Of a DNA stretch of 63,711 nt, positions 1 through 63,711 are shown piece after piece (the stretch's first letter is position 1; each line of letters opens with the position of its first letter). A program made the position numbers and the translations under genes. The notes under the pieces were generated by a model that was not told the DNA's origin, searched no databases, and saw only the letters and a list, made by a program, of their open reading frames with translations. Origin of the DNA: a virus; IMG/VR virus record IMGVR_UViG_3300021976_000012, positions 1 through 63,711 of that record; one strand, 5' to 3'.

Positions 1-1
1 T

Positions 2-88
2 AAAATTCATTGGCCACGTCACTCAGGCGTTGATGGTGCAGGAAACAGCTACTATGTATGTAAATACTGCAAGGTAGTAATGATATGA
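2..88 (+). CDS. C-terminal fragment of a small zinc-type protein (5' truncated)
   Basis: An open frame enters from the left edge and stops at 86-88, overlapping the next ATG as ATGA. The 28 visible residues end in YYVCKYCKVVMI, a CxxC pair typical of the many zinc-ribbon miniproteins in this genome. Function unknown. The overlap suggests translational coupling to the next gene. Confidence 0.5.
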   Translation, partial: KIHWPRHSGVDGAGNSYYVCKYCKVVMI

Positions 89-273
89 ATACGTACACAG
101 TAACATTCAGAGATACTGCACATGGATGGATTAAATTCCAGGCAGATAAGATTAACGTTGAAGAGTATTGGACTACGTTCTTAATTCTTGGCGAAAATAT
201 TCTTAAAAATAAAGTTGTTTATCGCGTGGCCAGTAATGAGATTTTGCATGTACAAACTACACATTCTGAATAA
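85..273 (+). CDS. Hypothetical protein, 62 aa
   Basis: A 62-residue soluble protein with no motif I recognise (starts MNTYTVTFRDTAHGW). The start overlaps the previous stop in an ATGA arrangement. It is followed 9 nt later by a tRNA-Glu gene, so the mRNA probably ends in, or is processed at, that tRNA. Confidence 0.6.
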   Translation: MNTYTVTFRDTAHGWIKFQADKINVEEYWTTFLILGENILKNKVVYRVASNEILHVQTTHSE

Positions 274-282
274 TTTTATTAT

Positions 283-355
283 GCAGATATGGAGCAATTG
301 GCAGCTCACCTGATTCTCAATCAGGAGGTTACGGGTTCGATCCCCGTTATCTGTA
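283..355 (+). tRNA. tRNA-Glu (CTC)
   Basis: Full cloverleaf: acceptor GCAGATA/TATCTGT, D-stem GAGC/GCTC, anticodon stem CCTGA/TCAGG with loop TTCTCAA (anticodon CTC), T-arm ACGGG-TTCGATC-CCCGT, discriminator A355. CCA is not encoded; a single C follows, as after nearly every tRNA here. Confidence 0.93.
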
Positions 356-360
356 CGCAC

Positions 361-545
361 CACAGGTAGTGTACAATGCTTGTGGAAGGTAAGTCGGTAA
401 ACATATGAATAGAAACTATTGAAGGCACTGTAAGCTCGTCTTTGTCAGGATGACGCCAACTCTAGCACAATGTTCATATGGCTATATTAGTAGACAATAG
501 ACATGCTCGCACTGTGACGGGTGCCTCCGTATGTTGAGTTGAAAG
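361..545 (+). other. Non-coding, strongly folded spacer between tRNA-Glu and tRNA-Ile
   Basis: No convincing ORF. It contains several crossing inverted repeats: CATATGAA (402-409) with TTCATATG (473-480), CTATTG (416-421) with CAATAG (495-500), GGCACT (424-429) with GGTGCC (520-525), and a local hairpin AATAG-AAA-CTATT. The crossing order would give a pseudoknotted RNA. The outer GGCACTG/GGGTGCC pair resembles a tRNA acceptor stem, but no canonical T-loop is present. It may be a decayed tRNA or a structured ncRNA. Confidence 0.35.
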
Positions 546-559
546 TTAGCACCGACCAA

Positions 560-633
560 TGGTCATTAGCTCAATTGGTTAGAGCGCTGTGCTGATAACG
601 CAGAGGTACACAGTTCGAAACTGTGATGACCAA
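560..633 (+). tRNA. tRNA-Ile (GAT)
   Basis: Acceptor TGGTCAT/ATGACCA, D-stem GCTC/GAGC, anticodon stem CTGTG/CGCAG with loop CTGATAA (GAT), T-arm CACAG-TTCGAAA-CTGTG, discriminator A633. The first pair is T-A rather than the usual G-C. The next gene starts with ATG at 635, one nucleotide after the discriminator. Confidence 0.92.
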
Positions 634-634
634 C

Positions 635-820
635 ATGGAACCTAGCTTAAATGATTTAGACAGATGTGAACATGGTAGACACAGTATTGATAACTGTTTC
701 AGTTGTCCTGATAGATGGTCTACAGGAAACTTATTTTTAGAAAATGGTCAACGAATTGGTACCACTTTATATGGTGAACCAATATTTGTAATAACAGTTA
801 GACATCGCAGAAAATTTTGA
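635..820 (+). CDS. Zinc-binding-type miniprotein, 61 aa
   Basis: Starts MEPSLNDLDRCEHGRHS and carries a CxHGRHxxxxCxxC metal-ligand pattern (residues about 10-21), common in small actinophage proteins. There is no Shine-Dalgarno: the sequence upstream of ATG 635 is the tRNA-Ile acceptor stem. Upstream in-frame starts lie inside the tRNA and are rejected. Translation is likely leaderless after tRNA processing (inference). Confidence 0.7.
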   Translation: MEPSLNDLDRCEHGRHSIDNCFSCPDRWSTGNLFLENGQRIGTTLYGEPIFVITVRHRRKF

Positions 821-825
821 TTCAT

Positions 826-897
826 GGCCTCGTTGAGTATGGGTTAGCTTCTGAGTTTTTCACACTCAAGGACAGGGTTCGAGTCCCTGCGAGGCTA
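826..897 (+). tRNA. tRNA-Glu (TTC)
   Basis: Acceptor GGCCTCG/CGAGGCT (G-U at 1-72), anticodon stem TGAGT/ACTCA with loop TTTTCAC (TTC), T-arm CAGGG-TTCGAGT-CCCTG, discriminator A897. The D-stem GAGT/GCTT uses G-U pairs. ATG of the next gene is at 899. Confidence 0.85.
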
Positions 898-898
898 C

Positions 899-1108
899 AT
901 GCCGAGAAGTATAGTAAGTAACATATCTATAACTGAACCAATGACACTAGAAGATTTACGTTGGTTAGTAAATCAAACTATTGGCTATCCTCCAGATAGT
1001 AAAGTAACAGTTGTAGCACATAAAGAATATAACCAAATGGATTGGGACGCAGCAAAAATTACTGTGAGCGCAGATCTTAAAAGCGCTGATACAGAAGCAG
1101 AAGAATAA
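899..1108 (+). CDS. Hypothetical protein, 69 aa
   Basis: Acidic C-terminus (ADTEAEE). The segment TLEDLRWLVNQTIGYPPDSKV resembles a motif found in small phage proteins of unknown role. ATG lies 1 nt after the tRNA-Glu discriminator and there is no ribosome-binding site, so this is another candidate leaderless gene. Confidence 0.7.
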   Translation: MPRSIVSNISITEPMTLEDLRWLVNQTIGYPPDSKVTVVAHKEYNQMDWDAAKITVSADLKSADTEAEE

Positions 1109-1118
1109 TTAAATACTA

Positions 1119-1226
1119 GCACATGAGGCCATGTAGCGAGGCAGCGGACTTTGGGTCCGGCTAGGTAGATGCAACATAACGGTCATAAATCCTAAGGTGA
1201 ATGTGGTGCGACTCCACACTTGTGCA
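1119..1226 (+). tRNA. Atypical tRNA-Gln-like gene (TTG anticodon, expanded variable region)
   Basis: Acceptor GCACATG/CTTGTGC (6 of 7 pairs), short D-stem GCC/GGC, anticodon stem CGGA/TCCG with loop CTTTGGG (TTG), T-arm TGTGG-TGCGACT-CCACA, discriminator A1226. The T-loop differs from TTCRANN only at position 55. The variable region is about 42 nt, closed by CTAGG/CCTAAG, far longer than any class II tRNA. Total length is 108 nt. It could be a divergent tRNA, a tRNA with an inserted arm, or a decoy. Confidence 0.4.
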
Positions 1227-1227
1227 C

Positions 1228-1287
1228 GGTAGTCTGACCGACTCTTAATCGGCATGATTGCAAGTGACTGTCAGGTCACGGCTGCCA
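1228..1287 (+). tRNA. Putative D-armless tRNA-Lys-like RNA (CTT)
   Basis: Starts 1 nt after the preceding element. Acceptor GGTAGTC/GGCTGCC pairs over all 7 positions with G-U. Only TG separates it from the anticodon arm CCGA-CTCTTAA-TCGG (anticodon CTT), so there is no D-arm. A T-like arm follows, GTGAC-TGTCAG-GTCAC (6-nt loop), then discriminator A1287. A normal tRNA-Lys(CTT) with the same anticodon loop exists at 12162. Functionality is unproven. Confidence 0.35.
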
Positions 1288-1330
1288 ACAGTACCTAGTC
1301 GCTGACACGGCGAAGTTGAGGCAGTTTTAA

Positions 1331-1402
1331 CGGGTTGTAGCTCATCGGTAGAGTGTCTGGCCTGGGACCAGAAAGTAGTAGGTTCAATTCCTACCTGCCC
1401 GA
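1331..1402 (+). tRNA. tRNA-Pro (TGG)
   Basis: Acceptor CGGGTTG/CTGCCCG with a T-T mismatch at pair 6, D-stem GCTC/GAGT, anticodon stem TCTGG/CCAGA with loop CCTGGGA (TGG), T-arm GTAGG-TTCAATT-CCTAC, discriminator A1402. The next gene starts at GTG 1404. Confidence 0.92.
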
Positions 1403-1403
1403 C

Positions 1404-1688
1404 GTGATTAAAAAGTTAATAGTTCCAATCATAGGATCACTGCTGTTAGTTACACTTGGTGCTGCTAATTGTGATTACAAAGATCCAGGTTTGCCCCCGC
1501 ATCCTGGTGTAAGCTATCCTCAAACACCTCTTACAGGTTCAGATGCTACTTATGATCCAGACATAAACTTTGGTAGTGCACCAGCACCATTAGAAGGTAC
1601 AAAGTGTACCAAATCGGGACAAGAAAAACGAGATCCTGGTACTGGTGAATTCGTTAGATGTGTCAATAAGATCTGGAAGCGTATATGA
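1404..1688 (+). CDS. Predicted lipoprotein, 94 aa
   Basis: The N-terminus VIKKLIVPIIGSLLLV followed by TLGAANC is a signal peptide with a lipobox (Cys23), so export and lipid anchoring are predicted. The mature part is proline-rich with two further Cys (KCTK...RCVN). GTG 1404 is one base after tRNA-Pro; earlier in-frame codons lie in the tRNA. Function unknown; superinfection exclusion is a guess from the class only. Confidence 0.65.
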   Translation: MIKKLIVPIIGSLLLVTLGAANCDYKDPGLPPHPGVSYPQTPLTGSDATYDPDINFGSAPAPLEGTKCTKSGQEKRDPGTGEFVRCVNKIWKRI

Positions 1689-2053
1689 AAAAGAAATACA
1701 ATCATGGTGAAGCTTTTTGCTTGATGAAGTATCAATCTGATGATGGTACTGAACAAGAGATCATCTGGAATAGCAGAGATGGCGTTACTCCAATGGTGAT
1801 CACAATGAAATCTGGTAAGACTGGAACACATGTCGATTGGTACAACGATAAGTGTGTTCCTGATCATGTACCAAGTCCAGGTGATAGAATCTTCATAGAT
1901 CTAACAGAAGAAAAAGCATTAGAAATTGCTATGAAGAATCTTAAGCGTTGGGAAGATGACGGCTTAGACATGCGTACTGCTCCTAATGCTATAGCACTAG
2001 CACAAGAATACATGGAACGAACAGGTTCACCAGATATTAAAGTTGTGGAATAG
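1685..2053 (+). CDS. Hypothetical phage protein, 122 aa
   Basis: Overlaps the lipoprotein stop (ATGA), implying coupled translation. The sequence contains EIIWNSRDGVTPMVI, a conserved-looking segment of uncharacterised phage and bacterial proteins, with nearby His/Cys residues (HVDWYNDKCVPDH) and an amphipathic C-terminal helix. No enzymatic motif recognised. Confidence 0.7.
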   Translation: MKKKYNHGEAFCLMKYQSDDGTEQEIIWNSRDGVTPMVITMKSGKTGTHVDWYNDKCVPDHVPSPGDRIFIDLTEEKALEIAMKNLKRWEDDGLDMRTAPNAIALAQEYMERTGSPDIKVVE

Positions 2054-2061
2054 CACAAAAT

Positions 2062-2142
2062 GGGTGTGTCCTAGCGGTCTAGGAATCGGTCTGTAAAACC
2101 GATGTGCATAGCACACTGTTGGTTCGACACCAACCATGCCCA
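2062..2142 (+). tRNA. tRNA-Tyr (GTA), class II
   Basis: Acceptor GGGTGTG/CATGCCC, anticodon stem TCGGT/ACCGA with loop CTGTAAA (GTA), long variable arm TGTGC-ATA-GCACA as expected for bacterial tRNA-Tyr, T-arm GTTGG-TTCGACA-CCAAC, discriminator A2142. The D-loop is short (CCTAG-CGGT-CTAGG). Confidence 0.9.
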
Positions 2143-2345
2143 CGAAGTATCTGACATATGTACTCACCAAGCGTCATGTATTCCGTATGCGAATAGGAAT
2201 ATTTGATGGGACTGGTATGGGATCGCACCTAATATGTTGAAGAATTGATGACCGAACCAATACTGACAGTTCAAAACTGTCCTAGTGAAACGGTCTAGAG
2301 ATGCTATAAATACACATGTTGGTTGAAAGCATCTTTTCTTCACTC
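2143..2345 (+). other. Non-coding structured segment with a T-arm-like hairpin
   Basis: No ORF of note. Three hairpins are visible: GTATTCC/GGAATAT (with flanking TCA/TGA), GGT...ACC, and a canonical T-arm GACAG-TTCAAAA-CTGTC (2265-2281) enclosed by GACCG (2250-2254) and CGGTC (2291-2295). A further pair AGATGCT/AGCATCT (2298-2332) is followed by TTTTCTT and may end transcription. No matching tRNA acceptor was found, so this may be a relic tRNA or a structured leader. Confidence 0.3.
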
Positions 2346-2374
2346 ACTACCATAATGAAAGGAGGTTGAAAAAT

Positions 2375-2503
2375 ATGTGGCACATTCCGTTTAAATGGAT
2401 TAGTGATTTACTAGACAAGAAGTACTGGGTGTGCAAGCACCGCTGGTGCTTTCGGGAGGCCACCTATGATTATAGATGTCCTCTTCATCAAAATGATCCG
2501 TGA
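2375..2503 (+). CDS. Cys/His-rich miniprotein, 42 aa
   Basis: ATG 2375 is preceded by a strong ribosome-binding site (AAAGGAGG, about 10 nt upstream). The product MWHIPFKWISDLLDKK... continues into a VCKHRWCF...YRCPLH region, a compact set of Cys/His that could bind one zinc. Ends 7 nt before tRNA-Ala. Confidence 0.6.
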   Translation: MWHIPFKWISDLLDKKYWVCKHRWCFREATYDYRCPLHQNDP

Positions 2504-2510
2504 AAAACTC

Positions 2511-2583
2511 GGGGTTTTAGCTCATCTGGTAGAGCGCTGCTTTTGCAAGGCAGAGGTGGTCGGTTCGAGTCCGACAAGCTCCA
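2511..2583 (+). tRNA. tRNA-Ala (TGC)
   Basis: Acceptor GGGGTTT/AAGCTCC, D-stem GCTC/GAGC, anticodon stem CTGCT/GGCAG with loop TTTGCAA (TGC), T-arm GTCGG-TTCGAGT-CCGAC, discriminator A2583; then C and an ATG. Confidence 0.94.
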
Positions 2584-2584
2584 C

Positions 2585-2725
2585 ATGAAAAAAGTATTAA
2601 ATGTAACACATGAATTTCTCATAGATATCTGGGAAGGAATAGTAAACTTCGTAGAGCAAGAAGCGTTCTGGATTATAAATGTAATCAACACTATATTACT
2701 AATCATCCTCCTTATAATAAAATAA
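2585..2725 (+). CDS. Small membrane protein, 46 aa
   Basis: MKKVLNVTHEFLIDIWEGIV followed by a hydrophobic C-terminal half (FWIINVINTILLIILLIIK) predicted as one membrane span. The start is 1 nt after tRNA-Ala with no ribosome-binding site; earlier in-frame codons fall in the tRNA. Confidence 0.65.
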   Translation: MKKVLNVTHEFLIDIWEGIVNFVEQEAFWIINVINTILLIILLIIK

Positions 2726-2765
2726 GTACTTGCAATCGTATCACAACGGTGAGAGGTGAAGTTGT

Positions 2766-3521
2766 ATGAGTGATGTTGCTGCGATACCTAATCCAGATAT
2801 CTCTACTATGTATTTTGATAATAATCCTATTCGATATTTCATGCATAATGAAGTTCTCTATGTTTGTGGTATAGATGTCACAAAAGCCTTCGGATATAAA
2901 GATGAATATGGACCACTCAGAACCGTTGAAGATGAAGACCGGGTAGTTTTACAGGTTCAGAATAGTCGTGTACAATTACGTCCGACTATTTTCATCAATG
3001 AGCCGGCTTTTTACGAATTAGCATTCAGATCAAACCTAGAAGCTGCTAGACGCTTTACCCGCAAAGTATCAGGAGAAATCTTACCAGCCATTCGTAGGAC
3101 TGGAAGATATGAAGGTGAAAGTTTAAACGCAATAGTCGGTAATACTGCTCGTCCTTGGGAACGTATGTATGATGAAGATTTTCGTGCATTAATTCCATCG
3201 ACTGGCATGTCTGCACCACAGTTCTATGAATTTCTTTATACCAGATTACATCCAGAGGGCACCTTAGATTCTATGAGATCGAGAATTGTAAAGAAATTCT
3301 CTGGTGGAAGAAAAGATAACTACGATATAGATACTGGTCTTCGAGTTCGCCTTCACCAATACTTCACAGATCTTGGAAGAAGTTCAAATAAATTCAAACA
3401 AGAGCAACTAGCACTTATTATTCAATACATGCTTAGTGGTAATTGTAATAAAAAAGAATTTCTAGTAGTATGCAATAAGGTCTTTAAACTAAGGGATCCA
3501 TTAGCTATCACAGCAAAATAA
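2766..3521 (+). CDS. BRO-N domain protein (phage antirepressor-like), 251 aa
   Basis: Residues about 15-115 fit the BRO-N/antirepressor fold: YFMHNEVLYVCGIDVTKAFG, then R-VEDEDR, FINEPAFYELAFRSN, ARRFTRKVSGEILPAIRRTG. BRO-N proteins bind DNA and act as regulators or antirepressors. The C-terminal half (about 125-251) is unassigned. GAGAGGTGAA lies upstream of ATG 2766. It sits within the tRNA array rather than beside an obvious repressor, so its target is unknown. Confidence 0.85.
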   Translation: MSDVAAIPNPDISTMYFDNNPIRYFMHNEVLYVCGIDVTKAFGYKDEYGPLRTVEDEDRVVLQVQNSRVQLRPTIFINEPAFYELAFRSNLEAARRFTRKVSGEILPAIRRTGRYEGESLNAIVGNTARPWERMYDEDFRALIPSTGMSAPQFYEFLYTRLHPEGTLDSMRSRIVKKFSGGRKDNYDIDTGLRVRLHQYFTDLGRSSNKFKQEQLALIIQYMLSGNCNKKEFLVVCNKVFKLRDPLAITAK

Positions 3522-3535
3522 TTCAAACAAAATAT

Positions 3536-3607
3536 GCCATAATAGTGTAGAGGTCTGCACACTAGATTGTCAATCTAGAAGTCGGGGATCGTTCCCCCGT
3601 TGTGGCG
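3536..3607 (+). tRNA. tRNA-Asp (GTC)
   Basis: Acceptor GCCATAA/TTGTGGC, D-stem GTGT/GCAC, anticodon stem CTAGA/TCTAG with loop TTGTCAA (GTC), T-stem CGGGG/CCCCG, discriminator G3607 as usual for Asp. The T-loop ATCGTTC departs from TTCRANN at two positions. Confidence 0.85.
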
Positions 3608-3720
3608 CGTAGGATATAGTGATGGAAGCGCGGCCACGCATATTGGTTGTATGAGGAGCCTCATTTGTGAGCTAGGTGTGCACACCGAATTCATGATAGT
3701 AGGAAGTAACTGTATCTTAC
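3608..3720 (+). other. Non-coding folded spacer between tRNA-Asp and a His-type tRNA-like element
   Basis: Contains ATGAG-GAGC-CTCAT and GGTGTGCACACC hairpins and an anticodon-arm-like CATA-TTGGTTG-TATG (loop would read GGT, Thr). GGATATA (3612-3618) could pair with TGTATCT (3711-3717) as an acceptor, but no T-arm is present. It may be another decayed or rearranged tRNA. Confidence 0.25.
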
Positions 3721-3724
3721 TGTA

Positions 3725-3799
3725 GTTCCGTATAGCCCAAATGGAAGAGGCGGCTGGTCATTCGGCGTCAATGTGTAGGTTCGATTCCTACTGCGGAAC
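3725..3799 (+). tRNA. tRNA-like gene with His-type acceptor and disrupted anticodon arm
   Basis: Eight-pair acceptor GTTCCGTA/TGCGGAAC, i.e. the extra G(-1):C73 pair specific to tRNA-His, and a canonical T-arm GTAGG-TTCGATT-CCTAC. The D-stem is GCC/GGC. The region where the anticodon arm should be (GGCTGGTCATTCGGCGTC) does not form a 5-bp stem with 7-nt loop and has no GTG anticodon. It is therefore either a pseudogene or a tRNA-like element retained for processing. Confidence 0.5.
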
Positions 3800-3813
3800 C
3801 TTAAGGAGGCATT

Positions 3814-4065
3814 ATGGCTATTGAAAGAAAGTACGGAAGAGTCACCACAGAACGTGGTACCATCGGTGAAGATGAGCCTGTGGTGGTTTTCCGAGCACAG
3901 GATGCTCTGCTTCCAGAATTACTAGCAATGTATTTGCACATATGTCATACGGCTGGATCTCCACAACACCATCTTGATGGAATCAAGAAGACAATAGTCG
4001 AAGTAGAAGCGTGGCAGGCAAAAAACTTCACTAAGATTCCAACCAGTGATAGTTGGAGACCGTGA
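3814..4065 (+). CDS. Conserved phage hypothetical protein, 83 aa
   Basis: Strong ribosome-binding site AAGGAGG 6 nt before ATG 3814, unlike the genes that abut tRNAs. The pattern MAIERKYGRVTTERG...DEPVVVFRAQD...LPELLAMY resembles a small protein common in actinobacteriophages. No catalytic motif is known to me. The next GTG overlaps its stop. Confidence 0.75.
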   Translation: MAIERKYGRVTTERGTIGEDEPVVVFRAQDALLPELLAMYLHICHTAGSPQHHLDGIKKTIVEVEAWQAKNFTKIPTSDSWRP

Positions 4066-4235
4066 AAATACATGTGATTAATGTGGAAACCATGGTCACT
4101 TATTGTAGCAAGGGTGTCTACGGTGACAAAGCTATAACATTAGAAGATGCTAGAGACATGACAAACAATCTATTCTTTGACTGCGAAGACTGCTACAAAA
4201 TACTATCAGATGACAATGAAGCAGTCAGTGAATAG
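4062..4235 (+). CDS. Hypothetical protein, 57 aa
   Basis: GTG 4062 overlaps the preceding TGA (GTGA) with GGAGA upstream; a TTG at 4053 is the alternative. The product has FFDCEDCYKIL, a CxxC pair. Unknown function. Confidence 0.55.
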   Translation: MKIHVINVETMVTYCSKGVYGDKAITLEDARDMTNNLFFDCEDCYKILSDDNEAVSE

Positions 4236-4261
4236 TTTTCCCTAACAGATGGGAAATAGTC

Positions 4262-5272
4262 ATGCTCTATGGTGTTGATGTACATGATGGATACCAAAAG
4301 GGTCTATCATTTCCACTACTTGCACGACAGGGATATTCCTTTGCAGCAGTGAAGCTTACCCAAGGTGTTGATTATGCTCGTGATTTGGGCGATGATTGGG
4401 TTCGGGCATCACGTGACGCAGGTTTAATTCCTGGTGCTTATCATTGGATAACTCGGACTGATGGTGCTACACAGGCTCGCTGGTTCTATAAAAAGATATT
4501 AGAATCTGGTGGACCTACTGGTATGCTCATTCAGCTCGACTGTGAAGCCGACGCTACCTATCAAGATGTACTAAACTGGAAGGCAGAATGGAATAGGTTA
4601 TCAAACAACCACCCATTCTTGCTTTACACTGGTAAGTGGTGGTGGGATGCTAGAAACTGGAATGGACCAAACGTAACTCCGTACCTGTGGGACTCACATT
4701 ACATTAGTGCAGACACAGATACAATCCAAGATGATCCAGCAACATTCGCTGCTAAGATTCCTGCCTCATACTTTAATCCAGGATATGGTAGTTGGACTTC
4801 TAACTCAATACTTCAGTTTACAAGCAGAGGTGATGCTGGTTCGCTCGGCAACAACGTCGATCTAAATGTTACTCGTATGACACGTGAGCAATTAGTTGCA
4901 TTAACAGGCACGACAGTTGATGTAGGAGCGAAAGGAACAGACATCATGATAAGTAGAGTCGCAATGGTTCGGGTACGAGTTGATGGTGTGCTACCTCCAG
5001 CAGACAAGCCGAACTCTTTCTATGTTGGCGATGGAATCTTCTATACCAATGCTGTCACCTGGAATCAGGTTACTGATGCTCAGGCAGAGGGAGCAAAAAC
5101 TAAAACGTACACAGAAGATGATGATTGGAAAGGTTGGGTAGGACGTAATCTGGCAGGCGCAACAAGCGCACCAGTAACCGCGACTATCACTCAGGATCAG
5201 CTCAACGCGGCTGTCCTAGCGAACGTACCGGCCATCGCAGCGGCGCTAGCGTCCCACATCAAGGTCGTATAA
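4262..5272 (+). CDS. Endolysin, GH25 muramidase, 336 aa
   Basis: Glycoside hydrolase family 25 domain at about 1-215: GVDVHDGY near the N-terminus (catalytic Asp6), SFAAVKLTQG, PGAYHWIT, and IQLDCEAD with the second acidic pair. It would cleave the glycan of the host cell wall for release. Residues about 225-336 are a separate region (GWVGRNLAGATSAPVTATIT...) with no recognised wall-binding repeat. The only lysis enzyme seen. No holin is adjacent; candidate membrane proteins lie at 31524 and 41371. A strong hairpin follows the stop. Confidence 0.9.
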   Translation: MLYGVDVHDGYQKGLSFPLLARQGYSFAAVKLTQGVDYARDLGDDWVRASRDAGLIPGAYHWITRTDGATQARWFYKKILESGGPTGMLIQLDCEADATYQDVLNWKAEWNRLSNNHPFLLYTGKWWWDARNWNGPNVTPYLWDSHYISADTDTIQDDPATFAAKIPASYFNPGYGSWTSNSILQFTSRGDAGSLGNNVDLNVTRMTREQLVALTGTTVDVGAKGTDIMISRVAMVRVRVDGVLPPADKPNSFYVGDGIFYTNAVTWNQVTDAQAEGAKTKTYTEDDDWKGWVGRNLAGATSAPVTATITQDQLNAAVLANVPAIAAALASHIKVV

Positions 5273-5292
5273 AAAGTTTTTACGGTTTGTCG

Positions 5293-5327
5293 CTGGTGGC
5301 TATAGACACAAAGGTCGTAGCCACCAG
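5293..5327 (+). terminator. Hairpin after the endolysin gene
   Basis: Perfect 10-bp stem CTGGTGGCTA/TAGCCACCAG with a 15-nt loop. Only a weak T-run (ACCTTTCTCTC) follows and tRNA-Asn starts 9 nt later, so it may be a terminator or a processing/stability element. Confidence 0.5.
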
Positions 5328-5335
5328 TAGACCTT

Positions 5336-5406
5336 TCTCTCATAGCACAATGGTAGTGCGGTCGGCTGTTAACCGATTGATCTTAGTTCGATTCTAGGTG
5401 AGAGAG
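5336..5406 (+). tRNA. tRNA-Asn (GTT)
   Basis: Acceptor TCTCTCA/TGAGAGA, D-stem GCAC/GTGC, anticodon stem GTCGG/CCGAT with loop CTGTTAA (GTT), T-arm CTTAG-TTCGATT-CTAGG, discriminator G5406. CC then ATG follow. Confidence 0.92.
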
Positions 5407-5408
5407 CC

Positions 5409-5792
5409 ATGAACCTACCTTGGGATGATCCCAACCATGATGTTTTAGCAGATATTAGAAAAGCATATCAAGATGGATGGAATAAACTAGGTATGAGCGT
5501 ACCAATGAAACCAAGCGATCCAGCATATTGGATGTTGTCTAGTCCACATACAAGCACACCTACAGTGTTCCGAAAAGGCTGTTACATTTGTGAAGATCCT
5601 GAGTTTGCACAAATGGGTATGCCACTATGTAAACCATGTAAACCATGTCAAGAAGCTGGACGTGGTGATGGGCACAGTGCTGCCGACAATCCTATTTGTG
5701 ATGATTGTGGTCATGAATGTCACCCAGAATGTGGATGCTACCCGGAGCTAATGAATAATGACAATAATAGTAATGACATCGGGGTCGTTTGA
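5409..5792 (+). CDS. Cys-rich zinc-type protein, 127 aa
   Basis: The N-terminal half is helical (PNHDVLADIRKAYQDGWN). The C-terminal half holds many Cys/His: GCYICEDPEF, LCKPCKPCQE, ICDDCGHECHPECGC, consistent with two or more zinc knuckles. Start 2 nt after tRNA-Asn without a ribosome-binding site. Overlaps the next gene by 35 nt. Confidence 0.7.
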   Translation: MNLPWDDPNHDVLADIRKAYQDGWNKLGMSVPMKPSDPAYWMLSSPHTSTPTVFRKGCYICEDPEFAQMGMPLCKPCKPCQEAGRGDGHSAADNPICDDCGHECHPECGCYPELMNNDNNSNDIGVV

Positions 5793-6186
5793 TCTCTTCC
5801 ACATCGGTCATGCTAGGTATTTAGAATCTGCTGCATCATATGGTACACTGTTAATTGTAGCAGTAGAAACTGATGAACTAGTTCGAATGCGGAAGGGTCC
5901 TGGACGTCCAGTAATCCCACAGGCTGAACGCTTAGAGATGGTTCGCTATCACCGTAGTGTTAGTGATGTAGTACTTAAAAAACCCGGTGAAAACATTGCT
6001 GAGAAGTACAGTCCTGACCTAATTATTGTTAGCGATGATAGACCTAGACCCAAGATTCCAAATGTAAATGTTATTGTTCTGCCAAGGATGGCACAAACTT
6101 CTACTAGCAATATTGTTCGTAACATTGAGATTCACAGAAGAGAAGATGCTACACGGTATGAAAAAGGCGATCGTCTGGTACCATAA
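5758..6186 (+). CDS. Cytidylyltransferase-like nucleotidyltransferase, 142 aa
   Basis: HIGH-superfamily nucleotidyltransferase: SGSFDLFHIGHARYL (residues 8-22, HxGH active site) and the C-terminal TSTSNIVR nucleotide-binding motif. It resembles glycerol-3-phosphate cytidylyltransferase/RfaE2-type enzymes that transfer CMP or AMP to a small phosphorylated substrate; the substrate cannot be told. CGGAGC precedes ATG 5758 and starting here keeps the first beta strand (MTIIVMTSG). A phage copy could modify nucleotides, glycans or NAD metabolism (inference). Confidence 0.8.
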   Translation: MTIIVMTSGSFDLFHIGHARYLESAASYGTLLIVAVETDELVRMRKGPGRPVIPQAERLEMVRYHRSVSDVVLKKPGENIAEKYSPDLIIVSDDRPRPKIPNVNVIVLPRMAQTSTSNIVRNIEIHRREDATRYEKGDRLVP

Positions 6187-6493
6187 AGATGGAGATAGTC
6201 TTGCTTTAGTCACTGAGCCATGGTGGGTACCAACCTTTGAATTTTTAATTCATCGCATCGCACCATGCTGTGGTTTATTTGGCTGGTTGTCAAGCAAATC
6301 AGATAAATTTAGTGAATTACTTTTCGATATAAATGGAAATCTACAAAACTTTGCATACAAAAAGCAAAGAGAAATTTATACTACACCAATTGAATCAGGA
6401 TGCAAAGCATCTGTAGCTCTTTACGGTATCAAAGGTCATTCATGCTGGAAAGATGAATGCGAATATAAGGAGGAAGATATGCCTGACTTGTAA
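6146..6493 (+). CDS. Hypothetical protein, 115 aa
   Basis: ATG 6146 preceded by GAAGAGAAG is preferred; ATG 6158 is possible and the upstream open frame is shadow. Contains RIAPCCGLFGW and GHSCWKDECEY. It looks like a soluble small-domain protein. Overlaps the nucleotidyltransferase by 41 nt. Confidence 0.65.
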   Translation: MLHGMKKAIVWYHKDGDSLALVTEPWWVPTFEFLIHRIAPCCGLFGWLSSKSDKFSELLFDINGNLQNFAYKKQREIYTTPIESGCKASVALYGIKGHSCWKDECEYKEEDMPDL

Positions 6494-6512
6494 GTACCAG
6501 AAGTACTGGTAC
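6494..6512 (+). promoter_or_regulatory. Small hairpin just upstream of a ribosome-binding site
   Basis: GTACCAG-AAGTA-CTGGTAC forms a perfect 7-bp stem directly before AGGAGAGG of the next gene. It may shield or expose that site, or be an mRNA processing point. Confidence 0.35.
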
Positions 6513-6525
6513 AGGAGAGGCATAT

Positions 6526-6882
6526 GTGTCCAACACGGACAAGACCAAACCATACTGGGTTCAGATCATGCAAAATCGTGAACTTCAAATTGAAGATCAT
6601 GACCATCGTAATGGTATTTGTGATCTAGACTTCAGAATCAAACCATGGCGTGATTACACTTCTTGCAACTATCATATTAGATACTACAGTAAGACTGGTA
6701 GAAGGATTTTCGGTCGTCCATCTAAGGCAGAACAATCTTATCGAGCAGAAGCAAATGGCAGTGCACGTACCAAGCTTCGTAACGCTGTTAGTGAACTACG
6801 TAAAATGGCTATTGAGGATGTCGAGGACTGGGATATAGTTATTCCTCGCCACCGTCACTCTGCTCTCTGGGATGTGGATTAA
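6526..6882 (+). CDS. Hypothetical protein, 118 aa
   Basis: GTG 6526 with GGAGAGG 6 nt upstream. Rich in aromatic and basic residues (WRDYTSCNYHIRYYSKTGRR) and ends in an acidic/His stretch. No family recognised. Confidence 0.7.
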   Translation: MSNTDKTKPYWVQIMQNRELQIEDHDHRNGICDLDFRIKPWRDYTSCNYHIRYYSKTGRRIFGRPSKAEQSYRAEANGSARTKLRNAVSELRKMAIEDVEDWDIVIPRHRHSALWDVD

Positions 6883-6883
6883 G

Positions 6884-7087
6884 ATGGTGTATCTTGATTG
6901 TCCAGATGCTTTGTATGGAAGACATGGACCTACAGATAGTTATGGTAAGTGTCCATGGTGTGGTAAAAAAGTTGAGAGTGTAGCATTAAAACCACGGGCA
7001 GATCGCAATGTAAAATCTGATGCTTTAGCATCTTACGATTACTATTATGATCCTGATTATGGCATTGATCCTTATGATCGCTACTAG
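6884..7087 (+). CDS. Zinc-ribbon miniprotein, 67 aa
   Basis: ATG 6884 lies just after the previous stop; ATG 6872 would overlap it and lacks a ribosome-binding site. Contains LDCPDALYGRHGPTDSYGK and CPWCGKK (zinc ribbon). The tail is Tyr/Asp-rich (YDYYYDPDYGIDPYDRY). Confidence 0.6.
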   Translation: MVYLDCPDALYGRHGPTDSYGKCPWCGKKVESVALKPRADRNVKSDALASYDYYYDPDYGIDPYDRY

Positions 7088-7092
7088 GAGTG

Positions 7093-7362
7093 ATGGTGAT
7101 ACGAGATCCTGTAAAATGGAGCGCGTACCAAAAACAAAGGTATAAAGAATCAAGACTAAGAGCATTAGCAATACTTGGAAACAAGTGCGACTCCTGTGGT
7201 GATGATGAATTAGATCATCTACAACTAACTTACAAAGATGGATCTATAAGTGGTAGTCCACCAAGTAGAATCCTTAATATATCCAAGGCTAGATTCGATG
7301 TAGAGATTAAGAAATGTAAAGCTGTATGTTTAAGGTGCTACAACATTAATAGATACCAATGA
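7093..7362 (+). CDS. HNH-like zinc-finger protein, possibly inactive, 89 aa
   Basis: Pattern CDSCG...LDHLQL...KKCKAVCLRCYNINRYQ matches the zinc-binding HNH fold with CxxC...DH...CxxC. The usual HN of the last helix is YN, so nuclease activity may be lost. Starts are crowded (GTG 7090, ATG 7093, GTG 7096) behind AGGAG; ATG 7093 chosen. Confidence 0.6.
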   Translation: MVIRDPVKWSAYQKQRYKESRLRALAILGNKCDSCGDDELDHLQLTYKDGSISGSPPSRILNISKARFDVEIKKCKAVCLRCYNINRYQ

Positions 7363-7373
7363 CAACTTAATAT

Positions 7374-7446
7374 GATCCGTTAGCTCAGATGGTAGAGCAG
7401 CGTCCCTTTAAGTCGCGTGTCCTCGGTTCGACCCCGAGACGGATCA
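7374..7446 (+). tRNA. tRNA-Lys (TTT) with C33
   Basis: Acceptor GATCCGT/ACGGATC, D-stem GCTC/GAGC, anticodon stem GCGTC/GTCGC with a T-T mismatch, loop CCTTTAA (TTT), T-arm CTCGG-TTCGACC-CCGAG, discriminator A7446. Position 33 is C instead of the near-universal T. ATG follows at 7448. Confidence 0.88.
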
Positions 7447-7447
7447 C

Positions 7448-7672
7448 ATGAACAAAATTACGCTAGAAGAGCTAAGATATATAACACGATTGACCCAACT
7501 AGCTGTAGCAGATAAAATGGGAAACCAACAATCAACCGTATCAGATATGGAAAGGGCTTTCCCACTCAATTGTAGATTAAGTACACTTCGTAGATACATT
7601 GATGCTATTGGTGGTGAACTAACAATAAGCATTAAGTTAGATAAAGAAACTTATATTTTGACCCACGAATAA
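7448..7672 (+). CDS. XRE-family helix-turn-helix regulator, 74 aa
   Basis: LTQLAVADKMGNQQSTVSDMER is a Cro/CI-type helix-turn-helix (residues about 15-38), followed by LSTLRRYIDAIGGELTISI, the usual end of such single-domain regulators. It starts 1 nt after tRNA-Lys with no ribosome-binding site. A DNA-binding repressor is likely; its operator is unknown, and the TGTCCGA elements at the right end are a candidate worth testing. Confidence 0.8.
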   Translation: MNKITLEELRYITRLTQLAVADKMGNQQSTVSDMERAFPLNCRLSTLRRYIDAIGGELTISIKLDKETYILTHE

Positions 7673-7678
7673 AAACAG

Positions 7679-7749
7679 TCAGGTATTGTGTAATGGTAGC
7701 ACGTCGCACTTTGGATGCGAAAGTCCTAGTTCGAACCTAGGTATCTGAG
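7679..7749 (+). tRNA. tRNA-Gln (TTG)
   Basis: Acceptor TCAGGTA/TATCTGA, D-stem GTGT/GCAC, anticodon stem TCGCA/TGCGA with loop CTTTGGA (TTG), T-arm CCTAG-TTCGAAC-CTAGG, discriminator G7749. Confidence 0.93.
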
Positions 7750-7791
7750 CGTAGCAATTGCTACAAAATTACAAACTAGCTGGGAATTAAA

Positions 7792-8733
7792 TTGACATTT
7801 ACATTTGGAGTATTCCTATTCGTCGCATTACCACTAGCAGTGATATTCTTCTTCGTGATGCGTCATTATCAGAAGAAGCTACATGTACTCACAGTAGAAG
7901 GTGGTCGTCACTCAAGCATTGATTCTGCTGATTTTGCTGCTACTGGTAATAAATGGGGATTTGGGATCGCTACTGCGCTTGCCATTCTCATGTTGGTACT
8001 GTCCAGTGTATGGTTCGTACCAGTACGCAACGTAGGTATTGTTACTGCGTTCAATAACCCTACTGGGACCACCACAGGTAGTGGCCTTAAGGTTACCTGG
8101 CCCTGGGAAGAAGTTGTTGATTTTGACGCTTCGATTCAGGTTTCAGACCATACTGGTGACAAGAATTGTTCTACAGTTCGTATTGGTTCACTAGCTACGG
8201 CGTGTGCTGAGAACCGTATTCAGTGGCAGGTATTGGATTCAGCAGCTCCTAAGTTGTACAAGGATTACAAAGGTAACTTTGAGAATCTGAAGAATAACTT
8301 GGTAGAAACGAAAATCCAAAATGCCCTAAATACGGTATTTGCCACATATAACCCTTTGGCACAGGTAAACATTCAGACTGGACAGACCAGCTTTGATGGT
8401 GCTAAGCTTGGCAAAGACGTTGAGGACGAACTAAACAGAACTATCGGATCTGATATTAAGATTGTATCTGTATCAATTCCGCTCGTTCACCACGACGCCA
8501 AGACTGAAAACAACATCAAGTCATTCCAAGATGTTATCGCCAATGCCCGTATTCTTGACCAGCTATCTTCTAATGCTGACAAGGAAAAGGCAATTGCAGA
8601 TAAGCAAAGAGTCTTCCTTACCCCAGAGTACATCCAAAACAAGTGTGTTGACGAGTCAGTCAAAATGGGCGTTCCGCCTGGCTTGTGTCTCGTTGGCGGA
8701 GGAGCAATCGTAAATGCGCAAACCACAAAGTAA
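7792..8733 (+). CDS. SPFH/Band-7 domain membrane protein, 313 aa
   Basis: Two N-terminal membrane spans (FGVFLFVALPLAVIFFFVM and GIATALAILMLVLSSVWFV) followed by a prohibitin-type SPFH domain (VRNVGIVTAFNNPTG...VDFDASIQVSD...) and a helical region (SSNADKEKAIADKQR). These proteins form membrane rings and microdomains. TTG 7792 is the only start keeping the first span, as TAG lies just upstream. The overlapping lipoprotein gene suggests both act at the envelope, perhaps in exclusion of other phages (inference). Confidence 0.85.
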   Translation: MTFTFGVFLFVALPLAVIFFFVMRHYQKKLHVLTVEGGRHSSIDSADFAATGNKWGFGIATALAILMLVLSSVWFVPVRNVGIVTAFNNPTGTTTGSGLKVTWPWEEVVDFDASIQVSDHTGDKNCSTVRIGSLATACAENRIQWQVLDSAAPKLYKDYKGNFENLKNNLVETKIQNALNTVFATYNPLAQVNIQTGQTSFDGAKLGKDVEDELNRTIGSDIKIVSVSIPLVHHDAKTENNIKSFQDVIANARILDQLSSNADKEKAIADKQRVFLTPEYIQNKCVDESVKMGVPPGLCLVGGGAIVNAQTTK

Positions 8734-9013
8734 ATTCTGGACTGTTTGGCTAGCAGTTGTTGGCATTGCCATTGCAGGTATCTTTTCACTCAGTGCCTGT
8801 GGTATTGGTAAGGCAGTAGAACCATTTAAGGATGCGCCTGTCGGTGTTCAAAATAATGGTTCAGCCGACGGTGTTAGTATGCCAGATGGTTTCTCGAACG
8901 TGTCTACCAAGTGTGATCACGGCAATAGAATTTATGTTGCTTACCATGGTGACAATACATATGCTGCAATTGCTGTAGTAGCAGGCGACCCAACCTGTGG
9001 TACTGGTCAATGA
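8714..9013 (+). CDS. Predicted lipoprotein, 99 aa
   Basis: Basic N-terminus MRKPQSKFW, hydrophobic span and lipobox FSLSAC (Cys29), so a membrane-anchored exported protein. Strong GGAGGAG lies in the end of the SPFH gene. The mature region has two further Cys. Co-transcribed and overlapping with the SPFH gene; both probably work together. Confidence 0.8.
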   Translation: MRKPQSKFWTVWLAVVGIAIAGIFSLSACGIGKAVEPFKDAPVGVQNNGSADGVSMPDGFSNVSTKCDHGNRIYVAYHGDNTYAAIAVVAGDPTCGTGQ

Positions 9014-9168
9014 ACAAAGCGACTTTTGAGCGTGCATTAAAAGCAGTAGCTGCTGGTAAGGCACTCAAGGAAGTTAAAGTTAGAAATGTAGAAACTGATG
9101 TTGTTCTCTCTATTAAGAGCATTAGATTTGATGGAGTAGACGACACAATTTACATTGAAGTAGAATAG
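9010..9168 (+). CDS. Small hypothetical protein, 52 aa
   Basis: ATG overlaps the lipoprotein TGA (ATGA). The product begins MNKATFERALKAVAAGKALK and is soluble with an acidic end (IYIEVE). Unknown role. Confidence 0.6.
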   Translation: MNKATFERALKAVAAGKALKEVKVRNVETDVVLSIKSIRFDGVDDTIYIEVE

Positions 9169-9192
9169 ATAAGAGGGCTCGCAAGAGCCTGC

Positions 9193-9266
9193 GCGAGCGT
9201 ACGCTAATGGTTAGTGCGGCCAATCTTATAAATTGGTGGTTATGGGTTCAAGTCCCATCGCTCGTA
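9193..9266 (+). tRNA. tRNA-Ile (TAT)
   Basis: Acceptor GCGAGCG/CGCTCGT, D-stem CGCT/AGTG, anticodon stem CCAAT/ATTGG with loop CTTATAA (TAT, reads ATA), T-arm ATGGG-TTCAAGT-CCCAT, discriminator A9266. A GGCTC-GCAA-GAGCC hairpin lies just upstream (9177-9190). GTG follows at 9268. Confidence 0.88.
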
Positions 9267-9267
9267 C

Positions 9268-9612
9268 GTGCGTATACACGTACTAGATTCTAAACTAGTA
9301 CCACACTTTGATTTGCGACGTGATGGCAATGAATGGTATTGGACACCCAAGGAGAAATACAAAGTGGAACAAGATACGCCACCGCTATACAAAATAACAT
9401 CATTACCAGAAGAACTTAAGACACATTATAAGTGTGGTATATGCGATTCAGAAATTTCCATGGATGATGCTGCAATGCTACAGTTAGCAATGGAAAAGCA
9501 CGAATGTATAAATGATTCTGTTGGTCCATGGTACTCGTACATCTTTACATTCTGGTCTGCATTCATAGTGCTTGTTGTCTGTGTCACATTGGTTAAAATT
9601 TTTGCAAAATAG
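9268..9612 (+). CDS. Zinc-finger membrane protein, 114 aa
   Basis: GTG 9268 lies 1 nt after tRNA-Ile. The central KCGICDSEISMDD...MEKHEC is a zinc-finger-like motif. A C-terminal span, IFTFWSAFIVLVVCVTLVKI, anchors the protein. No ribosome-binding site is possible within the tRNA end. Confidence 0.65.
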   Translation: MRIHVLDSKLVPHFDLRRDGNEWYWTPKEKYKVEQDTPPLYKITSLPEELKTHYKCGICDSEISMDDAAMLQLAMEKHECINDSVGPWYSYIFTFWSAFIVLVVCVTLVKIFAK

Positions 9613-9618
9613 AAATAT

Positions 9619-9689
9619 GCCTCCATTGCATAATGGTAATGCCATGCTCTTGTAAAGCATTGATCGGTGTTCGATTCACCGTGGAGGCT
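9619..9689 (+). tRNA. tRNA-Thr (TGT)
   Basis: Acceptor GCCTCCA/TGGAGGC, D-stem GCAT/ATGC, anticodon stem ATGCT/AGCAT with loop CTTGTAA (TGT), T-arm CGGTG-TTCGATT-CACCG, discriminator T9689. GTG follows at 9691. Confidence 0.94.
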
Positions 9690-9690
9690 C

Positions 9691-9837
9691 GTGACAAATA
9701 AAATTCAGCAAGTTAAATTGACAGGAGGTAGTACCACTGTACGTACGGTATTTCTGGTACTAATTCCTTTCACCTGCGGGTTAAGTATTATTCCTTGGAT
9801 TGCCTACGAGATTATTCATTGGGCAGGTAAACATTAA
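9691..9837 (+). CDS. Small membrane protein, 48 aa
   Basis: GTG 9691 starts 1 nt after tRNA-Thr. VTNKIQQVKLTGG precedes a hydrophobic span (VFLVLIPFTCGLSIIPWIAY). The stop overlaps the next ATG by one base (TAATG). Confidence 0.6.
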   Translation: MTNKIQQVKLTGGSTTVRTVFLVLIPFTCGLSIIPWIAYEIIHWAGKH

Positions 9838-10013
9838 TGGACTTTCTGACTTATGTACTTCTCACTTTACCTATTGCGATATTCATTGCCGGTTTGGTGA
9901 TGATGTATGCATATGGATATAAGCATGGCAAGCGTGACACAATAAGAAACATGACAGAGACACTAGAAATGGGGAAACTTCCAAACTATGAGTCAGGCAA
10001 ACATGTTAGATGA
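9837..10013 (+). CDS. Small membrane protein, 58 aa
   Basis: N-terminal span YVLLTLPIAIFIAGLVMMYA then a basic/polar tail (YKHGKRDTIRNMTETLEM). It forms a coupled pair with the preceding membrane miniprotein. Confidence 0.6.
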   Translation: MDFLTYVLLTLPIAIFIAGLVMMYAYGYKHGKRDTIRNMTETLEMGKLPNYESGKHVR

Positions 10014-10209
10014 CGCCACACCAATATTCAGTTATGAAGAAATTCGACTCAACTATCTGAGTACAGCAGATTCCTATGTAATAACAACTCCACTTGGAAG
10101 ATGGATTGCATTACCATCTGAGAATTTAGAAGACATGCTTGTGATTCTCACAGCAGCTAAGAATCATCGTGATTTCGGATTTGCTGTCTGCAACGATGAG
10201 ATCTACTAA
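9988..10209 (+). CDS. Hypothetical protein, 73 aa
   Basis: MSQANMLDDATPIFSYEEIR... ATG 9988 (or 10003) overlaps the membrane protein end. It resembles the next product in layout (VITTPLGRWIALPSENLEDMLVILTAAKNHRDFG), suggesting a duplicated small domain. The stop overlaps the next ATG. Confidence 0.65.
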   Translation: MSQANMLDDATPIFSYEEIRLNYLSTADSYVITTPLGRWIALPSENLEDMLVILTAAKNHRDFGFAVCNDEIY

Positions 10210-10400
10210 TGACTACTCCCAAAAAGATATACGACAATGGAGCAATATCAGTTAAGCATGACGGTGACTTTAACACTTACTTGATTTCTAATGTCTATGG
10301 CAATGGTCATGTTAGAATTCCAGCAGGTGACTTAGAGAAATTTGCAAGTGCAATTCAGATAGCACAATTACATCGTGATCATGGTGAGATTAATGGCTAG
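10209..10400 (+). CDS. Hypothetical protein, paralogue-like of the preceding gene, 63 aa
   Basis: Shares the pattern LISNVYGNGHVRIPAGDLEKF...AIQIAQLHRDHG with the upstream product (small beta-hairpin then a helix ending in HRD). This looks like an in-place duplication. Overlaps the next start by 8 nt. Confidence 0.65.
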   Translation: MTTPKKIYDNGAISVKHDGDFNTYLISNVYGNGHVRIPAGDLEKFASAIQIAQLHRDHGEING

Positions 10401-10632
10401 TAACGCAGCAAGATTCGAAGAAATTTCACCTGGAGTATTTCGTACATTCAAGCTTCAGAGTGATGGGGGTGGCAAATCATTCAAGACATACAAAGAAGCA
10501 GTTGATCATGTTGCTGTTCAAGAAGAATTGTGGAATTCTAGTATTCATGGTAGAATGGAATATAGAATTGACATGATTGATACCACCATAATTAGTCTTG
10601 ATGGTGAAATAATGAACGAACCACCAAAATGA
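10393..10632 (+). CDS. Hypothetical protein, 79 aa
   Basis: ATG 10393 (MASNAARFEEISPGVF) chosen; the upstream GTG lies deep in the previous gene. No motif recognised. Ends 11 nt before tRNA-Gln(CTG). Confidence 0.6.
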   Translation: MASNAARFEEISPGVFRTFKLQSDGGGKSFKTYKEAVDHVAVQEELWNSSIHGRMEYRIDMIDTTIISLDGEIMNEPPK

Positions 10633-10643
10633 TTAAGCACCAT

Positions 10644-10716
10644 TCTACCGTAGTGTAATTGGTAGCACACCTGACTCTGAATCAGGAGATTTCAAGTTCG
10701 AGTCTTGACGGTAGAA
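10644..10716 (+). tRNA. tRNA-Gln (CTG)
   Basis: Acceptor TCTACCG/CGGTAGA, D-stem GTGT/GCAC, anticodon stem CCTGA/TCAGG with loop CTCTGAA (CTG), T-arm TCAAG-TTCGAGT-CTTGA, discriminator A10716. Confidence 0.94.
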
Positions 10717-10850
10717 CCTTGGGCGCCCAGGTTGGGATAACTTAGCTGTGTCATAGGCTGTCTAGCACTCCTTATAGTTCGCGCGAATAAGTGATCTAGG
10801 CTGAGCAGCATAAAGAAGGATAGGGGTTCAAATCCTCCCCGCTCACTCAT
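10717..10850 (+). ncRNA. Structured RNA ending in a tRNA-like acceptor/T-arm minihelix
   Basis: Non-coding. TGGGCGCCCA palindrome, then a long hairpin joining CTAGCACT with AGTGATCTAG through CTTAT/ATAAG. The last 45 nt form a minihelix: acceptor TGAGCAG (10802-10808) with CCGCTCA (10839-10845, 6 of 7 pairs) and T-arm AGGGG-TTCAAAT-CCTCC, with no D or anticodon arm between. Such minihelices are minimal RNase P/RNase Z substrates. It could be a tRNA relic or a processing signal. Confidence 0.35.
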
Positions 10851-10877
10851 AATAAAACTTAATGAATGTAGGTAGCA

Positions 10878-11216
10878 ATGGCTGGGAGAACTAATATAAA
10901 GCTTAGTGATGAGCTTAGAGATAGACTGTCAGAATTAAGAAAAAATGCTGGTAATCCTTCATTAACTCATATGGGATTAGTTGTTGGGGTTAGTCCATCT
11001 ACAATTCGTACTGCTATGTCTGGTTATTCAGTAAGATGGAAGACATATCAGGCAATACTAGAAGCATTAAATGCTACTGAAGAACAGATATTAGAGTTCC
11101 GTAATGCTTGGATTAGATCTAAGACATCAGTAATGCCAGAGGTTCAAGGCCCACTGTGGGCACAGGAACTTCATAGGAAGTTTGATCTGATTATCGAAAT
11201 GTTGGAGAAGAAGTAA
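10878..11216 (+). CDS. Helix-turn-helix DNA-binding protein, 112 aa
   Basis: Residues about 25-60 (SLTHMGLVVGVSPSTIRTAM) fit an XRE-like helix-turn-helix, followed by an amphipathic C-terminal helix (ELHRKFDLIIEMLEKK) likely used for dimerisation. A small transcription regulator is likely; target unknown. Confidence 0.7.
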   Translation: MAGRTNIKLSDELRDRLSELRKNAGNPSLTHMGLVVGVSPSTIRTAMSGYSVRWKTYQAILEALNATEEQILEFRNAWIRSKTSVMPEVQGPLWAQELHRKFDLIIEMLEKK

Positions 11217-11222
11217 AGGTTT

Positions 11223-11295
11223 GCCCGCGTAGCTCAATGGACAGAGCAAAACCCTTCTAAGGTTGATGTTGCTGGTTCGAATCCAGTCGCGGGCA
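11223..11295 (+). tRNA. tRNA-Arg (TCT)
   Basis: Acceptor GCCCGCG/CGCGGGC, D-stem GCTC/GAGC, anticodon stem 3' end GGTT with loop CTTCTAA (TCT), T-arm GCTGG-TTCGAAT-CCAGT, discriminator A11295. The outer anticodon pair is A-G. Confidence 0.92.
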
Positions 11296-11303
11296 CGAAC
11301 AAA

Positions 11304-11342
11304 ATGGAATCCCCCACCATAAAAAGGACACCCCACCAGTGA
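11304..11342 (+). CDS. Possible 12-residue leader peptide
   Basis: ATG 11304 encodes MESPTIKRTPHQ and its TGA overlaps the GTG start of the next gene (GTGA). It starts 8 nt after tRNA-Arg. It may couple translation to the downstream gene, or be coincidence. Confidence 0.25.
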   Translation: MESPTIKRTPHQ

Positions 11343-11629
11343 TAGAACTAAATACTAAACCTTGGTGTAACTGTCACACCACAGGTAAATGGCTAAGACA
11401 GGACGGGTATACGCTCGACCGTGCATCTGGTATATGGGTTCACAGTCGCTGTAGTAAGCCTAGTCGGATGAACTATGACCGTAATGTGCTTGGTCTGCCA
11501 CAGATCCCACAACAGCGTAAGTCTGATGATATTTACGAAGACGAACGCAAATATGATCTGCGGAAAATGGCTATGGCAGAAATTAATTCTGAATTAGATT
11601 GGGATGATGACGACGACGATGACTATTAA
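11339..11629 (+). CDS. Cys-rich protein with acidic tail, 96 aa
   Basis: GTG 11339 with AAAAGGA upstream. PWCNCHTTGKWL...HSRCSKP has zinc-ligand-like Cys/His. The C-terminus is a run of Asp (DWDDDDDDDY), which suggests nucleic-acid mimicry or metal binding, but this is speculative. Confidence 0.65.
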   Translation: MIELNTKPWCNCHTTGKWLRQDGYTLDRASGIWVHSRCSKPSRMNYDRNVLGLPQIPQQRKSDDIYEDERKYDLRKMAMAEINSELDWDDDDDDDY

Positions 11630-11630
11630 T

Positions 11631-12098
11631 ATGCGTGAACATTTTGTACAATCAAACTTGATCGAAGACATTAAAGATATTCATGAATTGCCAAAATCTG
11701 AAAAAGCTTGGGATTATATTAACAAGATTAATACACTAACTAAAAACGATATACTAAACGTTCATGCCATAATCATGGAAGATCTACTATGGGATGATCG
11801 ATATGTTGGTAATTATCGTGATGTCAATGTAACCGTAGGTGGACGTACATGTCCACCACATTACATTGTACCACAATTAATGGATGTATGGATTGGCAAC
11901 ATGAGATTTTGGCAAGACATTGATCCAATGAATTGTCATGTTCAGTTTGAACACATTCATCCATTCGTTGATGGCAATGGTCGAACTGGCCGTATGTTAA
12001 TGTGGTGGCATGAAGTCAAACAAGATAAGGAACCGACTCTTATTACATATAATAAGCGCTGGGACTACTATGCTCTGTTTGACAAGAGAGCTATATAG
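11631..12098 (+). CDS. Fic domain protein (putative AMPylator), 155 aa
   Basis: Complete Fic active-site motif HPFVDGNGRTGR (residues 110-121), where His attacks the nucleotide phosphate. Fic enzymes transfer AMP or other nucleotides to hydroxyls on target proteins. Near the N-terminus QSNLIEDI resembles the (S/T)xxxE(G/N) inhibitory helix of self-inhibited Fic proteins, with Asp in the last place. ATG 11631 follows the previous stop; upstream ATGs at 11604 and 11607 would overlap the acidic gene. No separate antitoxin is seen. The target is unknown: host translation factor, kinase or defence protein. Confidence 0.85.
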   Translation: MREHFVQSNLIEDIKDIHELPKSEKAWDYINKINTLTKNDILNVHAIIMEDLLWDDRYVGNYRDVNVTVGGRTCPPHYIVPQLMDVWIGNMRFWQDIDPMNCHVQFEHIHPFVDGNGRTGRMLMWWHEVKQDKEPTLITYNKRWDYYALFDKRAI

Positions 12099-12113
12099 AT
12101 AAAGATCAATGTA

Positions 12114-12157
12114 GTCAGAAGCTTGACACCCATCGCACGACGTGATAGGCTTCTGAC
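12114..12157 (+). promoter_or_regulatory. Candidate promoter inside a 9-bp inverted repeat, upstream of tRNA-Lys
   Basis: TTGACA (12123-12128), 17-nt spacer, TAGGCT (12146-12151) gives a sigma-A-like promoter with start about 4 nt before the tRNA. It is framed by the inverted repeat GTCAGAAGC (12114-12122) and GCTTCTGAC (12149-12157), which could be an operator or an RNA hairpin. Confidence 0.5.
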
Positions 12158-12161
12158 GCCA

Positions 12162-12234
12162 GGTTCGGTACCATAGTGGCCAATGGGACAGACTCTTAAT
12201 CTGTTTGCCGTGGGTTCGAATCCCACCCGAACCA
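12162..12234 (+). tRNA. tRNA-Lys (CTT)
   Basis: Acceptor GGTTCGG/CCGAACC, D-stem CCAT/ATGG, anticodon stem ACAGA/TCTGT with loop CTCTTAA (CTT), T-arm GTGGG-TTCGAAT-CCCAC, discriminator A12234. Here the downstream gene has its own ribosome-binding site. Confidence 0.94.
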
Positions 12235-12259
12235 CAATATCTAACGAAAGGAGGAGAAT

Positions 12260-12382
12260 ATGGATATTGGAGAAGAAAGAAAATCTGTAACTTTTGAACC
12301 AGTAGAAGAACCATCTATAGAAGAAGTTCCAACTGAACAACCTCCTATAGAAATCCCGCAGGAGGAACCAATTGCGGTCTGA
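12260..12382 (+). CDS. Glu/Pro-rich low-complexity peptide, 40 aa
   Basis: Excellent AAAGGAGGAG before ATG 12260. The product consists of EEP/EVP/EIP repeats (PVEEPSIEEVPTEQPPIEIP), strongly acidic and probably disordered. It overlaps the next gene by 11 nt. Confidence 0.65.
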   Translation: MDIGEERKSVTFEPVEEPSIEEVPTEQPPIEIPQEEPIAV

Positions 12383-13085
12383 TCACTCAGGAATTAACCG
12401 AGCATTAATTCCAGGTACTATATATGCGTACCGATGGTGGGTGGTTAATCCAATAACATTAACCATGCACGCATTAAATGGAGAACTCTGGAGTTCAGAG
12501 ACAACTGCCCAATGTATCAAATATACTTATGCATTTGATATAGCATGGCCTGGATCTGGTGGCGGTCGTCATAATGCACCAGATCCAGGTTGTACGTGTG
12601 GTATCTATGCTAGATATCTGCCAACGGATCTAGACGGAATAGTTGAATCAAGGTACAATACCACGTTTGTTCCAGGCGTTGTTGAAATCAAAGGTAATGT
12701 CGAATTAGGTACTCTTGGCCTTCGTGCAGAGAAAGCTAAAATTTTAGCCTTCTCGGATAATGGTCATCCTAGTCAACAGTATTGTTGTAGTGAAATAGCT
12801 GAAAAATATCACGTTGAGTTATATCATGATTTCAAACTACTGGTCAAGGATTATCCTCCTTCAGATCTTGGAGATCTAATCTTTGGTGATGACCATAGTA
12901 ATCGTCAATCTTACAATCGTGCGTTCCATGAAGCAATGGATTGGATTAATAAATCAAATCCACGTTCAGAGTATTTCTACGGCAGAGAACAACGTATATT
13001 ATCAGAGCAAATAAAAGAACTAGCAACATTAACAGTAACAAAACCAGAAGATATTAAAAAAATGCTAATAGATTTCGGGATGTGA
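12372..13085 (+). CDS. Conserved phage hypothetical protein, 237 aa
   Basis: TTG 12372 has an ideal CAGGAGGA upstream. The pattern YAYRWWVVNP...LWSSETTAQC...HNAPDPGCTCGIYARY is typical of an uncharacterised family frequent in actinobacteriophages, with conserved His/Cys near CTCGIYA. The C-terminal part is helical. Function unknown. Confidence 0.75.
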   Translation: MRSDHSGINRALIPGTIYAYRWWVVNPITLTMHALNGELWSSETTAQCIKYTYAFDIAWPGSGGGRHNAPDPGCTCGIYARYLPTDLDGIVESRYNTTFVPGVVEIKGNVELGTLGLRAEKAKILAFSDNGHPSQQYCCSEIAEKYHVELYHDFKLLVKDYPPSDLGDLIFGDDHSNRQSYNRAFHEAMDWINKSNPRSEYFYGREQRILSEQIKELATLTVTKPEDIKKMLIDFGM

Positions 13086-13090
13086 TTGTT

Positions 13091-13330
13091 ATGTCTAGCA
13101 ATCACGAGTTAATGGAGGCTGTCAACAGATATAACGAACTCGAAAAGGAATTCTACGAAGTAAGAATCAGGGTAGCATCTCTACTAAAACAGGCATCAGA
13201 AACTCAACAAGTAACACAACTATCTCGACTAACTAAAATAAACAGAACCACCATTTATTGGTTAATTAATACTTGGAGCGAAATAAATAATGGGAACGGT
13301 AATTCAAGAAGTTACAGTAGCAAAGGCTAG
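13091..13330 (+). CDS. Small helical, possibly HTH protein, 79 aa
   Basis: ATG 13091 (or GTG 13082 overlapping the previous stop). N-terminal helix NHELMEAVNRYNELEKEF, then QVTQLSRLTKINRTTIYWLI which could be a helix-turn-helix. Overlaps the ParB-like gene by 41 nt. Confidence 0.6.
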   Translation: MSSNHELMEAVNRYNELEKEFYEVRIRVASLLKQASETQQVTQLSRLTKINRTTIYWLINTWSEINNGNGNSRSYSSKG

Positions 13331-14153
13331 ACTCCATCTGGAGAAGAATCAAGCCTTTGAGCGTGGCACCGAAGGCACTAACCGCCCGATTAGTCTAAGA
13401 AAAGTTAATGACTACGCAGTGGAAATGCTTAAGGGCAACTGGCGATTCACGCACCAGGGTATTGGATTCAGCAAAAAGGGTTTTCTCATAGATGGTCAGC
13501 ACCGACTTCTGGCAATTCTGCAAGCTGCCGAGGTAGGAGCTACTGAAGGTGAAGTTGAATACGCTCCAAACCCGAAGATCAGAATTAGAATGCTGGTCAC
13601 AGAGGGGCTTGATGATGACGTATTCGACAAGCTAGACACTGGTCTGCAACGGCGATCAGATCAAATCCTTGCTATTGCTGGTTATTACAACCAGAATAGA
13701 CTAGCAGCAGCAGCTCGACTTCTTTACTTGTACGACAACCACGACTACAAGTTCTGGAATCGTGTCAAGGTTACCAATCAGGAAATCTTGACTATAGTTA
13801 AAACCACTGACATCAATGAGTATCTGTCAATCGCTGGTCTGCTGAGTCCTGTCGGATTCATGGCGTCATCAGTGATTGTTGGTTCATTCCTTTGTGAACG
13901 TTCCTACCCTACTGGTGCTCACCTGGATTTCGTAGAATCATTGAAAAGTGGTGCTGATCTCACAGCAGATCATCCTGCGCTGGCACTTCGGAACTATGTG
14001 ATCCGTTCAAAGCGTTCTGGTCGAATCCGTCGTGATGCATTCGTGCATTTAGCTTTGTACATAAAGGCTTGGAACGACACTTGCAACGGTATGCTTCGTC
14101 AGGTAGTAGCTTTCCGTTCTGGAGAAGACTTTCCTAAGCCTGTGGAGCGTTAA
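13290..14153 (+). CDS. ParB/Sulfiredoxin-like domain protein, 287 aa
   Basis: NRPISLRKVNDYAVEMLKGN...GFLIDGQHRLLAIL carries the DGQHRL signature of the ParB-like nuclease fold (ParB/Srx superfamily, an NTP-binding module). This family is common in actinophage replication regions with unclear role. GGAGCG lies upstream of ATG 13290. The C-terminal half is helical, as in DNA-binding ParB relatives, but no typical HTH is evident. Confidence 0.8.
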   Translation: MGTVIQEVTVAKARLHLEKNQAFERGTEGTNRPISLRKVNDYAVEMLKGNWRFTHQGIGFSKKGFLIDGQHRLLAILQAAEVGATEGEVEYAPNPKIRIRMLVTEGLDDDVFDKLDTGLQRRSDQILAIAGYYNQNRLAAAARLLYLYDNHDYKFWNRVKVTNQEILTIVKTTDINEYLSIAGLLSPVGFMASSVIVGSFLCERSYPTGAHLDFVESLKSGADLTADHPALALRNYVIRSKRSGRIRRDAFVHLALYIKAWNDTCNGMLRQVVAFRSGEDFPKPVER

Positions 14154-14156
14154 TCA

Positions 14157-14615
14157 ATGGCAGCCAGAGGATCTGCATATCGTTATGCAACTATGATATA
14201 TGACAAGCTAATTGAACTATCAAAAATGGAACCATCATCTGCAATTGCAGAATTTGGATATCCAATAGATGATCCAGAAAATGTTAGAGTTTTCCGAGGC
14301 TATATTTATCAGCAAGTTTCGGCCACTCTAGGTCTAAGTCGATCTTCACATGGTAGTGCCATGGCAGTACTAAATGCTATGCGCTGTGTTACCAATTTGA
14401 AAATGGGAGGACCAGGAGTTGAAAGCGTATATCTTCTAAACTATAAGCTATCAGAAGAACAATATCGTGAATATGTGAATGCAAAAAGTGCAACTTCAAG
14501 GAATATATCTCCAACACGATATGATACTCTAATTGATGAAATAATGCGTTTGAAGACCACGCTCAAAGATCTTGAGCAACGTGTAAAATCTCTTGAAGGA
14601 AATGATGGCCGATAG
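14157..14615 (+). CDS. DNA-binding-type protein with C-terminal coiled coil, 152 aa
   Basis: Residues about 45-85 (GYIYQQVSATLGLSRSSHGSA) look like a winged-helix recognition region; residues about 125-148 (LIDEIMRLKTTLKDLEQRVKSL) are a heptad coiled coil. A dimeric regulator is suggested. Confidence 0.65.
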   Translation: MAARGSAYRYATMIYDKLIELSKMEPSSAIAEFGYPIDDPENVRVFRGYIYQQVSATLGLSRSSHGSAMAVLNAMRCVTNLKMGGPGVESVYLLNYKLSEEQYREYVNAKSATSRNISPTRYDTLIDEIMRLKTTLKDLEQRVKSLEGNDGR

Positions 14616-14901
14616 TACATATGAAGAGGCACGCCGTTGCCCCAGATGTCAACAACCAGGGGTAGAAATTGGCAGTAGAGGCGGTCCTCATGGTAGTAGG
14701 CTTCACACTATTCAATGTAGGACTCCTCGTTGTAGATGGTTTAATACCGACTACGTAGTTCAAGTAAACTCTGATGGATCTATTCCAGATCCAACACTAG
14801 AGCGACCAAAGCATTTCCCGAAGCTGCCTAACCGCAGCGATGAAGAAGTAAATGCAATGCTTGACAGACTCTACAATGATACAGTAACCAAGGGGAGGTG
14901 A
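14605..14901 (+). CDS. Zinc-ribbon protein, 98 aa
   Basis: CPRCQQPGVEIGS...IQCRTPRCRWFNTDYVVQVN is a classical zinc ribbon with CxxC and CxxxxC. The second half (PDPTLERPKHFPKLPNRSDE) is Pro-rich. ATG 14605 follows GAAGGAAATG; upstream starts belong to the previous frame. Confidence 0.7.
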   Translation: MADSTYEEARRCPRCQQPGVEIGSRGGPHGSRLHTIQCRTPRCRWFNTDYVVQVNSDGSIPDPTLERPKHFPKLPNRSDEEVNAMLDRLYNDTVTKGR

Positions 14902-14919
14902 ACTCGATAAGGGAGAACC

Positions 14920-15399
14920 ATGCAACAGATCATACTATCACAAGGAAAATTTGCACTAATTGATAATGAGGATTATGAGTTAGTTTCTAAATACAAGTGG
15001 TGTGCCTCTAAAAAGAGAAACACCTTTTATGCATTACGTGCAATAAAACTACCTACTGGTAGATATTCTACAATACACATGCATACGTTCATAACTGAAT
15101 GGTCACGTGTTGATCACATAAATGGTAATGGACTCGATAACCAAAGATCAAATCTTAGACAATTAAATAATAGTCTCAATATAAGAAATCAACATGTTAA
15201 TTGGGGATCATCTAAATACAAGGGAGTATCCTGGTACAACCGTGAAGGTAAATGGATAGCAAAAATAAACGGTATACACGTAAGAAAATATGTCGGATCA
15301 TTTCACGATGAAATCGAAGCTGCCAAAGCATATGACGAAGCAATATATAAAATCTTTGGTGATATAACAATGCTCAACTTTCCGCTGGAAGGGATATAA
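14920..15399 (+). CDS. AP2-HNH homing endonuclease, 159 aa
   Basis: N-terminal HNH half with VDHINGNGLDNQRSNLR (catalytic His and Asn) and C-terminal AP2 DNA-binding domain (SKYKGVSWYNREGKWIAKI...AAKAYDEA). A free-standing mobile endonuclease. GGGAGA precedes ATG 14920. It lies between a zinc-ribbon gene and the helicase without disrupting either. Related copies occur at 28668 and 61546. Confidence 0.93.
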   Translation: MQQIILSQGKFALIDNEDYELVSKYKWCASKKRNTFYALRAIKLPTGRYSTIHMHTFITEWSRVDHINGNGLDNQRSNLRQLNNSLNIRNQHVNWGSSKYKGVSWYNREGKWIAKINGIHVRKYVGSFHDEIEAAKAYDEAIYKIFGDITMLNFPLEGI

Positions 15400-15402
15400 G
15401 TT

Positions 15403-16818
15403 ATGCAATTATTTCCTTTCCAAAAGGAAGCTGTCGATAAGCTTTTTAATGTGAAATCGGCTTTAATTGGCGATGACATGGGTCTTGGAAAAACTCATGA
15501 GGCAATCGCCCTAGACATAAATCGACGAGCACAATTTCCTGATCTGAAACTAAAGACGTTGATCATTTGCCCACTGGCTATGGTGTCCACATGGACAAAG
15601 GCATGGTTCCAGTGGGCACCTGATCTTAGAATACTACCAATCAATAATAAAGACAGAAAATTTTTTGTCGACCAGTTGACAGATGACTACCACGACGTGT
15701 ACATTTGTCACTGGCCAGCTCTACGATTAATTCCAGAACTAGTAGATGTGAAATGGTTTCATGTAATTGCAGATGAAGCACATGCAATGCAAAATAGAAA
15801 GTCTAAGCAGTCAGTTGCTATTAAGCAAATCCCCACAGGGTACAAAACTGCCCTAACAGGGACGCCAGCATATGACAAGCCCGACGATCTTTGGAGCATT
15901 CTGAATTGGCTGTACCCGCGTTACTGGACTAGTTATTGGCAGTACTTCAACGAACATGTAATGTATGCCAATTTCAATGGGTACAAATCAATCATTGGTG
16001 TCAACAATCCTGAGAAGCTACAAAACGAAATGGCAGCTTTCTATATACGTCGTAAGAAGGAAGACGTACTAACAGATCTGCCAGAGAAATACTACACACA
16101 AATAGATGTTGACCTGACACCACAACAACGTCGAGCATACAACTCAATGAAGAATGATATGCTCGCTTGGATTGGTAGTCAAGAAGCACTACCAGTTGTT
16201 GCTCCTGTGGTGATTGCTCAGCTAACTCGACTTCAACAATTCGCCTGTGCGTTTGCAGAGTGGAATGAAGTCAAGCAAAAAATGATGCTTTCAGAACCAT
16301 CTAGCAAAATAGATGCTGTTATGGAAGTCATCAAAGAAGCTGGATCAGCACAGATCGTAATATTCAGTCAGTTCGCTCAGGTTATTAAGTTACTAGCTAA
16401 GAGGCTGGAAGCAAATGGGATCACCTGTGGTAAGTTTATTGGGGAAACCCCAGCCGATGAGCGTTCTAGAATCATCTCTGATTTTCAAGATGGAAAAATA
16501 CAAATTTTTGCTGGTACAATAGCTGCTGGTGGTGTTGGCATTACGCTAACTGCCGCCAGTATTGTTATTTTCACAGATAGATCTTGGTCCAACGCTCTGA
16601 ATTTACAGGCAGAGGACAGACTCCATCGCATAGGTCAACAATCTGCCGTACAAGTCATCGACATCATTGCCAAGGATACCATCGATGCTAAGCGTATTAG
16701 AGGTATTCAACTAAAATGGACTTGGATACAGAGATTGATTGGCGATATAAAGTTTGATCCAGAAAATGATGACACCATTGACTTGGGTGAAGATGACTAT
16801 GAGGTATTTGATGAGTGA
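15403..16818 (+). CDS. SNF2-type DEAD/DEAH helicase, 471 aa
   Basis: Superfamily 2 motor: Walker A GDDMGLGKT (residues 23-31), DEAH box IADEAHAM (about 121-128), LTGTPAYDKPDDLW (motif III region), and C-terminal AEDRLHRIGQQ (motif VI). It translocates on DNA; a role in replication, recombination or restart is probable. Ends in an acidic tail (DPENDDTIDLGEDDYEVFDE). Confidence 0.93.
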   Translation: MQLFPFQKEAVDKLFNVKSALIGDDMGLGKTHEAIALDINRRAQFPDLKLKTLIICPLAMVSTWTKAWFQWAPDLRILPINNKDRKFFVDQLTDDYHDVYICHWPALRLIPELVDVKWFHVIADEAHAMQNRKSKQSVAIKQIPTGYKTALTGTPAYDKPDDLWSILNWLYPRYWTSYWQYFNEHVMYANFNGYKSIIGVNNPEKLQNEMAAFYIRRKKEDVLTDLPEKYYTQIDVDLTPQQRRAYNSMKNDMLAWIGSQEALPVVAPVVIAQLTRLQQFACAFAEWNEVKQKMMLSEPSSKIDAVMEVIKEAGSAQIVIFSQFAQVIKLLAKRLEANGITCGKFIGETPADERSRIISDFQDGKIQIFAGTIAAGGVGITLTAASIVIFTDRSWSNALNLQAEDRLHRIGQQSAVQVIDIIAKDTIDAKRIRGIQLKWTWIQRLIGDIKFDPENDDTIDLGEDDYEVFDE

Positions 16819-16993
16819 AGACCAATATCTTGTATCAATAGAGGATCGTCACGAAGCTAGAAATTTAGCTCGTATGATGTTCATAGTAATAATGAGCTTA
16901 CCTGGAGGTAGTCACCTATTACTTAGACATCTAGATGGCGAGGAGTTACCAAAGTGGGTAACGGAGGGGCCAAAACGTGCCAGAACTAGATGA
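16811..16993 (+). CDS. Small hypothetical protein, 60 aa
   Basis: ATG 16811 has GAGGT upstream and overlaps the helicase end. MSEDQYLVSIEDRHEARNL then a hydrophobic stretch (MMFIVIMSLPGGSHLLL). Unknown. Confidence 0.6.
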   Translation: MSEDQYLVSIEDRHEARNLARMMFIVIMSLPGGSHLLLRHLDGEELPKWVTEGPKRARTR

Positions 16994-17270
16994 AATAATT
17001 AATAAGAAGTGGTACGTGCATCCAAACCATCATTCACCAGGTGGTTGGAATATCAGTACGAATAAAGAAGATCTACCAAGCGAAATTCCAGCCGCTGTAG
17101 TGAATATGATCATTAATAAAGAAGTTGCTGAGCACATAGTTGAAATTCATAACTCGTGGTTCGCAATGAAATTTATTGGTGAAGGAATAAAAAACTTCTT
17201 CGAAGATGTCAATAAATCACTTACTAGTTTTAATGACAAAATGAAAACTGAGGGTATACACAAAATATGA
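16977..17270 (+). CDS. Hypothetical protein, 97 aa
   Basis: GTG 16977 with GGAGGGG upstream. It contains WYVHPNHHSPGGWNIST and a helical C-terminus. It could bind DNA or metal through clustered His, but nothing is certain. Overlaps the next gene as ATGA. Confidence 0.65.
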   Translation: MPELDEIINKKWYVHPNHHSPGGWNISTNKEDLPSEIPAAVVNMIINKEVAEHIVEIHNSWFAMKFIGEGIKNFFEDVNKSLTSFNDKMKTEGIHKI

Positions 17271-18001
17271 TTACTGAAGAGAACTGGGTTAACTTTATAC
17301 AAACATTTTTTGGTGCCAGTAATGCTCCAGCAGAATGGATTCATCATGTAGCTGCTGGTTGGAATCATAATAAAAATGAAGCAGGTTGTCACTGCTCATA
17401 TACATGGTACTCAGGTCCAGTAGAATGTGATGTATATACTGGAATCAGAGATGCCAAAGAACAATTCGAGTTGGCAAACACTTCAGATATTCCAATCTAT
17501 GAAGATGATATCAAGCCAGTTGATCTAGCAGGTGTTGAAAACTATATTGAACGTGGACATGATGGTGACTTCTACGAAGTAGATGAACCTGTAAAGGATG
17601 TGGTTGCAGCTTTTGAAGGTGGAGAGCATGGCACCACAGGTAGGTCGCTTCCAACTGAAGATTATCTCGATGCTCTAAAGCCTAATGATACTCAAATTCT
17701 TTCATCATTGATCGAAACAGGTGCACATCCTAAACTCAAGGATCTTGTTGCTGAGTATAAGGCTACAACAAAGTCTGGAACGTCCGGTGGAGTCGAACTT
17801 ACAGATGATGTTGTTAATCAATTAGCTGATGAAGCTGAAGATGGATATGATCCTAAAACTCTTCGCCCATATACAGAAACTGATATTAAAGCTATAACCG
17901 AATATATGGAGGCGTTCGGGCCTTCAGATGAAGCACAAGCTGTAGAAGACTTCGAAGAGGATGGGCCAGGACATGGATACTGGGAAAAAGGGGACCACTG
18001 A
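17267..18001 (+). CDS. Acidic hypothetical protein, 244 aa
   Basis: MITEENWVNFIQTFFGASNA, then GCHCSYTWYSGPVECDVYTG, and a long acidic middle and C-terminus (PYTETDIKAITEYMEAFG). Probably soluble. No family recognised. Confidence 0.65.
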   Translation: MITEENWVNFIQTFFGASNAPAEWIHHVAAGWNHNKNEAGCHCSYTWYSGPVECDVYTGIRDAKEQFELANTSDIPIYEDDIKPVDLAGVENYIERGHDGDFYEVDEPVKDVVAAFEGGEHGTTGRSLPTEDYLDALKPNDTQILSSLIETGAHPKLKDLVAEYKATTKSGTSGGVELTDDVVNQLADEAEDGYDPKTLRPYTETDIKAITEYMEAFGPSDEAQAVEDFEEDGPGHGYWEKGDH

Positions 18002-18206
18002 GTTCTTCGATCTATGCGCTATCTGCGGTCATGACATAAACAGTAGAGTAGACATCGCTGAAGTTAAATATGCCGCTTGTGAATTTAGTTTGTCATATCC
18101 AGGTAATTATTCCACTATGCTTACAAAATATCATTCTATTTGCACATATGGTGGATGTATGCCTGACATGGACTACCGTAACAAAACAGGTCAATACCAA
18201 GAGTAA
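17961..18206 (+). CDS. Cys-rich zinc-type protein, 81 aa
   Basis: LCAICGHDINSRVD...AACEFSL...SICTYGGCMP provides several possible zinc ligands. The ATG at 17961 overlaps the previous gene by 41 nt and may not be the real start (17973 is the next ATG). Confidence 0.55.
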   Translation: MGQDMDTGKKGTTEFFDLCAICGHDINSRVDIAEVKYAACEFSLSYPGNYSTMLTKYHSICTYGGCMPDMDYRNKTGQYQE

Positions 18207-18217
18207 TAGATTTTTGA

Positions 18218-18261
18218 GCACGTACGTGCACATCAAGATCAATGTGAACGTACGTGCACAT
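18218..18261 (+). repeat. Two 14-bp direct repeats with palindromic core
   Basis: ACGTACGTGCACAT occurs at 18220-18233 and 18248-18261, exactly 28 bp apart. The first copy extends to the perfect palindrome GCACGTACGTGC (18218-18229). It lies in one of the few true intergenic gaps in this arm and precedes the gene at 18295, so it may be a pair of operators on the same DNA face. Confidence 0.6.
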
Positions 18262-18294
18262 GGATTTATTAATCAACTAACAGAAAGAATAACA

Positions 18295-18441
18295 ATGAAA
18301 CCAGATAAGCCCGCTAACATCATCAACCACATTGGTCGTGTAAAGCCAGACTTCAATCCAGACTACGCAGTTTACGTACAATCGACTTCTGTTAATCGTA
18401 AGCTAAAGGCTGGCACTAAGTACCTTTATCTCGTTAGTTAG
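18295..18441 (+). CDS. Small basic protein, 48 aa
   Basis: ATG 18295 chosen; the longer open frame upstream overlaps another gene and the repeats. Product MKPDKPANIINHIGRVKPDF, then a Lys-rich C-terminus. Unknown. Confidence 0.55.
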   Translation: MKPDKPANIINHIGRVKPDFNPDYAVYVQSTSVNRKLKAGTKYLYLVS

Positions 18442-18449
18442 GAAGTCAA

Positions 18450-18695
18450 ATGCCTGCTCGTCAACAAATTGGTGGATACTACTTCGCAATATCTATCAAT
18501 CGAATTTTTAATTCTATTACTATCGGTAATAACATAGTAATAGATGTTGATAAAGATGGTAAGATTATAGGAATAGAAACGATTGGTAGAGAGTTTGACG
18601 AAGAAGTAATGATGGAGATTATTAGATCATTTGTTTATCCAGAGGCTATTATACTTCCAACTGGTAGACCTTTAGTTTTAGAGTTTAGGAAGTAA
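18450..18695 (+). CDS. DUF2283-like protein, 81 aa
   Basis: FNSITIGNNIVIDVDKDGKIIGIETIGRE fits the small beta-rich DUF2283 pattern (a 'DxDxxGxxxGIE' strand pair). Function unknown in the family. Confidence 0.5.
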   Translation: MPARQQIGGYYFAISINRIFNSITIGNNIVIDVDKDGKIIGIETIGREFDEEVMMEIIRSFVYPEAIILPTGRPLVLEFRK

Positions 18696-18696
18696 C

Positions 18697-19950
18697 ATGC
18701 CTTTAGTAGTTGACCCTGATATTCAACGGTTGTATCTAGATAATCACCTATCTCACCAATTGCACACTTCTGAGCGTAAAGCTTTCAGAGCTTGTCGTAG
18801 ACGCTGGAATTGGGTGTACAATGATATGTACGCTCCACTGGTTACTGCTGAACCATTAGAGTTTGGTGTAGCTTTCCACGCTGCTATGGAAGTTTTTTAT
18901 GAGCCACGTACTTGGACAGCCGATCTGGAAATTCGGGTCGACCTGGCGCTCGTAGCGTTCCGTAGGAAGTGCGAGGAGCACCTAAAGTCATACAAAAAGC
19001 TCAACGCAGATCCTGACGTGACAGTTCTTGAATCTTACAAAACTCGGGTTGACCTTGGTCTAAAAATGATTCGCTACTACTGCGAGAGAATGACTCCACA
19101 CTATGACAAGCGGTGGACTCCTGTAGAAGTAGAAGTATCATTCGAGGTACCGCTAAAGCACCCTGATACTGGTGAACAACTGTGGTGCAAGTGTAAACGA
19201 TGCTGGAAGCGTTATGTCAAATGGAATGATGCTCTAGACGAAAAAGATTCGCTTAAGATTAAAGATCGAGCTAATGCTTTTAGTATCTGGCAAGGTCTTC
19301 CTGTAACATATGGTGGACGTCTTGACGCATTGTTCCAAGATGAACAAGGACGATACTGGATTGTTGACTGGAAGACTACATCTAGAATGTTGGACGAAGA
19401 TGCCGAAGCATCATTCCTACAACTAGATGACCAGATTGTGTCCTACCTGTGGGCTCTATCTCAGTATGGAATTGAATGCTCTGGGTTCGTCTATGTTGAA
19501 ATCAAGAAAGCATTCCCGGCACCGCCAGAACTATTAACTCGTAAATACAAAGGTAAGATGTACTCAACCAACGTACAGAATCTTACTACATACGAAATGG
19601 CATTGAGGACATTCCGAGAACTAGATAGTGATGCTTGGCAGATGGGACTGTATGATGACTACCTCCGGTGGCTTCAGCTTGATGGTCCTAAGTTTACTCA
19701 ACGGCATCAAATTCATAAGAATCAATCAGAAATCACCAACGCTGGAATTGCAATTGCAAATGAAGCTTTGGATATGATTGGTGAACCTCGGGTATACCCT
19801 CAACCTGGTCGCTGGAGTTGTAACTGGTGTCTTTTCAAGCAGCCGTGTTTGGGAATGAATATGGGTGAAGATTTCCAATACACCTTGGATACAATGTTTG
19901 AAAAGCAAACTCAGCTCTATTGGGAAATCAAGGCGGCGAGTACAGACTAA
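18697..19950 (+). CDS. PD-(D/E)XK nuclease, RecB/Cas4-like, 417 aa
   Basis: The nuclease core includes GGRLDALFQDEQGRYWIVDWKTTSRM (split here as GGRLDAL and WIVDWKTTSR; D...DxK). An N-terminal ACRRRW (Cys33) and a C-terminal CNWCLFKQPCLG give four Cys in the arrangement that holds an iron-sulfur cluster in Cas4/AddB proteins. A second Cys pair (CKCKRCW) lies in the middle. It probably processes DNA ends for recombination. Its stop overlaps the next start (TAATG). Confidence 0.88.
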   Translation: MPLVVDPDIQRLYLDNHLSHQLHTSERKAFRACRRRWNWVYNDMYAPLVTAEPLEFGVAFHAAMEVFYEPRTWTADLEIRVDLALVAFRRKCEEHLKSYKKLNADPDVTVLESYKTRVDLGLKMIRYYCERMTPHYDKRWTPVEVEVSFEVPLKHPDTGEQLWCKCKRCWKRYVKWNDALDEKDSLKIKDRANAFSIWQGLPVTYGGRLDALFQDEQGRYWIVDWKTTSRMLDEDAEASFLQLDDQIVSYLWALSQYGIECSGFVYVEIKKAFPAPPELLTRKYKGKMYSTNVQNLTTYEMALRTFRELDSDAWQMGLYDDYLRWLQLDGPKFTQRHQIHKNQSEITNAGIAIANEALDMIGEPRVYPQPGRWSCNWCLFKQPCLGMNMGEDFQYTLDTMFEKQTQLYWEIKAASTD

Positions 19951-20048
19951 TGCACCTTCTTGGCAAGGTGATGCTGTTTATCTCAGCCGTAGTCATAATT
20001 GAACTGATAATTATTGCGATTATTATAATCGTAAAGGTGATCACTTAA
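19950..20048 (+). CDS. Membrane micropeptide, 32 aa
   Basis: MHLLGKVMLFISAVVIIELI followed by a run of Ile/Val, a single hydrophobic span. TAATG overlaps on both sides imply translation coupled to the nuclease gene. Too short for family assignment. Confidence 0.55.
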   Translation: MHLLGKVMLFISAVVIIELIIIAIIIIVKVIT

Positions 20049-20179
20049 TGAAACGATGGATTCGACAGTATATCTATTCGGTTGCGTTTCTGCATATCTG
20101 TGGCGAGAGTGCATGGCCTGGGAATGTGCGATTTGTTTGGAAATATGTTGGATCAGAACTAATGAGGGACAATAAATAA
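20048..20179 (+). CDS. Small hypothetical protein, 43 aa
   Basis: MKRWIRQYIYSVAFLHICGE..., basic N-terminus, aromatic-rich. TAATG coupled at both ends. Unknown. Confidence 0.55.
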   Translation: MKRWIRQYIYSVAFLHICGESAWPGNVRFVWKYVGSELMRDNK

Positions 20180-20688
20180 TGGGTAACGTTTATTATGATA
20201 CTGAATTCCTTGAAGACGGCAAGACTATCGAGTTGATTTCCATTGGAATGGTTAACGCGCTTGGTGAAACGTATTATGCCATCAGTGAGCAAATGCCAAT
20301 GGAACGTATTCTAGATCACCCATGGCTTATGGAAAATGTAATGCCGCATTTGCCTAAGTTAGACAGTGGAGATCCTGCTATTAAGAGCAGGGCAACCATT
20401 GCTGACGAGGTAAAGGAATTTATTACTCGTCACCCTAATCCTAAGCTATGGGCCTGGTACGGTGCGTACGATCACGTAGTGCTATGTCAATTGTTTGGAA
20501 CTATGGTTGGACTTCATGATACTGGAATTCCAATGTTTACAAATGATCTACGCCAAGCGGTGGATGGTTTTTCTTTTAGACTTCCTAAGCAAGTTAGTAC
20601 TGAACACAATGCTCTTGATGATGCTATGTGGGTAAAAGATTCATACGAATGGTTTGTAGCCAAAAAAGCAAAACTAATCACAGGATGA
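20179..20688 (+). CDS. DEDDh 3'-5' exoribonuclease-like (Rv2179c family), 169 aa
   Basis: MGNVYYDTEFLEDG carries the first DxE (Asp7, Glu9); AWYGAYDHVVL and HNALDDAMW supply the other acidic residues and the catalytic His. Length and motif spacing match the compact RNase T-like enzymes known from mycobacteria and their phages. Possible roles: host RNA turnover or tRNA 3'-end trimming. The latter would fit the tRNA-rich genome (inference). Confidence 0.85.
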   Translation: MGNVYYDTEFLEDGKTIELISIGMVNALGETYYAISEQMPMERILDHPWLMENVMPHLPKLDSGDPAIKSRATIADEVKEFITRHPNPKLWAWYGAYDHVVLCQLFGTMVGLHDTGIPMFTNDLRQAVDGFSFRLPKQVSTEHNALDDAMWVKDSYEWFVAKKAKLITG

Positions 20689-20691
20689 ACA

Positions 20692-21021
20692 ATGACACCC
20701 AAACAACGTCGAGAATTTCTAGAATCACTGCCATACGTAAAGCGTCTAGAATTTTCATTTGAGTGTGATGGATACAAGCCTATGTCTATGAAGGCTATGT
20801 TCGATCCAGTTCTCAAAGAGCGCTATGCTTGTAAACTACCAGCATACTGGCAATTCAAAGCTATAAAGAACAGCAGATATAGTAAAAGCGGAATCTACTG
20901 TATGCATCATCTGATTAGCGATGGTACTAGTTGTGGTGATGATGAACAAGCACGTACTCACAAACATTGGAATAAATTTAAGGAAGAAGTATTAAAAATT
21001 GATATTCAAACTCAAATATAG
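20692..21021 (+). CDS. Hypothetical protein, 109 aa
   Basis: MTPKQRREFLESLPYVKRLE... with ACKLPAYWQFKAIKNSRYSKSGIYC and paired Cys/His (CMHHL, SCGDDEQARTHKHW). Unknown; soluble. Confidence 0.65.
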   Translation: MTPKQRREFLESLPYVKRLEFSFECDGYKPMSMKAMFDPVLKERYACKLPAYWQFKAIKNSRYSKSGIYCMHHLISDGTSCGDDEQARTHKHWNKFKEEVLKIDIQTQI

Positions 21022-21229
21022 AAAAGATCAACTCAGTTTTGATCGTCGCATTCATGTTCAAATGTTTGTAGGTAGTAATCTGGATGCCTTACAACTAAGT
21101 GGCAGTCTTGTTTTTGATGAAGAAGAGTGGGCTATCTTCTTCGATGTTATTACTGCTGCAACTCGTGAGGACATTCTTGATTCAGAGTTTGTACAAGTTC
21201 TTGTTGAAGAAGCAGGTGATAGCTATTAA
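20999..21229 (+). CDS. Small conserved phage protein, 76 aa
   Basis: TTG 20999 retains FKLKYRKDQLSFDRRIHVQM, which aligns in style with small actinophage proteins; ATG 21060 is a shorter alternative. AAGGAAG lies about 13 nt upstream. Beta-rich N-terminus, acidic helix at the end. Confidence 0.55.
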   Translation: MIFKLKYRKDQLSFDRRIHVQMFVGSNLDALQLSGSLVFDEEEWAIFFDVITAATREDILDSEFVQVLVEEAGDSY

Positions 21230-21449
21230 GCTTTATGCTCATGATCTACGTGGTATTGCTGATGCCCTAGACAATCTAGGAACAGCTCATGGCATTAAGA
21301 TTACCACTTTTAAATATGGCAGCTTAACAGTTACTGTTGATGAGATATCTGATCAGAAAGATGGAAGGAGTTTATTCGTAACAAGCATCAGTGATAGTAT
21401 TCAGTCAACTCCACCACCATGGCAACAACATCATAGAAGCGATAAGTAA
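21216..21449 (+). CDS. Hypothetical protein, 77 aa
   Basis: GTG 21216 (VIAIKLYAHDLRGIADALDN) chosen over upstream codons inside the previous gene. Overlaps that gene by 14 nt. The stop overlaps the next ATG. Confidence 0.6.
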   Translation: MIAIKLYAHDLRGIADALDNLGTAHGIKITTFKYGSLTVTVDEISDQKDGRSLFVTSISDSIQSTPPPWQQHHRSDK

Positions 21450-21667
21450 TGTGGGAAGAGAAAAAGATAGAGCAAATACACAAGTGCAACTTCCCAGAAG
21501 AACGATTGAGTGCCGCCAATCTTGGAGATGTTTGGCTCTGTGATGGTTCTAGTTGTAACAAAAGATACATAGTTGTAAATAGGGAAGTGGCCAATATGGT
21601 TGCATTCCCAACTCTTGTACCATTAAGACCTTGGCATTTAGAATTTTGGAAATCGATTTCTTGGTGA
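21449..21667 (+). CDS. Cys-containing hypothetical protein, 72 aa
   Basis: IHKCNFPEERLSAANLGDVW then LCDGSSCNKRYIVV, a common small-protein pattern with three Cys that may bind zinc. Ends with an aromatic-rich segment. Confidence 0.65.
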   Translation: MWEEKKIEQIHKCNFPEERLSAANLGDVWLCDGSSCNKRYIVVNREVANMVAFPTLVPLRPWHLEFWKSISW

Positions 21668-21676
21668 GGTATTTAT

Positions 21677-21808
21677 ATGGTCTGCGAATACTGTCGTGGT
21701 GTGCTTCACAGTAAGCAACCTAAGAAATGCAAGGGTGGCACATGGTGTGATTGTGCCCATAGACTTCCAACCGAAATTATAAGGCAACTAAAGGAAGAAG
21801 TAAAGTAA
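21677..21808 (+). CDS. Zinc-binding miniprotein, 43 aa
   Basis: MVCEYCRGVLHSKQPKKCKGG followed by TWCDCAH: CxxC plus CxC/His, one likely zinc site. GAGGT before ATG 21677; TAATG coupling to the next gene. Confidence 0.65.
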   Translation: MVCEYCRGVLHSKQPKKCKGGTWCDCAHRLPTEIIRQLKEEVK

Positions 21809-22104
21809 TGAATGAGCAAGACCCGAACAAGCAGATGAATGAAGAACCTACTCTAGTACTTGATGATGCCACCAATAAGGAAATAGCTGACTTTCTAGCT
21901 GACCCATCCACAGGTACAGTGTGGACTGGGCGTGAGAATCGCCGTCTTGGACTTTCTCCAGAAGAGGAAGTCGAAGGTGAGAACTTCGAAGCTGACGGTA
22001 ATGACGAAGACAGCGATCTAGAAGACGAAGACGATTTCGAAGATGACGATGAAGAAGACGAAGACGATGATGATGACGAAGAAGAGACTATTGTTGTCAA
22101 CTGA
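21808..22104 (+). CDS. Highly acidic protein, 98 aa
   Basis: The N-terminus is structured (LVLDDATNKEIADFLADPST), the second half is almost entirely Glu/Asp (about residues 52-94). Such tails mimic DNA or bind basic proteins; function not assigned. It is the last gene before a 122-nt gap preceding the recombination genes. Confidence 0.7.
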   Translation: MNEQDPNKQMNEEPTLVLDDATNKEIADFLADPSTGTVWTGRENRRLGLSPEEEVEGENFEADGNDEDSDLEDEDDFEDDDEEDEDDDDDEEETIVVN

Positions 22105-22141
22105 TTGACAGGTTTGATGGTCTAGTCTCTTGCGCGACGCT

Positions 22142-22251
22142 GACCTGCGATGGTAGACTGAAGCACTAAAGAAAACAGAAACGAATCGCCTCAATTCGGA
22201 CAAATGGGTTATTAAGGATTCGTTAAATGTCGCTAAATACCATCGCAGGTC
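22142..22251 (+). promoter_or_regulatory. 14-bp inverted repeat spanning the start of the Sak4-like gene
   Basis: GACCTGCGATGGTA (22142-22155) in the leader is perfectly complementary to TACCATCGCAGGTC (22238-22251) in codons 4-8. The ribosome-binding site (AAGGAT) and ATG 22227 lie in the 82-nt loop. In RNA this long-range pairing could control initiation. Confidence 0.5.
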
Positions 22252-22985
22252 TAGCAATTTCAAAAGTATCCATCCAAGAGCCTTCCGCAAACATCCTAAT
22301 TTTTGGGGAGTCAGGAGCAGGAAAGACTACGCTCGCAGGTTCTGCTGATGCTGTTCCTGAAATGCGTAAGGTTCTTATATTGGACATTGAGGGTGGACTA
22401 CTCTCTTTGAAGGACAGATACCCAAACGTAGATAGCGTCAGAATCAAAACTTGGTCTGACCTACAATCAGTTTATGACGAGCTATATGCTGGTGCTCATG
22501 GTTATAAGACCATCATCCTAGACAGTCTTACTGAGGCTCAGAAGATGTCTATGGATACAGTGATGCGCAAGCTCGTTGAAATGCATGAAGAACGTGATGC
22601 GGATGTTCCAGGAATCCGTGAGTGGAATATTAACATTGAACAAACGCGGAAGTTTGTTCGTGCATTACGTGACCTACCTGTAACTACGATTTTCACAGCG
22701 CTTGCCAAACAGGACAAGAATCAAAAAACCGGCGTGACTAAAACTAAACCTTCACTTTCAGGCAAAGTAGCAGATGAAGTCGCCGGCTTTCTTGATATAG
22801 TAGCTTACCTATATACCAAGGAGGTTGACGGAGAACAAAAACGTGTGCTACTAAGCCATGCGACCCAGGATACCATCGCCAAAGATCGTACCGGTAAATT
22901 GGAACAGACCATATTAGACCCCACCATGTTTACAATATGGAATGCGATTAAGGGATCAAGCAATGACGCAACCGTTGAAGGTTAA
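22227..22985 (+). CDS. Sak4-like RecA-fold ATPase, 252 aa
   Basis: Walker A GESGAGKT (residues 27-34), KTIILDSLTEAQK as Walker B, and a RecA-type core. Phage Sak4-like ATPases act in single-strand annealing and strand exchange; the DUF669 partner gene directly downstream is the usual neighbour. AAGGATT precedes ATG 22227. Confidence 0.87.
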   Translation: MSLNTIAGLAISKVSIQEPSANILIFGESGAGKTTLAGSADAVPEMRKVLILDIEGGLLSLKDRYPNVDSVRIKTWSDLQSVYDELYAGAHGYKTIILDSLTEAQKMSMDTVMRKLVEMHEERDADVPGIREWNINIEQTRKFVRALRDLPVTTIFTALAKQDKNQKTGVTKTKPSLSGKVADEVAGFLDIVAYLYTKEVDGEQKRVLLSHATQDTIAKDRTGKLEQTILDPTMFTIWNAIKGSSNDATVEG

Positions 22986-23424
22986 TTTTTCATCTAACGA
23001 AGCCAGTTCTGAGGCTCGCGTTATTCCCCCGTCGGGCGAATACACCGTTAATATTACTGACGGTAACATTAAAGAAGTCAAGCCAGGTAAGAAGAACACA
23101 GGCAAGCCGTTCTGGCAGCTAACGTACATCATCCAAGAGGGTCCTTATGATGGCGTTAGTCTCATGTCTTCAGTTATGCTTTTCGATGGCGCGCTATACT
23201 CATTCGCGCAGCTAATGAAGGCTCTAGGATATGATGTTAATGCTGGAGACTTCGTGGTACCTGAACTACAAAGTGTCATTGGTAAGACGATCAATGTTAA
23301 GGGTCTAAAGAAGCCAGCCGAAACTAAGGATGGCACTGAACTTAACGAGCGCTTTGAAATTCGTAGTTACAAGGCAGCGGCTAAGCCTGCTCCTAACGCA
23401 GCAAGCAACAGCCTACTTCCGTAG
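22963..23424 (+). CDS. DUF669-like ssDNA-binding protein, 153 aa
   Basis: ATG 22963 (MTQPLKVNFSSNEASS) with AAGGGA upstream, overlapping the ATPase gene. SGEYTVNITDGNIKEVKPGK, then KPFWQLTYIIQEGPYDG is the DUF669 pattern, an OB-like fold that works with Sak4-type ATPases. An Ala/Pro-rich tail ends the protein. Confidence 0.82.
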   Translation: MTQPLKVNFSSNEASSEARVIPPSGEYTVNITDGNIKEVKPGKKNTGKPFWQLTYIIQEGPYDGVSLMSSVMLFDGALYSFAQLMKALGYDVNAGDFVVPELQSVIGKTINVKGLKKPAETKDGTELNERFEIRSYKAAAKPAPNAASNSLLP

Positions 23425-23454
23425 GATTAGTTTTGTTATAACAATGTGACGAAG

Positions 23455-23496
23455 GCCAGTCCATATCTACTGGAATTAGATATGGGCTGGTCTTTT
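23455..23496 (+). terminator. Rho-independent terminator
   Basis: 15-bp stem (GCCAGTCCATATCTA with TAGATATGGGCTGGT, one G-T in the middle) around a 7-nt loop, then CTTTTAC. It separates the recombination genes from the primase-helicase gene. Confidence 0.85.
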
Positions 23497-23514
23497 ACAT
23501 CCTAAGGGGTAAGT

Positions 23515-25746
23515 ATGACAGCATACTCCACCTTCCGGGATGCAGTAGATGACACACAGGTACAACGATACAATTTCTTTAGACTAATCTTCGGTGAGCG
23601 TGAAACAGGATACGTATGTATAGCGTATAAGAGCCATCTTAGTAAGCAGATGGAAGAGAAGTTCTTTCACTATCCAACTCAGTTGGAAGAAATGTGCAAG
23701 GACATCGACAAGAGAGCAATCACGCTTACACACGTATATTTCTGCCCGCAGTTGCTAGACGGCAACAAAAGAAGACGTAAAGAAAATGTAGTTAAGTGTC
23801 CTGTACTGTGGGCCGATCTAGACACTTGTAATCCACAACACTTACAAGTACCGGCTTCTATTGTAGTTCAGTCTAGTCAAGGAAGATGGCAAGCCTTTTG
23901 GCGCATGGAGGACGCGCTTCCGCCTCAGGAAGCCGAAACTCTATGTATGAAGATAGCATACTTCCATAAAGAACAGGGTGCAGATAGTAGCGGGTGGGAT
24001 TTAACGCAGCTACTAAGAGTACCATACACGCCGAACTATAAGTATGGCGATCTAACAACTGCTCCAATTGTAGTGGTAACAACAATTGCTGAGAGTCTAT
24101 ATCGTGTATCCGATTTCGATGTATACCCAGCATATGACGCATTAAAGTTCATCGATGACCCGATACCTATTCAGGCGGATCTCCCACAGGAAACCCCGCT
24201 AGAAATTATGCAACGGTATCGTCGATCAATGAATCCTATTGCATTTCAACTGTTTGATGAAGACCCTGGCGAAGGTGACGATTGGAGTAAAATCCAATGG
24301 AAGCTAGCTAAGATCTGCAACGAAGCCGGGATGAAATCGGAAGAAACATTTGTAATCGTTAAGGGTTCACGTTGCAATAAGTATGCAAGAGATGGTCGAC
24401 CAGATACAGCTCTGTGGACCGAAATCAAAAAGGTATATGTCAAAGAAATTGAATATCACGATCTAGTACCAACACCTACAGCAGTTATTCCTGAGATCAT
24501 TTCGGACGATGAAGTTAAGCTAGCACAGTCTCGGGAAACTTTCATTGAGCGATACATAAAATGGGCCTCAGATTTGACCGATGCTGCTCCTCAGTACCAT
24601 CAAGCTGGTGCTTTTGTAATACTTTCTGGAATATTATCCGGGGCAATCAGACTAGATACATCATTCGGAATCATCATTCCTAATCTATGGTTTATGATAT
24701 TAGCAGATACAACACTAACTCGTAAATCGACTGCCATGGATATCTCAATGGAATTGCTTTCAGACGTAAGTCCAGATGCAATTATGGCAACGGATGGTAC
24801 TCCAGAGGGTATTCTAACAGCACTAAAAGATAGACCAAAGCAACCATCTATCTACTTCCGTGATGAGTTCACAGGCTTGCTTGATGCCATGGTTAATAAG
24901 GACTACATGGCTGGCATGGCTGAGCAGTTCACCAAGTTGTATGATGGTAAACAAATCAAGAGACTTCTTAGAAAAGAAGAGATTAGGATTGACAATCCAC
25001 GATTCATCATGTTCACTGGTGGAGTCAAGACTAAGACACAGAACCTACTAACTGAAGAACACATCAATAGCGGATTCATTCCTAGGTTCATCTTCATTAC
25101 TGCTGTAGCAGATAGGTCTAGAGTCCGACCTGTGGGTCCTCCAATAAATATAAACATGGAAGCGAAAGGTAAAATTAGAGATGAACTAAATGACATTAAC
25201 TTCAAGTTCAACAGTCCACGTATGATTGTTATGCCAGATGGTAAGACATCTGCACATCTAAAGCCAGACTTTGAAGCAGTATTAACTGAGGAAGCCTGGA
25301 CTAGATATAATGAACTTGAAGAAACATTAACAAATGCAGCATTAGATACTGGGTTGCCACACCTTACTCCTGTGTATGACCGACTAGCAAAGTCAACTTT
25401 AAAGGCGGCTATTCTGATTGCAGCATCGGAGGCTGATGGAGAGCATGACAGTATTACAGTAGGAATACAACACATCATACATGCAATTTATTACTGTAGA
25501 CACTGGCACACATACGCTAGTGAGATCGTCAATGGAATTGGCAAGAGTCAAGATGAACGTACTATTGATCAGATTGTTAAATTCGTAGAGGATGCTGGAG
25601 CTTTGGGCATGGGTCGTTCTGACATCATGCGCAAGTTCCGTTTGGACTCTCGTCGTGCTGAACTTCTACTTACCACAATCCATCAGCGTCGTCTCTTGTT
25701 CATAAATCAGTTCCAAGGACAACCGAGATACGTTGGGAATCGCTGA
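23515..25746 (+). CDS. Primase-helicase fusion (RepB/AEP primase + DUF3987-like), 743 aa
   Basis: Residues about 1-230: RepB/archaeo-eukaryotic-type primase with VLWADLDTCNP (metal-binding Asp pair) and VVQSSQGRWQAFWRM. Residues about 330-680: DUF3987-like helicase module where LADTTLTRKSTAMDIS replaces a normal Walker A (Lys and Ser/Thr kept, Gly-rich loop lost). A C-terminal HTH-like segment (GMGRSDIMRKFRLDSRRAELL) may bind DNA. AAGGGG precedes ATG 23515. Likely the replication initiator/priming enzyme. Confidence 0.83.
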   Translation: MTAYSTFRDAVDDTQVQRYNFFRLIFGERETGYVCIAYKSHLSKQMEEKFFHYPTQLEEMCKDIDKRAITLTHVYFCPQLLDGNKRRRKENVVKCPVLWADLDTCNPQHLQVPASIVVQSSQGRWQAFWRMEDALPPQEAETLCMKIAYFHKEQGADSSGWDLTQLLRVPYTPNYKYGDLTTAPIVVVTTIAESLYRVSDFDVYPAYDALKFIDDPIPIQADLPQETPLEIMQRYRRSMNPIAFQLFDEDPGEGDDWSKIQWKLAKICNEAGMKSEETFVIVKGSRCNKYARDGRPDTALWTEIKKVYVKEIEYHDLVPTPTAVIPEIISDDEVKLAQSRETFIERYIKWASDLTDAAPQYHQAGAFVILSGILSGAIRLDTSFGIIIPNLWFMILADTTLTRKSTAMDISMELLSDVSPDAIMATDGTPEGILTALKDRPKQPSIYFRDEFTGLLDAMVNKDYMAGMAEQFTKLYDGKQIKRLLRKEEIRIDNPRFIMFTGGVKTKTQNLLTEEHINSGFIPRFIFITAVADRSRVRPVGPPININMEAKGKIRDELNDINFKFNSPRMIVMPDGKTSAHLKPDFEAVLTEEAWTRYNELEETLTNAALDTGLPHLTPVYDRLAKSTLKAAILIAASEADGEHDSITVGIQHIIHAIYYCRHWHTYASEIVNGIGKSQDERTIDQIVKFVEDAGALGMGRSDIMRKFRLDSRRAELLLTTIHQRRLLFINQFQGQPRYVGNR

Positions 25747-25747
25747 C

Positions 25748-26056
25748 ATGCCTTATATGGGCGTTGGTATATTTGATGGCAATAACAAAATAATTATAAA
25801 GCTTCATGGTCCGCTAGAACTATCGATTAGTCCAAGAGAGATACGTGAATCTGCGGAAGCTATTTGGGACAACCATACTACAAAGGCGAACAATATTATT
25901 CCAATAAGAGTGCAAGAATTAGCTGATCATCTTAGAGATATCTTTTGTGACGGTAAAGATATTCTATGGGTTAATGTAGAATACCAGTCGCCATCTAATG
26001 GAAATATCTTCGGTGCAAGTGCTGAGAAGGTGCTCGTAGAATATGTCACAACATAA
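25748..26056 (+). CDS. Hypothetical protein, 102 aa
   Basis: ATG 25748 just after the primase stop with GGGAAT upstream. MPYMGVGIFDGNNKIIIKLH, mostly beta then helical (LADHLRDIF). Unknown. Confidence 0.65.
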   Translation: MPYMGVGIFDGNNKIIIKLHGPLELSISPREIRESAEAIWDNHTTKANNIIPIRVQELADHLRDIFCDGKDILWVNVEYQSPSNGNIFGASAEKVLVEYVTT

Positions 26057-26339
26057 TTATGAGAATACATTAGGAACTTCCTACCTAGAAGGTGGTAGAT
26101 ATAGAGATCGTATTAAGTACCAGGATAGACACAGTAAAGGTAAGAGCAGTGGTGTAATATTTTTCATGTGGCTATTATTTGTTGAACTTTGTTTGATGAG
26201 AAGTTTTGGAGAACTAACATTGTTCGTTAGCAATATCAAGAATAAGTTTGCTGCTAGAGTTAATGCTCCTAAGTGGATTCTTGCTGGTGGATCTTACGTT
26301 ATTTTAGCCATGATGGCAACAACTATATTTAGTAATTGA
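26043..26339 (+). CDS. Membrane protein, 98 aa
   Basis: Polar N-terminus with basic residues (RYRDRIKYQDRHSKGKSS), then two hydrophobic segments (GVIFFMWLLFVELCLM and WILAGGSYVILAMMATTIF). Directly upstream of the DNA polymerase. Confidence 0.65.
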   Translation: MSQHNYENTLGTSYLEGGRYRDRIKYQDRHSKGKSSGVIFFMWLLFVELCLMRSFGELTLFVSNIKNKFAARVNAPKWILAGGSYVILAMMATTIFSN

Positions 26340-26355
26340 CTCCTAAAAGGAGCTT

Positions 26356-28671
26356 GTGTTGGGACACAAACACCCCTTAGCTAATTGTGAAAAATGCCCG
26401 TTCGAAAAAGCTCCTTTTGTACCAACACAAAATCCATATCCTCGTGCTAAGCTTGCTGTTGTTGGTGAAGCACCAGGAGCATATGAAGCTGGCCGTGGTA
26501 TCCCATTTACAGGTCCATCTGGTAAGCTTCTAGATCAAGTTTTACATCACCATGGTTACGAACGCTCCGAAGTAATGGTAACCAACATTTGTTTGTGTAG
26601 ACCAGCAAATAACGATGATCCACCCAAGGCAGCGATCGCGGCTTGCAAGCCTAGGCTTGACGCAGAGCTAGCTCACAGCGGCATAGAAAAGATTTTAGCC
26701 GTGGGTGGTACGGCAGCCAGTGCACTAATTGATCCGAAAAAGAAAATCTCATCATTACGCATCGGTCCACCAAAACCATATATTGAGAATCCTGAAATAA
26801 AAGTAGTAGCATCATGGCATCCAGCATACTGCCTAAGATCTCCAGATGCGTTTCCATCCCTTGTTTCCGACGCAGGAAAATTAAGAGGAAAATCAAATGC
26901 AACTTGGATTGACCCTGACTACAGAGTTTTTGAGTCTGGAACTAACATACGACAAGCGGTATCACGATTGGCAGAAATCAAGGGGCCTCTCGTTATCGAC
27001 ATTGAGTGCGGCGTTGAAAAAGACTTTTCTTTCGCCCACCCAAATCACTACAATCTACTCTGCTTGGGGATCGCATACGGTCCAAGGAAAGCAGTGGTAT
27101 TCGGTGGAAGTGGACTTAGCGAGCCGGCAGTACAGGCTGATGTCCTCTCCCTCCTTAGAAGCAAACGTCTTATCGGACATAACATCAAGTTCGACCTGGC
27201 TGGATTATTCCCAATCTTCGGGGAGCTAGAAGCTTATGCCGACACAATGTTACAATCTTACACCCTCGATGAACGTCCTGGTCAGCATGGACTCAAGAAG
27301 CTCGCTATCGAGTTATTGGGAGCACCTGATTGGGAAGCAGCGATTAAGAAATTTATTCCTAGGGGGAAAGATTATAGTCACATACCAAGACCAATACTAT
27401 ACAAGTACAACGCCTTCGATGTTGCTGCAACATGGGACCTGTGGGAATTATTCACTTCCCGCATGGGAGAACGAGAACATCAGCAACATGAATTCTTGAT
27501 TCAGGCATCTAATGCATTAATGGGTCTTGAACGTGCTGGCATGACGTTTGATATGGACTACAGTCTAGAACTTCAAGAGATGTTTGAGAAAGAACTTGAG
27601 GCACTAGAAGTTGAAATATCGAGCACCACAGGTAGGAACCTAAACCCGCGATCTCCGATGCAGATTACGAATTGGTTCGCGGAACAAGGCATGGTGTTAA
27701 GCACAACCAATGCCGACATGATGGAATTGATTCTAGGAAAAACGAACAATGAGAAAGTTAAAACATTTATCAACCAACTCTTATTACACCGTCGTAGAAG
27801 CAAACTTAATGGAACGTATATTAAAGGATTCCACAAACGTTTATATGAAGGTAAGATCTTCACAACATACACTCTTCACGGTACAACATCTGGCCGTCTC
27901 GCCTCCAAAAATCCGAACATGCAAAACATCGTACGCGACAAGAGGATTAAGAATCAGTTTACAGTTGAAACCGAAGGTAACGTACTTATTCAGGCAGACT
28001 ATAAACAAGCCGAGGGTCGTGTCATTACGACGCTGGCACAAGACGAATATCTAGCAAACATCTTCCGTGATCCTACTCGTGATATCTTCGATGAACTCTG
28101 CAATGATATCTATGGTGCTGGAAATTGGATAAAAGAAAATCGCGTAAGCATGAAGTCCATTTTTTATGGCAATGCTTATGGTAGAGGTGTCGCTGCTATT
28201 GCACTAGAGCTTCAACAGCAAGGCTCAAGTATTACTTTAGAAGAAACAAAAGATTTGATGCGTGAATTCAATGCACGCATTGCTAGTGTCATAGCATGGC
28301 AGGCTTCAATCAGACATAAGGTTCTCCATGGTGAAGATCTCACGACGCCGTTCGGCCGCAAACGATCCTTCTGGCTCATTACCGAACAAAACAAATCCGA
28401 CGTTGTTAATGAAGCCCTTAGCTTCTTACCACAATCCATTGCCTCTGATATCTGCGTCTCCGCTCTTATCAAACTACAGCCGAAACTACGCGGGCTGGCC
28501 ACGACGAGACTTACCATCCACGACGCTCTTATCGTTGAATGTAGAGACTCAGATTCTAGAGACGTAATAGATCTATTAAAGACTGAGATGACATTAGCAG
28601 GAGAAACATTCACTACATATGTGCCATTCGTAGTTGATGTTTCAACAGGTACTCGGTGGAGTGAATTGTGA
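26356..28671 (+). CDS. Uracil-DNA glycosylase / family A DNA polymerase fusion, 771 aa
   Basis: Residues about 1-190: family 4 uracil-DNA glycosylase with CEKCPF, VVGEAPGAYEAGRG, TNICLCRPAN and SWHPAY, plus Cys for an iron-sulfur cluster. About 200-370: 3'-5' exonuclease (VIDIEC, LIGHNIKFD, YNAFDVAATWD). About 380-771: PolA-type polymerase, motif A IQADYKQAEGR, motif B MKSIFYGNAYGRG, motif C TIHDALIVE. It replicates phage DNA and may sense or remove template uracil. GTG 26356 with AAAAGGAGC. Downstream GTG of the HNH gene overlaps its stop. Confidence 0.92.
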   Translation: MLGHKHPLANCEKCPFEKAPFVPTQNPYPRAKLAVVGEAPGAYEAGRGIPFTGPSGKLLDQVLHHHGYERSEVMVTNICLCRPANNDDPPKAAIAACKPRLDAELAHSGIEKILAVGGTAASALIDPKKKISSLRIGPPKPYIENPEIKVVASWHPAYCLRSPDAFPSLVSDAGKLRGKSNATWIDPDYRVFESGTNIRQAVSRLAEIKGPLVIDIECGVEKDFSFAHPNHYNLLCLGIAYGPRKAVVFGGSGLSEPAVQADVLSLLRSKRLIGHNIKFDLAGLFPIFGELEAYADTMLQSYTLDERPGQHGLKKLAIELLGAPDWEAAIKKFIPRGKDYSHIPRPILYKYNAFDVAATWDLWELFTSRMGEREHQQHEFLIQASNALMGLERAGMTFDMDYSLELQEMFEKELEALEVEISSTTGRNLNPRSPMQITNWFAEQGMVLSTTNADMMELILGKTNNEKVKTFINQLLLHRRRSKLNGTYIKGFHKRLYEGKIFTTYTLHGTTSGRLASKNPNMQNIVRDKRIKNQFTVETEGNVLIQADYKQAEGRVITTLAQDEYLANIFRDPTRDIFDELCNDIYGAGNWIKENRVSMKSIFYGNAYGRGVAAIALELQQQGSSITLEETKDLMREFNARIASVIAWQASIRHKVLHGEDLTTPFGRKRSFWLITEQNKSDVVNEALSFLPQSIASDICVSALIKLQPKLRGLATTRLTIHDALIVECRDSDSRDVIDLLKTEMTLAGETFTTYVPFVVDVSTGTRWSEL

Positions 28672-29186
28672 GTTTACTAATTCCTTTAACTCAAGGTAAA
28701 AGCTCTATAATAGATGATGAGATGTTCGACTTAGTATCTCAATTCAAGTGGTCATTTCATGAAAACCAGTATAGAGATGGTATAGCATATGCTGGTCGTA
28801 GCATTCGAGTGAACGGCAAACAGGTTACTCAATATATACACACATTAATTACTGACTACGATATGGTTAATCACATAAATGGTGATGGCCTTGATAATAG
28901 ATTGGAAAATCTTAGACCATCTAATAGAAGTCTTAATAGAAGTACTGCATTAAAAACAAGAACTTCAAAATCACACTACAAAGGTGCTTACTATCGTAGA
29001 TCTTCCAGAAAATGGAATGCACAGATTAGAATAAATGGTGTAACAGTAAGTTTAGGTTACTTTCAAAAAGAATCTGATGCGGCACGAGCATATGATGATG
29101 CAGCACGAATCCACTTTGGAGGATTTGCTACACTGAACTTTCCTCTAGATGGAGAAAGAGGTTGCCTACGTGGAAGACTTCACTGA
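28668..29186 (+). CDS. AP2-HNH homing endonuclease, 172 aa
   Basis: HNH part with VNHINGDGLDNRLENLRP; AP2 part SHYKGAYYRRSSRKWNAQI and AARAYDDA. GTG 28668 overlaps the polymerase stop (GTGA) and its own 3' end overlaps the next gene by 38 nt, giving an unusual C-terminal tail (GERGCLRGRLH). Placement at the polymerase gene is typical for mobile endonucleases. Confidence 0.93.
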   Translation: MSLLIPLTQGKSSIIDDEMFDLVSQFKWSFHENQYRDGIAYAGRSIRVNGKQVTQYIHTLITDYDMVNHINGDGLDNRLENLRPSNRSLNRSTALKTRTSKSHYKGAYYRRSSRKWNAQIRINGVTVSLGYFQKESDAARAYDDAARIHFGGFATLNFPLDGERGCLRGRLH

Positions 29187-29373
29187 AAGAAATATTGTAC
29201 ACAATGGAAAATGTATCAATGTAATTTGGGATGGCATAAACGTAAGTGTTGAAGTTCAAGATAATAGAGCGGCGTTTGTTACAAGTGTTAATGATTCCGA
29301 CATGTCAGTACGGGGAAACTTCAGCGTAAAATTTTTGGATAGCGTTGCCTTACAAAAAGGTTTTGGGAAATGA
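29149..29373 (+). CDS. Hypothetical protein, 74 aa
   Basis: MEKEVAYVEDFTERNIVHNG then GKCINVIWDGINVSVEVQDN, beta-rich. Begins inside the HNH gene; before HNH insertion it probably followed the polymerase directly. ATGA overlap with the next gene. Confidence 0.6.
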   Translation: MEKEVAYVEDFTERNIVHNGKCINVIWDGINVSVEVQDNRAAFVTSVNDSDMSVRGNFSVKFLDSVALQKGFGK

Positions 29374-29537
29374 TTAATTGGGATGAAATTAAAGAGATCC
29401 GTAAGAATGGCTGTCCACGCTGTGGAGCACAACTCGGTGGTCGAGATGGTGTGCATTACCACGGGTTATCAATTTGGTGCTTAAGTTGTAGTTGGGGAAA
29501 GAACTGGGAAAAAGATGGCGTTCTAGAGAAGAAGTAA
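29370..29537 (+). CDS. Zinc-ribbon miniprotein, 55 aa
   Basis: GCPRCGAQLGG...WCLSCSWGKNWEKDG: textbook two-knuckle zinc ribbon. ATG overlaps the previous TGA. Part of a long run of such genes at 29.4-32.3 kb. Confidence 0.7.
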   Translation: MINWDEIKEIRKNGCPRCGAQLGGRDGVHYHGLSIWCLSCSWGKNWEKDGVLEKK

Positions 29538-29550
29538 ACCACCACAGGTA

Positions 29551-29844
29551 GTGCAGCAGACTGAGCGATTTTATGATGAAATAACACACGAAACATATTT
29601 CAAAGAACCATGTCCTAAATGCGGTGGAAAAGTATGGTATGATCTATCATGCCATACTTATGGTGGCAATCCTGATGGTACCGGTTGGAAAGCTTGCCTT
29701 CCGTGCGACTCTGCTGCATACTTGTACTGTAAGACCAAGGACTGCCCATGGTCGTACACATGGGGACATAACAAAAATAATCCTAGATTCAAAGATGAAG
29801 AATCACGGCGTCCGTCATGGTTAGTTGGAGATTGGCCGTACTAA
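29551..29844 (+). CDS. Zinc-ribbon protein, 97 aa
   Basis: GTG 29551 directly after ACCACAGGTA; no other in-frame start before the conserved part. CPKCGGKVWYDLSCHTYGGN, LPCDSAAYLYCKTKDCPWSY give up to eight Cys. Probably binds two zinc ions. Confidence 0.65.
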   Translation: MQQTERFYDEITHETYFKEPCPKCGGKVWYDLSCHTYGGNPDGTGWKACLPCDSAAYLYCKTKDCPWSYTWGHNKNNPRFKDEESRRPSWLVGDWPY

Positions 29845-29845
29845 C

Positions 29846-30046
29846 ATGCCTAGAGCACGTAAGCCTTGTCGTTGGTGTGAAAAGGAAGTAGTTTGGAATG
29901 TAAAAGGATACTGGCAAGACAACGATGCACCATTCAGTATACAACGTACTTGTGACTTGAATCCACATCCACGAAAAAATGGGCATGAACCAAGAACAAC
30001 CTATCAGACAAGGGTACAGCCTAAGATTAGAGGTGTTAAAAAATGA
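29846..30046 (+). CDS. Small basic zinc-type protein, 66 aa
   Basis: ATG 29846 (MPRARKPCRWCEKEVVWNVK). CxxC near the N-terminus and several His; basic overall, so nucleic-acid binding is possible. ATGA overlap with the next gene. Confidence 0.6.
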   Translation: MPRARKPCRWCEKEVVWNVKGYWQDNDAPFSIQRTCDLNPHPRKNGHEPRTTYQTRVQPKIRGVKK

Positions 30047-30345
30047 GCATGAGTATGAACCAAGCAATGGCGGAAGTCAGAGCTACTGGTTGTGACGCTG
30101 AAAATCCTAGTATGTATTATAATGGCAATGGTAAATATATTTGTCGATGCATAGTATGTGCTAGATGTGACCACCATACTGGAAATAGTACTCAAGGTCA
30201 CTACTGGAAATATTGTAGAGTACAAGCAAAGTTCCATGAAAACCATAAAAGATCAGTTCTATACTGTAATCAATGTGAACCTGAGTATCACCTATGTTGT
30301 CCCGGCAATTGCGAAATCTATAATGAGGATGGTTCTAAGAAATAA
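30043..30345 (+). CDS. Cys/His-rich protein, 100 aa
   Basis: ICRCIVCARCDHHTGN...YCRVQAKFHENH...LYCNQCEPEYHLCCPGNC: at least ten Cys and several His, as in multi-zinc proteins. TAATG coupling to the next gene. ATG 30055 is an alternative. Confidence 0.65.
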   Translation: MSMSMNQAMAEVRATGCDAENPSMYYNGNGKYICRCIVCARCDHHTGNSTQGHYWKYCRVQAKFHENHKRSVLYCNQCEPEYHLCCPGNCEIYNEDGSKK

Positions 30346-30656
30346 TGTACGAAGACGATGAAGAGTTAGAACAACAACCAAAGACTATAGAACAATATGA
30401 AGCAGATAGGAAATTATTCGACGCTATCGAAGAATGTATGAGAGCATATCTCGGTGATAAAGTTTCACAATTTACATTGACAGACTTCATAGCCTTGACA
30501 GCAATTCAGAAGATTTCTGAAGATGGAATCATAGTTACAAGATACCCAATGTGGGTTCGTGATGGTGATATTCCATGGTACAAGATTCAAGGTCTGATGA
30601 AAGTACATCAATTGCGAATGGACAAAGAAAGCATGAGTGAGAAGGATAATGGATGA
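30345..30656 (+). CDS. Hypothetical protein, 103 aa
   Basis: Acidic N-terminus (MYEDDEELEQQPKTIEQYEA), helical core, and WVRDGDIPWYKIQGLM. Unknown; overlaps the next gene by 8 nt. Confidence 0.65.
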   Translation: MYEDDEELEQQPKTIEQYEADRKLFDAIEECMRAYLGDKVSQFTLTDFIALTAIQKISEDGIIVTRYPMWVRDGDIPWYKIQGLMKVHQLRMDKESMSEKDNG

Positions 30657-31047
30657 CACTCTTGCAGTTGTAGGATCAATACATTTTGCTAAGGATCTCC
30701 ATAGCTTTCGCGTAGCTAGCGATTTTCTAGAAGAGTATATTTTACAAAATAAGCCTGATGCAATTGTATCTGGTGGGGCCTTTGGTATAGACGAACTTGC
30801 AATCGTTTGGGCTGAAGTATTACATATTCCATATGAAGAATTTCTTCCAACCAATAATCGTTGGGAGCCAGATGGATTCAAAGAACGCAATATTCAAATC
30901 GTAGAAGCGTGTACTAGACTAGTATGTATCCGCCATTATCTAGCTAAGACTTATGGTTCTGGTTGGACTGCTGATCATGCTGAAAGAAATCGCATCCCTG
31001 TGGAACGATATCTCTACAATGGTCGATATGAGATTGAGAAGTTATAA
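30649..31047 (+). CDS. SLOG/DUF2493-like nucleotide-binding protein, 132 aa
   Basis: LAVVGSIHF...AIVSGGAFGIDELA...FLPTNNRWEPDGFKERN...IVEACTRLVCI follows the Rossmann-like SLOG (YspA/DprA-like) pattern with the SGGxxGxD phosphate loop. These bind or hydrolyse nucleotide ligands; some act in defence signalling. GAGAAGGATA precedes ATG 30649. Confidence 0.75.
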   Translation: MDDTLAVVGSIHFAKDLHSFRVASDFLEEYILQNKPDAIVSGGAFGIDELAIVWAEVLHIPYEEFLPTNNRWEPDGFKERNIQIVEACTRLVCIRHYLAKTYGSGWTADHAERNRIPVERYLYNGRYEIEKL

Positions 31048-31187
31048 TGATTATATGCAACTTGTGTGGTCATGATGCTGATTATCATCACTTTGAAAAC
31101 AATAAGATATACTGTTCTAAGTGTCCAAATCGTAAATGCCAAGATGGACTAGATGGTCAACGTCATAGGGAAGAATTAAATGCTTGA
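31047..31187 (+). CDS. Zinc-finger miniprotein, 46 aa
   Basis: MIICNLCGHDADYHHFENNK then IYCSKCPNRKCQ: C2-C2 with extra His/Cys. TAATG start overlap; overlaps the next gene by 8 nt. Confidence 0.65.
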   Translation: MIICNLCGHDADYHHFENNKIYCSKCPNRKCQDGLDGQRHREELNA

Positions 31188-31317
31188 CTTCATATGTTGG
31201 TTTAGTAAAAGATTCTTTGACATTCATGATTACACCATTAGTCGTGGTGGCGATGGAGTTCCTAATCACTTCTATAAATACACATGCTGGAACTGTGGAA
31301 AGGAATTCCAAATATGA
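31180..31317 (+). CDS. Zinc-type miniprotein, 45 aa
   Basis: MLDFICWFSKRFFDIHDYTI...TCWNCGKEFQI: one clear CxxC at the C-terminus and an upstream Cys. ATGA overlap to the next gene. Confidence 0.6.
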   Translation: MLDFICWFSKRFFDIHDYTISRGGDGVPNHFYKYTCWNCGKEFQI

Positions 31318-31514
31318 GATATAAAATCATAATTCAAGAAGAAAAAGAGTATTCAGAACAAGCACCACATGCTAGTCAAACCTTTCTTGATACAGTGTTA
31401 GAACTCACTTCTTCTGATCCTGATGTAGTAGCTGCTACTTTACATTCGTTCGCAAACAAAGTAGCTCCTACCAAACCTGTAACACGCATAAGAAGAGAAG
31501 AAAGTTTTGAGTGA
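31314..31514 (+). CDS. Small hypothetical protein, 66 aa
   Basis: ATG 31314 (MRYKIIIQEEKEYSEQAPHA), overlapping the previous TGA; the longer frame upstream is shadow. Helical and charged. Unknown. Confidence 0.6.
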   Translation: MRYKIIIQEEKEYSEQAPHASQTFLDTVLELTSSDPDVVAATLHSFANKVAPTKPVTRIRREESFE

Positions 31515-31523
31515 GAGGGTGTC

Positions 31524-31862
31524 ATGTCAAATAATACTGAACCGAATGACAGTATTTGGTGGAGACTTGTACATCTAGAGCCAACATTACTACGTGGTCT
31601 TTTCACTGGTGCATTTGGTCTAGCAGGTACTCTTGGTATCTTTATTATACCTGGATTGCCTGATCAACTTCTTGGTTTCTGGGTTCCACTAATGGCTATA
31701 CTACAAATTATAATTACTCGTCCGGCTGTTACTGCCAATGCACGAGTACTAGCTTTAGTGCCTGATCCAGTAAACGCACCACAGGTAGTCGCGGCTGGAG
31801 AAGCAACAACTACAGCATCTCTAAAGGATATTACAAGAGCTGTTCAAGAATCGGGATCATAA
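31524..31862 (+). CDS. Two-span membrane protein, holin candidate, 112 aa
   Basis: GAGAGGG precedes ATG 31524. Spans at about 24-45 (LRGLFTGAFGLAGTLGIFII) and 50-68 (LLGFWVPLMAILQIIITRPA), then a charged C-terminal tail (LKDITRAVQESGS). Size and topology fit a class II holin, but it is far from the endolysin gene, so the role is a guess. Confidence 0.6.
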   Translation: MSNNTEPNDSIWWRLVHLEPTLLRGLFTGAFGLAGTLGIFIIPGLPDQLLGFWVPLMAILQIIITRPAVTANARVLALVPDPVNAPQVVAAGEATTTASLKDITRAVQESGS

Positions 31863-31863
31863 T

Positions 31864-32133
31864 ATGGCAACTAAAGTTAAGACTAGAAAAGTCGATGGCG
31901 AAATACTAGTTTCTCTGTGCATTAGATGTAAGTGCTGTTTAGCTGGTACTGGACACTGCTACACTTGTCACACTTCAACTTCTATTGCCAACATGTGTGG
32001 CTGTGGTGAGTGTGATGGAAAGGCAGATTCTTTCGTTGAACTAGAAGCAATGAGAGTTCAGCGGAGAAAAGTTAGATATGAGTACCGTTCAAGGGCGAGG
32101 ATTACACGCAATGGCAACGATGCCGCATTGTGA
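31864..32133 (+). CDS. Cys-rich zinc protein with basic tail, 89 aa
   Basis: LCIRCKCCLAGTGHCYTCHT and MCGCGECDGK: ten Cys in 40 residues, then an Arg/Lys-rich tail (QRRKVRYEYRSRARITRNG). Likely metal- and nucleic-acid-binding. Confidence 0.65.
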   Translation: MATKVKTRKVDGEILVSLCIRCKCCLAGTGHCYTCHTSTSIANMCGCGECDGKADSFVELEAMRVQRRKVRYEYRSRARITRNGNDAAL

Positions 32134-32332
32134 TTCACGAGTACTTCATGCTCCTAGTGAATGTAAATACTGTGACGCATGGCCAAGTTGGCAAGAAGCT
32201 CGTAAGATGTGGGGTATTGCTTTTACTGGGCACGAACCACAGGATGGAGAAATCTGGTGCCCATCGGAACTTCATCGATCAGTTGAGACCATTAACTTGT
32301 GGCCAGGTAATAGACCGAAGGCAGAATCATGA
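32111..32332 (+). CDS. Conserved phage zinc-type protein, 73 aa
   Basis: MATMPHCDSRVLHAPSECKY then CDAWPSWQEARKMWGIAF, a pattern common in small actinophage proteins with CDxRVLHxPxxCxxC. Start 32111 or 32120. ATGA overlap with the next gene. Confidence 0.65.
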   Translation: MATMPHCDSRVLHAPSECKYCDAWPSWQEARKMWGIAFTGHEPQDGEIWCPSELHRSVETINLWPGNRPKAES

Positions 32333-32631
32333 GTAGAATTGTAAAAGTACAAAATAGGGTAGCATCAAAAACTGCAATTCAATGGACCGAAGAGAGTGTG
32401 GTTGAGACTTTAAAGTTCCTTGAAGATAACGATGTCGGCTACACATTCCATGAAATTAATAGTGGTGGCCAACTAGTAATCTACACTGGTGTTGGGCCAA
32501 TCCAAATTCCATTTGGACATTGGATCATTTTCGATCACCTAAACCAAGTTGGTAATTGTGAATCTAACGAGACATTTACTAGATCGTATGAAATTCTGGA
32601 AGAAACCAAAGACGACGATTCAACTGGATGA
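32329..32631 (+). CDS. Hypothetical protein, 100 aa
   Basis: MSRIVKVQNRVASKTAIQWT..., alternating strands (QLVIYTGVGPIQIPFGHWII) and an acidic end. It resembles small phage proteins that lie next to nucleases, without known activity. Confidence 0.65.
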   Translation: MSRIVKVQNRVASKTAIQWTEESVVETLKFLEDNDVGYTFHEINSGGQLVIYTGVGPIQIPFGHWIIFDHLNQVGNCESNETFTRSYEILEETKDDDSTG

Positions 32632-32800
32632 GATTAGAAACCATATGGTAATTATTAGCGGAGGAGATACCTTCTCCGGTAGATTAGTAAGCTTTTATTA
32701 TAGTAGTGACACATCTGGTGTTAGAAAATTAACGCTTGAGTTCATAGATGATAAATCTTTCATGGAGAGATACAGTGTCAATCGAGATCGTCTCCTTTGA
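32588..32800 (+). CDS. Hypothetical protein, 70 aa
   Basis: ATG 32588 (MKFWKKPKTTIQLDEIRNHM) chosen; it overlaps the previous gene by 44 nt. GGDTFSGRLVSFYYSSD suggests an SH3-like or Sm-like small barrel. Overlaps the resolvase gene. Confidence 0.6.
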   Translation: MKFWKKPKTTIQLDEIRNHMVIISGGDTFSGRLVSFYYSSDTSGVRKLTLEFIDDKSFMERYSVNRDRLL

Positions 32801-33224
32801 TCCAGGTACTACAACTGGAGTTGCTACTCTTAATAACAATGACTATCGCACTTTTCAGATTAGACCTGACTTATATCCTCACCCGCACGAGACGCTATAC
32901 GATATGCTATCTGAGTTAAAGCCGAAGGTAGTTGCTTATGAAGCATTCCATTTTCGTCAGAATAAAACTGGTGCAATATTTACTGGTGTAGAATACATCG
33001 GTGTTATTGAACTATGGGCTCAGATGAATTATGCAGAGATAGTAAAGATTTCTCCAGGTGATGGCAAAGGCTTTTGGAATGATAATAAAATAAAGGCCAT
33101 TGATCTGTATAAGCCTGCTCATCCTCATGCTATGGATGCACTAAGAATTTTGCTTAGATATCAGATGAAGACTGATAAGGCTTTCATGGATCGAGTACTG
33201 CCCATTTTAAAAGAACGACTTTAG
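32775..33224 (+). CDS. RuvC-like Holliday junction resolvase, 149 aa
   Basis: GTG 32775 with GGAGAGA upstream. RNase H-fold acidic residues: IVSFDPGTTTGVA (Asp9), VVAYEAFHF (Glu56) and HPHAMDALRI near the C-terminus. Resolves branched DNA before packaging. Confidence 0.87.
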   Translation: MSIEIVSFDPGTTTGVATLNNNDYRTFQIRPDLYPHPHETLYDMLSELKPKVVAYEAFHFRQNKTGAIFTGVEYIGVIELWAQMNYAEIVKISPGDGKGFWNDNKIKAIDLYKPAHPHAMDALRILLRYQMKTDKAFMDRVLPILKERL

Positions 33225-33233
33225 GAGTAGTTG

Positions 33234-33635
33234 ATGCTCAAGCGTTTCATCGTAGTATTACTTACTTGTATCGCAGCGATTACTGTTGTTGCTAGTCCAG
33301 CAATGGCTCGTACTCGTCCTGTTACTCTAACGATCACATCTAGTACGTGTGTAGATGCCAGATGGGTACTAACCCTTGCAGCTACTTCCACTACTACACG
33401 AACAGTTGATTACTCAGACGATACTGACTACGGTGTTAGAATTATTGAGCGCTCCATTGTACTACAACCAAACACTACTTACACAATTCAGTACGAGCCT
33501 GGTGGATCAGTTCAGAACCTGCATGGTGGATTATTCCAAGCAGGTTCTGGTGGTTGGGATGGCGAGTCTGATCCACTAGCCACAATCTTTACTTACGCCC
33601 CACACATTGCAAACCCTGGTGTTTATAGATGTTAG
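33234..33635 (+). CDS. Secreted protein, 133 aa
   Basis: MLKRFIVVLLTCIAAITVVA then SPAMA-RT is a Sec signal peptide with a signal peptidase I site after AMA. The mature part (about 107 aa) is beta-rich, with two Cys (SSTCVDARW and VYRC at the end) that may form a disulfide. AGGAG upstream. Unusual for a phage gene in a DNA-metabolism run; role unknown. Confidence 0.75.
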   Translation: MLKRFIVVLLTCIAAITVVASPAMARTRPVTLTITSSTCVDARWVLTLAATSTTTRTVDYSDDTDYGVRIIERSIVLQPNTTYTIQYEPGGSVQNLHGGLFQAGSGGWDGESDPLATIFTYAPHIANPGVYRC

Positions 33636-33910
33636 GAAAGCCTTTGAGGAAATTACCATTATCGCCATTAACACTAGATGCAGTTCAAGCTGAAGCAATT
33701 CGAGCACATCTCAAGCATGGCGATAATTCACTTCTTAATCCAAACTTGCACTGGTCACTGAAGCTTTCATCATTAATGGAAGAAGTTGGCGAGGTTGCAC
33801 ACGAGCTAACGTATGATGTTGAAGACAACAAAAATGATCTAGTTAAAGAGCTATTACAGGTTGCTTCGGTTGCATTGTGCTGGGTTGAATCATTGGAAGG
33901 TAACAAATGA
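33629..33910 (+). CDS. MazG-like nucleotide pyrophosphohydrolase, 93 aa
   Basis: KLSSLMEEVGEVAHELTYD...DLVKELLQVASVALC matches the MazG/DCTPP fold: EExxE on one helix and ExxxxA/D on the next. It would hydrolyse (d)NTPs or alarmones. ATG overlaps the secreted protein gene; ATGA overlap with the next. Confidence 0.8.
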   Translation: MLGKPLRKLPLSPLTLDAVQAEAIRAHLKHGDNSLLNPNLHWSLKLSSLMEEVGEVAHELTYDVEDNKNDLVKELLQVASVALCWVESLEGNK

Positions 33911-34260
33911 TTCTTAATCTAACTCCACATACAGTTACCATATTCAAGCCTGAAACTCCAGATAGAATTGGTGTCACTTTCGGATTAAAATCATACATTG
34001 TTGCCACTATAAAGTCATCGGAACCACTAAGACTAACTGAACTTGTAGCTAGTGCAGCCTATATCGATGGTATACTTGTAAATTGGGTTCGCTACGGAAA
34101 CCTCTCATATAACCCACCACAGGAGCAAGATACATACTACATAGTATCGCTAGCAACAGCACTAGCTGTCCGACGTGAAGATTTCCTAGTACCTCACCGT
34201 GAGGTACGCAACATGGATGGTGTCATCATAGGATGTAGAGCATTAGCAAAGCCATCTTAA
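33907..34260 (+). CDS. Conserved hypothetical protein, 117 aa
   Basis: MILNLTPHTVTIFKPETPDR... VRREDFLVPHREVRNMDGVI: the LTPH start and the late 'P...V R D..G.I.GC.AL' segment mark a widespread small family of unknown function in bacteria and phages. Last gene of the rightward arm. Confidence 0.75.
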   Translation: MILNLTPHTVTIFKPETPDRIGVTFGLKSYIVATIKSSEPLRLTELVASAAYIDGILVNWVRYGNLSYNPPQEQDTYYIVSLATALAVRREDFLVPHREVRNMDGVIIGCRALAKPS

Positions 34261-34281
34261 AATTTTATATCAAGACACACT

Positions 34282-34312
34282 AAAGGGGACCTACTTATTG
34301 TAGGTCCCCTTT
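34282..34312. terminator. Bidirectional terminator between convergent arms
   Basis: Perfect 13-bp stem (AAAGGGGACCTAC with GTAGGTCCCCTTT, loop TTATT) followed on + by TTTT. The symmetric A/T flanks let it end both the rightward early arm and the leftward structural operon, whose last stop is at 34313. Confidence 0.92.
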
Positions 34313-36817
34313 TTAGTCTGTTTCGACTGTGATATCCTCCGGCATGGTAAACACTTCATCTTCTGGCATGAAGAATGCTTCATCTTCTGGAGTAACAACA
34401 GCTATAATATCTTTAGGCATAGTGAATACTAAATCAGCAGGCATTCTCATTGTTACATCTATTGTGACTTGCTTACCAATATGAGGATATCCAACAGTAG
34501 CCTGAGTTGTGATACCACCAGCAAATACATTTTTCGCTAGTATGCCAAGACTTACAATACTACTGCCGAAACGTACCTCACTGGTAATACCATGCGCCGC
34601 GACAGTTACCGATCCTGTGGTGACTGTAGGGCTTCCCAGACGCTCTGTGCTCGTTATACCGGTTGCATTTAAAGTGGTCGCTGTCCCAGTTACTGCCTGA
34701 CCAAAAGTTTCTGAAGATTTTATGCCATTTGCATTAATAGTATAAGTTGTAGTGACACTTGCGCTTCCTATGCGCTCAGATGTCGTTATGCTACTGGCAA
34801 CAATAGTAGCTGGACCCACAGTAACCGTAGGTGAACCAAGTGTTTCTGATGTGTATATTCCATTGGCAAGTATAGTGGAGGCACCAGCGGATACATTTGC
34901 ATTACCAACTGCATCACTAGATGCAATACTGTAAGCATTAACAGTGACTGCACTAGTAGTAATAGTTGGAGAACCAAGAACTTCTTGTCCTGGAATTCCT
35001 TGTGCTAATACTGTGCTTACACCAACAGAAACAGCAGCAAATCCAACAGCTTCTCCAGAGGTTATGCTGTTGGCAGATACTGTAACTGGACCTGTTGTAA
35101 TTGTTGTAGATCCAACGCCTTCTGAACTTTGAATACTTTGTGCTAATATTGAAGTTGCAGTTATAGCATTTATATTACCAAGAACTTCACTGCTTGGAAT
35201 ACCATTAGCATTAACTGTTATTGTGGTAGTTATTGTTGGAGAACCAAGCTTATCTGAACTTACAATTCCATTGGCATTAATGCTGCTAATGGTTGATACA
35301 GTTGGACTGCCAACAGCTTGGCTGCTAGTGATTCCGTTGGCAACAACACCCACTGTGGTGGTTACTGCTGAAGCACCAATGCGCTCGCTTGATGTAATTC
35401 CATTTGCGTTTATAGTTGTTGTGGTTGTTATAGTTGGTTGTCCAAGAATTTCAGATGATGGAATACCTTGAGCTAATGTTGAAGTAGCTGTTATAGTGTT
35501 CGGATTACCAAGTTGTTCAGAACTTGATATGCTATTTGCGTTTACAGTTACAGTGGTAGTTATTGATGGTTGTCCAACTCGTTCTGAAGTTGGAATACCT
35601 TGTGCGTTGATTGTAGTGATAATTGTAACAGATGGATTACTAACTGTTTCACTACTTGATATACCTTGAGCTTGAATGTTAATGGCTATCGAAGGGTTAC
35701 CTAGACGTTCTGAGCTTGTGATACCTTGTGCAGATATGGTTGCAGTCGACGTTATGACTGGTTGACCAAGAGTTTCTGAACTAGGAATACCTTGAGCTTG
35801 TACATTCGTTACACTAGCTATGTTTGCATTGCCCAATGTTTCAGAGCTTGAGATACCTTGTGCGGATATAGTTGCCGTTGTAGTTATAGTTGGTTGGCCT
35901 AAGACTTCAGAACTTGTGATGCCTTGTGCATTAGCTGTGTATGTACTCGTTACTGCTGATTGACCAAATATTTCAGATGAAGTAATACTATTGTTAACTA
36001 TATTCTGGTCTGCTGCACTAGTCTGAGCATAAGATGCATAGCGACTGTTGTGTGCGATGATCAGTTCAAGCAGAAGGTGTGGTGGGATGACTAGGTTGTA
36101 TGTACTACCCACAGTAGGAGCAGCACCAGGCTCTTCAAGAACTTCTGCATAAACCCAGCTTGTATTGAAACTAGATAAAGGTAGATTGACATTTAAAGTG
36201 TTACTGTTGCCATTAACGTCATCTGCTGATGTCCTACGGAAGAATCCGTAAGTGAATGTTGGTCCTGTTGCAGAGCCGCCATTGGCTATGGTACAGCCAG
36301 TGCCGGCTGTCTCTGCGCCTACATCATCCCAGTCACATACTACAATGAAACCTTGCCCGTTTGTACCTTGTGCAGTGTAGCTTTGTGAAATAGTTGTTGT
36401 TGAACTAGATCCCAATTTACCGTGAGCACCAATTGGTCCACTAAGCTTTTGACCTGTCAGTACTGTGATATGCAAAGCTGATTGACGATTGGTATTGGTT
36501 CCTGCTGATCCACTGGTAACAGTTACAGTCATAGCGGCTGACGTGCCGACTACCGCCCACCATTGTGCAGCCTGACCATCGACGGTAGGAGCATTGGTAT
36601 GAGATTGCCAATCCAATAGGGTATAAGTTAGTGGTGTACCAAGATTATCAGTGATTGTTGGTGTGGCTGGATTGATACCGCTTGGAGAGTTACCAGACCA
36701 TCTTATTAGTAAAAGTGAATTAGTAGGTGGTGTAAAGCTTGCTGATGTAACTGTTGCAACTGTGCCAACCGAATTAACTGCAATGACCGGGGTTGATGCA
36801 TCAATAGCAAGTGCCAT
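34313..36817 (-). CDS. Tail fibre/adhesin-like protein with about 23 tandem 20-residue repeats, 834 aa
   Basis: Residues about 1-235: globular beta domain (starts MALAIDASTPVIAVNSVG; WWAVVGTSAAMTVTV). Residues about 270-765: about 23 imperfect repeats of the form GIxSSExLGxPxITTTxTxxA. The C-terminus has MPxD repeats (MPKD, MPED, MPED). The repeat looks like a beta-solenoid or stacked strands, suited to an elongated virion fibre. GGGAGG before ATG. Last structural gene, so probably host recognition. Confidence 0.75.
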   Translation of the reverse strand: MALAIDASTPVIAVNSVGTVATVTSASFTPPTNSLLLIRWSGNSPSGINPATPTITDNLGTPLTYTLLDWQSHTNAPTVDGQAAQWWAVVGTSAAMTVTVTSGSAGTNTNRQSALHITVLTGQKLSGPIGAHGKLGSSSTTTISQSYTAQGTNGQGFIVVCDWDDVGAETAGTGCTIANGGSATGPTFTYGFFRRTSADDVNGNSNTLNVNLPLSSFNTSWVYAEVLEEPGAAPTVGSTYNLVIPPHLLLELIIAHNSRYASYAQTSAADQNIVNNSITSSEIFGQSAVTSTYTANAQGITSSEVLGQPTITTTATISAQGISSSETLGNANIASVTNVQAQGIPSSETLGQPVITSTATISAQGITSSERLGNPSIAINIQAQGISSSETVSNPSVTIITTINAQGIPTSERVGQPSITTTVTVNANSISSSEQLGNPNTITATSTLAQGIPSSEILGQPTITTTTTINANGITSSERIGASAVTTTVGVVANGITSSQAVGSPTVSTISSINANGIVSSDKLGSPTITTTITVNANGIPSSEVLGNINAITATSILAQSIQSSEGVGSTTITTGPVTVSANSITSGEAVGFAAVSVGVSTVLAQGIPGQEVLGSPTITTSAVTVNAYSIASSDAVGNANVSAGASTILANGIYTSETLGSPTVTVGPATIVASSITTSERIGSASVTTTYTINANGIKSSETFGQAVTGTATTLNATGITSTERLGSPTVTTGSVTVAAHGITSEVRFGSSIVSLGILAKNVFAGGITTQATVGYPHIGKQVTIDVTMRMPADLVFTMPKDIIAVVTPEDEAFFMPEDEVFTMPEDITVETD

Positions 36818-36837
36818 GCCTCAACCTCCCGGTTGTA

Positions 36838-37140
36838 TTAGACGTTCAGACCAATGAGCTTTTTAGCATCAAAGTAAAAATCATTCGTCGATGCCTGCGT
36901 GCCAGTACCCTTAGCAATGCCTGAAAGATTCTTCATTGCTGTAAAAGCTGCACGAATTGTTGTGATTTCACCAGCCGTGTAACCCATAGCAGTAAGAACA
37001 GCATCAGTGCCCAATGCAGCATCATCTAGATATCCGTCTTTAAACTGAACACACGCTAGTAGTGATTCTCGGACGTTGACAATCATTGCGCCTATGCGAT
37101 TGTCAATGTCTACCTTTGTTACTGGATAACCAGTAGACAT
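36838..37140 (-). CDS. Hypothetical protein in the tail module, 100 aa
   Basis: MSTGYPVTKVDIDNRIGAMI..., helical. The GYTAGEITTIRAAFTAMKNL part resembles a helical bundle found in small tail-region proteins of actinophages. GGAGT upstream. Confidence 0.65.
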   Translation of the reverse strand: MSTGYPVTKVDIDNRIGAMIVNVRESLLACVQFKDGYLDDAALGTDAVLTAMGYTAGEITTIRAAFTAMKNLSGIAKGTGTQASTNDFYFDAKKLIGLNV

Positions 37141-37153
37141 TTGGACTCCTTAT

Positions 37154-37729
37154 TTAGTTGAGACGCATACAGGTGATGTTGTACGTGGTGATTGAATTGG
37201 ATGCTGACGAAGCACTCCAAGTAGCAGATACACCAACACGGTTGTCGATCGTCGTGTTGAGAGGTGAGACTGTGCGTAGTGCGGCAGTGATTGGAATCGG
37301 AACGCCGGTAAATGCCGTTAGTGATGTACCAAACTCCAAATCACCTTCACCAATCATTGTTCCAGTAGCACCAGTCTTGGTGACCTTACCTCGCCACTCC
37401 ATTCTCCATGGCATAGCTGTTAGTGCAGATGCTCCTGGAGCCATAGCTGATGATAATGCAATGTCAGTTACAACAGTTGGAGTTACACCATCATCAAGAT
37501 AAGTACCAAGATGCAGACCGAAGATAATAGTTGGAGATCCTGTTGTACAGCTATATTCGCCTTCGGCTTCAATCTTGATTACATCACCAACGAAGAGTGT
37601 TCCAGCCGGAATCCTTGGAATCGGAAGAGGACTAACATCTCTCTTTGTCGTGAATGTGTTGGCTGCTGTACCACTTACAGTTGCAAATGGTCCAAAACAT
37701 TCAACTATTGATGCGCCACCTAGTTTCAT
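37154..37729 (-). CDS. Predicted virion beta-sandwich protein, 191 aa
   Basis: Gly/Ser/Thr-rich beta pattern from start to end (MKLGGASIVECFGPFATVSG; VEWRGKVTKTGA-like strands), resembling jelly-roll head/tail fibre domains. AAGGAT before ATG. No enzyme motif. Confidence 0.6.
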   Translation of the reverse strand: MKLGGASIVECFGPFATVSGTAANTFTTKRDVSPLPIPRIPAGTLFVGDVIKIEAEGEYSCTTGSPTIIFGLHLGTYLDDGVTPTVVTDIALSSAMAPGASALTAMPWRMEWRGKVTKTGATGTMIGEGDLEFGTSLTAFTGVPIPITAALRTVSPLNTTIDNRVGVSATWSASSASNSITTYNITCMRLN

Positions 37730-37738
37730 ATTTTATCC

Positions 37739-38602
37739 TTACAGCTTGAAGATCTTATTAGCTCCTGAATCCCAGGTTACTACAATGTTTCCACCGTTAG
37801 GTGTAACAGGTAACCCAGATCCAGTAGCAAGAGCCAAACCGCGAGCACCAGCATTAACAGTAGTAGAGGTTACCGTAATGGAACGATCACCAGCATTAGC
37901 TAATGATGTTAAAGTTGCTGACTGTCCAGTAGAGAATGCAATAGTTGTTGTGCTTGGAATACCATACTTCAGAGGTTCAACTGGGATTACTGTACCAGTC
38001 GTTGTAGTGTTACAAATAACAATCTGTTTACCAGTAATAAGTGCAGTCATACGTGATGTTGCTGGAGTACCAGTATCCTGCAAAATAGCCACTGCTTCCA
38101 CAGAAGCACCAGTAACCGCACTAAATGTTACATCATCAGCATCGGCAACACCATTAACAACAGTTTTAGTGGTAAGGTTACCAGAAAGGCTTCCAACTAG
38201 TCCACCATCGAAAGCATCCCAGAATCTAGTTCCAACAGTATTACGACCGAGGTTAACTGCATAGCCAGTAGCAACGCCTGTACCGTTGCCAGTCGCGTTA
38301 CCTCCAGTTACAGGATCAGTAAGTGAAAAAACTGAAGCAGAAGCAGCAGTAATTGCCCAAAGACCATTAGCAGAAGTGTTAACTAAGTGACCATCAATAT
38401 ACACTATGTCACCGTTTGTGAAACCATGTGCAACTGCTGTAGTTATAACAATTGGTGGTCCAACAACTGAACTAGCAATCTGTCGAACGCCAACTTCGGC
38501 AGTACTGAGGTCTAGTAGTGCTGCCTTGAAGTTCTGAGTATCCCAGTCCAATGAGCCATCGAGAAATCCTTCTCGACCAAACTCAAATAATGAATTAGCC
38601 AT
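37739..38602 (-). CDS. Minor tail protein, 287 aa
   Basis: MANSLFEFGREGFLDGSLDW is a start typical of actinophage minor tail proteins (FxxxGRExFLxGxIxWxxD). The central VVITTAVAHGFTNGDIVYID resembles a receptor-binding/'ubiquitin-activating-like' tail repeat. The rest is beta-rich. AAGGAGA upstream. Confidence 0.7.
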   Translation of the reverse strand: MANSLFEFGREGFLDGSLDWDTQNFKAALLDLSTAEVGVRQIASSVVGPPIVITTAVAHGFTNGDIVYIDGHLVNTSANGLWAITAASASVFSLTDPVTGGNATGNGTGVATGYAVNLGRNTVGTRFWDAFDGGLVGSLSGNLTTKTVVNGVADADDVTFSAVTGASVEAVAILQDTGTPATSRMTALITGKQIVICNTTTTGTVIPVEPLKYGIPSTTTIAFSTGQSATLTSLANAGDRSITVTSTTVNAGARGLALATGSGLPVTPNGGNIVVTWDSGANKIFKL

Positions 38603-38614
38603 TAGTTTATCTCC

Positions 38615-39181
38615 TTAAGATGTTTGCTGATAGGCAAATATAGTAACTGCAATTCCGTAGTCCGCTAGGTTGTTAGTCGGAACAAGGAAATAAACTTGGA
38701 ACTGGTAACTAGCCTGTTGTATTCCAACAACGGGATACATCACACCTGTCCCTGTGGAGTCTTGACAAAAATATGTTACTGGAACAATTAATTGTTCCCC
38801 CTCATATGGACTAAATCTGGTTACCGTAAGAATGTATTGATTACCAGAAGCACTGAAATGAGGTGCATTTTCTGGGTTTGGGTCCTGTGTCACGAACACG
38901 CGATTATAAGGAACTCCACTTAGTGTTGGTCCGGCAGGACCAGTAGGACCAGTAGGACCAGTAGGACCAGTAGAACCTTGTGGTCCAGTTTGATTCCAAT
39001 TCAATGCTGTCCAACCAGATGGACATGTTGCAGCAGAATCAATTACTCGCATTGATCCATCAGTGTTCTTTCTGCAACCATTAATAACACCACCTGGTCC
39101 AGGAATTGATGCATATGCAACACCACCAACTAGTAGTATGCTAAATGCAATTCCAATAATAAGTGTTAATCTACGCTTCAT
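38615..39181 (-). CDS. Secreted collagen-like protein, 188 aa
   Basis: Sec signal peptide (MKRRLTLIIGIAFSILLVGG, then VAYAS). Next IPGPGGVINGCRKNTDGSMR with two Cys and ALNWNQTGPQG is the N-terminal module of many actinobacterial exported collagen-like proteins. A short Gly-X-Y tract (GPTGPTGPTGPAGP) follows, then a beta-rich C-terminal domain. A signal peptide in a virion operon is odd; it may be a host-derived gene or an envelope-acting protein. ATG overlaps the upstream stop. Confidence 0.82.
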   Translation of the reverse strand: MKRRLTLIIGIAFSILLVGGVAYASIPGPGGVINGCRKNTDGSMRVIDSAATCPSGWTALNWNQTGPQGSTGPTGPTGPTGPAGPTLSGVPYNRVFVTQDPNPENAPHFSASGNQYILTVTRFSPYEGEQLIVPVTYFCQDSTGTGVMYPVVGIQQASYQFQVYFLVPTNNLADYGIAVTIFAYQQTS

Positions 39182-39528
39182 CGAGTCACTTCCAAACTTA
39201 ATGAGGCACTACCCTTTAGAATTCTTATTACGTTTGTAGTACTACTAAATATCTCTACGTCATAATAAGCAGTCGTAAAGGCTAGTGGAGTTGTAATATC
39301 GGCACCCACAGTTATCGTGACGATGCCTCCTGGACTGTTAATAGTAATCATACCATTTGCAGTATTAGCATCTAGCAATACTGTGGCTGATGTTTCGGTG
39401 GGACGAATCTGCATCCTACCTGAATAACCAGTTAGATCCTTGACAGTACCATCTTTGTTCCGAACTTGAACGTTACGTTCAAATTTGATTCCTTGCTCAA
39501 TTAGAATATCTAACTGAGTAGCTGGCAT
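39178..39528 (-). CDS. Tail-associated beta-sandwich protein, 116 aa
   Basis: IEQGIKFERNVQVRNKDGTV, KDLTGYSGRMQIRPTETSA... follows a pattern found in many small tail/baseplate upper proteins (BppU N-terminal-like). Probably part of the tail tip. Confidence 0.65.
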   Translation of the reverse strand: MPATQLDILIEQGIKFERNVQVRNKDGTVKDLTGYSGRMQIRPTETSATVLLDANTANGMITINSPGGIVTITVGADITTPLAFTTAYYDVEIFSSTTNVIRILKGSASLSLEVTR

Positions 39529-39544
39529 GTTATCACTTCATTCT

Positions 39545-40297
39545 CTATGATCCACTGCCAATGCCAATTGCCGACATTACACATACACCAACAGATCCAG
39601 CACCAGATGCGACTCTGGCCTCAATGTCAATCTCGAACTCGTCTAGGTGGTTTCCAGGCAAAATGAATGGTCCATATGTGAAGTGTCCTATACCGGTAGG
39701 TATGGTAAACGGAACTCCACCGAGAAGAGTATCGGTATCGGTTCCAGTGACTATTCGGAATCGAACTTCAGCAGTAGTGGATGTAACGTTGATTCTTACT
39801 CTGAACTGTACACGGGGATGCTGTTTACGCCATACTGCTCGTTGCAAACCAACGAATGTGCCACCTGATGTGGTGTCTAATGGTACACCGGTTATAGATA
39901 CGAACTGCCCAGCGAGATACGGTTTGTCCAAGCCCATGCCAGTGGTGCCGTCGTCAAGGAAGACGTAGTTGCCCTTGGCGTCCTGGATCGCGACGAACTC
40001 GAAGCCGAATAAGTTGCTGGCAACCTGAAAGGAGATAGTACCATCACGTCGCTTGAATACTGCTCGCTCTACTGGGCCAAACCCAGTTTCAATTTTGCCA
40101 ATCTCCAACAATGGAACGCCATTGTCGTGCAGTACCTTCAATCCACCAATTGCATCGAAGGTGACAGCGCCAGTACTAACACTAGAATTGGATAGCTGTG
40201 GAGTGCGTTCAAGTGCTGAGATACGTTTTTGTAGTGCAATAATCATATCGAGTAGATCTTGGTCTGATCTGTACCTGCCTTGTGTATTACTACCCAT
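39545..40297 (-). CDS. Tail tip protein with N-terminal coiled coil, 250 aa
   Basis: ATG 40297 (MGSNTQGRYRSDQDLLDMII) with GGAGACG; an earlier codon at 40312 is inside the upstream gene. The helix DLLDMIIALQKRISALERT is a trimer-type coiled coil, followed by GGLKVLHDNGVPLLEIG and beta domains. This architecture suits a trimeric tail fibre. Confidence 0.65.
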   Translation of the reverse strand: MGSNTQGRYRSDQDLLDMIIALQKRISALERTPQLSNSSVSTGAVTFDAIGGLKVLHDNGVPLLEIGKIETGFGPVERAVFKRRDGTISFQVASNLFGFEFVAIQDAKGNYVFLDDGTTGMGLDKPYLAGQFVSITGVPLDTTSGGTFVGLQRAVWRKQHPRVQFRVRINVTSTTAEVRFRIVTGTDTDTLLGGVPFTIPTGIGHFTYGPFILPGNHLDEFEIDIEARVASGAGSVGVCVMSAIGIGSGS

Positions 40298-41378
40298 TTT
40301 CGTCTCCTGCAAATATTATGGAAAACTCTTCTGTATTTTCAGAAGATTGTGGCTGTAAAGTCCACTTTGTAATACGAGCCGAGAAAGTAAAGCCTGAAGG
40401 AAAACGTGAATCCGTAATGACTAGGTTACATGCATCACCAAGTCCAAAGCTACCAAACTCTGGTACAACGTTTGCCTTCAAAGAAGGCTTTACGACTAGC
40501 ATAGGTGGACGACGAATAGTTCCCTCTTGAATACCAAAGCTATCAACTTGAGCTTGATTATCAATATCTTTACGTGAAGAAGTGATATCCCATCTTGGTG
40601 ATCCAGAGTCGAGTAAGTCTTGGTGCACATATTCGGTATAAATCATCGAAGTGCCTTCGCCAGATCCTAGTGTGAAGACATTTGTACCTGCATCCGTCAT
40701 CGACTCAGTGGCATAGTAGTTCAGAATGTTACCTGGATATTCAAATGTTAGCTGTCTAGGATCTGTAGTACCAATTGTTGGATGGCCAGCACGAAGGGTT
40801 TTAATGTAGTTACTACCAGACTTACCAATGTCAATGGTCCAGTCAAAGCCATCAGCCGAGTCTGCGAGGCTGGATATGATCTCATCATAGTATTTAAAGT
40901 CCGATGCTGCCACTACAACTGATTTAGGTATTACTGTTGGTGGTATCCCAGATGGAAGGTTAATGTTTAGGTTACGACTAGCAGTGGAATTCATCATGTC
41001 TGTCCACAGACTATTGAATATTATTAGCTGCTCTGTATTTGTAGATACGAAATCATTTCTAATCAATTGATGTGTAGGATAGTACTCGAAACTCTGCGCG
41101 TATAATTGTATTGTCTTGGCTTGGCTTTGGTACGTCCGACTCCAAACATAACCACCCCATACAGGTTGACCTTCTCGTTCACAAACAACAAAACACCGAC
41201 CTGGAATGGTTGCATCCATTAATGTCTGATTATCAAAACCAGTCATATCTAGATTGAATGAACCATCGAATCTCCCACCAACATTAAGCTCATTGTCCAT
41301 GTATGTTCCGAATAGAGGAATCTCTGCGATGATCGATTCTGTACGGAGTGATCCAAAAATGTATCTATATTCAGTCAT
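40290..41378 (-). CDS. Tail hub/minor tail protein (possibly Gp37-like), 362 aa
   Basis: Order and pattern (RCFVVCEREGQPVWGGYVW, FEYYPTHQLIRNDF, ADGFDWTID, DACNLVITDSRFPSGF...ARITKW) match siphovirus hub proteins of the ReqiPepy6 Gp37-like type, which sit below the distal tail protein. Assignment is from remembered family features. Confidence 0.65.
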   Translation of the reverse strand: MTEYRYIFGSLRTESIIAEIPLFGTYMDNELNVGGRFDGSFNLDMTGFDNQTLMDATIPGRCFVVCEREGQPVWGGYVWSRTYQSQAKTIQLYAQSFEYYPTHQLIRNDFVSTNTEQLIIFNSLWTDMMNSTASRNLNINLPSGIPPTVIPKSVVVAASDFKYYDEIISSLADSADGFDWTIDIGKSGSNYIKTLRAGHPTIGTTDPRQLTFEYPGNILNYYATESMTDAGTNVFTLGSGEGTSMIYTEYVHQDLLDSGSPRWDITSSRKDIDNQAQVDSFGIQEGTIRRPPMLVVKPSLKANVVPEFGSFGLGDACNLVITDSRFPSGFTFSARITKWTLQPQSSENTEEFSIIFAGDENG

Positions 41379-41712
41379 CGTATTGTCCTCTTATAGTCTC
41401 TGCAACTAAATCCTTTTTGCTTAATGTAAGTTTGCGTGCCCTAGTTAGTAGTCGTAGAGGCCACCAGGCAAAGATCACAAAGGCCATAAACAAGCTCAAA
41501 GTTACTATTCTACGCCCAGGCCAGTCACCCAAAATTAGATTTGCTAAAACTGAGCTGAACAGTGCTCCCATGTTAGCATATACAATCATCATGAAGCGAC
41601 CGGCTTCAGTGTGTCGCCAAGCTCCACCACTGAGAATGGCGTAACGTATCACGAAGGTAATGCATCCAAGAAGCCCTGTGGCAGTAATACTTCCTAGAAA
41701 CCATTGATACAT
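41371..41712 (-). CDS. Three-span membrane protein, 113 aa
   Basis: Hydrophobic segments at about 3-27, 40-62 and 68-88 (FLGSITATGLLGCITFVI; MMIVYANMGALFSSVLANLI; VTLSLFMAFVIFAWWPL), basic C-terminus. Membrane proteins in this place of actinophage tail operons are often holin-like; the role is unproven. Coupled to the upstream gene (TAATG-type overlap). Confidence 0.65.
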   Translation of the reverse strand: MYQWFLGSITATGLLGCITFVIRYAILSGGAWRHTEAGRFMMIVYANMGALFSSVLANLILGDWPGRRIVTLSLFMAFVIFAWWPLRLLTRARKLTLSKKDLVAETIRGQYDD

Positions 41713-41891
41713 TAGTTGCGCACCCCCAATGCCTTCATTATGTCACTAGCTAACCCGTTTTCGCGAACTATTTTACTCGTACGGCGAGAAAGGTCATTCA
41801 CCCTCTTATCATCGTTAAGCACCTTTTCGAGCCGTTCTTGAGCTTGCACCACCGCTTTAGATGGTTTTGGCTTGCTCCACGGCCATCTCAC
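41712..41891 (-). CDS. Small charged helical protein, 59 aa
   Basis: GTG at 41891 overlaps the TGA of the upstream gene. VRWPWSKPKPSKAVVQAQER then LEKVLNDDKRVNDLSRRTSK: basic, helical, no membrane span. Forms a three-gene coupled cassette with its membrane neighbours. Confidence 0.6.
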   Translation of the reverse strand: MRWPWSKPKPSKAVVQAQERLEKVLNDDKRVNDLSRRTSKIVRENGLASDIMKALGVRN

Positions 41892-42157
41892 GATATGGGC
41901 CTCGATTCTTTGCCTGTCTTCTTTATATCCTCCAACATATGAACGATAACTTCATTCTGATTAATGAGCTTATCGAATTGTTCATCACGTTTTGCTAGTG
42001 TAGCCTTAAGATAATCGTTCTCTTCCCTCTTGTCCTTGATTCGTTGGTTGTGAGTCCATCTTGGAATTAATCCGCCAAGGAAAACCAGCATAAAGCAGGC
42101 ACTCGCCAACCCCCAAGGACCTAAGGTACCTAATACCGATTCCGTTGGCAATGTCAT
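41888..42157 (-). CDS. Single-span membrane protein with coiled coil, 89 aa
   Basis: Span at about 14-31 (PWGLASACFMLVFLGGLI), then KREENDYLKATLAKRDEQFD heptads. Such proteins occur as holin accessories or spanin-like factors in actinophages; the role here is inferred only. Confidence 0.65.
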   Translation of the reverse strand: MTLPTESVLGTLGPWGLASACFMLVFLGGLIPRWTHNQRIKDKREENDYLKATLAKRDEQFDKLINQNEVIVHMLEDIKKTGKESRPIS

Positions 42158-42163
42158 CCTCTC

Positions 42164-43258
42164 TTATACTGGAATTGCCTCAGTAACAGCTATACGGTAC
42201 TGTGCGTTACCATTAGCAGATATGGTTACTGTTCCAGATCCACTAAAAAAGTTGATGTACAATCCAACAGAGTAGGTTCCACTAGCTGAGGCAACAAACT
42301 CACTAATAAAGGTGAAGTTGTCTGACGTCGAGGTGTCACTTGGGACTGCATATGTTATTGCATTTGTTGTGGTAGCACTACCTGCAACAGGTGGTCCAGA
42401 ACCGGCTACATGTTTCCCTTGAAGAATGGCCTGACTACCAGCAACTGATCCCTTAATTCTAGAAGTAACCGTCAGAATGTATGTATTACCAACTTCGGCA
42501 GTGAATGTCATTGGGCCTATGACTCCAGAAACGCCAGCATTGGTGACTGCATCGCCTCCAGTATAGTAAGCTACACCAGCGAGGTACTTACGCTTGGAAA
42601 GCTCGACCCACGACGTACCACCATCGTAGGTTACATACGTTCTGTTGTTGTCCCACTGAGTAATGATCTGCCCAAAGGCAACAGTACCAGCTGCGGGTCG
42701 CGTTGTAGAGGTACAAAGGATCGAGCCCTGATCTATCCATATACGCTTGTCAGTAATATTCGCAGTGGTAATCGTTGAGACAGCAGCACCAACTGCAATC
42801 TGTGCAAGAGTTAGTGAGTTGTCAGGGGCAGTAGGAACTACCGGTGATCCAGATGGAGTACCAGCAACAACTACTATTGAACATGTATTAACTGCTCCTG
42901 AATATTGACTATCTTGAACTTTAATACAAACTATGTCGATGCGAGCTAGTGTTGCATGTGCCGCAGTTACCGATACAGTAACGTCAGCATCATTCAAAAC
43001 GCCATAGGCACCTTGCGAAGCATTTTCACTACCTGGTACCCATGCAACACCAGATCTGACAATAACTGCCATTGATGGTGAACCAGTTTGTATTACTACA
43101 AGCTTATTACCTAGTGCATGATGACATCCACCGCGACTCACTAGAGAACCGGAAACCCTAGTACCAGCAGCAAGTCCTGAGATGTAATTGCGCATCTGAA
43201 CTGCCGTGTTAGTAGCACCAGAGTTCTGCAACCATCCAGGAGGAACGAACAATGACAT
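42164..43258 (-). CDS. Minor tail protein, 364 aa
   Basis: MSLFVPPGWLQNSGATNTAV...RSGVAWVPGSENASQGAYGV...VSVTAAHATLARIDIVCIKV is the N-terminal pattern of a common minor tail family; LAQIAVGAAVSTITTANITD also fits. The C-terminal half is a beta domain (ILTVTSRIKGS...) likely exposed for binding. Confidence 0.75.
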   Translation of the reverse strand: MSLFVPPGWLQNSGATNTAVQMRNYISGLAAGTRVSGSLVSRGGCHHALGNKLVVIQTGSPSMAVIVRSGVAWVPGSENASQGAYGVLNDADVTVSVTAAHATLARIDIVCIKVQDSQYSGAVNTCSIVVVAGTPSGSPVVPTAPDNSLTLAQIAVGAAVSTITTANITDKRIWIDQGSILCTSTTRPAAGTVAFGQIITQWDNNRTYVTYDGGTSWVELSKRKYLAGVAYYTGGDAVTNAGVSGVIGPMTFTAEVGNTYILTVTSRIKGSVAGSQAILQGKHVAGSGPPVAGSATTTNAITYAVPSDTSTSDNFTFISEFVASASGTYSVGLYINFFSGSGTVTISANGNAQYRIAVTEAIPV

Positions 43259-43261
43259 TCT

Positions 43262-45229
43262 TTACCTCCATGCATTTCTGTAACTAATAGTGAGTGAACC
43301 CACAGGTGTAGCGGCACCAGCAAATATTACATCATCAATCCATACAGACTGACCTGTTGGAGTTCCAGATATTGTCGGACCAAATCTAGCAAAAGCTGCA
43401 CCAATAGGAGCGGTTCCAACTATCGATCTAGAAGACCAAGTAGCTGCTGGGAGAGCAGTGTTGGCACCATCACTATTTGTACTTATATAAACATCTAGAG
43501 CATCATACCAGTCAATAGCACAACCAAAATTCGCCCAACCAGCAGTAGAACGTCCCCACAGGGTTAGGCTACATGATTGCCCAGTTGTAACTGGCAATTT
43601 GCGTCTGACAATAGCTTGACTAGGTGATCCGATAACAGTCATAAATCCTGAAAGTGTTCCTCCGTGTGCTTGCACAGCAGAGGACACAAACGTTGCACTA
43701 CCAAAAGCGTCCCAGTCACTTACGTCACCATCTTCAAAATCATCTGTGACAGTCATAATGCCGGAACCTGAAGCACCACCAAATCTGATGAAAGTACTAC
43801 CAGTGTCTAACAGGAACCAATCCGCATTAGTCATAGCTCCACGAACGTTAGTAACACCATTAAGAATTGCCGTCCTGTTATCCAGGTCCAGAACAATTGA
43901 GTCACCAACAGCCAGATCATAGTCAAATCTTATGATCTTGCCGTTAGTATCATTAACAATAATAGGATCAGATACTGGTCCGTTAATAGTCATCAGTGCT
44001 GGAGTAGGTCTGTTACCTGAGACCGTAACACTGCTACCATTTGGCAAGACCACTGCACCGAAGTTTATTGGGAATGCAAATCCTGAATCATCATTTATAG
44101 ATAGGTTATCCCATACGAAGGACTGCGGTAGGCTATTCGTATTACCTGTAGTCAAGAAGGACGAAACACGAAGATTGCCAGCAGCGGTAATACTAGAATC
44201 AACTGCACTAACCAACCATGATGTAGGTTCTACTTGACCAAAAAGCCATGCTTTAGCCCAAATCTGAGTACCTATTGCTTGAAATCTAATATTAATCTTA
44301 TTTGCAGGAACAACACCAGGAGCTACTGTAGCTGCGGCTATGGTTGTAGTCACACCAGCAACTACCTTAACTAGTTCAAGGGTGACAGTATTAGCGACTT
44401 TTCTTGCAACATTTAGTCGATAGTGATTGCTAGCATCCACAAACCTTATGTCGTAAAAATCTACAAAGTCCTGAGTCAGTGGTGCTGCTGCCAAAGTACT
44501 GTCATCGCTAGTTCTTAGATCTTGATCAACGAGCGCAATTGAACCCAATACTATTGAGTGAGTAGCATTAACCGCAGTATGAGCTATACGAGCGTCTGTT
44601 CCTGTTGCAGAGAAATCAGCCGCTGTACCAGCAGTTATAGTCCAGACTTGTAATGTATCCGACGTACCCCAGTTGCTTGATACAGTACGTGTAAAGGTAT
44701 CTAAGACAACTGGAGTGAAAGTTGGAGTGAAACTAAAACCTGTCGTAACGAGTCCACCGAATGTAACGGTTGAACTCTGTAACAAATTATCATATATACG
44801 AGGATCTTCAGCGTACATTAAAAATTGAATTGCAGTCATACCAAGACGACGAGCAGTATCCCAGTCGAATCTAACTCCGCGAGGTTTAACAAAAATTACT
44901 CGCTCTGCAACTCCAGTAGATTTAAAGTAAAATGGAATTGGACTAGTTACTGGACCAAAATTTGCTTTTAGTGAATCCAAGTATGGTTCAACATTATTGA
45001 TGGTGCCAAAAGCAGTACCTTCTAAAGCTATCTCTCTACCCTGCTCGAATTCAGCATCAATGAATCCACCATCTTGACCCTCATGGTCACGAACTGTTTC
45101 ACGATATGGTGCGGAATCCAAACCAGATACTTTTTCTATATCTACATATGGAGTAGCAATATCTGACCCGTTTAATCTGACTCCAGTATTATTCAACTGG
45201 AATTCGTAGTCAGAAAGCCCAATAGTCAT
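43262..45229 (-). CDS. Distal tail-type minor tail protein with lectin-like insert, 655 aa
   Basis: N-terminal about 1-145 matches siphovirus distal tail proteins (DYEFQLNNTGVRLNGSD, EGQDGGFIDAEFEQGREIAL, ARRLGMTAIQFLMYAEDPRI). A large central insert (about 170-380) and a later segment (DDFEDGDVSDWDAFGSATFV) look like carbohydrate-binding jelly rolls. Directly downstream of the tape measure, as expected. Confidence 0.82.
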   Translation of the reverse strand: MTIGLSDYEFQLNNTGVRLNGSDIATPYVDIEKVSGLDSAPYRETVRDHEGQDGGFIDAEFEQGREIALEGTAFGTINNVEPYLDSLKANFGPVTSPIPFYFKSTGVAERVIFVKPRGVRFDWDTARRLGMTAIQFLMYAEDPRIYDNLLQSSTVTFGGLVTTGFSFTPTFTPVVLDTFTRTVSSNWGTSDTLQVWTITAGTAADFSATGTDARIAHTAVNATHSIVLGSIALVDQDLRTSDDSTLAAAPLTQDFVDFYDIRFVDASNHYRLNVARKVANTVTLELVKVVAGVTTTIAAATVAPGVVPANKINIRFQAIGTQIWAKAWLFGQVEPTSWLVSAVDSSITAAGNLRVSSFLTTGNTNSLPQSFVWDNLSINDDSGFAFPINFGAVVLPNGSSVTVSGNRPTPALMTINGPVSDPIIVNDTNGKIIRFDYDLAVGDSIVLDLDNRTAILNGVTNVRGAMTNADWFLLDTGSTFIRFGGASGSGIMTVTDDFEDGDVSDWDAFGSATFVSSAVQAHGGTLSGFMTVIGSPSQAIVRRKLPVTTGQSCSLTLWGRSTAGWANFGCAIDWYDALDVYISTNSDGANTALPAATWSSRSIVGTAPIGAAFARFGPTISGTPTGQSVWIDDVIFAGAATPVGSLTISYRNAWR

Positions 45230-48200
45230 TAAGACCTTCCTCCCAGGAGCCAGCCTAGCTCTGATGCATGACGACGTGGATTAATTTCTTGTGTATTGAT
45301 AATGATTTGCTGATTGATATTCTTACCTGTGGATACTCCAGCAGTCAAACTTGGTGTCGCAATACCTGAGGCAGTAGATGCAAGATTAGATACATTAGCA
45401 ATTAAACTAATCTTGCTATTAATACCTTGTTCCAACTGCTTCACTAAGTTTTGACCAGCATAGTACATGCCACCCTTACCCGATAACGGACCAATCTTGG
45501 CAGGTGAGTGTGGGAAGTGGTCTTTGATGAATCCAGTAACCTTATCAATAGCGCCACCAAGATTCTTAATACCACTTGTAATACCATCAATCAATCCTTG
45601 GATAAGATTTTTACCAGCATTGAACAGCCAACTACCAATACCAGAGAAGAAGTTTCTAATCGTATTCCAAGTATTGACAACTGCACCCCACACTGCAAGA
45701 AGCCGTTCTCCGATAACATTTGATAATGTCATCCAGATGGCTCTAGCATTAGCAACAATGCCGTTCCAAACACCACTCAGGTAGCTAGTAATAGCCGCCC
45801 AGGTACCTGTAGCAGCACTCTTAATTGTATTCCACGCACCAGTGAAGAATGCAACCAAACCATTCCATACCACAGCAGCTACTGTAACTATCGCAGCCCA
45901 GATCGCTTTTAGATATGGGAATATAGCATCCCAAATTGCATGTACTATATTGCTAACAAAATTCCAAGCATTATTCCATGCTGTCTTAATTAGTTCTAGA
46001 CCCCATAGGACCACGAACATAATAGAAGCAATAGCCAGCTTGATTATAGATACAATCAAGTTCCATATTGCAATAACTAGTTGACCAATTGGACCATTCC
46101 AGTATGAACTCCACATTGAACTAAACCAAGCTGAGAAGGAATTCCATACACCTACAATGGTATTCCAAACACCGGTGAAGAAGCTAACAATTCCATTCCA
46201 AATAGTCACGAAGAAGTCAGATATCGCTTGCCAAGTAGTCTTAGCAACTCCTACTAACCAACCCCATGCCTTTGGTACTTCAGTGCCAAACCACTTTACT
46301 ATTGCTTTAACAGCTTCGACTAGTAGAATTATTGCCCCAATAACTATAGCAATAACTGCGGCGACTGCTAAGAACGCAACCACCACAGGACCGGCTAGAA
46401 TCAGGGCGAGGATTCCTCCTGCAATCAATCCTATCTTTAATAGCCACTTGGTAAACCACGCCAGTGCAGAAATAACACCCTTAATAGTATCTTCATGGTC
46501 GTGGTAGAACTTAGTTAGTTTTTCAATGGCTGGAATAACAACACTTTTTATTAAGCTGGCTAGAATCTTGAATGCAAGAACTACTCCATCTTTAATGTTG
46601 TTTCCAAGTTCCATTGCTGCTTTGAACATTTGACCTTGAATGAAGCTTTCTAGATCTCTTAATACTGGCATTACTTTGTCTCGAACTATATCTGATAGAG
46701 ATGTGAAAGCCGGCTGCATGTACTTTTCCCATGCATCCCTTATTGCTTGTCCAGTTGGTATTATGTAGTTCTTCCAAAAGTCTTGTAGTCTAGCGCCGGT
46801 ATCACTAATTATGCCACGGAAAGTAGCACTCTTAGCCCACGCTATACCAATCGCAGTAGCAAAGATTGCAAATGCTGCTGTTACTGCTGCTAGAATACCG
46901 ACAGTAATGAATAGAGCCGATCCTGCTACTACTACAGCAGCAACAAATGCAGTTATTGTTCCTAGTATTAGTAGTGCGATACCACCAAAGATAGATAGTC
47001 CTACTGCTAGCGCCATAATTGTAGCAATAACTTTTTGAACCTTTGGATCAAGCTTGTTGAACCAATCGAACAATCCACCCAAGACAGCAACAACTTTGAT
47101 GAAGACTGGAATTAAAGCTTCTCCGGCCTTGATCTTTAATGTTTGCCACTTGTTCGCAAGTAGTTCCGATTTAGCCGCAGCAGTATCTGCCATAATAGAA
47201 TAGGCTTGTTCGAATGATCCAGATTCTGTTGACATAGTTTGGAAAATGCTCTTGAATAGTTCCAAGTTTCCGGGTGTAAGCAACATGTTCTGTAGGAATC
47301 TTCGAGCCTCAATGGTTCCACCAGCACCCTTGAACACATCAAGGATTGTTGCAATCTTATCTGCTGGTGGTACCTTTTCTAGTGCTGTACGGAACTCTAA
47401 TAGAACATCAATCATTGGTCTGAAGTGACCTGTAGCATCTAGAGCATTAACACCAAGTGCTTTCATGGCTGTAACGGCTTTTGGATTAGACATAGCATCC
47501 ATAGCACGAGACACAGCAGTACCAGATCGAGCCGCAGAAATACCCATACGAGTAGTAACAGCTAGAGCAGCAGTCATCATTTCAACAGACTGACCAGCAC
47601 GTACTGCCGATGGAGACACTAGACCAATTCTCTGGGTCCATTCCTCATATGTACCAACACCTTCCTTAACCAACTGGAACTGCAAATCCATAAGGTGGTT
47701 AACAGAAGTTATTGGTAGTTGGAATGCGTTCATGATACCAATGGTAGCTCTAGATGCATTGCTAATATCAGTCTGACCAGCAACAGCAGCTTTAGCGAAT
47801 GTTCTTAGTAGACTTTCCGCATCCTTAGCTCCAACTTCCATGGATGAGAAGATGTCGAACAATGCCGGCTGAATTTGATCAAATGACACACCAATACTAT
47901 TTGCTACTCTAAAACCAATATCCTCAATGTCCTTTAATGACGTTGCGAATTTATCAACCTGAGTACGAGTTAGTGATGATTGCTTTTGGTAATCAATAGC
48001 ACTATTCACAAGACTCTTCAGTCCCATTGTGCCAATGACACCAGCAGCAAGCATACCGGTACCTGCTGCAATCATTGTTGCAGAAGCACCACCGAGAGCA
48101 GTACTCAGTTTCTGAGCACTAACTCTACTCTCCTCAAGGGAAGCTCTGTGGATTCTTGACTGAGAGATCTCTTTATCAATAGCAGAAATGCGATTCATTG

Positions 48201-48414
48201 TTGCAATTTGATCTGCTTTAGAAGCACCAGTCATACGTTGCATGGCTAGTTGGTTTCTTAAAGCTGATCTAGCACCCTGCAAGTTCGCCTGTTGAACACT
48301 ATCGCCAACCATACGAATGTCTCTAGAGAACGAACGCATGGCCCGTGTACCTTCATCACGGGCCTTGAGAACGAGCCATAGATCGCGTGTCGCACTGAAT
48401 GGCATTCTATCCAA
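45229..48414 (-). CDS. Tape measure protein, 1061 aa
   Basis: Longest gene of the operon. N-terminal coiled-coil and TP901-type core (SSMEVGAKDAESLLRTFAKA), strongly hydrophobic spans at about 455-525 and 655-705, a Trp-rich amphipathic repeat region (about 720-930: WNGIVSFFTGVWNTIV and relatives), and the C-terminal FPHSPAKIGPLSGKGGMYYA often seen in actinophage tape measures. Sets tail length and helps DNA entry. Confidence 0.93.
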   Translation of the reverse strand: MDRMPFSATRDLWLVLKARDEGTRAMRSFSRDIRMVGDSVQQANLQGARSALRNQLAMQRMTGASKADQIATMNRISAIDKEISQSRIHRASLEESRVSAQKLSTALGGASATMIAAGTGMLAAGVIGTMGLKSLVNSAIDYQKQSSLTRTQVDKFATSLKDIEDIGFRVANSIGVSFDQIQPALFDIFSSMEVGAKDAESLLRTFAKAAVAGQTDISNASRATIGIMNAFQLPITSVNHLMDLQFQLVKEGVGTYEEWTQRIGLVSPSAVRAGQSVEMMTAALAVTTRMGISAARSGTAVSRAMDAMSNPKAVTAMKALGVNALDATGHFRPMIDVLLEFRTALEKVPPADKIATILDVFKGAGGTIEARRFLQNMLLTPGNLELFKSIFQTMSTESGSFEQAYSIMADTAAAKSELLANKWQTLKIKAGEALIPVFIKVVAVLGGLFDWFNKLDPKVQKVIATIMALAVGLSIFGGIALLILGTITAFVAAVVVAGSALFITVGILAAVTAAFAIFATAIGIAWAKSATFRGIISDTGARLQDFWKNYIIPTGQAIRDAWEKYMQPAFTSLSDIVRDKVMPVLRDLESFIQGQMFKAAMELGNNIKDGVVLAFKILASLIKSVVIPAIEKLTKFYHDHEDTIKGVISALAWFTKWLLKIGLIAGGILALILAGPVVVAFLAVAAVIAIVIGAIILLVEAVKAIVKWFGTEVPKAWGWLVGVAKTTWQAISDFFVTIWNGIVSFFTGVWNTIVGVWNSFSAWFSSMWSSYWNGPIGQLVIAIWNLIVSIIKLAIASIMFVVLWGLELIKTAWNNAWNFVSNIVHAIWDAIFPYLKAIWAAIVTVAAVVWNGLVAFFTGAWNTIKSAATGTWAAITSYLSGVWNGIVANARAIWMTLSNVIGERLLAVWGAVVNTWNTIRNFFSGIGSWLFNAGKNLIQGLIDGITSGIKNLGGAIDKVTGFIKDHFPHSPAKIGPLSGKGGMYYAGQNLVKQLEQGINSKISLIANVSNLASTASGIATPSLTAGVSTGKNINQQIIINTQEINPRRHASELGWLLGGRS

Positions 48415-48645
48415 CTATCTCTTAGCAGCATTGGCCTTCGCTTGGTCAAGCTCCGCTCGCTCATTCTGGCACATTGTGGTATATTGTAGTACATACATGA
48501 ATAGTTTATCTTGATCTAATAATCCACCAGCTCTTGGCAAGGTACTATATTTTTCACACATGTTTACTATGTTTAATATAGTTATTACTTCTGGAGAAGC
48601 TTCTTTCTTCTTTGCTACTACCACCTTTCTTATTTCAGTTAGGAG
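48415..48645 (-). CDS. Tail assembly chaperone GT extension (reached by -1 frameshift)
   Basis: An open frame continues leftward from the slippery site and ends immediately before the tape measure. It encodes LLTEIRKVVVAKKKEASPEV...RAGGLLDQDKLFMYVL...AELDQAKANAAKR. A GTG at 48624 exists, but the frame is open from the slip site, so the product is expected as the C-terminal part of a G-T fusion (about 207 or 251 aa depending on G start). Confidence 0.8.
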   Translation of the reverse strand, partial: LLTEIRKVVVAKKKEASPEVITILNIVNMCEKYSTLPRAGGLLDQDKLFMYVLQYTTMCQNERAELDQAKANAAKR

Positions 48646-49169
48646 TTTTTTACTTCTTCTGTTTCCTCTACCGCATTGAAGTCGTCGATGATTTTACCAA
48701 TTTCTTGTCCTATATTTTTGTCTAACTTCTTAACATCGGCAACGCTTTTGAAGTTTAGTACACGACCATCTACATCTTCACAGTTGTGTTCTACAATGAG
48801 ATTTGCAAAGTCCCACAGGGCAAGGGCTTCAGTCTGGATGTCAATCTCACCCTGGAAGTTATCCTTGCTCTGTTTACCATTTGCGTCTGGTGAACCCATT
48901 AAAATTTTGGTAGCTTTAGCGCTACGAGCTAAATCCTCACCATAGGTCATTCTACGTACAATGACATAACCATCTGGTGGGAGTGTTATCAGTGGAATTT
49001 TATCACTGAGGCTATTGATAACTACTGCTCTTGGCATTTTGCCTGATCTCCCTGTTTTGGGTTTAAACTCAAACACTTCAAACAATAAAAACAAAGTCAC
49101 GGAAAACAAAAGTGGAAATATGGATAATTTTGCTAATTCGTTTAGTGCGTGCCAATCAATTGCTGCCAT
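48639..49169 (-). CDS. Tail assembly chaperone G
   Basis: The conserved part begins MPRAVVINSLSDKIPLITLP and holds YVIVRRMTYGEDLARSAKAT and WDFANLIVEHNCEDVDG, as in siphovirus G proteins. Two starts are possible. ATG 49037 has GGGAGATC. ATG 49169 (GGTGA upstream) adds 44 residues including a hydrophobic span (LSIFPLLFSVTLFLLFEVF). The short form is more likely for a cytosolic chaperone. Confidence 0.82.
   Translation of the reverse strand: MAAIDWHALNELAKLSIFPLLFSVTLFLLFEVFEFKPKTGRSGKMPRAVVINSLSDKIPLITLPPDGYVIVRRMTYGEDLARSAKATKILMGSPDANGKQSKDNFQGEIDIQTEALALWDFANLIVEHNCEDVDGRVLNFKSVADVKKLDKNIGQEIGKIIDDFNAVEETEEVKNS
48645..48651 (-). other. Programmed -1 ribosomal frameshift site
   Basis: Read on the minus strand, GTA AAA AAC TCC TAA contains the canonical X XXY YYZ heptamer A AAA AAC in the right register. 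Slipping by -1 yields AAA CTC CTA ACT GAA and continues into the GT frame, bypassing the G stop at 48639-48641. Confidence 0.88.
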
Positions 49170-49177
49170 TTGTCACC

Positions 49178-50446
49178 TTATGGGAAGATGTCCTCTTGTG
49201 TCTTAATAGTAATCTGCCAAGACTTTCCAGTAGCATCTGCAATGTTCTGGTAGGCAATCTGTGCACGCACAAGGTCACCCTGTGAGCCATTGCTGACTTC
49301 ATAAGTATCCTTGATTGCTACAGGAGCTAATATACTAATTGAGTTGTTGACACCCTTTGATGCTGTAACTGTAATGGCCTGAGCAGTAACTGCCTTGAAT
49401 GCATCGTAGTCTACACGATCCTGGAAGTCACGTTCCATTGTCATTGTTGAGTTACGCTCACCATAACGAGTGAACTGTGCTCCACGACCAGTAGACTTCA
49501 AACGGAACTGAGTTTCGGCATTGTCTTCTACAGAGAATTCAAAAGTATCTGTGTCAAGTACTGGAGTAGCAGTAGGAATTTCGATTGAATATGTACCAGC
49601 ACCGAACGGAACGGAAGTTGGCCAGGTTGGTGTTGGCAGTGTCTGGACCGCTTCGTCACTACCCATGAGGCTTGTACTAAAGTTTAGCAAACCAGCATCA
49701 ACGCCAAACTTAAAGCTGGATACAACAATGCCAGTATAACCAAAGACAATACCATTACGAACTAGCGTAAGTGATACAGTCTTTCTGGCCTGACCGGCAG
49801 ATGTAGGAGTAACAACATAAGTGAAGTTTGGAGATGTCCCAGTTTTAACAATTGAAGTACGAGAAGCAATCATGAAGTAAATTAATACATCTTCTAGTGC
49901 TTCAATATTGAATTCACCCTCTGGGTGATAGTTGCCCGGCACTGCACCAATGATGTCAGCACTCTGCCGAACTGGTCGACGGAATACTGTTTCGTTAGTG
50001 GAGTTAATGCTTTCACTTAGGAATGGAATGAACTTGGTAGGAGGTGCATATGTGTTAGGAGTAAGTGCAGTATTTGCAGCAGGAAGAACACCAGCAGGAG
50101 CACCTGGAGTAGTATCAATGTCAGTTAGAACTAGACCAACTGTCTTGTACAACAGTTCACTGTTTGTAATACCACCAGCAGCAGTTTTGTAAAGCTTGTA
50201 GCCAGTAGCACCAGGTACAGTAAGCCACGTTACTGTTACTGTTGAAACAGCACCAGTAGTAACAATTGTTTGCTCGTTACTTTGACTAGTTTCACCATTA
50301 GCATTAATAGCAGTAACAATATATTTGTAGGTACCAGCAGTAATTGTACCACCAGTAGCTGCTGTTGCTAGTGCTGATTGCACTGGAGGTGCTAGCTGCT
50401 CGAACGCAATGCCTGCTATACCGGCAGCACCAATTCCAATAGCCAT
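49178..50446 (-). CDS. Major tail protein with FN3/Ig-like insert, 422 aa
   Basis: Position, length and motif ADIIGAVPGNYHPEGEFNIE... support the tail tube. Residues about 25-125 are an added Ig/FN3-type domain (TAGTYKYIVTAINANGETSQ; TVPGATGYKLYKTAAGG), similar in sequence to a domain in the product of 60407-60907. This would project from the tail surface. Confidence 0.85.
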   Translation of the reverse strand: MAIGIGAAGIAGIAFEQLAPPVQSALATAATGGTITAGTYKYIVTAINANGETSQSNEQTIVTTGAVSTVTVTWLTVPGATGYKLYKTAAGGITNSELLYKTVGLVLTDIDTTPGAPAGVLPAANTALTPNTYAPPTKFIPFLSESINSTNETVFRRPVRQSADIIGAVPGNYHPEGEFNIEALEDVLIYFMIASRTSIVKTGTSPNFTYVVTPTSAGQARKTVSLTLVRNGIVFGYTGIVVSSFKFGVDAGLLNFSTSLMGSDEAVQTLPTPTWPTSVPFGAGTYSIEIPTATPVLDTDTFEFSVEDNAETQFRLKSTGRGAQFTRYGERNSTMTMERDFQDRVDYDAFKAVTAQAITVTASKGVNNSISILAPVAIKDTYEVSNGSQGDLVRAQIAYQNIADATGKSWQITIKTQEDIFP

Positions 50447-50650
50447 TTACTTCACCTCCTTCTTATCTTCTACTTCAAGAACAGCAGTAACTTTCACAAA
50501 AGACGGAAAGTTTGACTTAGCAAGAGATACACCATGCACAACTTTAAAGTGCACTAGGCTCTCTTCCGAAACCACCACAGGAACGCCAGCTTCTAGAAGC
50601 CCAATAGCGTCAACAGTGACATCCCTGTCTGATTCGACTTCGAAATGCAT
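50447..50650 (-). CDS. Small tail-module protein, 67 aa
   Basis: MHFEVESDRDVTVDAIGLLE..., soluble beta/alpha mix with charged end (VEDKKEVK). Its stop abuts the major tail gene. Unknown. Confidence 0.6.
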   Translation of the reverse strand: MHFEVESDRDVTVDAIGLLEAGVPVVVSEESLVHFKVVHGVSLAKSNFPSFVKVTAVLEVEDKKEVK

Positions 50651-50658
50651 GACAACTC

Positions 50659-51123
50659 CTAAGCAGTCGGAGCAGAAAGATATGTTTTAGTCTGTCCTTC
50701 AAATAGCATACGAACAGTTCTGAACATACCATTACCAGAAGTGTTAGTTTCACCACGATCAACTTGATTTACAAAACCATGAATTATTATTCCACCAATA
50801 GTTGTGTCACTATGTAATAGTAATTCAATATTAGTAGCACAGTTATCTGTAGCTATTCTTTGTTCTTCTTCACTGCCAACTTTACTTCTATTCAGTTCTA
50901 TTACTACTGATAATGTATTTAATGTTCTACCACCTGGACTAGCAACACCAGCTAGTTGTCTACGCTTACCTGGTGCAGAAACAATAACACTATTTCCACT
51001 TGGGATCAGTACGTGATTCCCATATAGCACATCGTCTAACTCAAGATCTATTTTATTAGCAACGATTAAATCTCTAATTGCTAATGCTAAAACTTCATCT
51101 CTATCTGTATGCGGATTAGCCAT
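50659..51123 (-). CDS. Tail terminator, 154 aa
   Basis: MANPHTDRDEVLALAIRDLI...GGRTLNTLSVVIELNRSKVG...TIGGIIIHGFVNQVDRGET...GMFRTVRMLFEGQTKTYL follows the tail-terminator (tail completion) pattern of siphoviruses and lies just before the major tail gene, as is usual. Confidence 0.78.
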   Translation of the reverse strand: MANPHTDRDEVLALAIRDLIVANKIDLELDDVLYGNHVLIPSGNSVIVSAPGKRRQLAGVASPGGRTLNTLSVVIELNRSKVGSEEEQRIATDNCATNIELLLHSDTTIGGIIIHGFVNQVDRGETNTSGNGMFRTVRMLFEGQTKTYLSAPTA

Positions 51124-51125
51124 TT

Positions 51126-51824
51126 TTATCCTAATCCTTCAGAACCAGTACCCCAATATTGATCCACTTTTTCTGTCATGAACGTAGTGAATATATTGTA
51201 GATCTCTACTTCTTCATCTACTGTTAGCTGAATGAATGGTCTAGCAGGTATCAAACCATACTTACCAGATTCTCCACGTTCACGACTTCCAGTTGATACT
51301 CTATAAGCACCAATTTGGAAGACGCCCTTCTTTCCTACTGTGGCACCTAGTGATCCAGTCATTCTAGTAGCTGGAATCTGGGCACCCATTTGGTGGAATT
51401 GTGCATATGGAACTTTTTGATCAAAGTAAACAGTTCTAAGCTTTAGAATATCTAAGTTTATTTCCCATATATTCTTTCTAGTTGCTTCTCTTTTTAGTCT
51501 ACCAGTACGTTCTAGTATTGGTCCTCTTGGAAATCCAAGGGCATATCTAGAAGCTATGGTACTCTTTGCTAATGGTCTCCATTTGGGACGACCTTCAGCC
51601 TCAAAGTTCTTAATAATAGAAGGTATAATTACCATATTAAGTGATTTAGTTAATGGATCTTTAAAGCTCTTAAATTGCATAGAAAGTTTATCTATCATTC
51701 CTGCATACAAATATGCACCACGAACGAATTGGTGTCGTGGGTCTATTTCTACCCCAGGAATACTGAGTCCGCTTGTAACTGCTTGTGTAATTATAAATGG
51801 TGATGGTCTTGGAAAGTTAGGCAT
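51126..51824 (-). CDS. Virion morphogenesis (gpG-like neck) protein, 232 aa
   Basis: FEAEGRPKWRPLAKSTIASR...GPILERTGRLKREAT...VPYAQFHQMGAQIPATRM...ARPFIQLTVDE has the signature of phage virion morphogenesis proteins of the Mu gpG/HK97 gp10 type, which join head and tail. Confidence 0.82.
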   Translation of the reverse strand: MPNFPRPSPFIITQAVTSGLSIPGVEIDPRHQFVRGAYLYAGMIDKLSMQFKSFKDPLTKSLNMVIIPSIIKNFEAEGRPKWRPLAKSTIASRYALGFPRGPILERTGRLKREATRKNIWEINLDILKLRTVYFDQKVPYAQFHQMGAQIPATRMTGSLGATVGKKGVFQIGAYRVSTGSRERGESGKYGLIPARPFIQLTVDEEVEIYNIFTTFMTEKVDQYWGTGSEGLG

Positions 51825-52276
51825 TAGAATACCTTACCCATACTGAACTTTGCTGGTCCTAATGATCCATCAAGAGAAGTGGGTTCTAGTGCAGAAGATG
51901 CGTCATTTGGATAGAAACTAGCACCAGTACCGGCTCCAGTTACTGGAACTCCAGGTATGTCTATAGTTCCATCAATTAGACCAGAGATAAGCAATTCGGC
52001 ATTTTGTCTAAGCATTGCCGCATAATCGTTACCCTGTTCTTGGTTCTCGCTGTATTGACGGTCGTAGAACCAAGCAACATAGGTCTTGGCTATTATTACT
52101 TTAACCAAAACCGGGGTTGAATCTGGAGTTAGCCACGCTGTAGTAGTATAAATACTACTCAGACGTGCCAACACTTCTGTTTCTATTTGTCCCAATAATG
52201 ATGCATCAAGGGCGGACAGGTTCAACTTAGTTGACTCTGCCCACCCTTGAGCATCACTTGGAGTAATAAGTGGCAT
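51824..52276 (-). CDS. Head-tail connector protein, 150 aa
   Basis: LSALDASLLGQIETEVLARL...VIIAKTYVAWFYDRQYSEN...GNDYAAMLRQNAELLISGLI is the helical adaptor pattern that caps the portal. Stop overlaps the next gene. Confidence 0.75.
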   Translation of the reverse strand: MPLITPSDAQGWAESTKLNLSALDASLLGQIETEVLARLSSIYTTTAWLTPDSTPVLVKVIIAKTYVAWFYDRQYSENQEQGNDYAAMLRQNAELLISGLIDGTIDIPGVPVTGAGTGASFYPNDASSALEPTSLDGSLGPAKFSMGKVF

Positions 52277-52521
52277 TACTCCTCGGTTTCTTTAGTCTCC
52301 TCATTTACAGAAGGAACTAATGTCTCGCCTGATTCGTCTACTTCTGCCTCAACAACAGGAGCATCATCACGAATTTCGACTGCACCAGCAGCGTGTAGTT
52401 CTAGTAGCTGCGCCTTAGATAGTCCAAGTTCTGACGGCTTAACTTCTTCGCCAGCAGCAAGAGTCTGTCCAGGACCACTACCAAGCTTAACACCTGTTAC
52501 TGCATAGATTTTCTTAGCCAT
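52276..52521 (-). CDS. Small capsid-module protein, 81 aa
   Basis: ATG 52521 with GGAGAGG (a TTG four codons earlier is less likely). MAKKIYAVTGVKLGSGPGQT...KPSELGLSKAQLLELHAAGA, then an acidic tail. SAP-like helix pair; often found next to actinophage capsid genes. Confidence 0.65.
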   Translation of the reverse strand: MAKKIYAVTGVKLGSGPGQTLAAGEEVKPSELGLSKAQLLELHAAGAVEIRDDAPVVEAEVDESGETLVPSVNEETKETEE

Positions 52522-52533
52522 TACCCTCTCCAA

Positions 52534-53499
52534 TTAGGCGATTGCAGCCTTGATTAGGTAACCAGCAATGGCAAGGTTAGCAGCATCCAGAGCAGTTAGC
52601 TTAAGGTCATACCGACGAGAAGCGCGGATTAGATCCGACTTCCGTGGCTCCTCACGCCAACGGTCTACATACTGAGAACCCCAGGTGAATTCATATCCGA
52701 ATGCTGGAATCTTCAGACCTGGACGTGCTGGCACCCATGCCATAATAACGTCCTTACCCCACAGGTAACCTAGGGTAGGAGTTGCACCAGGGTTAGCAGA
52801 GTTGAAACCAACACCTGGAACAACCACACTCTGGAATCCTAGAACCGACGCAAGTAGCTCAGGAGAGAAGATTGCCCGCTCAGAGTACTTGATACGCTCT
52901 AGGAAATCAGGGTGGTCTTCTAGAGCTGTCATTACCTGATAAGGAATGACCGCAACGTTTGGCTCCATGAAGATTCTTGAGTGTACAGTGGCCTTACCAG
53001 TACGCAGGTCCGAAATCGGGTCTGACGTAGCATAGTTAGCGGAGTTCCACTGTGCGCCACCGGCAAGAGTTACAGTGTTACCAGCGTTGTAGTTAGCAGC
53101 GGTAGTAACCAGTGTCTTGATAGCAACTTCACGTCCAAGCATAATCTTGGAAGTGACCATCTCAGTAGCATCACGATCTGGTGCAAGCGGAGAATCAACG
53201 TTCTCACGCTCTTCATCAGTCACCGGAATTTGAAGAGAGTGCTCTTTTGCATAGTACGTGTCGGTAGAAACTGCAAGTCCTGCAACTTCGTTAGCGACAG
53301 TACCAGGAGCACGAAAATCGTCTTCCGGTAGCCAACCTTCACGGCCGAAGATGTAGTACTTGTCAGACTGCTTTAGAACACCCACACTTGGCATGAGGCG
53401 TTCTCCGACTAAACCGTTGTTTGGGTAACCAATACTGATTGCCGTAAGGGCCTTATCAATATGTACGTTACCGGAACCAGACGGATTATAGGCTGCCAT
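52534..53499 (-). CDS. Major capsid protein, 321 aa
   Basis: Order downstream of protease/scaffold and decoration genes. Motifs LVGERLMPSVGVLKQSDKYY, ANEVAGLAVSTDTYYAKEHS, IPVTDEERENVD, FMEPNVAVIPYQVMTALEDH, GYEFTWGSQYVDRWREEPRK fit the HK97-fold capsid family of tailed phages. Strong gene for virion mass. Confidence 0.88.
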   Translation of the reverse strand: MAAYNPSGSGNVHIDKALTAISIGYPNNGLVGERLMPSVGVLKQSDKYYIFGREGWLPEDDFRAPGTVANEVAGLAVSTDTYYAKEHSLQIPVTDEERENVDSPLAPDRDATEMVTSKIMLGREVAIKTLVTTAANYNAGNTVTLAGGAQWNSANYATSDPISDLRTGKATVHSRIFMEPNVAVIPYQVMTALEDHPDFLERIKYSERAIFSPELLASVLGFQSVVVPGVGFNSANPGATPTLGYLWGKDVIMAWVPARPGLKIPAFGYEFTWGSQYVDRWREEPRKSDLIRASRRYDLKLTALDAANLAIAGYLIKAAIA

Positions 53500-53522
53500 T
53501 TATCTTTCCCTCCCTTCAAAAA

Positions 53523-53945
53523 TTAGGCGACGATGCCAGGAGTAAGAAGCACCTGGATGAGGTTACCGTCAGCAAGAGTACCTGTAATACCAACAACGAT
53601 ACCTAGAACTAGATCTGAAGTCACTGCTAGCTTAACTCCACCAGAAGTAGTAGCAGAAACCTTTGAACCTAGCACTACTGTAGCCGCTGTGGTGCACAGG
53701 ACTGTGGTAATGCCCATAACGCGGACATCAACGTATGCGCCCTTTGCTACCTTAGTCTGATCCACGTTTTCCTGTACCACACCAACATTTAGTGTAGTAG
53801 CAGAAGCATTTAGATCAATAGTACCAGCAGTAGCACCGAATTTAACACAACGGTATGCAAGAACACCAGCAGCCGCTGATGAGTTGTATGTGATAATAGC
53901 CTGGAACGCCTTGTCCAGGACCATATTTGCGCCAGCGCCGGGCAT
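53523..53945 (-). CDS. Capsid decoration-like protein (DUF2190 type), 140 aa
   Basis: MPGAGANMVLDKAFQAIITY...LAYRCVKFGATAGTI...VGVVQENVDQTKVAKGAYVD...LGSKVSATTSGGVKLA: DUF2190-like repeating beta pattern, usual between protease and capsid genes. Confidence 0.78.
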   Translation of the reverse strand: MPGAGANMVLDKAFQAIITYNSSAAAGVLAYRCVKFGATAGTIDLNASATTLNVGVVQENVDQTKVAKGAYVDVRVMGITTVLCTTAATVVLGSKVSATTSGGVKLAVTSDLVLGIVVGITGTLADGNLIQVLLTPGIVA

Positions 53946-55063
53946 TATGCAGCCACCCCTTCATTTTGCTCGGTACGGTACCGAGTGTAAAGAGCAGGGT
54001 TTTCCTTGACTGCTTCCTCGAAGGCGTCAGTCTGTGAGATGTCCTTGTGCTCACTACGAATACGTGCAGCAGCCTCGTTTAGCTGTACTAGTGCAGACTT
54101 GTGTGAACCATAGTTCACAGTCGCTCCGGCACGCTCACCAAGTTCAACAAGGAACGAAGAACCCTTCTTCATCTCAGTAAGAAGCTCCCAGAATGATTCA
54201 GTTAACTGAACCGGCATACTCTCAGCAAGAGTAGCTGCAAGACCCTTCGCACGTGGCGTTAGGATAATCTTGGAGCGGTCGAAGTCGGATAGCTTGCGAT
54301 TAATTTCAGCAAGCTTTAGCTCCTGCTCTTTAGTCTTAATGCCAACGTTCTGGCTTTCGACTGTCTTGATAAGGAGTGCAACAAGAGGGTTCTCTTCTGC
54401 CAGAGCCTTAAGTTCCGGGATCTCTGTTAGCTTGGTAACAGTAGGATCTTCGGTCTTCTTCTCTGTCATCTTAAGAGCAACACCTTCGATGATCTTAGTA
54501 ATCTGGTCATCGCTTAATTCCATGCCTTTACCCCCCTTCAAGGAGTCGAGATCCATTCCCTTAACAATAGATACAAGTTCGAACGCAGTATCTAAAGTCT
54601 GTTCACTGAGATTGATCGGCACCAGGTTCTTCATGAATGGACGGTTTGTAAGTGCACCGCCAAACATAACATCCTTGTGCTTCACACCCTGTGGGTCTTC
54701 CCACTCATCCTCAAACTCAGATGAGAAGTAGCGCCACTCTTTGTTCTTAACCTTGGATTGTGCATCTGGTGTAAACTCTACAAAGAGCCACACACCGTCA
54801 GAACGAGCTTCTGACTTCTTAACCCAACCAGCAGCTATGTTGTTATTGTCGTGAACATAGTTAATGCTTAGGTCAATTCCACGAATCTTACTGTTGACAC
54901 CATCCGCAAAATTCTTGGCACGCTCAGACGTAATGTCGATTGTACCATAGATTGGGTGCTTGTAAGATCCGATCGGAAGTGCGTGAACCCAGGTTGAGTT
55001 TCCACCGTTTTGCTCGTCAAAAACCAATCCGGCTACGTCTACTAAGTAACTAGCTAGCGTCAT
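53945..55063 (-). CDS. Capsid maturation protease/scaffold fusion, 372 aa
   Basis: Residues about 1-160 match the Mu I-like protease (PIGSYKHPIYGTIDITSERA, GIDLSINYVHDNNNIAAGWV, WRYFSSEFEDEW, GGALTNRPFMKNL). Residues about 180-372 are helical and charged, as in a scaffold, with an internal coiled coil. Start overlaps upstream spacing normal for this operon. Confidence 0.85.
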   Translation of the reverse strand: MTLASYLVDVAGLVFDEQNGGNSTWVHALPIGSYKHPIYGTIDITSERAKNFADGVNSKIRGIDLSINYVHDNNNIAAGWVKKSEARSDGVWLFVEFTPDAQSKVKNKEWRYFSSEFEDEWEDPQGVKHKDVMFGGALTNRPFMKNLVPINLSEQTLDTAFELVSIVKGMDLDSLKGGKGMELSDDQITKIIEGVALKMTEKKTEDPTVTKLTEIPELKALAEENPLVALLIKTVESQNVGIKTKEQELKLAEINRKLSDFDRSKIILTPRAKGLAATLAESMPVQLTESFWELLTEMKKGSSFLVELGERAGATVNYGSHKSALVQLNEAAARIRSEHKDISQTDAFEEAVKENPALYTRYRTEQNEGVAA

Positions 55064-55069
55064 TTATCA

Positions 55070-55336
55070 TCACCCTTTTCCCTTCACCTTATTTAGGTTG
55101 GGATTTTTGCGTCGAGCCGCCGCTGACGCCCGACGAGTAGACGCAGCTAGTATCGCGGCAGCCTTATCGTAAGGTACATCCGAGCGTTTGGCAATCCTCT
55201 GAGCGTTCTGTTTAAATCCTCTAACCATACGATCTGACAGCTCTATGACAGCTTTCTGACGAACTGTCTGATCAGGTGTCTTCGACTGCTCCTGAAGCCT
55301 GCGTTGGCGAGCTGACACTGGAGGATCAGGTCTCAT
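55070..55336 (-). CDS. Small basic protein, 88 aa
   Basis: MRPDPPVSARQRRLQEQSKT...ASTRRASAAARRKNPNLNKV: Arg/Lys-rich helical protein between portal and protease genes. Possibly a DNA- or scaffold-binding head protein; no homologue recognised. Confidence 0.65.
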   Translation of the reverse strand: MRPDPPVSARQRRLQEQSKTPDQTVRQKAVIELSDRMVRGFKQNAQRIAKRSDVPYDKAAAILAASTRRASAAARRKNPNLNKVKGKG

Positions 55337-55358
55337 TTATTTCTCCTTCCTGAAATCA

Positions 55359-56921
55359 TTATCCACCAGACCGATCCGTTCCTGCATTACCTTTTGGAGT
55401 ACCCTTAGGTGGAAGTGCTTTCTGTCTTGGTAATCCTACTCTTGGCGGCTTTATACTTTTAGATGGGTTAGTTGTATTTCCTGGAGTACTAGCTGTTTGA
55501 GTTGGTTGAGTAACTGGAACACTTTCAATGTCGTTAGCCTGATTAGCAACAAGCTTTTCAGTTGCTCGTGGTGCCATTGCTGGCCGAGCAGTAGCAGTAT
55601 CTGCTGGTGGTAGGTCTAGTTCCTGTCTTAGGAATGCTTCTAGTGGGTCATCAGGAATAATGGCATTGGTACCAACTAGGTTACGGAAGGCAAACGACCA
55701 GGTACGCAGATCCTCATTCTCACCAATACGACGAGCACGAAGAATAGGGTACTTACCTCTGCTGAAGTTGAAGTCTACTAGTTGCTTAATGACGTAACGA
55801 TTGAATGTTCCAGCTATAGTCGACGCAATGTATCGTGTAGCTTTGTAGAACATTGTCATGGAATCTTCTTTGGCACTCGGATCGTTGTAGAATGGCGCTA
55901 GAATGTTGCCCATGATCTGGTCATTGTGGTGCTTAATAGATGGTAAACAGTCGACTGGATTACCATTTAGTTCAGCAAATCCAACTTCCCAGTTAGCTGG
56001 TATAGTAATGTGGGCTCGTTCGTTGGTTCGTAGGTTGCGACCGAGATCTTCAGCGAGTGCTTTATCCGCAGCAGTATAACCCATAGGCAATTTGATGATG
56101 GGCACACCGATACCGTGACGTTCTTTCTGGATAGCATCGATTTTATAAAGGGTGTCTTTATAGAAGTAGTGCTTATATGCACTTCTGAGAAGAGAGATGC
56201 CACGAATATCGCCAGCTTCTTGCTCTAGTGTGAAAACTACCATCTTTTCAATTGGGATGAATACTTCGTCGAAGCCATTCATTTGTGTGCCAGCCATAAT
56301 GATTCCATTGGGTCCACCTTGTACATCGAACATCCATTCCTGAATATCCAATGGGTGACGCGGAGCCAATTTCGTCAGTACAATCTTGCCATTTATTTCA
56401 TCGAATACCTTCTCTAATGGCATATAGCCATACTCACACATGAGTAATGCATCTTCGAGTACTCGCTCAAATGGCATATTAAGTCCATTGAACAAGTTAT
56501 CTTCGACGAACTTAGCAATGTTTTTATCAATAATACTATCACTAGCGGGTTCAATAAACCATCTAGCAGCCATAACTGGTGTCTTCACAAGTCTTAACGC
56601 GCCACGAACAGTACCATCTGCTCGCTTCATGTCATAATACTTGCGAATACCAAGCTGATCTCTTAATTCACCAACACGCTCATCACGTGTCCATGACGTG
56701 AATGGTGATAATGAAGCATAGCCCATCTCAGTAAAAGCCGAAGTTAATGCTAGCTTCGGGTCACGCTCAGCTAACACTACAAATGAACCATTAATGGGAT
56801 CATAAACTGTGTTTACCATCTCATATCTAGGGTCATGTAGTGCTTCACTAAGAGACAGAGCAGTTGCCTTATCTGCCTGCTGTTGTTCTATCGAAGCAAT
56901 GATCTCATCCGGTGATGTCAT
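55359..56921 (-). CDS. Portal protein, 520 aa
   Basis: ATG 56921 (MTSPDEIIASIEQQQADKAT) has GGGAGG upstream; an earlier codon at 56963 lies in the neighbour. Portal-type segments include AALRLVKTPVMAARWFIEP-like 'LRLVKTPVMAARWFIEPAS', LLMCEYGYMPLEKVFDE, GISLLRSAYKHYFYKDTLYK and MGNILAPFYNDPSAKEDSMT (DUF935-like). Disordered Pro/Thr-rich C-terminus. Confidence 0.9.
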   Translation of the reverse strand: MTSPDEIIASIEQQQADKATALSLSEALHDPRYEMVNTVYDPINGSFVVLAERDPKLALTSAFTEMGYASLSPFTSWTRDERVGELRDQLGIRKYYDMKRADGTVRGALRLVKTPVMAARWFIEPASDSIIDKNIAKFVEDNLFNGLNMPFERVLEDALLMCEYGYMPLEKVFDEINGKIVLTKLAPRHPLDIQEWMFDVQGGPNGIIMAGTQMNGFDEVFIPIEKMVVFTLEQEAGDIRGISLLRSAYKHYFYKDTLYKIDAIQKERHGIGVPIIKLPMGYTAADKALAEDLGRNLRTNERAHITIPANWEVGFAELNGNPVDCLPSIKHHNDQIMGNILAPFYNDPSAKEDSMTMFYKATRYIASTIAGTFNRYVIKQLVDFNFSRGKYPILRARRIGENEDLRTWSFAFRNLVGTNAIIPDDPLEAFLRQELDLPPADTATARPAMAPRATEKLVANQANDIESVPVTQPTQTASTPGNTTNPSKSIKPPRVGLPRQKALPPKGTPKGNAGTDRSGG

Positions 56922-57285
56922 CGTTACCTCCCTTCTTAGGTTTGCAGAAGTACGGAAGGACATAAAAATAACCGGGGTAATCTATTTTGAACTTTGGTTC
57001 ATTAGGGTATTCACCATTAACTATATTAATGAATTCATCCATTTGCGGTTTATCAAAGTGTTGGAAGTAGAACTTACTACTAACGAATCCATGACTCACA
57101 TACACTTTGTAGTTTTTATCTGTTGGTCCTAATGAGCAACCTTCATGCATGAACTGTAATACTTCAACAGGATCCATAGAGCCACAATAAGAGCAGTGGC
57201 TAACCTCACCACGTCTTTCCCAAGTATCTTCCGATGGGTACATAACCTGAGGAAACATGTTCTCAGCACGTCTAGGACACTGCAT
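56905..57285 (-). CDS. Conserved phage zinc-type protein, 126 aa
   Basis: MQCPRRAENMFPQVMYPSED...HCSYCGSMDPVEVLQFMHEG...PTDKNYKVYVSHG is a pattern seen in many phage genomes near structural genes: N-terminal CPRRAENMF, CxxC, then PTDKNYKVYV. Function unknown. Confidence 0.75.
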   Translation of the reverse strand: MQCPRRAENMFPQVMYPSEDTWERRGEVSHCSYCGSMDPVEVLQFMHEGCSLGPTDKNYKVYVSHGFVSSKFYFQHFDKPQMDEFINIVNGEYPNEPKFKIDYPGYFYVLPYFCKPKKGGNDDITG

Positions 57286-57614
57286 CAGTCTGCCAATCTA
57301 GTTCCGACATACCAAAGTCGCTCTGGTGCCATAACATTTCTAACATTAACTTCCTGAACTACATCGCCAAATTCTGGTCTTATTCTCACGCTGTCTGTAT
57401 CATTAAGTCTAACCTGCCATAAGTCCCATGATTCACACTCATGCCAACCAGTCATAGCACTTAATGACCAGGCTCCACTAGGAGTAGGACTAAGACAAAC
57501 ATAGGCTAGGCTTCCACTGGCAATTGTATTTTTACTGTTTGGTACTAATCCTTTTAGTAAAATGCTATCTCTATTTTCAGTTGGAGACCAATGGTACATT
57601 GCTGGTAGAATCAT
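57285..57614 (-). CDS. Hypothetical protein with ART-like pattern, 109 aa
   Basis: ATG 57614 (MILPAMYHWSPTENRDSILL) overlaps the TGA of the membrane miniprotein. MYHWSPTENRDSILLKGLVP...LAYVCLSPTPSGAWSLS loosely resembles ADP-ribosyltransferase/KptA-like folds ('H...S....I...GL.P...VYLS'). Activity unproven. Confidence 0.6.
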   Translation of the reverse strand: MILPAMYHWSPTENRDSILLKGLVPNSKNTIASGSLAYVCLSPTPSGAWSLSAMTGWHECESWDLWQVRLNDTDSVRIRPEFGDVVQEVNVRNVMAPERLWYVGTRLAD

Positions 57615-57718
57615 TTGAACGACCTGAACGTATCCTTGAATGCCCAAATGAAAGCACCAAGACATACTAACATGGTAGCAATTACACCGAGTGCAAATCC
57701 AAATGCTATCTGTATCAT
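57611..57718 (-). CDS. Membrane micropeptide, 35 aa
   Basis: MIQIAFGFALGVIATMLVCL then GAFIWAFKDTFRSFK: one span and a short basic tail. Both ends overlap neighbours (terminase stop and next ATG), indicating coupled translation. Confidence 0.6.
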   Translation of the reverse strand: MIQIAFGFALGVIATMLVCLGAFIWAFKDTFRSFK

Positions 57719-59124
57719 GAGAAGTTCATATTCTGTGTGAAGTAACCTGTGGATGGCATATCAGTCATATCAGTAACGCCAGACATAGCTTCTGACAAAC
57801 TCATGGTGGCACCAAGTTTGAAGATGTGCATGAGTCCATACCGCAAAGCATCTAATGCATGGTCATCATACTTTTGTGCATCTTCTCTGGGACTTCGATT
57901 ATTCTTGCCAGAACTTGGTGCGGCAGCACGGTAATTGTTGAATTCTCGGATTAGGTCACCACAGGATGGGTCTACAAACAGCCAGGGCTCATCTAGTGGG
58001 GTTTCATATTCATCGGCGAACCCAATCGTCCGGGTCGACAAAAAACCTTTGACTAAATCAATGCCTTCTCGCCAGTTAGACTTAGACAACGGGTCAGATA
58101 TGCAAGGACCAAACTTAGCACAAACAGTAGCGGTAGCCTCAGGGTCGGCAGCATCACCGAAACATAGATTAATGTGGTAGCCTGGAGGTTGTACTCGTGC
58201 CTGCATCTCTTGTAAGAAGGTCTCAAGCCGAGTATGTGTCCTATAATGTAGACGCCAGACATGAATCCGATCCATAGGATCAACCTGGAACTCTACTGCT
58301 GCCATAGGGTTAACGAATCCCCAGTCAAATGCTATGTAGTTTCGCCACAATGGGTTGAATACATGCGGTTTAACGTGAGTAACTTCATCCCATTCAGAGT
58401 AAATCTTACCCATGAATGATGTGAAGTCAGCAGCAATTTCCTGTAGGAACCATTCTGCTGGCATTGTGCGCTCAAGTAGTAGAATTTCACTATCAGTTCT
58501 ACCACCAGGGTACACATGACTATTTTCCCAAGATGGAAAACGCCAAGATGCATAATCCTCAAACAGAGGGTTTCTACCTAGCTGCCATAAGTCGTGAATC
58601 CAGTTTTGTCCCTCGGGAGTGGTACTGAATGTGGCACTACCCCTCCGGTCTGCCAATGCTGGTCGAATGTATCTGTCCCAGGTTTCTTTGGTGTGCTTCG
58701 CAGCTTCGGCCATAATGACGTAATCAAGCGCGTCACCAACCAGAGTTTCAGGTCTGTCAGCACTTCGCACTTCCAGCCGTGTATTCCATGGAAATTCAAT
58801 GTACATGTCGCCGGCACGTTTGTTATATGCCTTTTTAATCGTCTTTTCTCGACCAAGTTTTAAGCCGACAACCATATCCTGCCAAATAACTCGGAACTCT
58901 TTCTCTCCCAAGTCATAGGTGGCACCACAAATCCAAACTCTTTTGTTTGGAACCATTAACAGAGGCTCAACTTCACGAGCACCCATGAATGTCTTGCCGA
59001 ATCGTCGACCACACACAGGAATCTTAAACCGTGCCCGAGATTCATGGAATAATAGCTGTCGAGAGTGAGGCTTATAACCTATCTTCTCAAAGTATTTGTA
59101 TTTGTCGACAGCTAAAGTGCTCAT
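57715..59124 (-). CDS. Terminase large subunit, 469 aa
   Basis: ATPase Walker A PVCGRRFGKT (to Thr45), Walker B region LDYVIMAEAAK, coupling motif TPEGQNWIHDLW, and the RNase H-like nuclease part NYIAFDWGFVNPMAA...DDHALDALRYGLMH. It packages DNA into the prohead. Confidence 0.94.
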   Translation of the reverse strand: MSTLAVDKYKYFEKIGYKPHSRQLLFHESRARFKIPVCGRRFGKTFMGAREVEPLLMVPNKRVWICGATYDLGEKEFRVIWQDMVVGLKLGREKTIKKAYNKRAGDMYIEFPWNTRLEVRSADRPETLVGDALDYVIMAEAAKHTKETWDRYIRPALADRRGSATFSTTPEGQNWIHDLWQLGRNPLFEDYASWRFPSWENSHVYPGGRTDSEILLLERTMPAEWFLQEIAADFTSFMGKIYSEWDEVTHVKPHVFNPLWRNYIAFDWGFVNPMAAVEFQVDPMDRIHVWRLHYRTHTRLETFLQEMQARVQPPGYHINLCFGDAADPEATATVCAKFGPCISDPLSKSNWREGIDLVKGFLSTRTIGFADEYETPLDEPWLFVDPSCGDLIREFNNYRAAAPSSGKNNRSPREDAQKYDDHALDALRYGLMHIFKLGATMSLSEAMSGVTDMTDMPSTGYFTQNMNFS

Positions 59125-59125
59125 A

Positions 59126-59293
59126 TCACACCAAGAATGTTATTGCAATGAACATGAACCCTAATAACATTAAGTTAACTCGACTGATAACAGTTGGTGA
59201 ACCATCCTGCCGTGTAGAACCACCAAAAAGTGCACCAATGCCGAAGCAAATCGCTGCAAAAAGCCATAATACCCAGTCAATATTAACAGTCAT
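59126..59293 (-). CDS. Two-span membrane protein, 55 aa
   Basis: GGAGGCCCGCG before ATG 59293. MTVNIDWVLWLFAAICFGIG then a polar loop and VNLMLLGFMFIAITFLV. Membrane hairpin; unknown role. Not part of a recognised virion function. Confidence 0.6.
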   Translation of the reverse strand: MTVNIDWVLWLFAAICFGIGALFGGSTRQDGSPTVISRVNLMLLGFMFIAITFLV

Positions 59294-59333
59294 CGCGGGC
59301 CTCCTCTAAGTTAAACCACCACAGGGTGCGCTT

Positions 59334-59606
59334 TTAGTTAATAATGTACCAATCTTCTGCTAGTAAATCTCCCATAGATGGTACCCATGGAACGAAAACG
59401 CCTTCTGCATTCAGCAGCATAAGGTAAGGGCTGAATCTACATGTTGTACCTTCAGACATACCAGTTGCTTCAGCAGTGTTTTTGTTAATCGCAATACCAT
59501 TGGGGTAACCCTTTTGGTACATAACGAATTGTCCAGTTGCATTCCAATTTATGCGACTTAGTTGTTTTCCATTCTTCAATTCAGTTAATGCAAAACTAAA
59601 ATCCAT
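59334..59606 (-). CDS. DUF2829 (MW1434-type) protein, 90 aa
   Basis: MDFSFALTELKNGKQLSRIN...SPYLMLLNAEGVFVPWVPSM...GDLLAEDWYII matches the DUF2829 pattern (FxxALxxLKxGxxVxRxxWN...W.PS..DLLAxDW). A frequent phage gene without known activity. Confidence 0.82.
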   Translation of the reverse strand: MDFSFALTELKNGKQLSRINWNATGQFVMYQKGYPNGIAINKNTAEATGMSEGTTCRFSPYLMLLNAEGVFVPWVPSMGDLLAEDWYIIN

Positions 59607-59910
59607 CAGTCAATCCTAGTTCTTTCGCTCGGTTCCAAATAACACAGTTGTACTCGGGGTCACCTTCACGCCAAATGCGACCTAAACTACCATCACAGGC
59701 ATAGCATCTGACAATGTACTGGTCAGCACTCATTGCGAATACGTCTTTTTCTTTAGCTGTTTTATGTTGTCGCACTAAAGCTTTGAGAAAATTCGCAACG
59801 TCATCATCTAAAACATGCACTTCAAATGCTCCCATCGCGGCCCCGGCATCCGGTATCAGCATTTGGTCAATGGTAATTTTCCGTCTTTCCTTCCAACTCA
59901 CCGTCTTCAT
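59596..59910 (-). CDS. Hypothetical protein with Cys pair, 104 aa
   Basis: MKTVSWKERRKITIDQMLIP... and IVRCYACDGSLGRIWREGDP with a CxxC. Helical middle (VANFLKALVRQHKTAKEKDV). Overlaps the DUF2829 gene by 11 nt. Confidence 0.65.
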   Translation of the reverse strand: MKTVSWKERRKITIDQMLIPDAGAAMGAFEVHVLDDDVANFLKALVRQHKTAKEKDVFAMSADQYIVRCYACDGSLGRIWREGDPEYNCVIWNRAKELGLTDGF

Positions 59911-59928
59911 CTGGACGCCGAGTCGAGT

Positions 59929-60066
59929 TTACTTGCCTTTTTTAGGTGGTGCTGCCTTTTTAGCAGGAGCACTCTTTTTCCCAGCCTTAGTATCAATGTC
60001 GGGAGGAGCACTTACTGGTGCATTAGCCGGCTTTCCTTTGCCAGCTTTCTTTGGTGGAAATACCAT
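59929..60066 (-). CDS. Lys/Pro/Ala-rich basic peptide, 45 aa
   Basis: GGGAGTGAAGGGAA before ATG 60066. MVFPPKKAGKGKPANAPVSA, with several KK/PKK blocks to the end. Disordered and DNA-binding in character, similar in style to the peptide at 60289-60405. Confidence 0.6.
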   Translation of the reverse strand: MVFPPKKAGKGKPANAPVSAPPDIDTKAGKKSAPAKKAAPPKKGK

Positions 60067-60079
60067 TTCCCTTCACTCC

Positions 60080-60289
60080 CTACATAGGAACATAACATGG
60101 GTAAGTTTTTACTGCTGGGTCTAAACGCCGTACCAGTGCAGCAAAAGTCTGGGCACCAGCATGTCCAACTCGAACATTAACTGTCTGCCCAGATACTATT
60201 CCAGTTACCACACCAGGACGGACTTTAATTTTACTACCAGAAACATACATAACTTGAACGTGGTTATTAACCACTGCTGTCCAGGCCAT
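60080..60289 (-). CDS. Small beta-barrel-type protein, 69 aa
   Basis: MAWTAVVNNHVQVMYVSGSK...GVVTGIVSGQTVNVRVGH: alternating strands like an SH3/KOW-type barrel. ATG overlaps the stop of the upstream basic peptide. Confidence 0.6.
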   Translation of the reverse strand: MAWTAVVNNHVQVMYVSGSKIKVRPGVVTGIVSGQTVNVRVGHAGAQTFAALVRRLDPAVKTYPCYVPM

Positions 60290-60405
60290 TATTTTGCCTT
60301 CTTTTTCACCACTTTGGCTGGCGTAGCCTTTTTAACAGGCGCTTTCTTTCCAGATATACTCTTATCAATATGAGTTTCACCAGACCCATTTCCAGAGTAT
60401 GCCAT
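60289..60405 (-). CDS. Lys-rich basic peptide, 38 aa
   Basis: MAYSGNGSGETHIDKSISGK then KAPVKKATPAKVVKKKAK. Histone H1-tail-like composition. The stop overlaps the next ATG. Together with the 59929 gene it forms a pair of basic peptides around a small barrel protein. Confidence 0.6.
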   Translation of the reverse strand: MAYSGNGSGETHIDKSISGKKAPVKKATPAKVVKKKAK

Positions 60406-60406
60406 A

Positions 60407-60907
60407 TTAAATCCTCTGGTATTGTCCGGCACCAAGACCTGGCAGAACACCAGTTACCTGTGGGTGTCCAGCATATGGGCTTCTAAAAGTCACGTTGAAG
60501 TCCGTATTCGGAGCTGCACCAGCAGCAGCATCAGCACCAGTGTCAGTATATATAACCGTTGGCGCCGTAAGGGTATTGAGCAGTAGAAACGTACCACCAG
60601 TACGACCATAAATCTTATACGACGTCGCACCAACAACAGTAGCAACAGTCAGCACCACGCTGCTAGTTCCACCAGATGCCACATAAGCATTCGACGCAGC
60701 GCTCAGTGCACTCTCCACACCATTTTTGACATAAGTGTTCTTGTAAGTATAAGTTGCTGCTGCTAAAGTACCACCCGTTCCGCTACCAACAGCTACAGGA
60801 GCGGCAGGTGCATCTCCCTGGCCACCACTTACAATGACCGCCATACTTTCCATATTAGCCCGACGGTAAATAACATTATCTCCGGCTAAAGCTCTCTTTA
60901 CAGCCAT
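60407..60907 (-). CDS. FN3/Ig-like virion surface protein, 166 aa
   Basis: ATG 60907 with GGAGGG. Residues about 35-130 (GGTLAAATYTYKNTYVKNGV, TVVGATSYKIYGRTGG) repeat the Ig/FN3-type module seen in the major tail protein. The remaining C-terminal piece ends PQVTGVLPGLGAGQYQRI. Probably a head or tail decoration. Confidence 0.65.
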   Translation of the reverse strand: MAVKRALAGDNVIYRRANMESMAVIVSGGQGDAPAAPVAVGSGTGGTLAAATYTYKNTYVKNGVESALSAASNAYVASGGTSSVVLTVATVVGATSYKIYGRTGGTFLLLNTLTAPTVIYTDTGADAAAGAAPNTDFNVTFRSPYAGHPQVTGVLPGLGAGQYQRI

Positions 60908-60989
60908 TTTCCCTCCCATCGATACATTTAAATATGGCCCCCTATAAACCTAGGGCACCACAGGGGTCAGCTTCTATTACAACAATCAA

Positions 60990-61017
60990 ACATAAGCAGC
61001 CTTTCGACTGCCTATGT
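60990..61017 (-). terminator. Weak hairpin after the first structural-operon gene
   Basis: Stem ACATA-GCAG with CTGC-TATGT (one mismatch), loop of 8 nt, followed on the minus strand by TTTGATTG. It could attenuate transcription beyond the candidate small terminase gene. Confidence 0.4.
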
Positions 61018-61021
61018 TCAA

Positions 61022-61369
61022 TTACTGACGCTTGATGAAGCCTTCGGCCTCTACCACGACATCATCATAGATGTCATCCCAAGCATGTTTGCCATCTACT
61101 GCCATTGCACGCTCGGCAGGTCCCATTGTACGTTCAACAATGAACTTTGCAGCGTTAAGTCTTATAACTTCGGTCTCGGAGTAAGTTGCTAAGTGTGAAA
61201 TAGCCATGACCGCAACTGGTAGGTTTTCCTCAAAAAGTCTCTTAGCAATCATTTGCGGAGTATCAGTTCCTGCTAGTGCTCGCTCCATAGTCAGGTTCCG
61301 CAGTGCACTTATCGGGTCCCAACTAGGGTCAACAGGAGGGGGAGCATCAGGGTTACTCTGATCGGACAT
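61022..61369 (-). CDS. Candidate terminase small subunit, 115 aa
   Basis: First gene of the leftward operon, GGAGGTGAATCC before ATG 61369. Proline-rich start (NPDAPPPVDPSWDP), then helices (MIAKRLFEENLPVAVMAISH, EVIRLNAAKFIVERTMGPAE) like proteins that precede large terminases in actinophages. A DNA-recognition role is inferred. Confidence 0.6.
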   Translation of the reverse strand: MSDQSNPDAPPPVDPSWDPISALRNLTMERALAGTDTPQMIAKRLFEENLPVAVMAISHLATYSETEVIRLNAAKFIVERTMGPAERAMAVDGKHAWDDIYDDVVVEAEGFIKRQ

Positions 61370-61398
61370 GGATTCACCTCCTAAGAGTCCTCAACATC

Positions 61399-61427
61399 AG
61401 AGTACTACCGGGGGAGTATATGGTCAA
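61399..61427 (-). promoter_or_regulatory. Promoter of the leftward structural operon
   Basis: Read on the minus strand: -35 TTGACC (61427-61422), 17-nt spacer, -10 TACTCT (61404-61399). Transcription would start near 61392, leaving a short leader with GGAGGTG before ATG 61369. Confidence 0.7.
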
Positions 61428-61509
61428 GACCTTCCAACCTGTCGACATCTTGACGGTTTTCTATACTTATGCATATCTCCACTTGTTGTATGCTTTCTAA
61501 TTTTAGTAC

Positions 61510-61538
61510 TTGACAGTTCACTAACGATGTGATACACT
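61510..61538 (+). promoter_or_regulatory. Promoter giving a leaderless HNH mRNA
   Basis: -35 TTGACA (61510-61515), exactly 17 nt, -10 TACACT (61533-61538). The expected start (6-8 nt downstream) falls on or next to ATG 61546, and no ribosome-binding site is present. Confidence 0.75.
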
Positions 61539-61545
61539 TGGATGT

Positions 61546-62172
61546 ATGGACATTCCAATATATGATAAGAGTTTCCAGCAAACAATTTTTTGTAAAATCG
61601 ATGATGCAGATTATAATATGATTAAGGACGGTGAGTTATATGCCATTACTAATAGTTTTGGATATCAGGTTGTGATGATTAAATTGAATGGTTTAAAAGG
61701 TGTTCTGGCTAGGTATCTATTAGATGCTACCAAAGGACAACTGGTTGATCACAAGAATTTGGACACCTTAGATAATCGTAGAGAAAATATCAGAATAGCA
61801 ACTGTGGGACAGAATTCTGCCAATAGATCAATCTCAAGAGCAAATAAAACAGGTTTTAAAGGTATAGTCGGTGTGAGTGGAAAATGGTATGCACAAATTA
61901 CTGTTAATTATAGAAAAATACGTATTGGTGGGTGGATAGATCCAGAAGATGCTGCTAAGGCATATGATGTCCTTGCCATTAAATATTTTGGGGAGTTCGC
62001 CAGAACTAATTTTCCGCTTGAGTCTCTAGTAGATGTCGTTATCCCTACTGTTGAACATCATGAACGGTTACACTTATGCAAAATATGCACTGAAATTTTC
62101 TTATATAATGGGAGGGGGAGACCAAGGTACTGTGACAGGTGCAGAAAGATTCCTGTTCATAGTGACATATAA
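61546..62172 (+). CDS. AP2-HNH homing endonuclease with C-terminal zinc ribbon, 208 aa
   Basis: HNH region LVDHKNLDTLDNRRENIRIA, AP2 region TGFKGIVGVSGKWYAQITVN and AAKAYDVLA, plus an added zinc ribbon at the end (LCKICTEIFL...RYCDRCRKI). Free-standing in the divergent gap between the structural operon and the repeat region, with its own promoter. Confidence 0.92.
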   Translation: MDIPIYDKSFQQTIFCKIDDADYNMIKDGELYAITNSFGYQVVMIKLNGLKGVLARYLLDATKGQLVDHKNLDTLDNRRENIRIATVGQNSANRSISRANKTGFKGIVGVSGKWYAQITVNYRKIRIGGWIDPEDAAKAYDVLAIKYFGEFARTNFPLESLVDVVIPTVEHHERLHLCKICTEIFLYNGRGRPRYCDRCRKIPVHSDI

Positions 62173-62407
62173 TTTTTCTATTACTATGTAAATTTACTAA
62201 CACTCATTTTACTTCAAGATGTTCCTGAGAGGTACCACCATATCATACTTTGTCCTATTTTGTCTAATATAGTTGATTTTTCGTGATAAATGACTTTTTG
62301 TCCGATTTATACCATATGTCGCCCATGTCCGATATATCGTGATATAGTGGGTGACCCATATGTCCGGATATGTCCGATATATCGTGATATATCCTTACAA
62401 TAGCCAC

Positions 62408-62423
62408 TGTGATCTACGTCACA
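62408..62423. promoter_or_regulatory. CRP-family consensus site 1
   Basis: TGTGATCTACGTCACA is an exact TGTGA-N6-TCACA palindrome (extends to ACTGTGA/TCACAGT), the recognition form of CRP/FNR-type regulators, including actinobacterial Crp. Lies between 22-bp repeat copies. Confidence 0.5.
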
Positions 62424-62520
62424 GTCCGGTTTGTACGGATATATCATGATATATCCGATTTGTCGGCACGTCGCGTGTCATGATATGTCCGATATGTCCG
62501 ATATATCGTGATATAGTGGG

Positions 62521-62536
62521 TGTGACAAATGTCACA
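62521..62536. promoter_or_regulatory. CRP-family consensus site 2
   Basis: TGTGACAAATGTCACA, a second exact TGTGA-N6-TCACA, 113 bp from the first and 5 bp after the third 22-bp repeat. Confidence 0.5.
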
Positions 62537-62957
62537 GTGGCTTTTGTACGGAAATGTCCGGATATAGTACGATATGACATATCGTATATATCGGACATGT
62601 CCGACATGCCCCAAATGTCGCCCCTTTTGCCCTAGAGTATCCACATATGTCCGATTTATCAGCATATAGCACCATTTAGTAGGGCAAAAGGGCACCCTGA
62701 TATAGTACGATATGTCCGGATATATCCGACATATCAGCCTAACCGCGACATGGTATAATTAGGGTGTACCAGGGCAATACGGACATAGAGGGCGAGACGG
62801 AAATGTCGGAAATTTCCGATAAACCGGAGAAATCCCCTCAAATCGTAACTTAATAACTCAAAAGTGGAAATACCGGACAAAGCCCCTTATGTCGCTCCTA
62901 TCCGACATGTCCGAAATGTACGATAAATCGGATAAATCGGACAAAGTAGGAGAAGTC

Positions 62958-63077
62958 ATGAAAAATCTCACGATAGTACGCCTTAGCACGGTAAATCGGC
63001 TTAAAGCGTGGCCTTTCGCGATTTTCACCGGTAAAAAGTACTATGCGGGTGGAAATTACCGTAAAAGCGGTATTTAG
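62958..63077 (+). CDS. Small basic protein, 39 aa
   Basis: ATG 62958 with GTAGGAGAAG upstream, preceded by CGGACA repeats. MKNLTIVRLSTVNRLKAWPF then FTGKKYYAGGNYRKSGI: basic, perhaps nucleic-acid binding. Upstream in-frame codons encode only the repeat (SDKSDK) and are rejected. Confidence 0.55.
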   Translation: MKNLTIVRLSTVNRLKAWPFAIFTGKKYYAGGNYRKSGI

Positions 63078-63155
63078 TACTAAAGCGTGATAAATCGGAC
63101 ATGTCGGACAGAAGCGACATAAGCGGCAAATCGGAAATATACCCCTTATCCGGCA

Positions 63156-63173
63156 TGTCCGACAAATCGGACA
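63156..63173. promoter_or_regulatory. TGTCCGA-N4-TCGGACA inverted repeat before a start site
   Basis: TGTCCGACAAATCGGACA, a perfect 7-bp inverted repeat with CAAA centre, lies 2 nt before the AGAGGA ribosome-binding site of the gene at 63188. Identical sequence recurs at 63657. Operator or mRNA hairpin. Confidence 0.7.
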
Positions 63174-63187
63174 AAAGAGGACATGCC

Positions 63188-63403
63188 ATGACAAAAGATG
63201 AGAAATACGTCGATATCATGCTATTGCTGGTAATATCAGGCGAAAGCGTGAACAGTCATACTAAAGACTGCGATATCTGCCTAAACTACGAAGTATCCGG
63301 ACAAAGTGACCTATATACGCTTAAATGCGGCGATGGTTGGCTATTGCGGCATGATCTAGGACTTATCGTAGAAAAAGCGGACAAAGTACTCGGTATCATC
63401 TAA
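63188..63403 (+). CDS. Hypothetical protein, 71 aa
   Basis: MTKDEKYVDIMLLLVISGES... CDICLNYEVSGQSDLYTLKC: a short helical start and CxxC. AGAGGA upstream. Two more CGGACA copies lie inside its coding sequence, so the motif is tolerated in codons. Confidence 0.65.
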   Translation: MTKDEKYVDIMLLLVISGESVNSHTKDCDICLNYEVSGQSDLYTLKCGDGWLLRHDLGLIVEKADKVLGII

Positions 63404-63600
63404 TACCATGACAAATCGGACATGTCGGACAAAGGGTATATTTCCGAACAAAACCGTCCAAATTAGGACAAATCCGGACATGTCATGACATTTCATGACA
63501 TAACTGGAGGAGCGTGAGCGTGTCCTAAATAATTGGAAATAACCCAAAAAGTCGGTGACTTTCCAATTTGCCCGAATTTTTCCCAAAAAATCCCTTTTAT

Positions 63601-63634
63601 GGGGAGGGGGAGGGGTATGGGGGGTTTTGAGGGG
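63601..63634 (+). other. Potential G-quadruplex
   Basis: GGGG-A-GGGGG-A-GGGG-TAT-GGGGGG, then another GGGG at 63631: five runs of at least four G with 1-6-nt loops, striking in an AT-rich genome. Lies about 50 bp before the next gene's operator-like hairpin. Confidence 0.75.
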
Positions 63635-63656
63635 TTTGTATGGCTCTCAGAGGGTA

Positions 63657-63674
63657 TGTCCGACAAATCGGACA
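63657..63674. promoter_or_regulatory. Second copy of the TGTCCGA-N4-TCGGACA element
   Basis: Identical 18-bp sequence to 63156-63173, again directly before the ribosome-binding site (GGGAGA) of a gene. Confidence 0.7.
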
Positions 63675-63686
63675 TAGGGAGATATC

Positions 63687-63711
63687 ATGGCTACAAAGGA
63701 CAACACGCCCA
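63687..63711 (+). CDS. Start of a gene cut by the window edge
   Basis: GGGAGA then ATG 63687 reading MATKDNTP; only eight codons are visible, so the product is unknown. Confidence 0.55.

Follow-up and report, generated by a model that had tools for sequence, protein, structure and literature searches.

What defines the start of a gene that opens at the very base following a tRNA? This question is raised by the window analysed here, a stretch of viral DNA of 63,711 nucleotides comprising positions 1 to 63,711 of IMG/VR record IMGVR_UViG_3300021976_000012. The host is probably an actinobacterium, judging from gene similarities only. The answer that we favour, with a probability of roughly three in four, is tRNA punctuation in a phage, in which leaderless mRNAs would be released by excision of the tRNAs.

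The tRNA Array and Its Exact Joins

Sixteen tRNAs, called concordantly by ARAGORN and Rfam, were located on the plus strand between positions 283 and 12235; for the tRNA-Tyr of this array, Rfam sees only a sub-threshold Sec-type match. All 16 tRNAs have N73-C74 as their 3′ end. Behind eight of the 16, an ORF opens with ATG or GTG directly after C74 (after CC at tRNA-Asn), the abutment being exact to the base. The eight coordinates and start codons given in the original prediction were all confirmed from the tRNA calls and joins, and the join N73-C-RTG (CC for Asn) was read at every site.

The eight pairs all lie on the plus strand. tRNA-Ile(GAT) (560..634; N73 = A, C74 = 634; join CCA-A-C/ATG) is followed by gene 635..820, which has no Shine-Dalgarno (SD) sequence and encodes a Cys/His-rich protein of 61 aa. 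tRNA-Glu(TTC) (826..898; C74 = 898; GCT-A-C/ATG) adjoins gene 899..1108, whose 69-aa product has only a weak PHROG match. Behind tRNA-Pro(TGG) (1331..1403; C74 = 1403; CCG-A-C/GTG), gene 1404..1688 encodes 94 aa, with an N terminus that reads as signal-peptide-like from residue 2 (VIKKLIVPIIGSLLLVTLGAANC), in agreement with the GTG start. tRNA-Ala(TGC) (2511..2584; C74 = 2584; TCC-A-C/ATG) precedes gene 2585..2725 (46 aa, with a hydrophobic C terminus), tRNA-Asn(GTT) (5336..5408; AGA-G-CC/ATG) precedes gene 5409..5792 (127 aa, PHROG_4694), and tRNA-Lys(TTT) (7374..7447; C74 = 7447; ATC-A-C/ATG) precedes gene 7448..7672, which encodes a 74-aa helix-turn-helix (HTH) protein with the HTH match starting at residues 4-11. 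The last two pairs consist of tRNA-Ile2 (TAT; 9193..9267; C74 = 9267; CGT-A-C/GTG) with gene 9268..9612 (114 aa), and tRNA-Thr(TGT) (9619..9690; C74 = 9690; GGC-T-C/GTG) with gene 9691..9837 (48 aa).

The 3′ end of tRNA-Asn is G73-C74-C75, and A76 doubles as the first base of the ATG, such that this tRNA encodes CCA in overlap with the start codon of gene 5409. The claim that none of the tRNAs encodes CCA thus holds for the 15 CCA-less tRNAs and fails for tRNA-Asn. Because CC precedes the ATG, a 1-nt leader would remain at this site, which counts against exact leaderlessness; in a relative (L012), a single C precedes the ATG of the tRNA-Asn join. The start of gene 5409 is itself less certain, since conservation sets in only some way downstream of the N terminus, and translation could instead begin at an ATG at about 5493.

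Recurrence in Other Phages

The exactness of the joins was evaluated by counting ORFs of at least 40 codons at offset 0 from the tRNA end, and comparing them with those at offsets 1-60. In the window, 7 of the 15 CCA-less tRNAs are followed by an offset-0 ORF, whereas offsets 1-60 average 0.07 (P ~1e-10). The search for such joins in related phages, which had been proposed beforehand, was also positive: seven other named actinophages contain 13 offset-0 ORFs, versus a mean of 1.85 per offset at 1-60 (P = 6e-8), and the offset histogram forms a spike at a single base. No ORFs of at least 40 codons occur at offset 0 in phages of Escherichia, Vibrio, and Synechococcus. Deposited CDSs already start at the base after a tRNA in LilMartin (4 CDSs), Trina, and Angela; the joins of LilMartin and Angela, both phages of Streptomyces, lie behind tRNA-Arg(cct), tRNA-Leu(gag), tRNA-Leu(caa), tRNA-Ser(gct), and tRNA-Gln(ttg). 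Among IMG/VR sequences, ORFs behind a C-RTG join have a median length of 44 codons (42/128 with at least 60), compared with 12 codons (12/131 with at least 60) for C-NN-RTG controls, and none of the join-pattern loci has a TTG-started ORF of at least 40 codons at the join. Bipolarisk, Peregrin, and Trina have one join or none each, and control-pattern IMG/VR loci gave 0/359; the trait is therefore confined to some phages. Two low-GC loci, L082 and L113, carry multiple junctions.

The Proposed Site of tRNA 3′ Cleavage

No mechanism other than tRNA 3′ processing was found that would account for the single-base precision of the joins. The array is probably transcribed as a long polycistronic RNA, in which RNase P would cut each tRNA at its 5′ end, and a host tRNA 3′ endonuclease would cut right after the encoded C74. 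The remaining mRNA would carry a 5′ monophosphate, with the AUG or GUG start codon as its first three bases, and would be translated via the leaderless route that is widely used by actinobacteria. A single cleavage would thereby mature the tRNA and at the same time allow the neighbouring gene to be expressed. As the mRNA would begin with the start codon after tRNA excision, it would be the tRNA end, rather than an SD sequence, that fixes the start.

Textbook RNase Z cleaves CCA-less tRNAs after N73. The original prediction had RNase Z cutting right after the discriminator, leaving an mRNA with a 1-nt C leader, and an RNase Z homologue is present in Streptomyces coelicolor (PMC4681348). Published 5′-end maps for S. 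coelicolor and P. acnes, however, place the cuts at CCA-encoding tRNAs between C74 and C75 (PMC4681348, PMC3848588), and P. acnes is reported to be without an obvious RNase Z. All 16 array tRNAs have a C following the discriminator, whether or not a gene abuts them, and this C is therefore better regarded as part of the tRNA than as part of a leader. More widely, 196/200 CCA-less tRNAs of actinophages encode C74, whereas only 11/200 have C at position 75. In mycobacteria, leaderless initiation works best with RTG at +1, and its efficiency seems to drop when the RTG lies at +2 to +5 (PMC4633059). Taken together, the C74/C75 cuts at CCA-encoding tRNAs, the near-constant C74, and the preference for RTG at +1 predict an mRNA that is exactly leaderless. 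We infer that cleavage falls after C74 and that the junction genes are translated without a leader; an exactly leaderless mRNA is the likely product, and the 1-nt-leader form is unlikely. The principle of leaderless release by tRNA processing thus stands, whereas the leader length originally predicted is probably off by one. Cuts at CCA-less tRNAs of S. coelicolor were reported a few nucleotides or less downstream (PMC4681348), which, if general, would spoil the exactly leaderless effect.

C74 was also considered as an actinobacteria-specific signal. This idea was dropped, as 33/35 CCA-less tRNAs sampled from other phyla carry C74; being usual there too, it is no specific signal. A bias of ARAGORN towards C74 was rejected, as mutation of N74 in the window still gave 16 calls; in S-PM2, T74 is commoner than C74, which likewise speaks against such a bias.

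Initiation Signals at the Joins

The bases upstream of the junction genes are the tRNA acceptor stem, and an accessible ribosome-binding site is missing, as had been predicted. The mean SD duplex energy of the eight junction genes is -3.1 kcal/mol, compared with a mean of -5.7 kcal/mol for other genes. The strong SDs predicted at non-abutting genes of the array were borne out by duplex energies of -11 to -13 kcal/mol for gene 2375..2503, gene 3814..4065 (tRNA end 13 nt upstream), and gene 12260..12382 (tRNA end 24 nt upstream), all on the plus strand. The junction genes lack an accessible SD at a distance of 5-10 nt from the start, and they combine an ATG or GTG start with the lack of an SD, as do leaderless genes, the exception being a GGAGG that happens to lie in the acceptor strand of tRNA-Thr. 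The homologue of gene 9691 in L012 is without this GGAGG, and its start is kept. An SD within the acceptor strand was considered as a general feature, and was not convincing (27/93 junctions versus 88/388 non-abutting control tRNAs).

The arrangement might alternatively reflect compaction only, with no mRNA release and with the uncut transcript translated by SD-independent or coupled initiation. The array is indeed compact, several CDSs ending 5-14 nt ahead of the next tRNA, and purine-rich acceptor strands occur at a minority of junctions. Compaction, however, should scatter the starts over small offsets and overlaps instead of producing a one-base spike, and a folded tRNA of ~74 nt separates each junction gene from the gene upstream. 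The strong SDs of genes only 13-24 nt from a tRNA end also argue against it, and we consider this explanation improbable.

Leaderless primary transcripts could also arise if promoters lying within the tRNA genes directed transcription to start at the RTG. Actinobacteria commonly make leaderless mRNAs from promoters (PMC4633059), and such mRNAs were predicted in cluster O mycobacteriophages (PMC4351075). The -10 element TANNNT, however, showed no enrichment over control tRNAs at ~7 nt ahead of the start codon, nor over the whole stretch (5/93 junctions versus 11/388 controls). Since buried promoters would also leave the exactness of the join to the tRNA end unexplained, they were rejected as very improbable.

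Conservation of the Junction Starts

Where they could be tested, the junction start codons proved to be real. In homologous junction proteins, residue 1 aligns to residue 1 across divergent phages, and ATG and GTG are swapped at the join in at least six homologue comparisons. The L012 homologue of gene 9268 opens at the same join, with residues 1-12 identical and with four synonymous and one nonsynonymous change in codons 2-15, and that of gene 9691 has ATG instead of GTG at the same join. Among the eight joins of the window, these two alone have a homologue at the same join, which counts against the case. Scans with alignments A2 and A1 gave no relative beyond one already known, and a scan with the Band-7 protein found no viral relatives. 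That the ORFs are spurious or begin further in, as the five of eight window ORFs for which no homologue is in hand and the internal ATG of gene 5409 would allow, is scarcely credible given the residue-1 conservation, the start-codon swaps, the HTH and signal-peptide N termini that begin at the join, and the glmU starts described below.

Joins in Bacterial Chromosomes

The essential gene glmU often lies downstream of tRNA-Gln in bacterial chromosomes. In four genomes of the Microbacteriaceae, glmU opens precisely where tRNA-Gln ends (gap 0), no alternative in-frame upstream start is possible, and the first GlmU motif lies at most 20 residues from the start. The gap-0 arrangement of glmU was reached independently at least twice. 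In Planktophila, the gene for an ANTAR regulator lies behind tRNA-Leu. Where a gene opens at the base after the tRNA end, tRNA excision should also yield a leaderless mRNA. The chances appear evenly balanced that tRNA punctuation, with the cut after C74 and the rate of tRNA maturation setting expression, is a general and unrecognised expression mode of actinobacteria and their phages that extends to chromosomal genes such as glmU and the Planktophila regulator.

Relation to Known Systems

The closest parallel is the punctuation model of Ojala, Montoya, and Attardi for animal mitochondria, in which coding sequences abut tRNAs without a spacer and tRNA excision would make leaderless or near-leaderless mRNA 5′ ends. 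Coding sequence is likewise spacer-free behind the tRNA 3′ end at the eight window joins and in the spike of the seven actinophages. The setting here is instead a phage and bacterial chromosomes, only the tRNA 3′ side is exact (5-14 nt are left before several tRNAs), and the proposed cut falls after an encoded C74. Only some genes are punctuated and others keep their SDs; many window genes are not adjacent to tRNAs, which do not flank essentially all genes on both sides. No description of such an arrangement in bacteria or phages was found in the open-access literature, and exact joins of tRNA ends and gene starts are apparently undescribed outside mitochondria. The interpretation originally given to this locus is, overall, partly supported.

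Leaderless genes of Mycobacterium, Streptomyces, and Propionibacterium similarly have AUG or GUG, no SD, and a start codon that coincides, or nearly so, with the predicted RNA 5′ end. Their 5′ end is a transcription start with a -10 box upstream, whereas the 5′ end proposed here would be generated by processing and would bear a monophosphate. Escherichia coli tufB lies behind a tRNA cluster, with tRNAs and protein gene on one transcript from which tRNA processing frees the mRNA. The mRNAs of such operons retain a spacer with an SD, whereas here nothing lies between tRNA and start codon. Endonuclease cleavage by E. coli MazF also yields leaderless mRNAs (PMC3848588), but MazF is a stress toxin that leaves a 5′ hydroxyl, in contrast to the tRNA maturation proposed here.

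If correct, tRNA punctuation would mean that a bacterial start codon can be set not only by the SD sequence or the transcription start but, thirdly, by the end of a tRNA. Expression of neighbouring phage genes would then be tied to tRNA supply, and genes without ribosome-binding sites within tRNA arrays would be accounted for. The joins further suggest that genome sequence may reveal where actinobacterial tRNAs are cleaved on the 3′ side, and with glmU the idea could be tested in common laboratory bacteria. Annotators would gain a precise start-site rule, applicable for example to Gordonia phage Sixama, in which the annotated starts of two HNH genes lie downstream of the junction GTG of each.

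tRNA–Gene Junctions in the Window

The tRNA-join observation in the window was confirmed, and the arrangement extends beyond it. Judged from sequence, the description that fits best is tRNA punctuation, at work in actinophages and, in the case of glmU, in bacteria as well. A search of the open-access literature turned up no account of such punctuation in either bacteria or phages.

The IMG/VR virus record (63,711 bases, 42% GC) was found by ARAGORN to encode 16 tRNAs, all on the + strand and within 283–12235. Rfam agreed with this set, with the tRNA-Tyr giving just a sub-threshold, Sec-type match. N73-C74 is encoded at all 16, and an ATG or GTG lies directly behind eight of them, opening ORFs of 46 to 127 codons. 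The ARAGORN, Rfam, and ORF checks placed these eight starts (635, 899, 1404, 2585, 5409, 7448, 9268, and 9691) exactly where the original prediction had put them. The sole irregular join is that of tRNA-Asn (5336–5411), G73-C-C-ATG, where the A of the encoded CCA is the first base of the ATG; at its counterpart in L012, a relative's 14.6-kb contig to which the L001 locus also belongs, one C precedes the ATG. When ATG or GTG codons opening ORFs of at least 40 codons were counted per offset behind CCA-less tRNAs, offset 0 was occupied at 7 of the 15 such tRNAs in the window, compared with a mean of 0.07 for offsets 1–60 (P = 6e-11, with the background rate taken from other actinophages).

The gene matches of the window suggest an actinophage. 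Matches to the Band-7 protein are confined to phages of Mycobacterium, Streptomyces, Gordonia, and Rhodococcus, the 5409 product has actinophage matches only, and the matches of the portal protein include Gordonia and Mycobacterium phages. An actinobacterial host is inferred from these matches.

The array also carries genes at 4262–5272, 7792–8733, 11604–12098, 2766–3521, and 5758–6186, the products of which include a GH25 lysin, Band-7, Fic, BRO-N, and a cytidylyltransferase-like protein. The tRNA at 3726–3800, with the ARAGORN anticodon "???" and a loop around CAT, is followed 13 nt on by a gene with a strong SD. Four ORF-poor stretches of at least tRNA size (357–559, 1109–1330, 2144–2340, and 3609–3725) contain anticodon-arm-like segments, were called by neither ARAGORN nor Rfam, and are possibly degenerate or divergent tRNAs. 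Behind tRNA-Gln(CTG), about 135 nt without an ORF (10719–10857) end in a hairpin resembling a T-arm and acceptor; this stretch has no Rfam match, is conserved in L012 (about 5390–5520), and possibly represents a structured RNA or tRNA-like element that has escaped recognition.

Conservation of the Junction Starts

The 9268 product and its L012 homologue, which starts at the same tRNA-Ile join, share 50% identity overall, and their first twelve residues are identical, with several codons synonymously changed. The L012 homologue of 9691 starts at its tRNA-Thr join, with ATG replacing the GTG of the window. GGAGG is present in the tRNA-Thr acceptor strand of the window and absent from that of L012, indicating that an SD is not needed at this join. 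The 7448 product has an HTH match that begins at residues 4–11, and a signal-peptide-like stretch begins at residue 2 of the 1404 product; of the eight starts, that at 5409 is the least secure.

An all-against-all comparison grouped junction proteins into families whose members, from divergent phages, align with their first residues matched. ATG and GTG are exchanged at the join between the window and L012, and in the pairs LilMartin/L031, LilMartin/L020, L020/L107, L039/L092, and L076/L082 (L-numbers denote fetched comparison loci). No TTG-opened ORF of at least 40 codons was found at a join in the loci from the join-pattern search, which is what leaderless initiation at the join would predict.

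Spread among Phages

IMG/VR was searched with a T-arm followed by N73-C-RTG, and with a control pattern having two bases between. ORFs behind N73-C-RTG had a median length of 44 codons and reached at least 60 codons in 42 of 128 cases, whereas those behind the control pattern had a median of 12 codons and reached this length in 12 of 131. At the other, unselected CCA-less tRNAs of the fetched loci, an enriched set in which half of the loci were picked for one such join, 27 ORFs of at least 60 codons began at offset 0, versus 0–8 elsewhere; the CCA-encoding tRNAs of these loci had just 2 at offset 0. The control-pattern loci alone gave 0 of 359 at offset 0, which indicates a trait of certain phages rather than of tRNA genes at large.

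A fairer test was provided by phages picked regardless of the trait, namely seven named actinophages with 183 CCA-less tRNAs: LilMartin, Byblos, and Ankus (Streptomyces), Trina and Peregrin (Rhodococcus), Sixama (Gordonia), and Bipolarisk (Mycobacterium). Here, 13 ORFs of at least 40 codons began at offset 0, compared with a mean of 1.85 elsewhere (P = 6e-8). The tRNAs of T5 and KVP40 encode CCA, and S-PM2 has no junction ORF at 19 CCA-less tRNAs.

Deposited CDS starts already lie at the base after a tRNA for LilMartin genes 155, 200, 205, and 235, Trina gene 200, and Angela gene 157. Two HNH endonuclease genes of Sixama (record positions 84131–84587 and 86804–87095), behind tRNA-Glu and tRNA-Asp, are annotated downstream of a junction GTG, which is probably the true start of each. 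In Angela (85922–86114), the GTG start of gene 142 follows a tRNA-like 3′ half that was not called by ARAGORN, likely an unannotated or decayed tRNA. Two low-GC phage contigs, L082 and L113, have four tRNA–gene joins each, with some genes over 200 aa, and may represent the same system outside the known actinophage clusters.

Proposed Cleavage at the tRNA 3′ End

In the acceptor strand, motifs resembling an SD or a -10 element showed no clear excess at junctions over non-abutting tRNAs from the same loci, leaving transcript cleavage at the tRNA end as the remaining explanation. Window genes that are close to a tRNA without abutting it have strong SDs. The proposal that RNase Z cuts after N73 was right in kind, as cleavage at the tRNA end, but probably one base off, since actinobacterial maps place cuts between Cs: 5′-end mapping in S. 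coelicolor showed most CCA-encoding tRNAs to be cut between the two Cs (PMC4681348), and the same cut was seen at examples in P. acnes, a species reported to lack an obvious RNase Z (PMC3848588). CCA-less actinophage tRNAs encode C74 in 196 of 200 cases, whereas N75 is C in just 11; the lone C is thus a constant element of these tRNA genes.

We infer that the joins are cut after C74, which would release an mRNA beginning with A/GUG. In mycobacteria, A/GUG at the mRNA 5′ end is necessary and sufficient for leaderless initiation, and starts at +2 to +5 appear less efficient (PMC4633059). At tRNA-Asn, a cut between the two Cs would leave a leader of 1 nt. The cut position is kept conditional because CCA-less tRNAs of other sampled phyla commonly encode C74 too, and because CCA-less tRNAs of S. 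coelicolor are reported to be cut a few nucleotides downstream (PMC4681348).

Junctions in Bacterial Chromosomes

The same join pattern was used to find chromosomal cases. In Microbacterium commune and in the genome to which the L447 locus belongs, tRNA-Gln(TTG) is immediately followed by the essential gene glmU, and an ANTAR response regulator lies directly behind tRNA-Leu in Planktophila versatilis. In most sampled actinobacterial genomes tRNA-Gln is upstream of glmU, the gap usually ranging from tens of nucleotides to about 150. Four Microbacteriaceae genomes have a single in-frame start upstream of the conserved part of GlmU, and it lies at gap 0 (ATG, ATG, ATG, and GTG). The GlmU tree requires three changes, two of which are forced by well-supported branches, indicating that the gap-0 spacing was gained, or lost, independently at least twice. 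Long chromosomal ORFs directly after tRNA C74 were also seen in L427 (Bacteroidales) and in L383 and L375 (candidate phyla).
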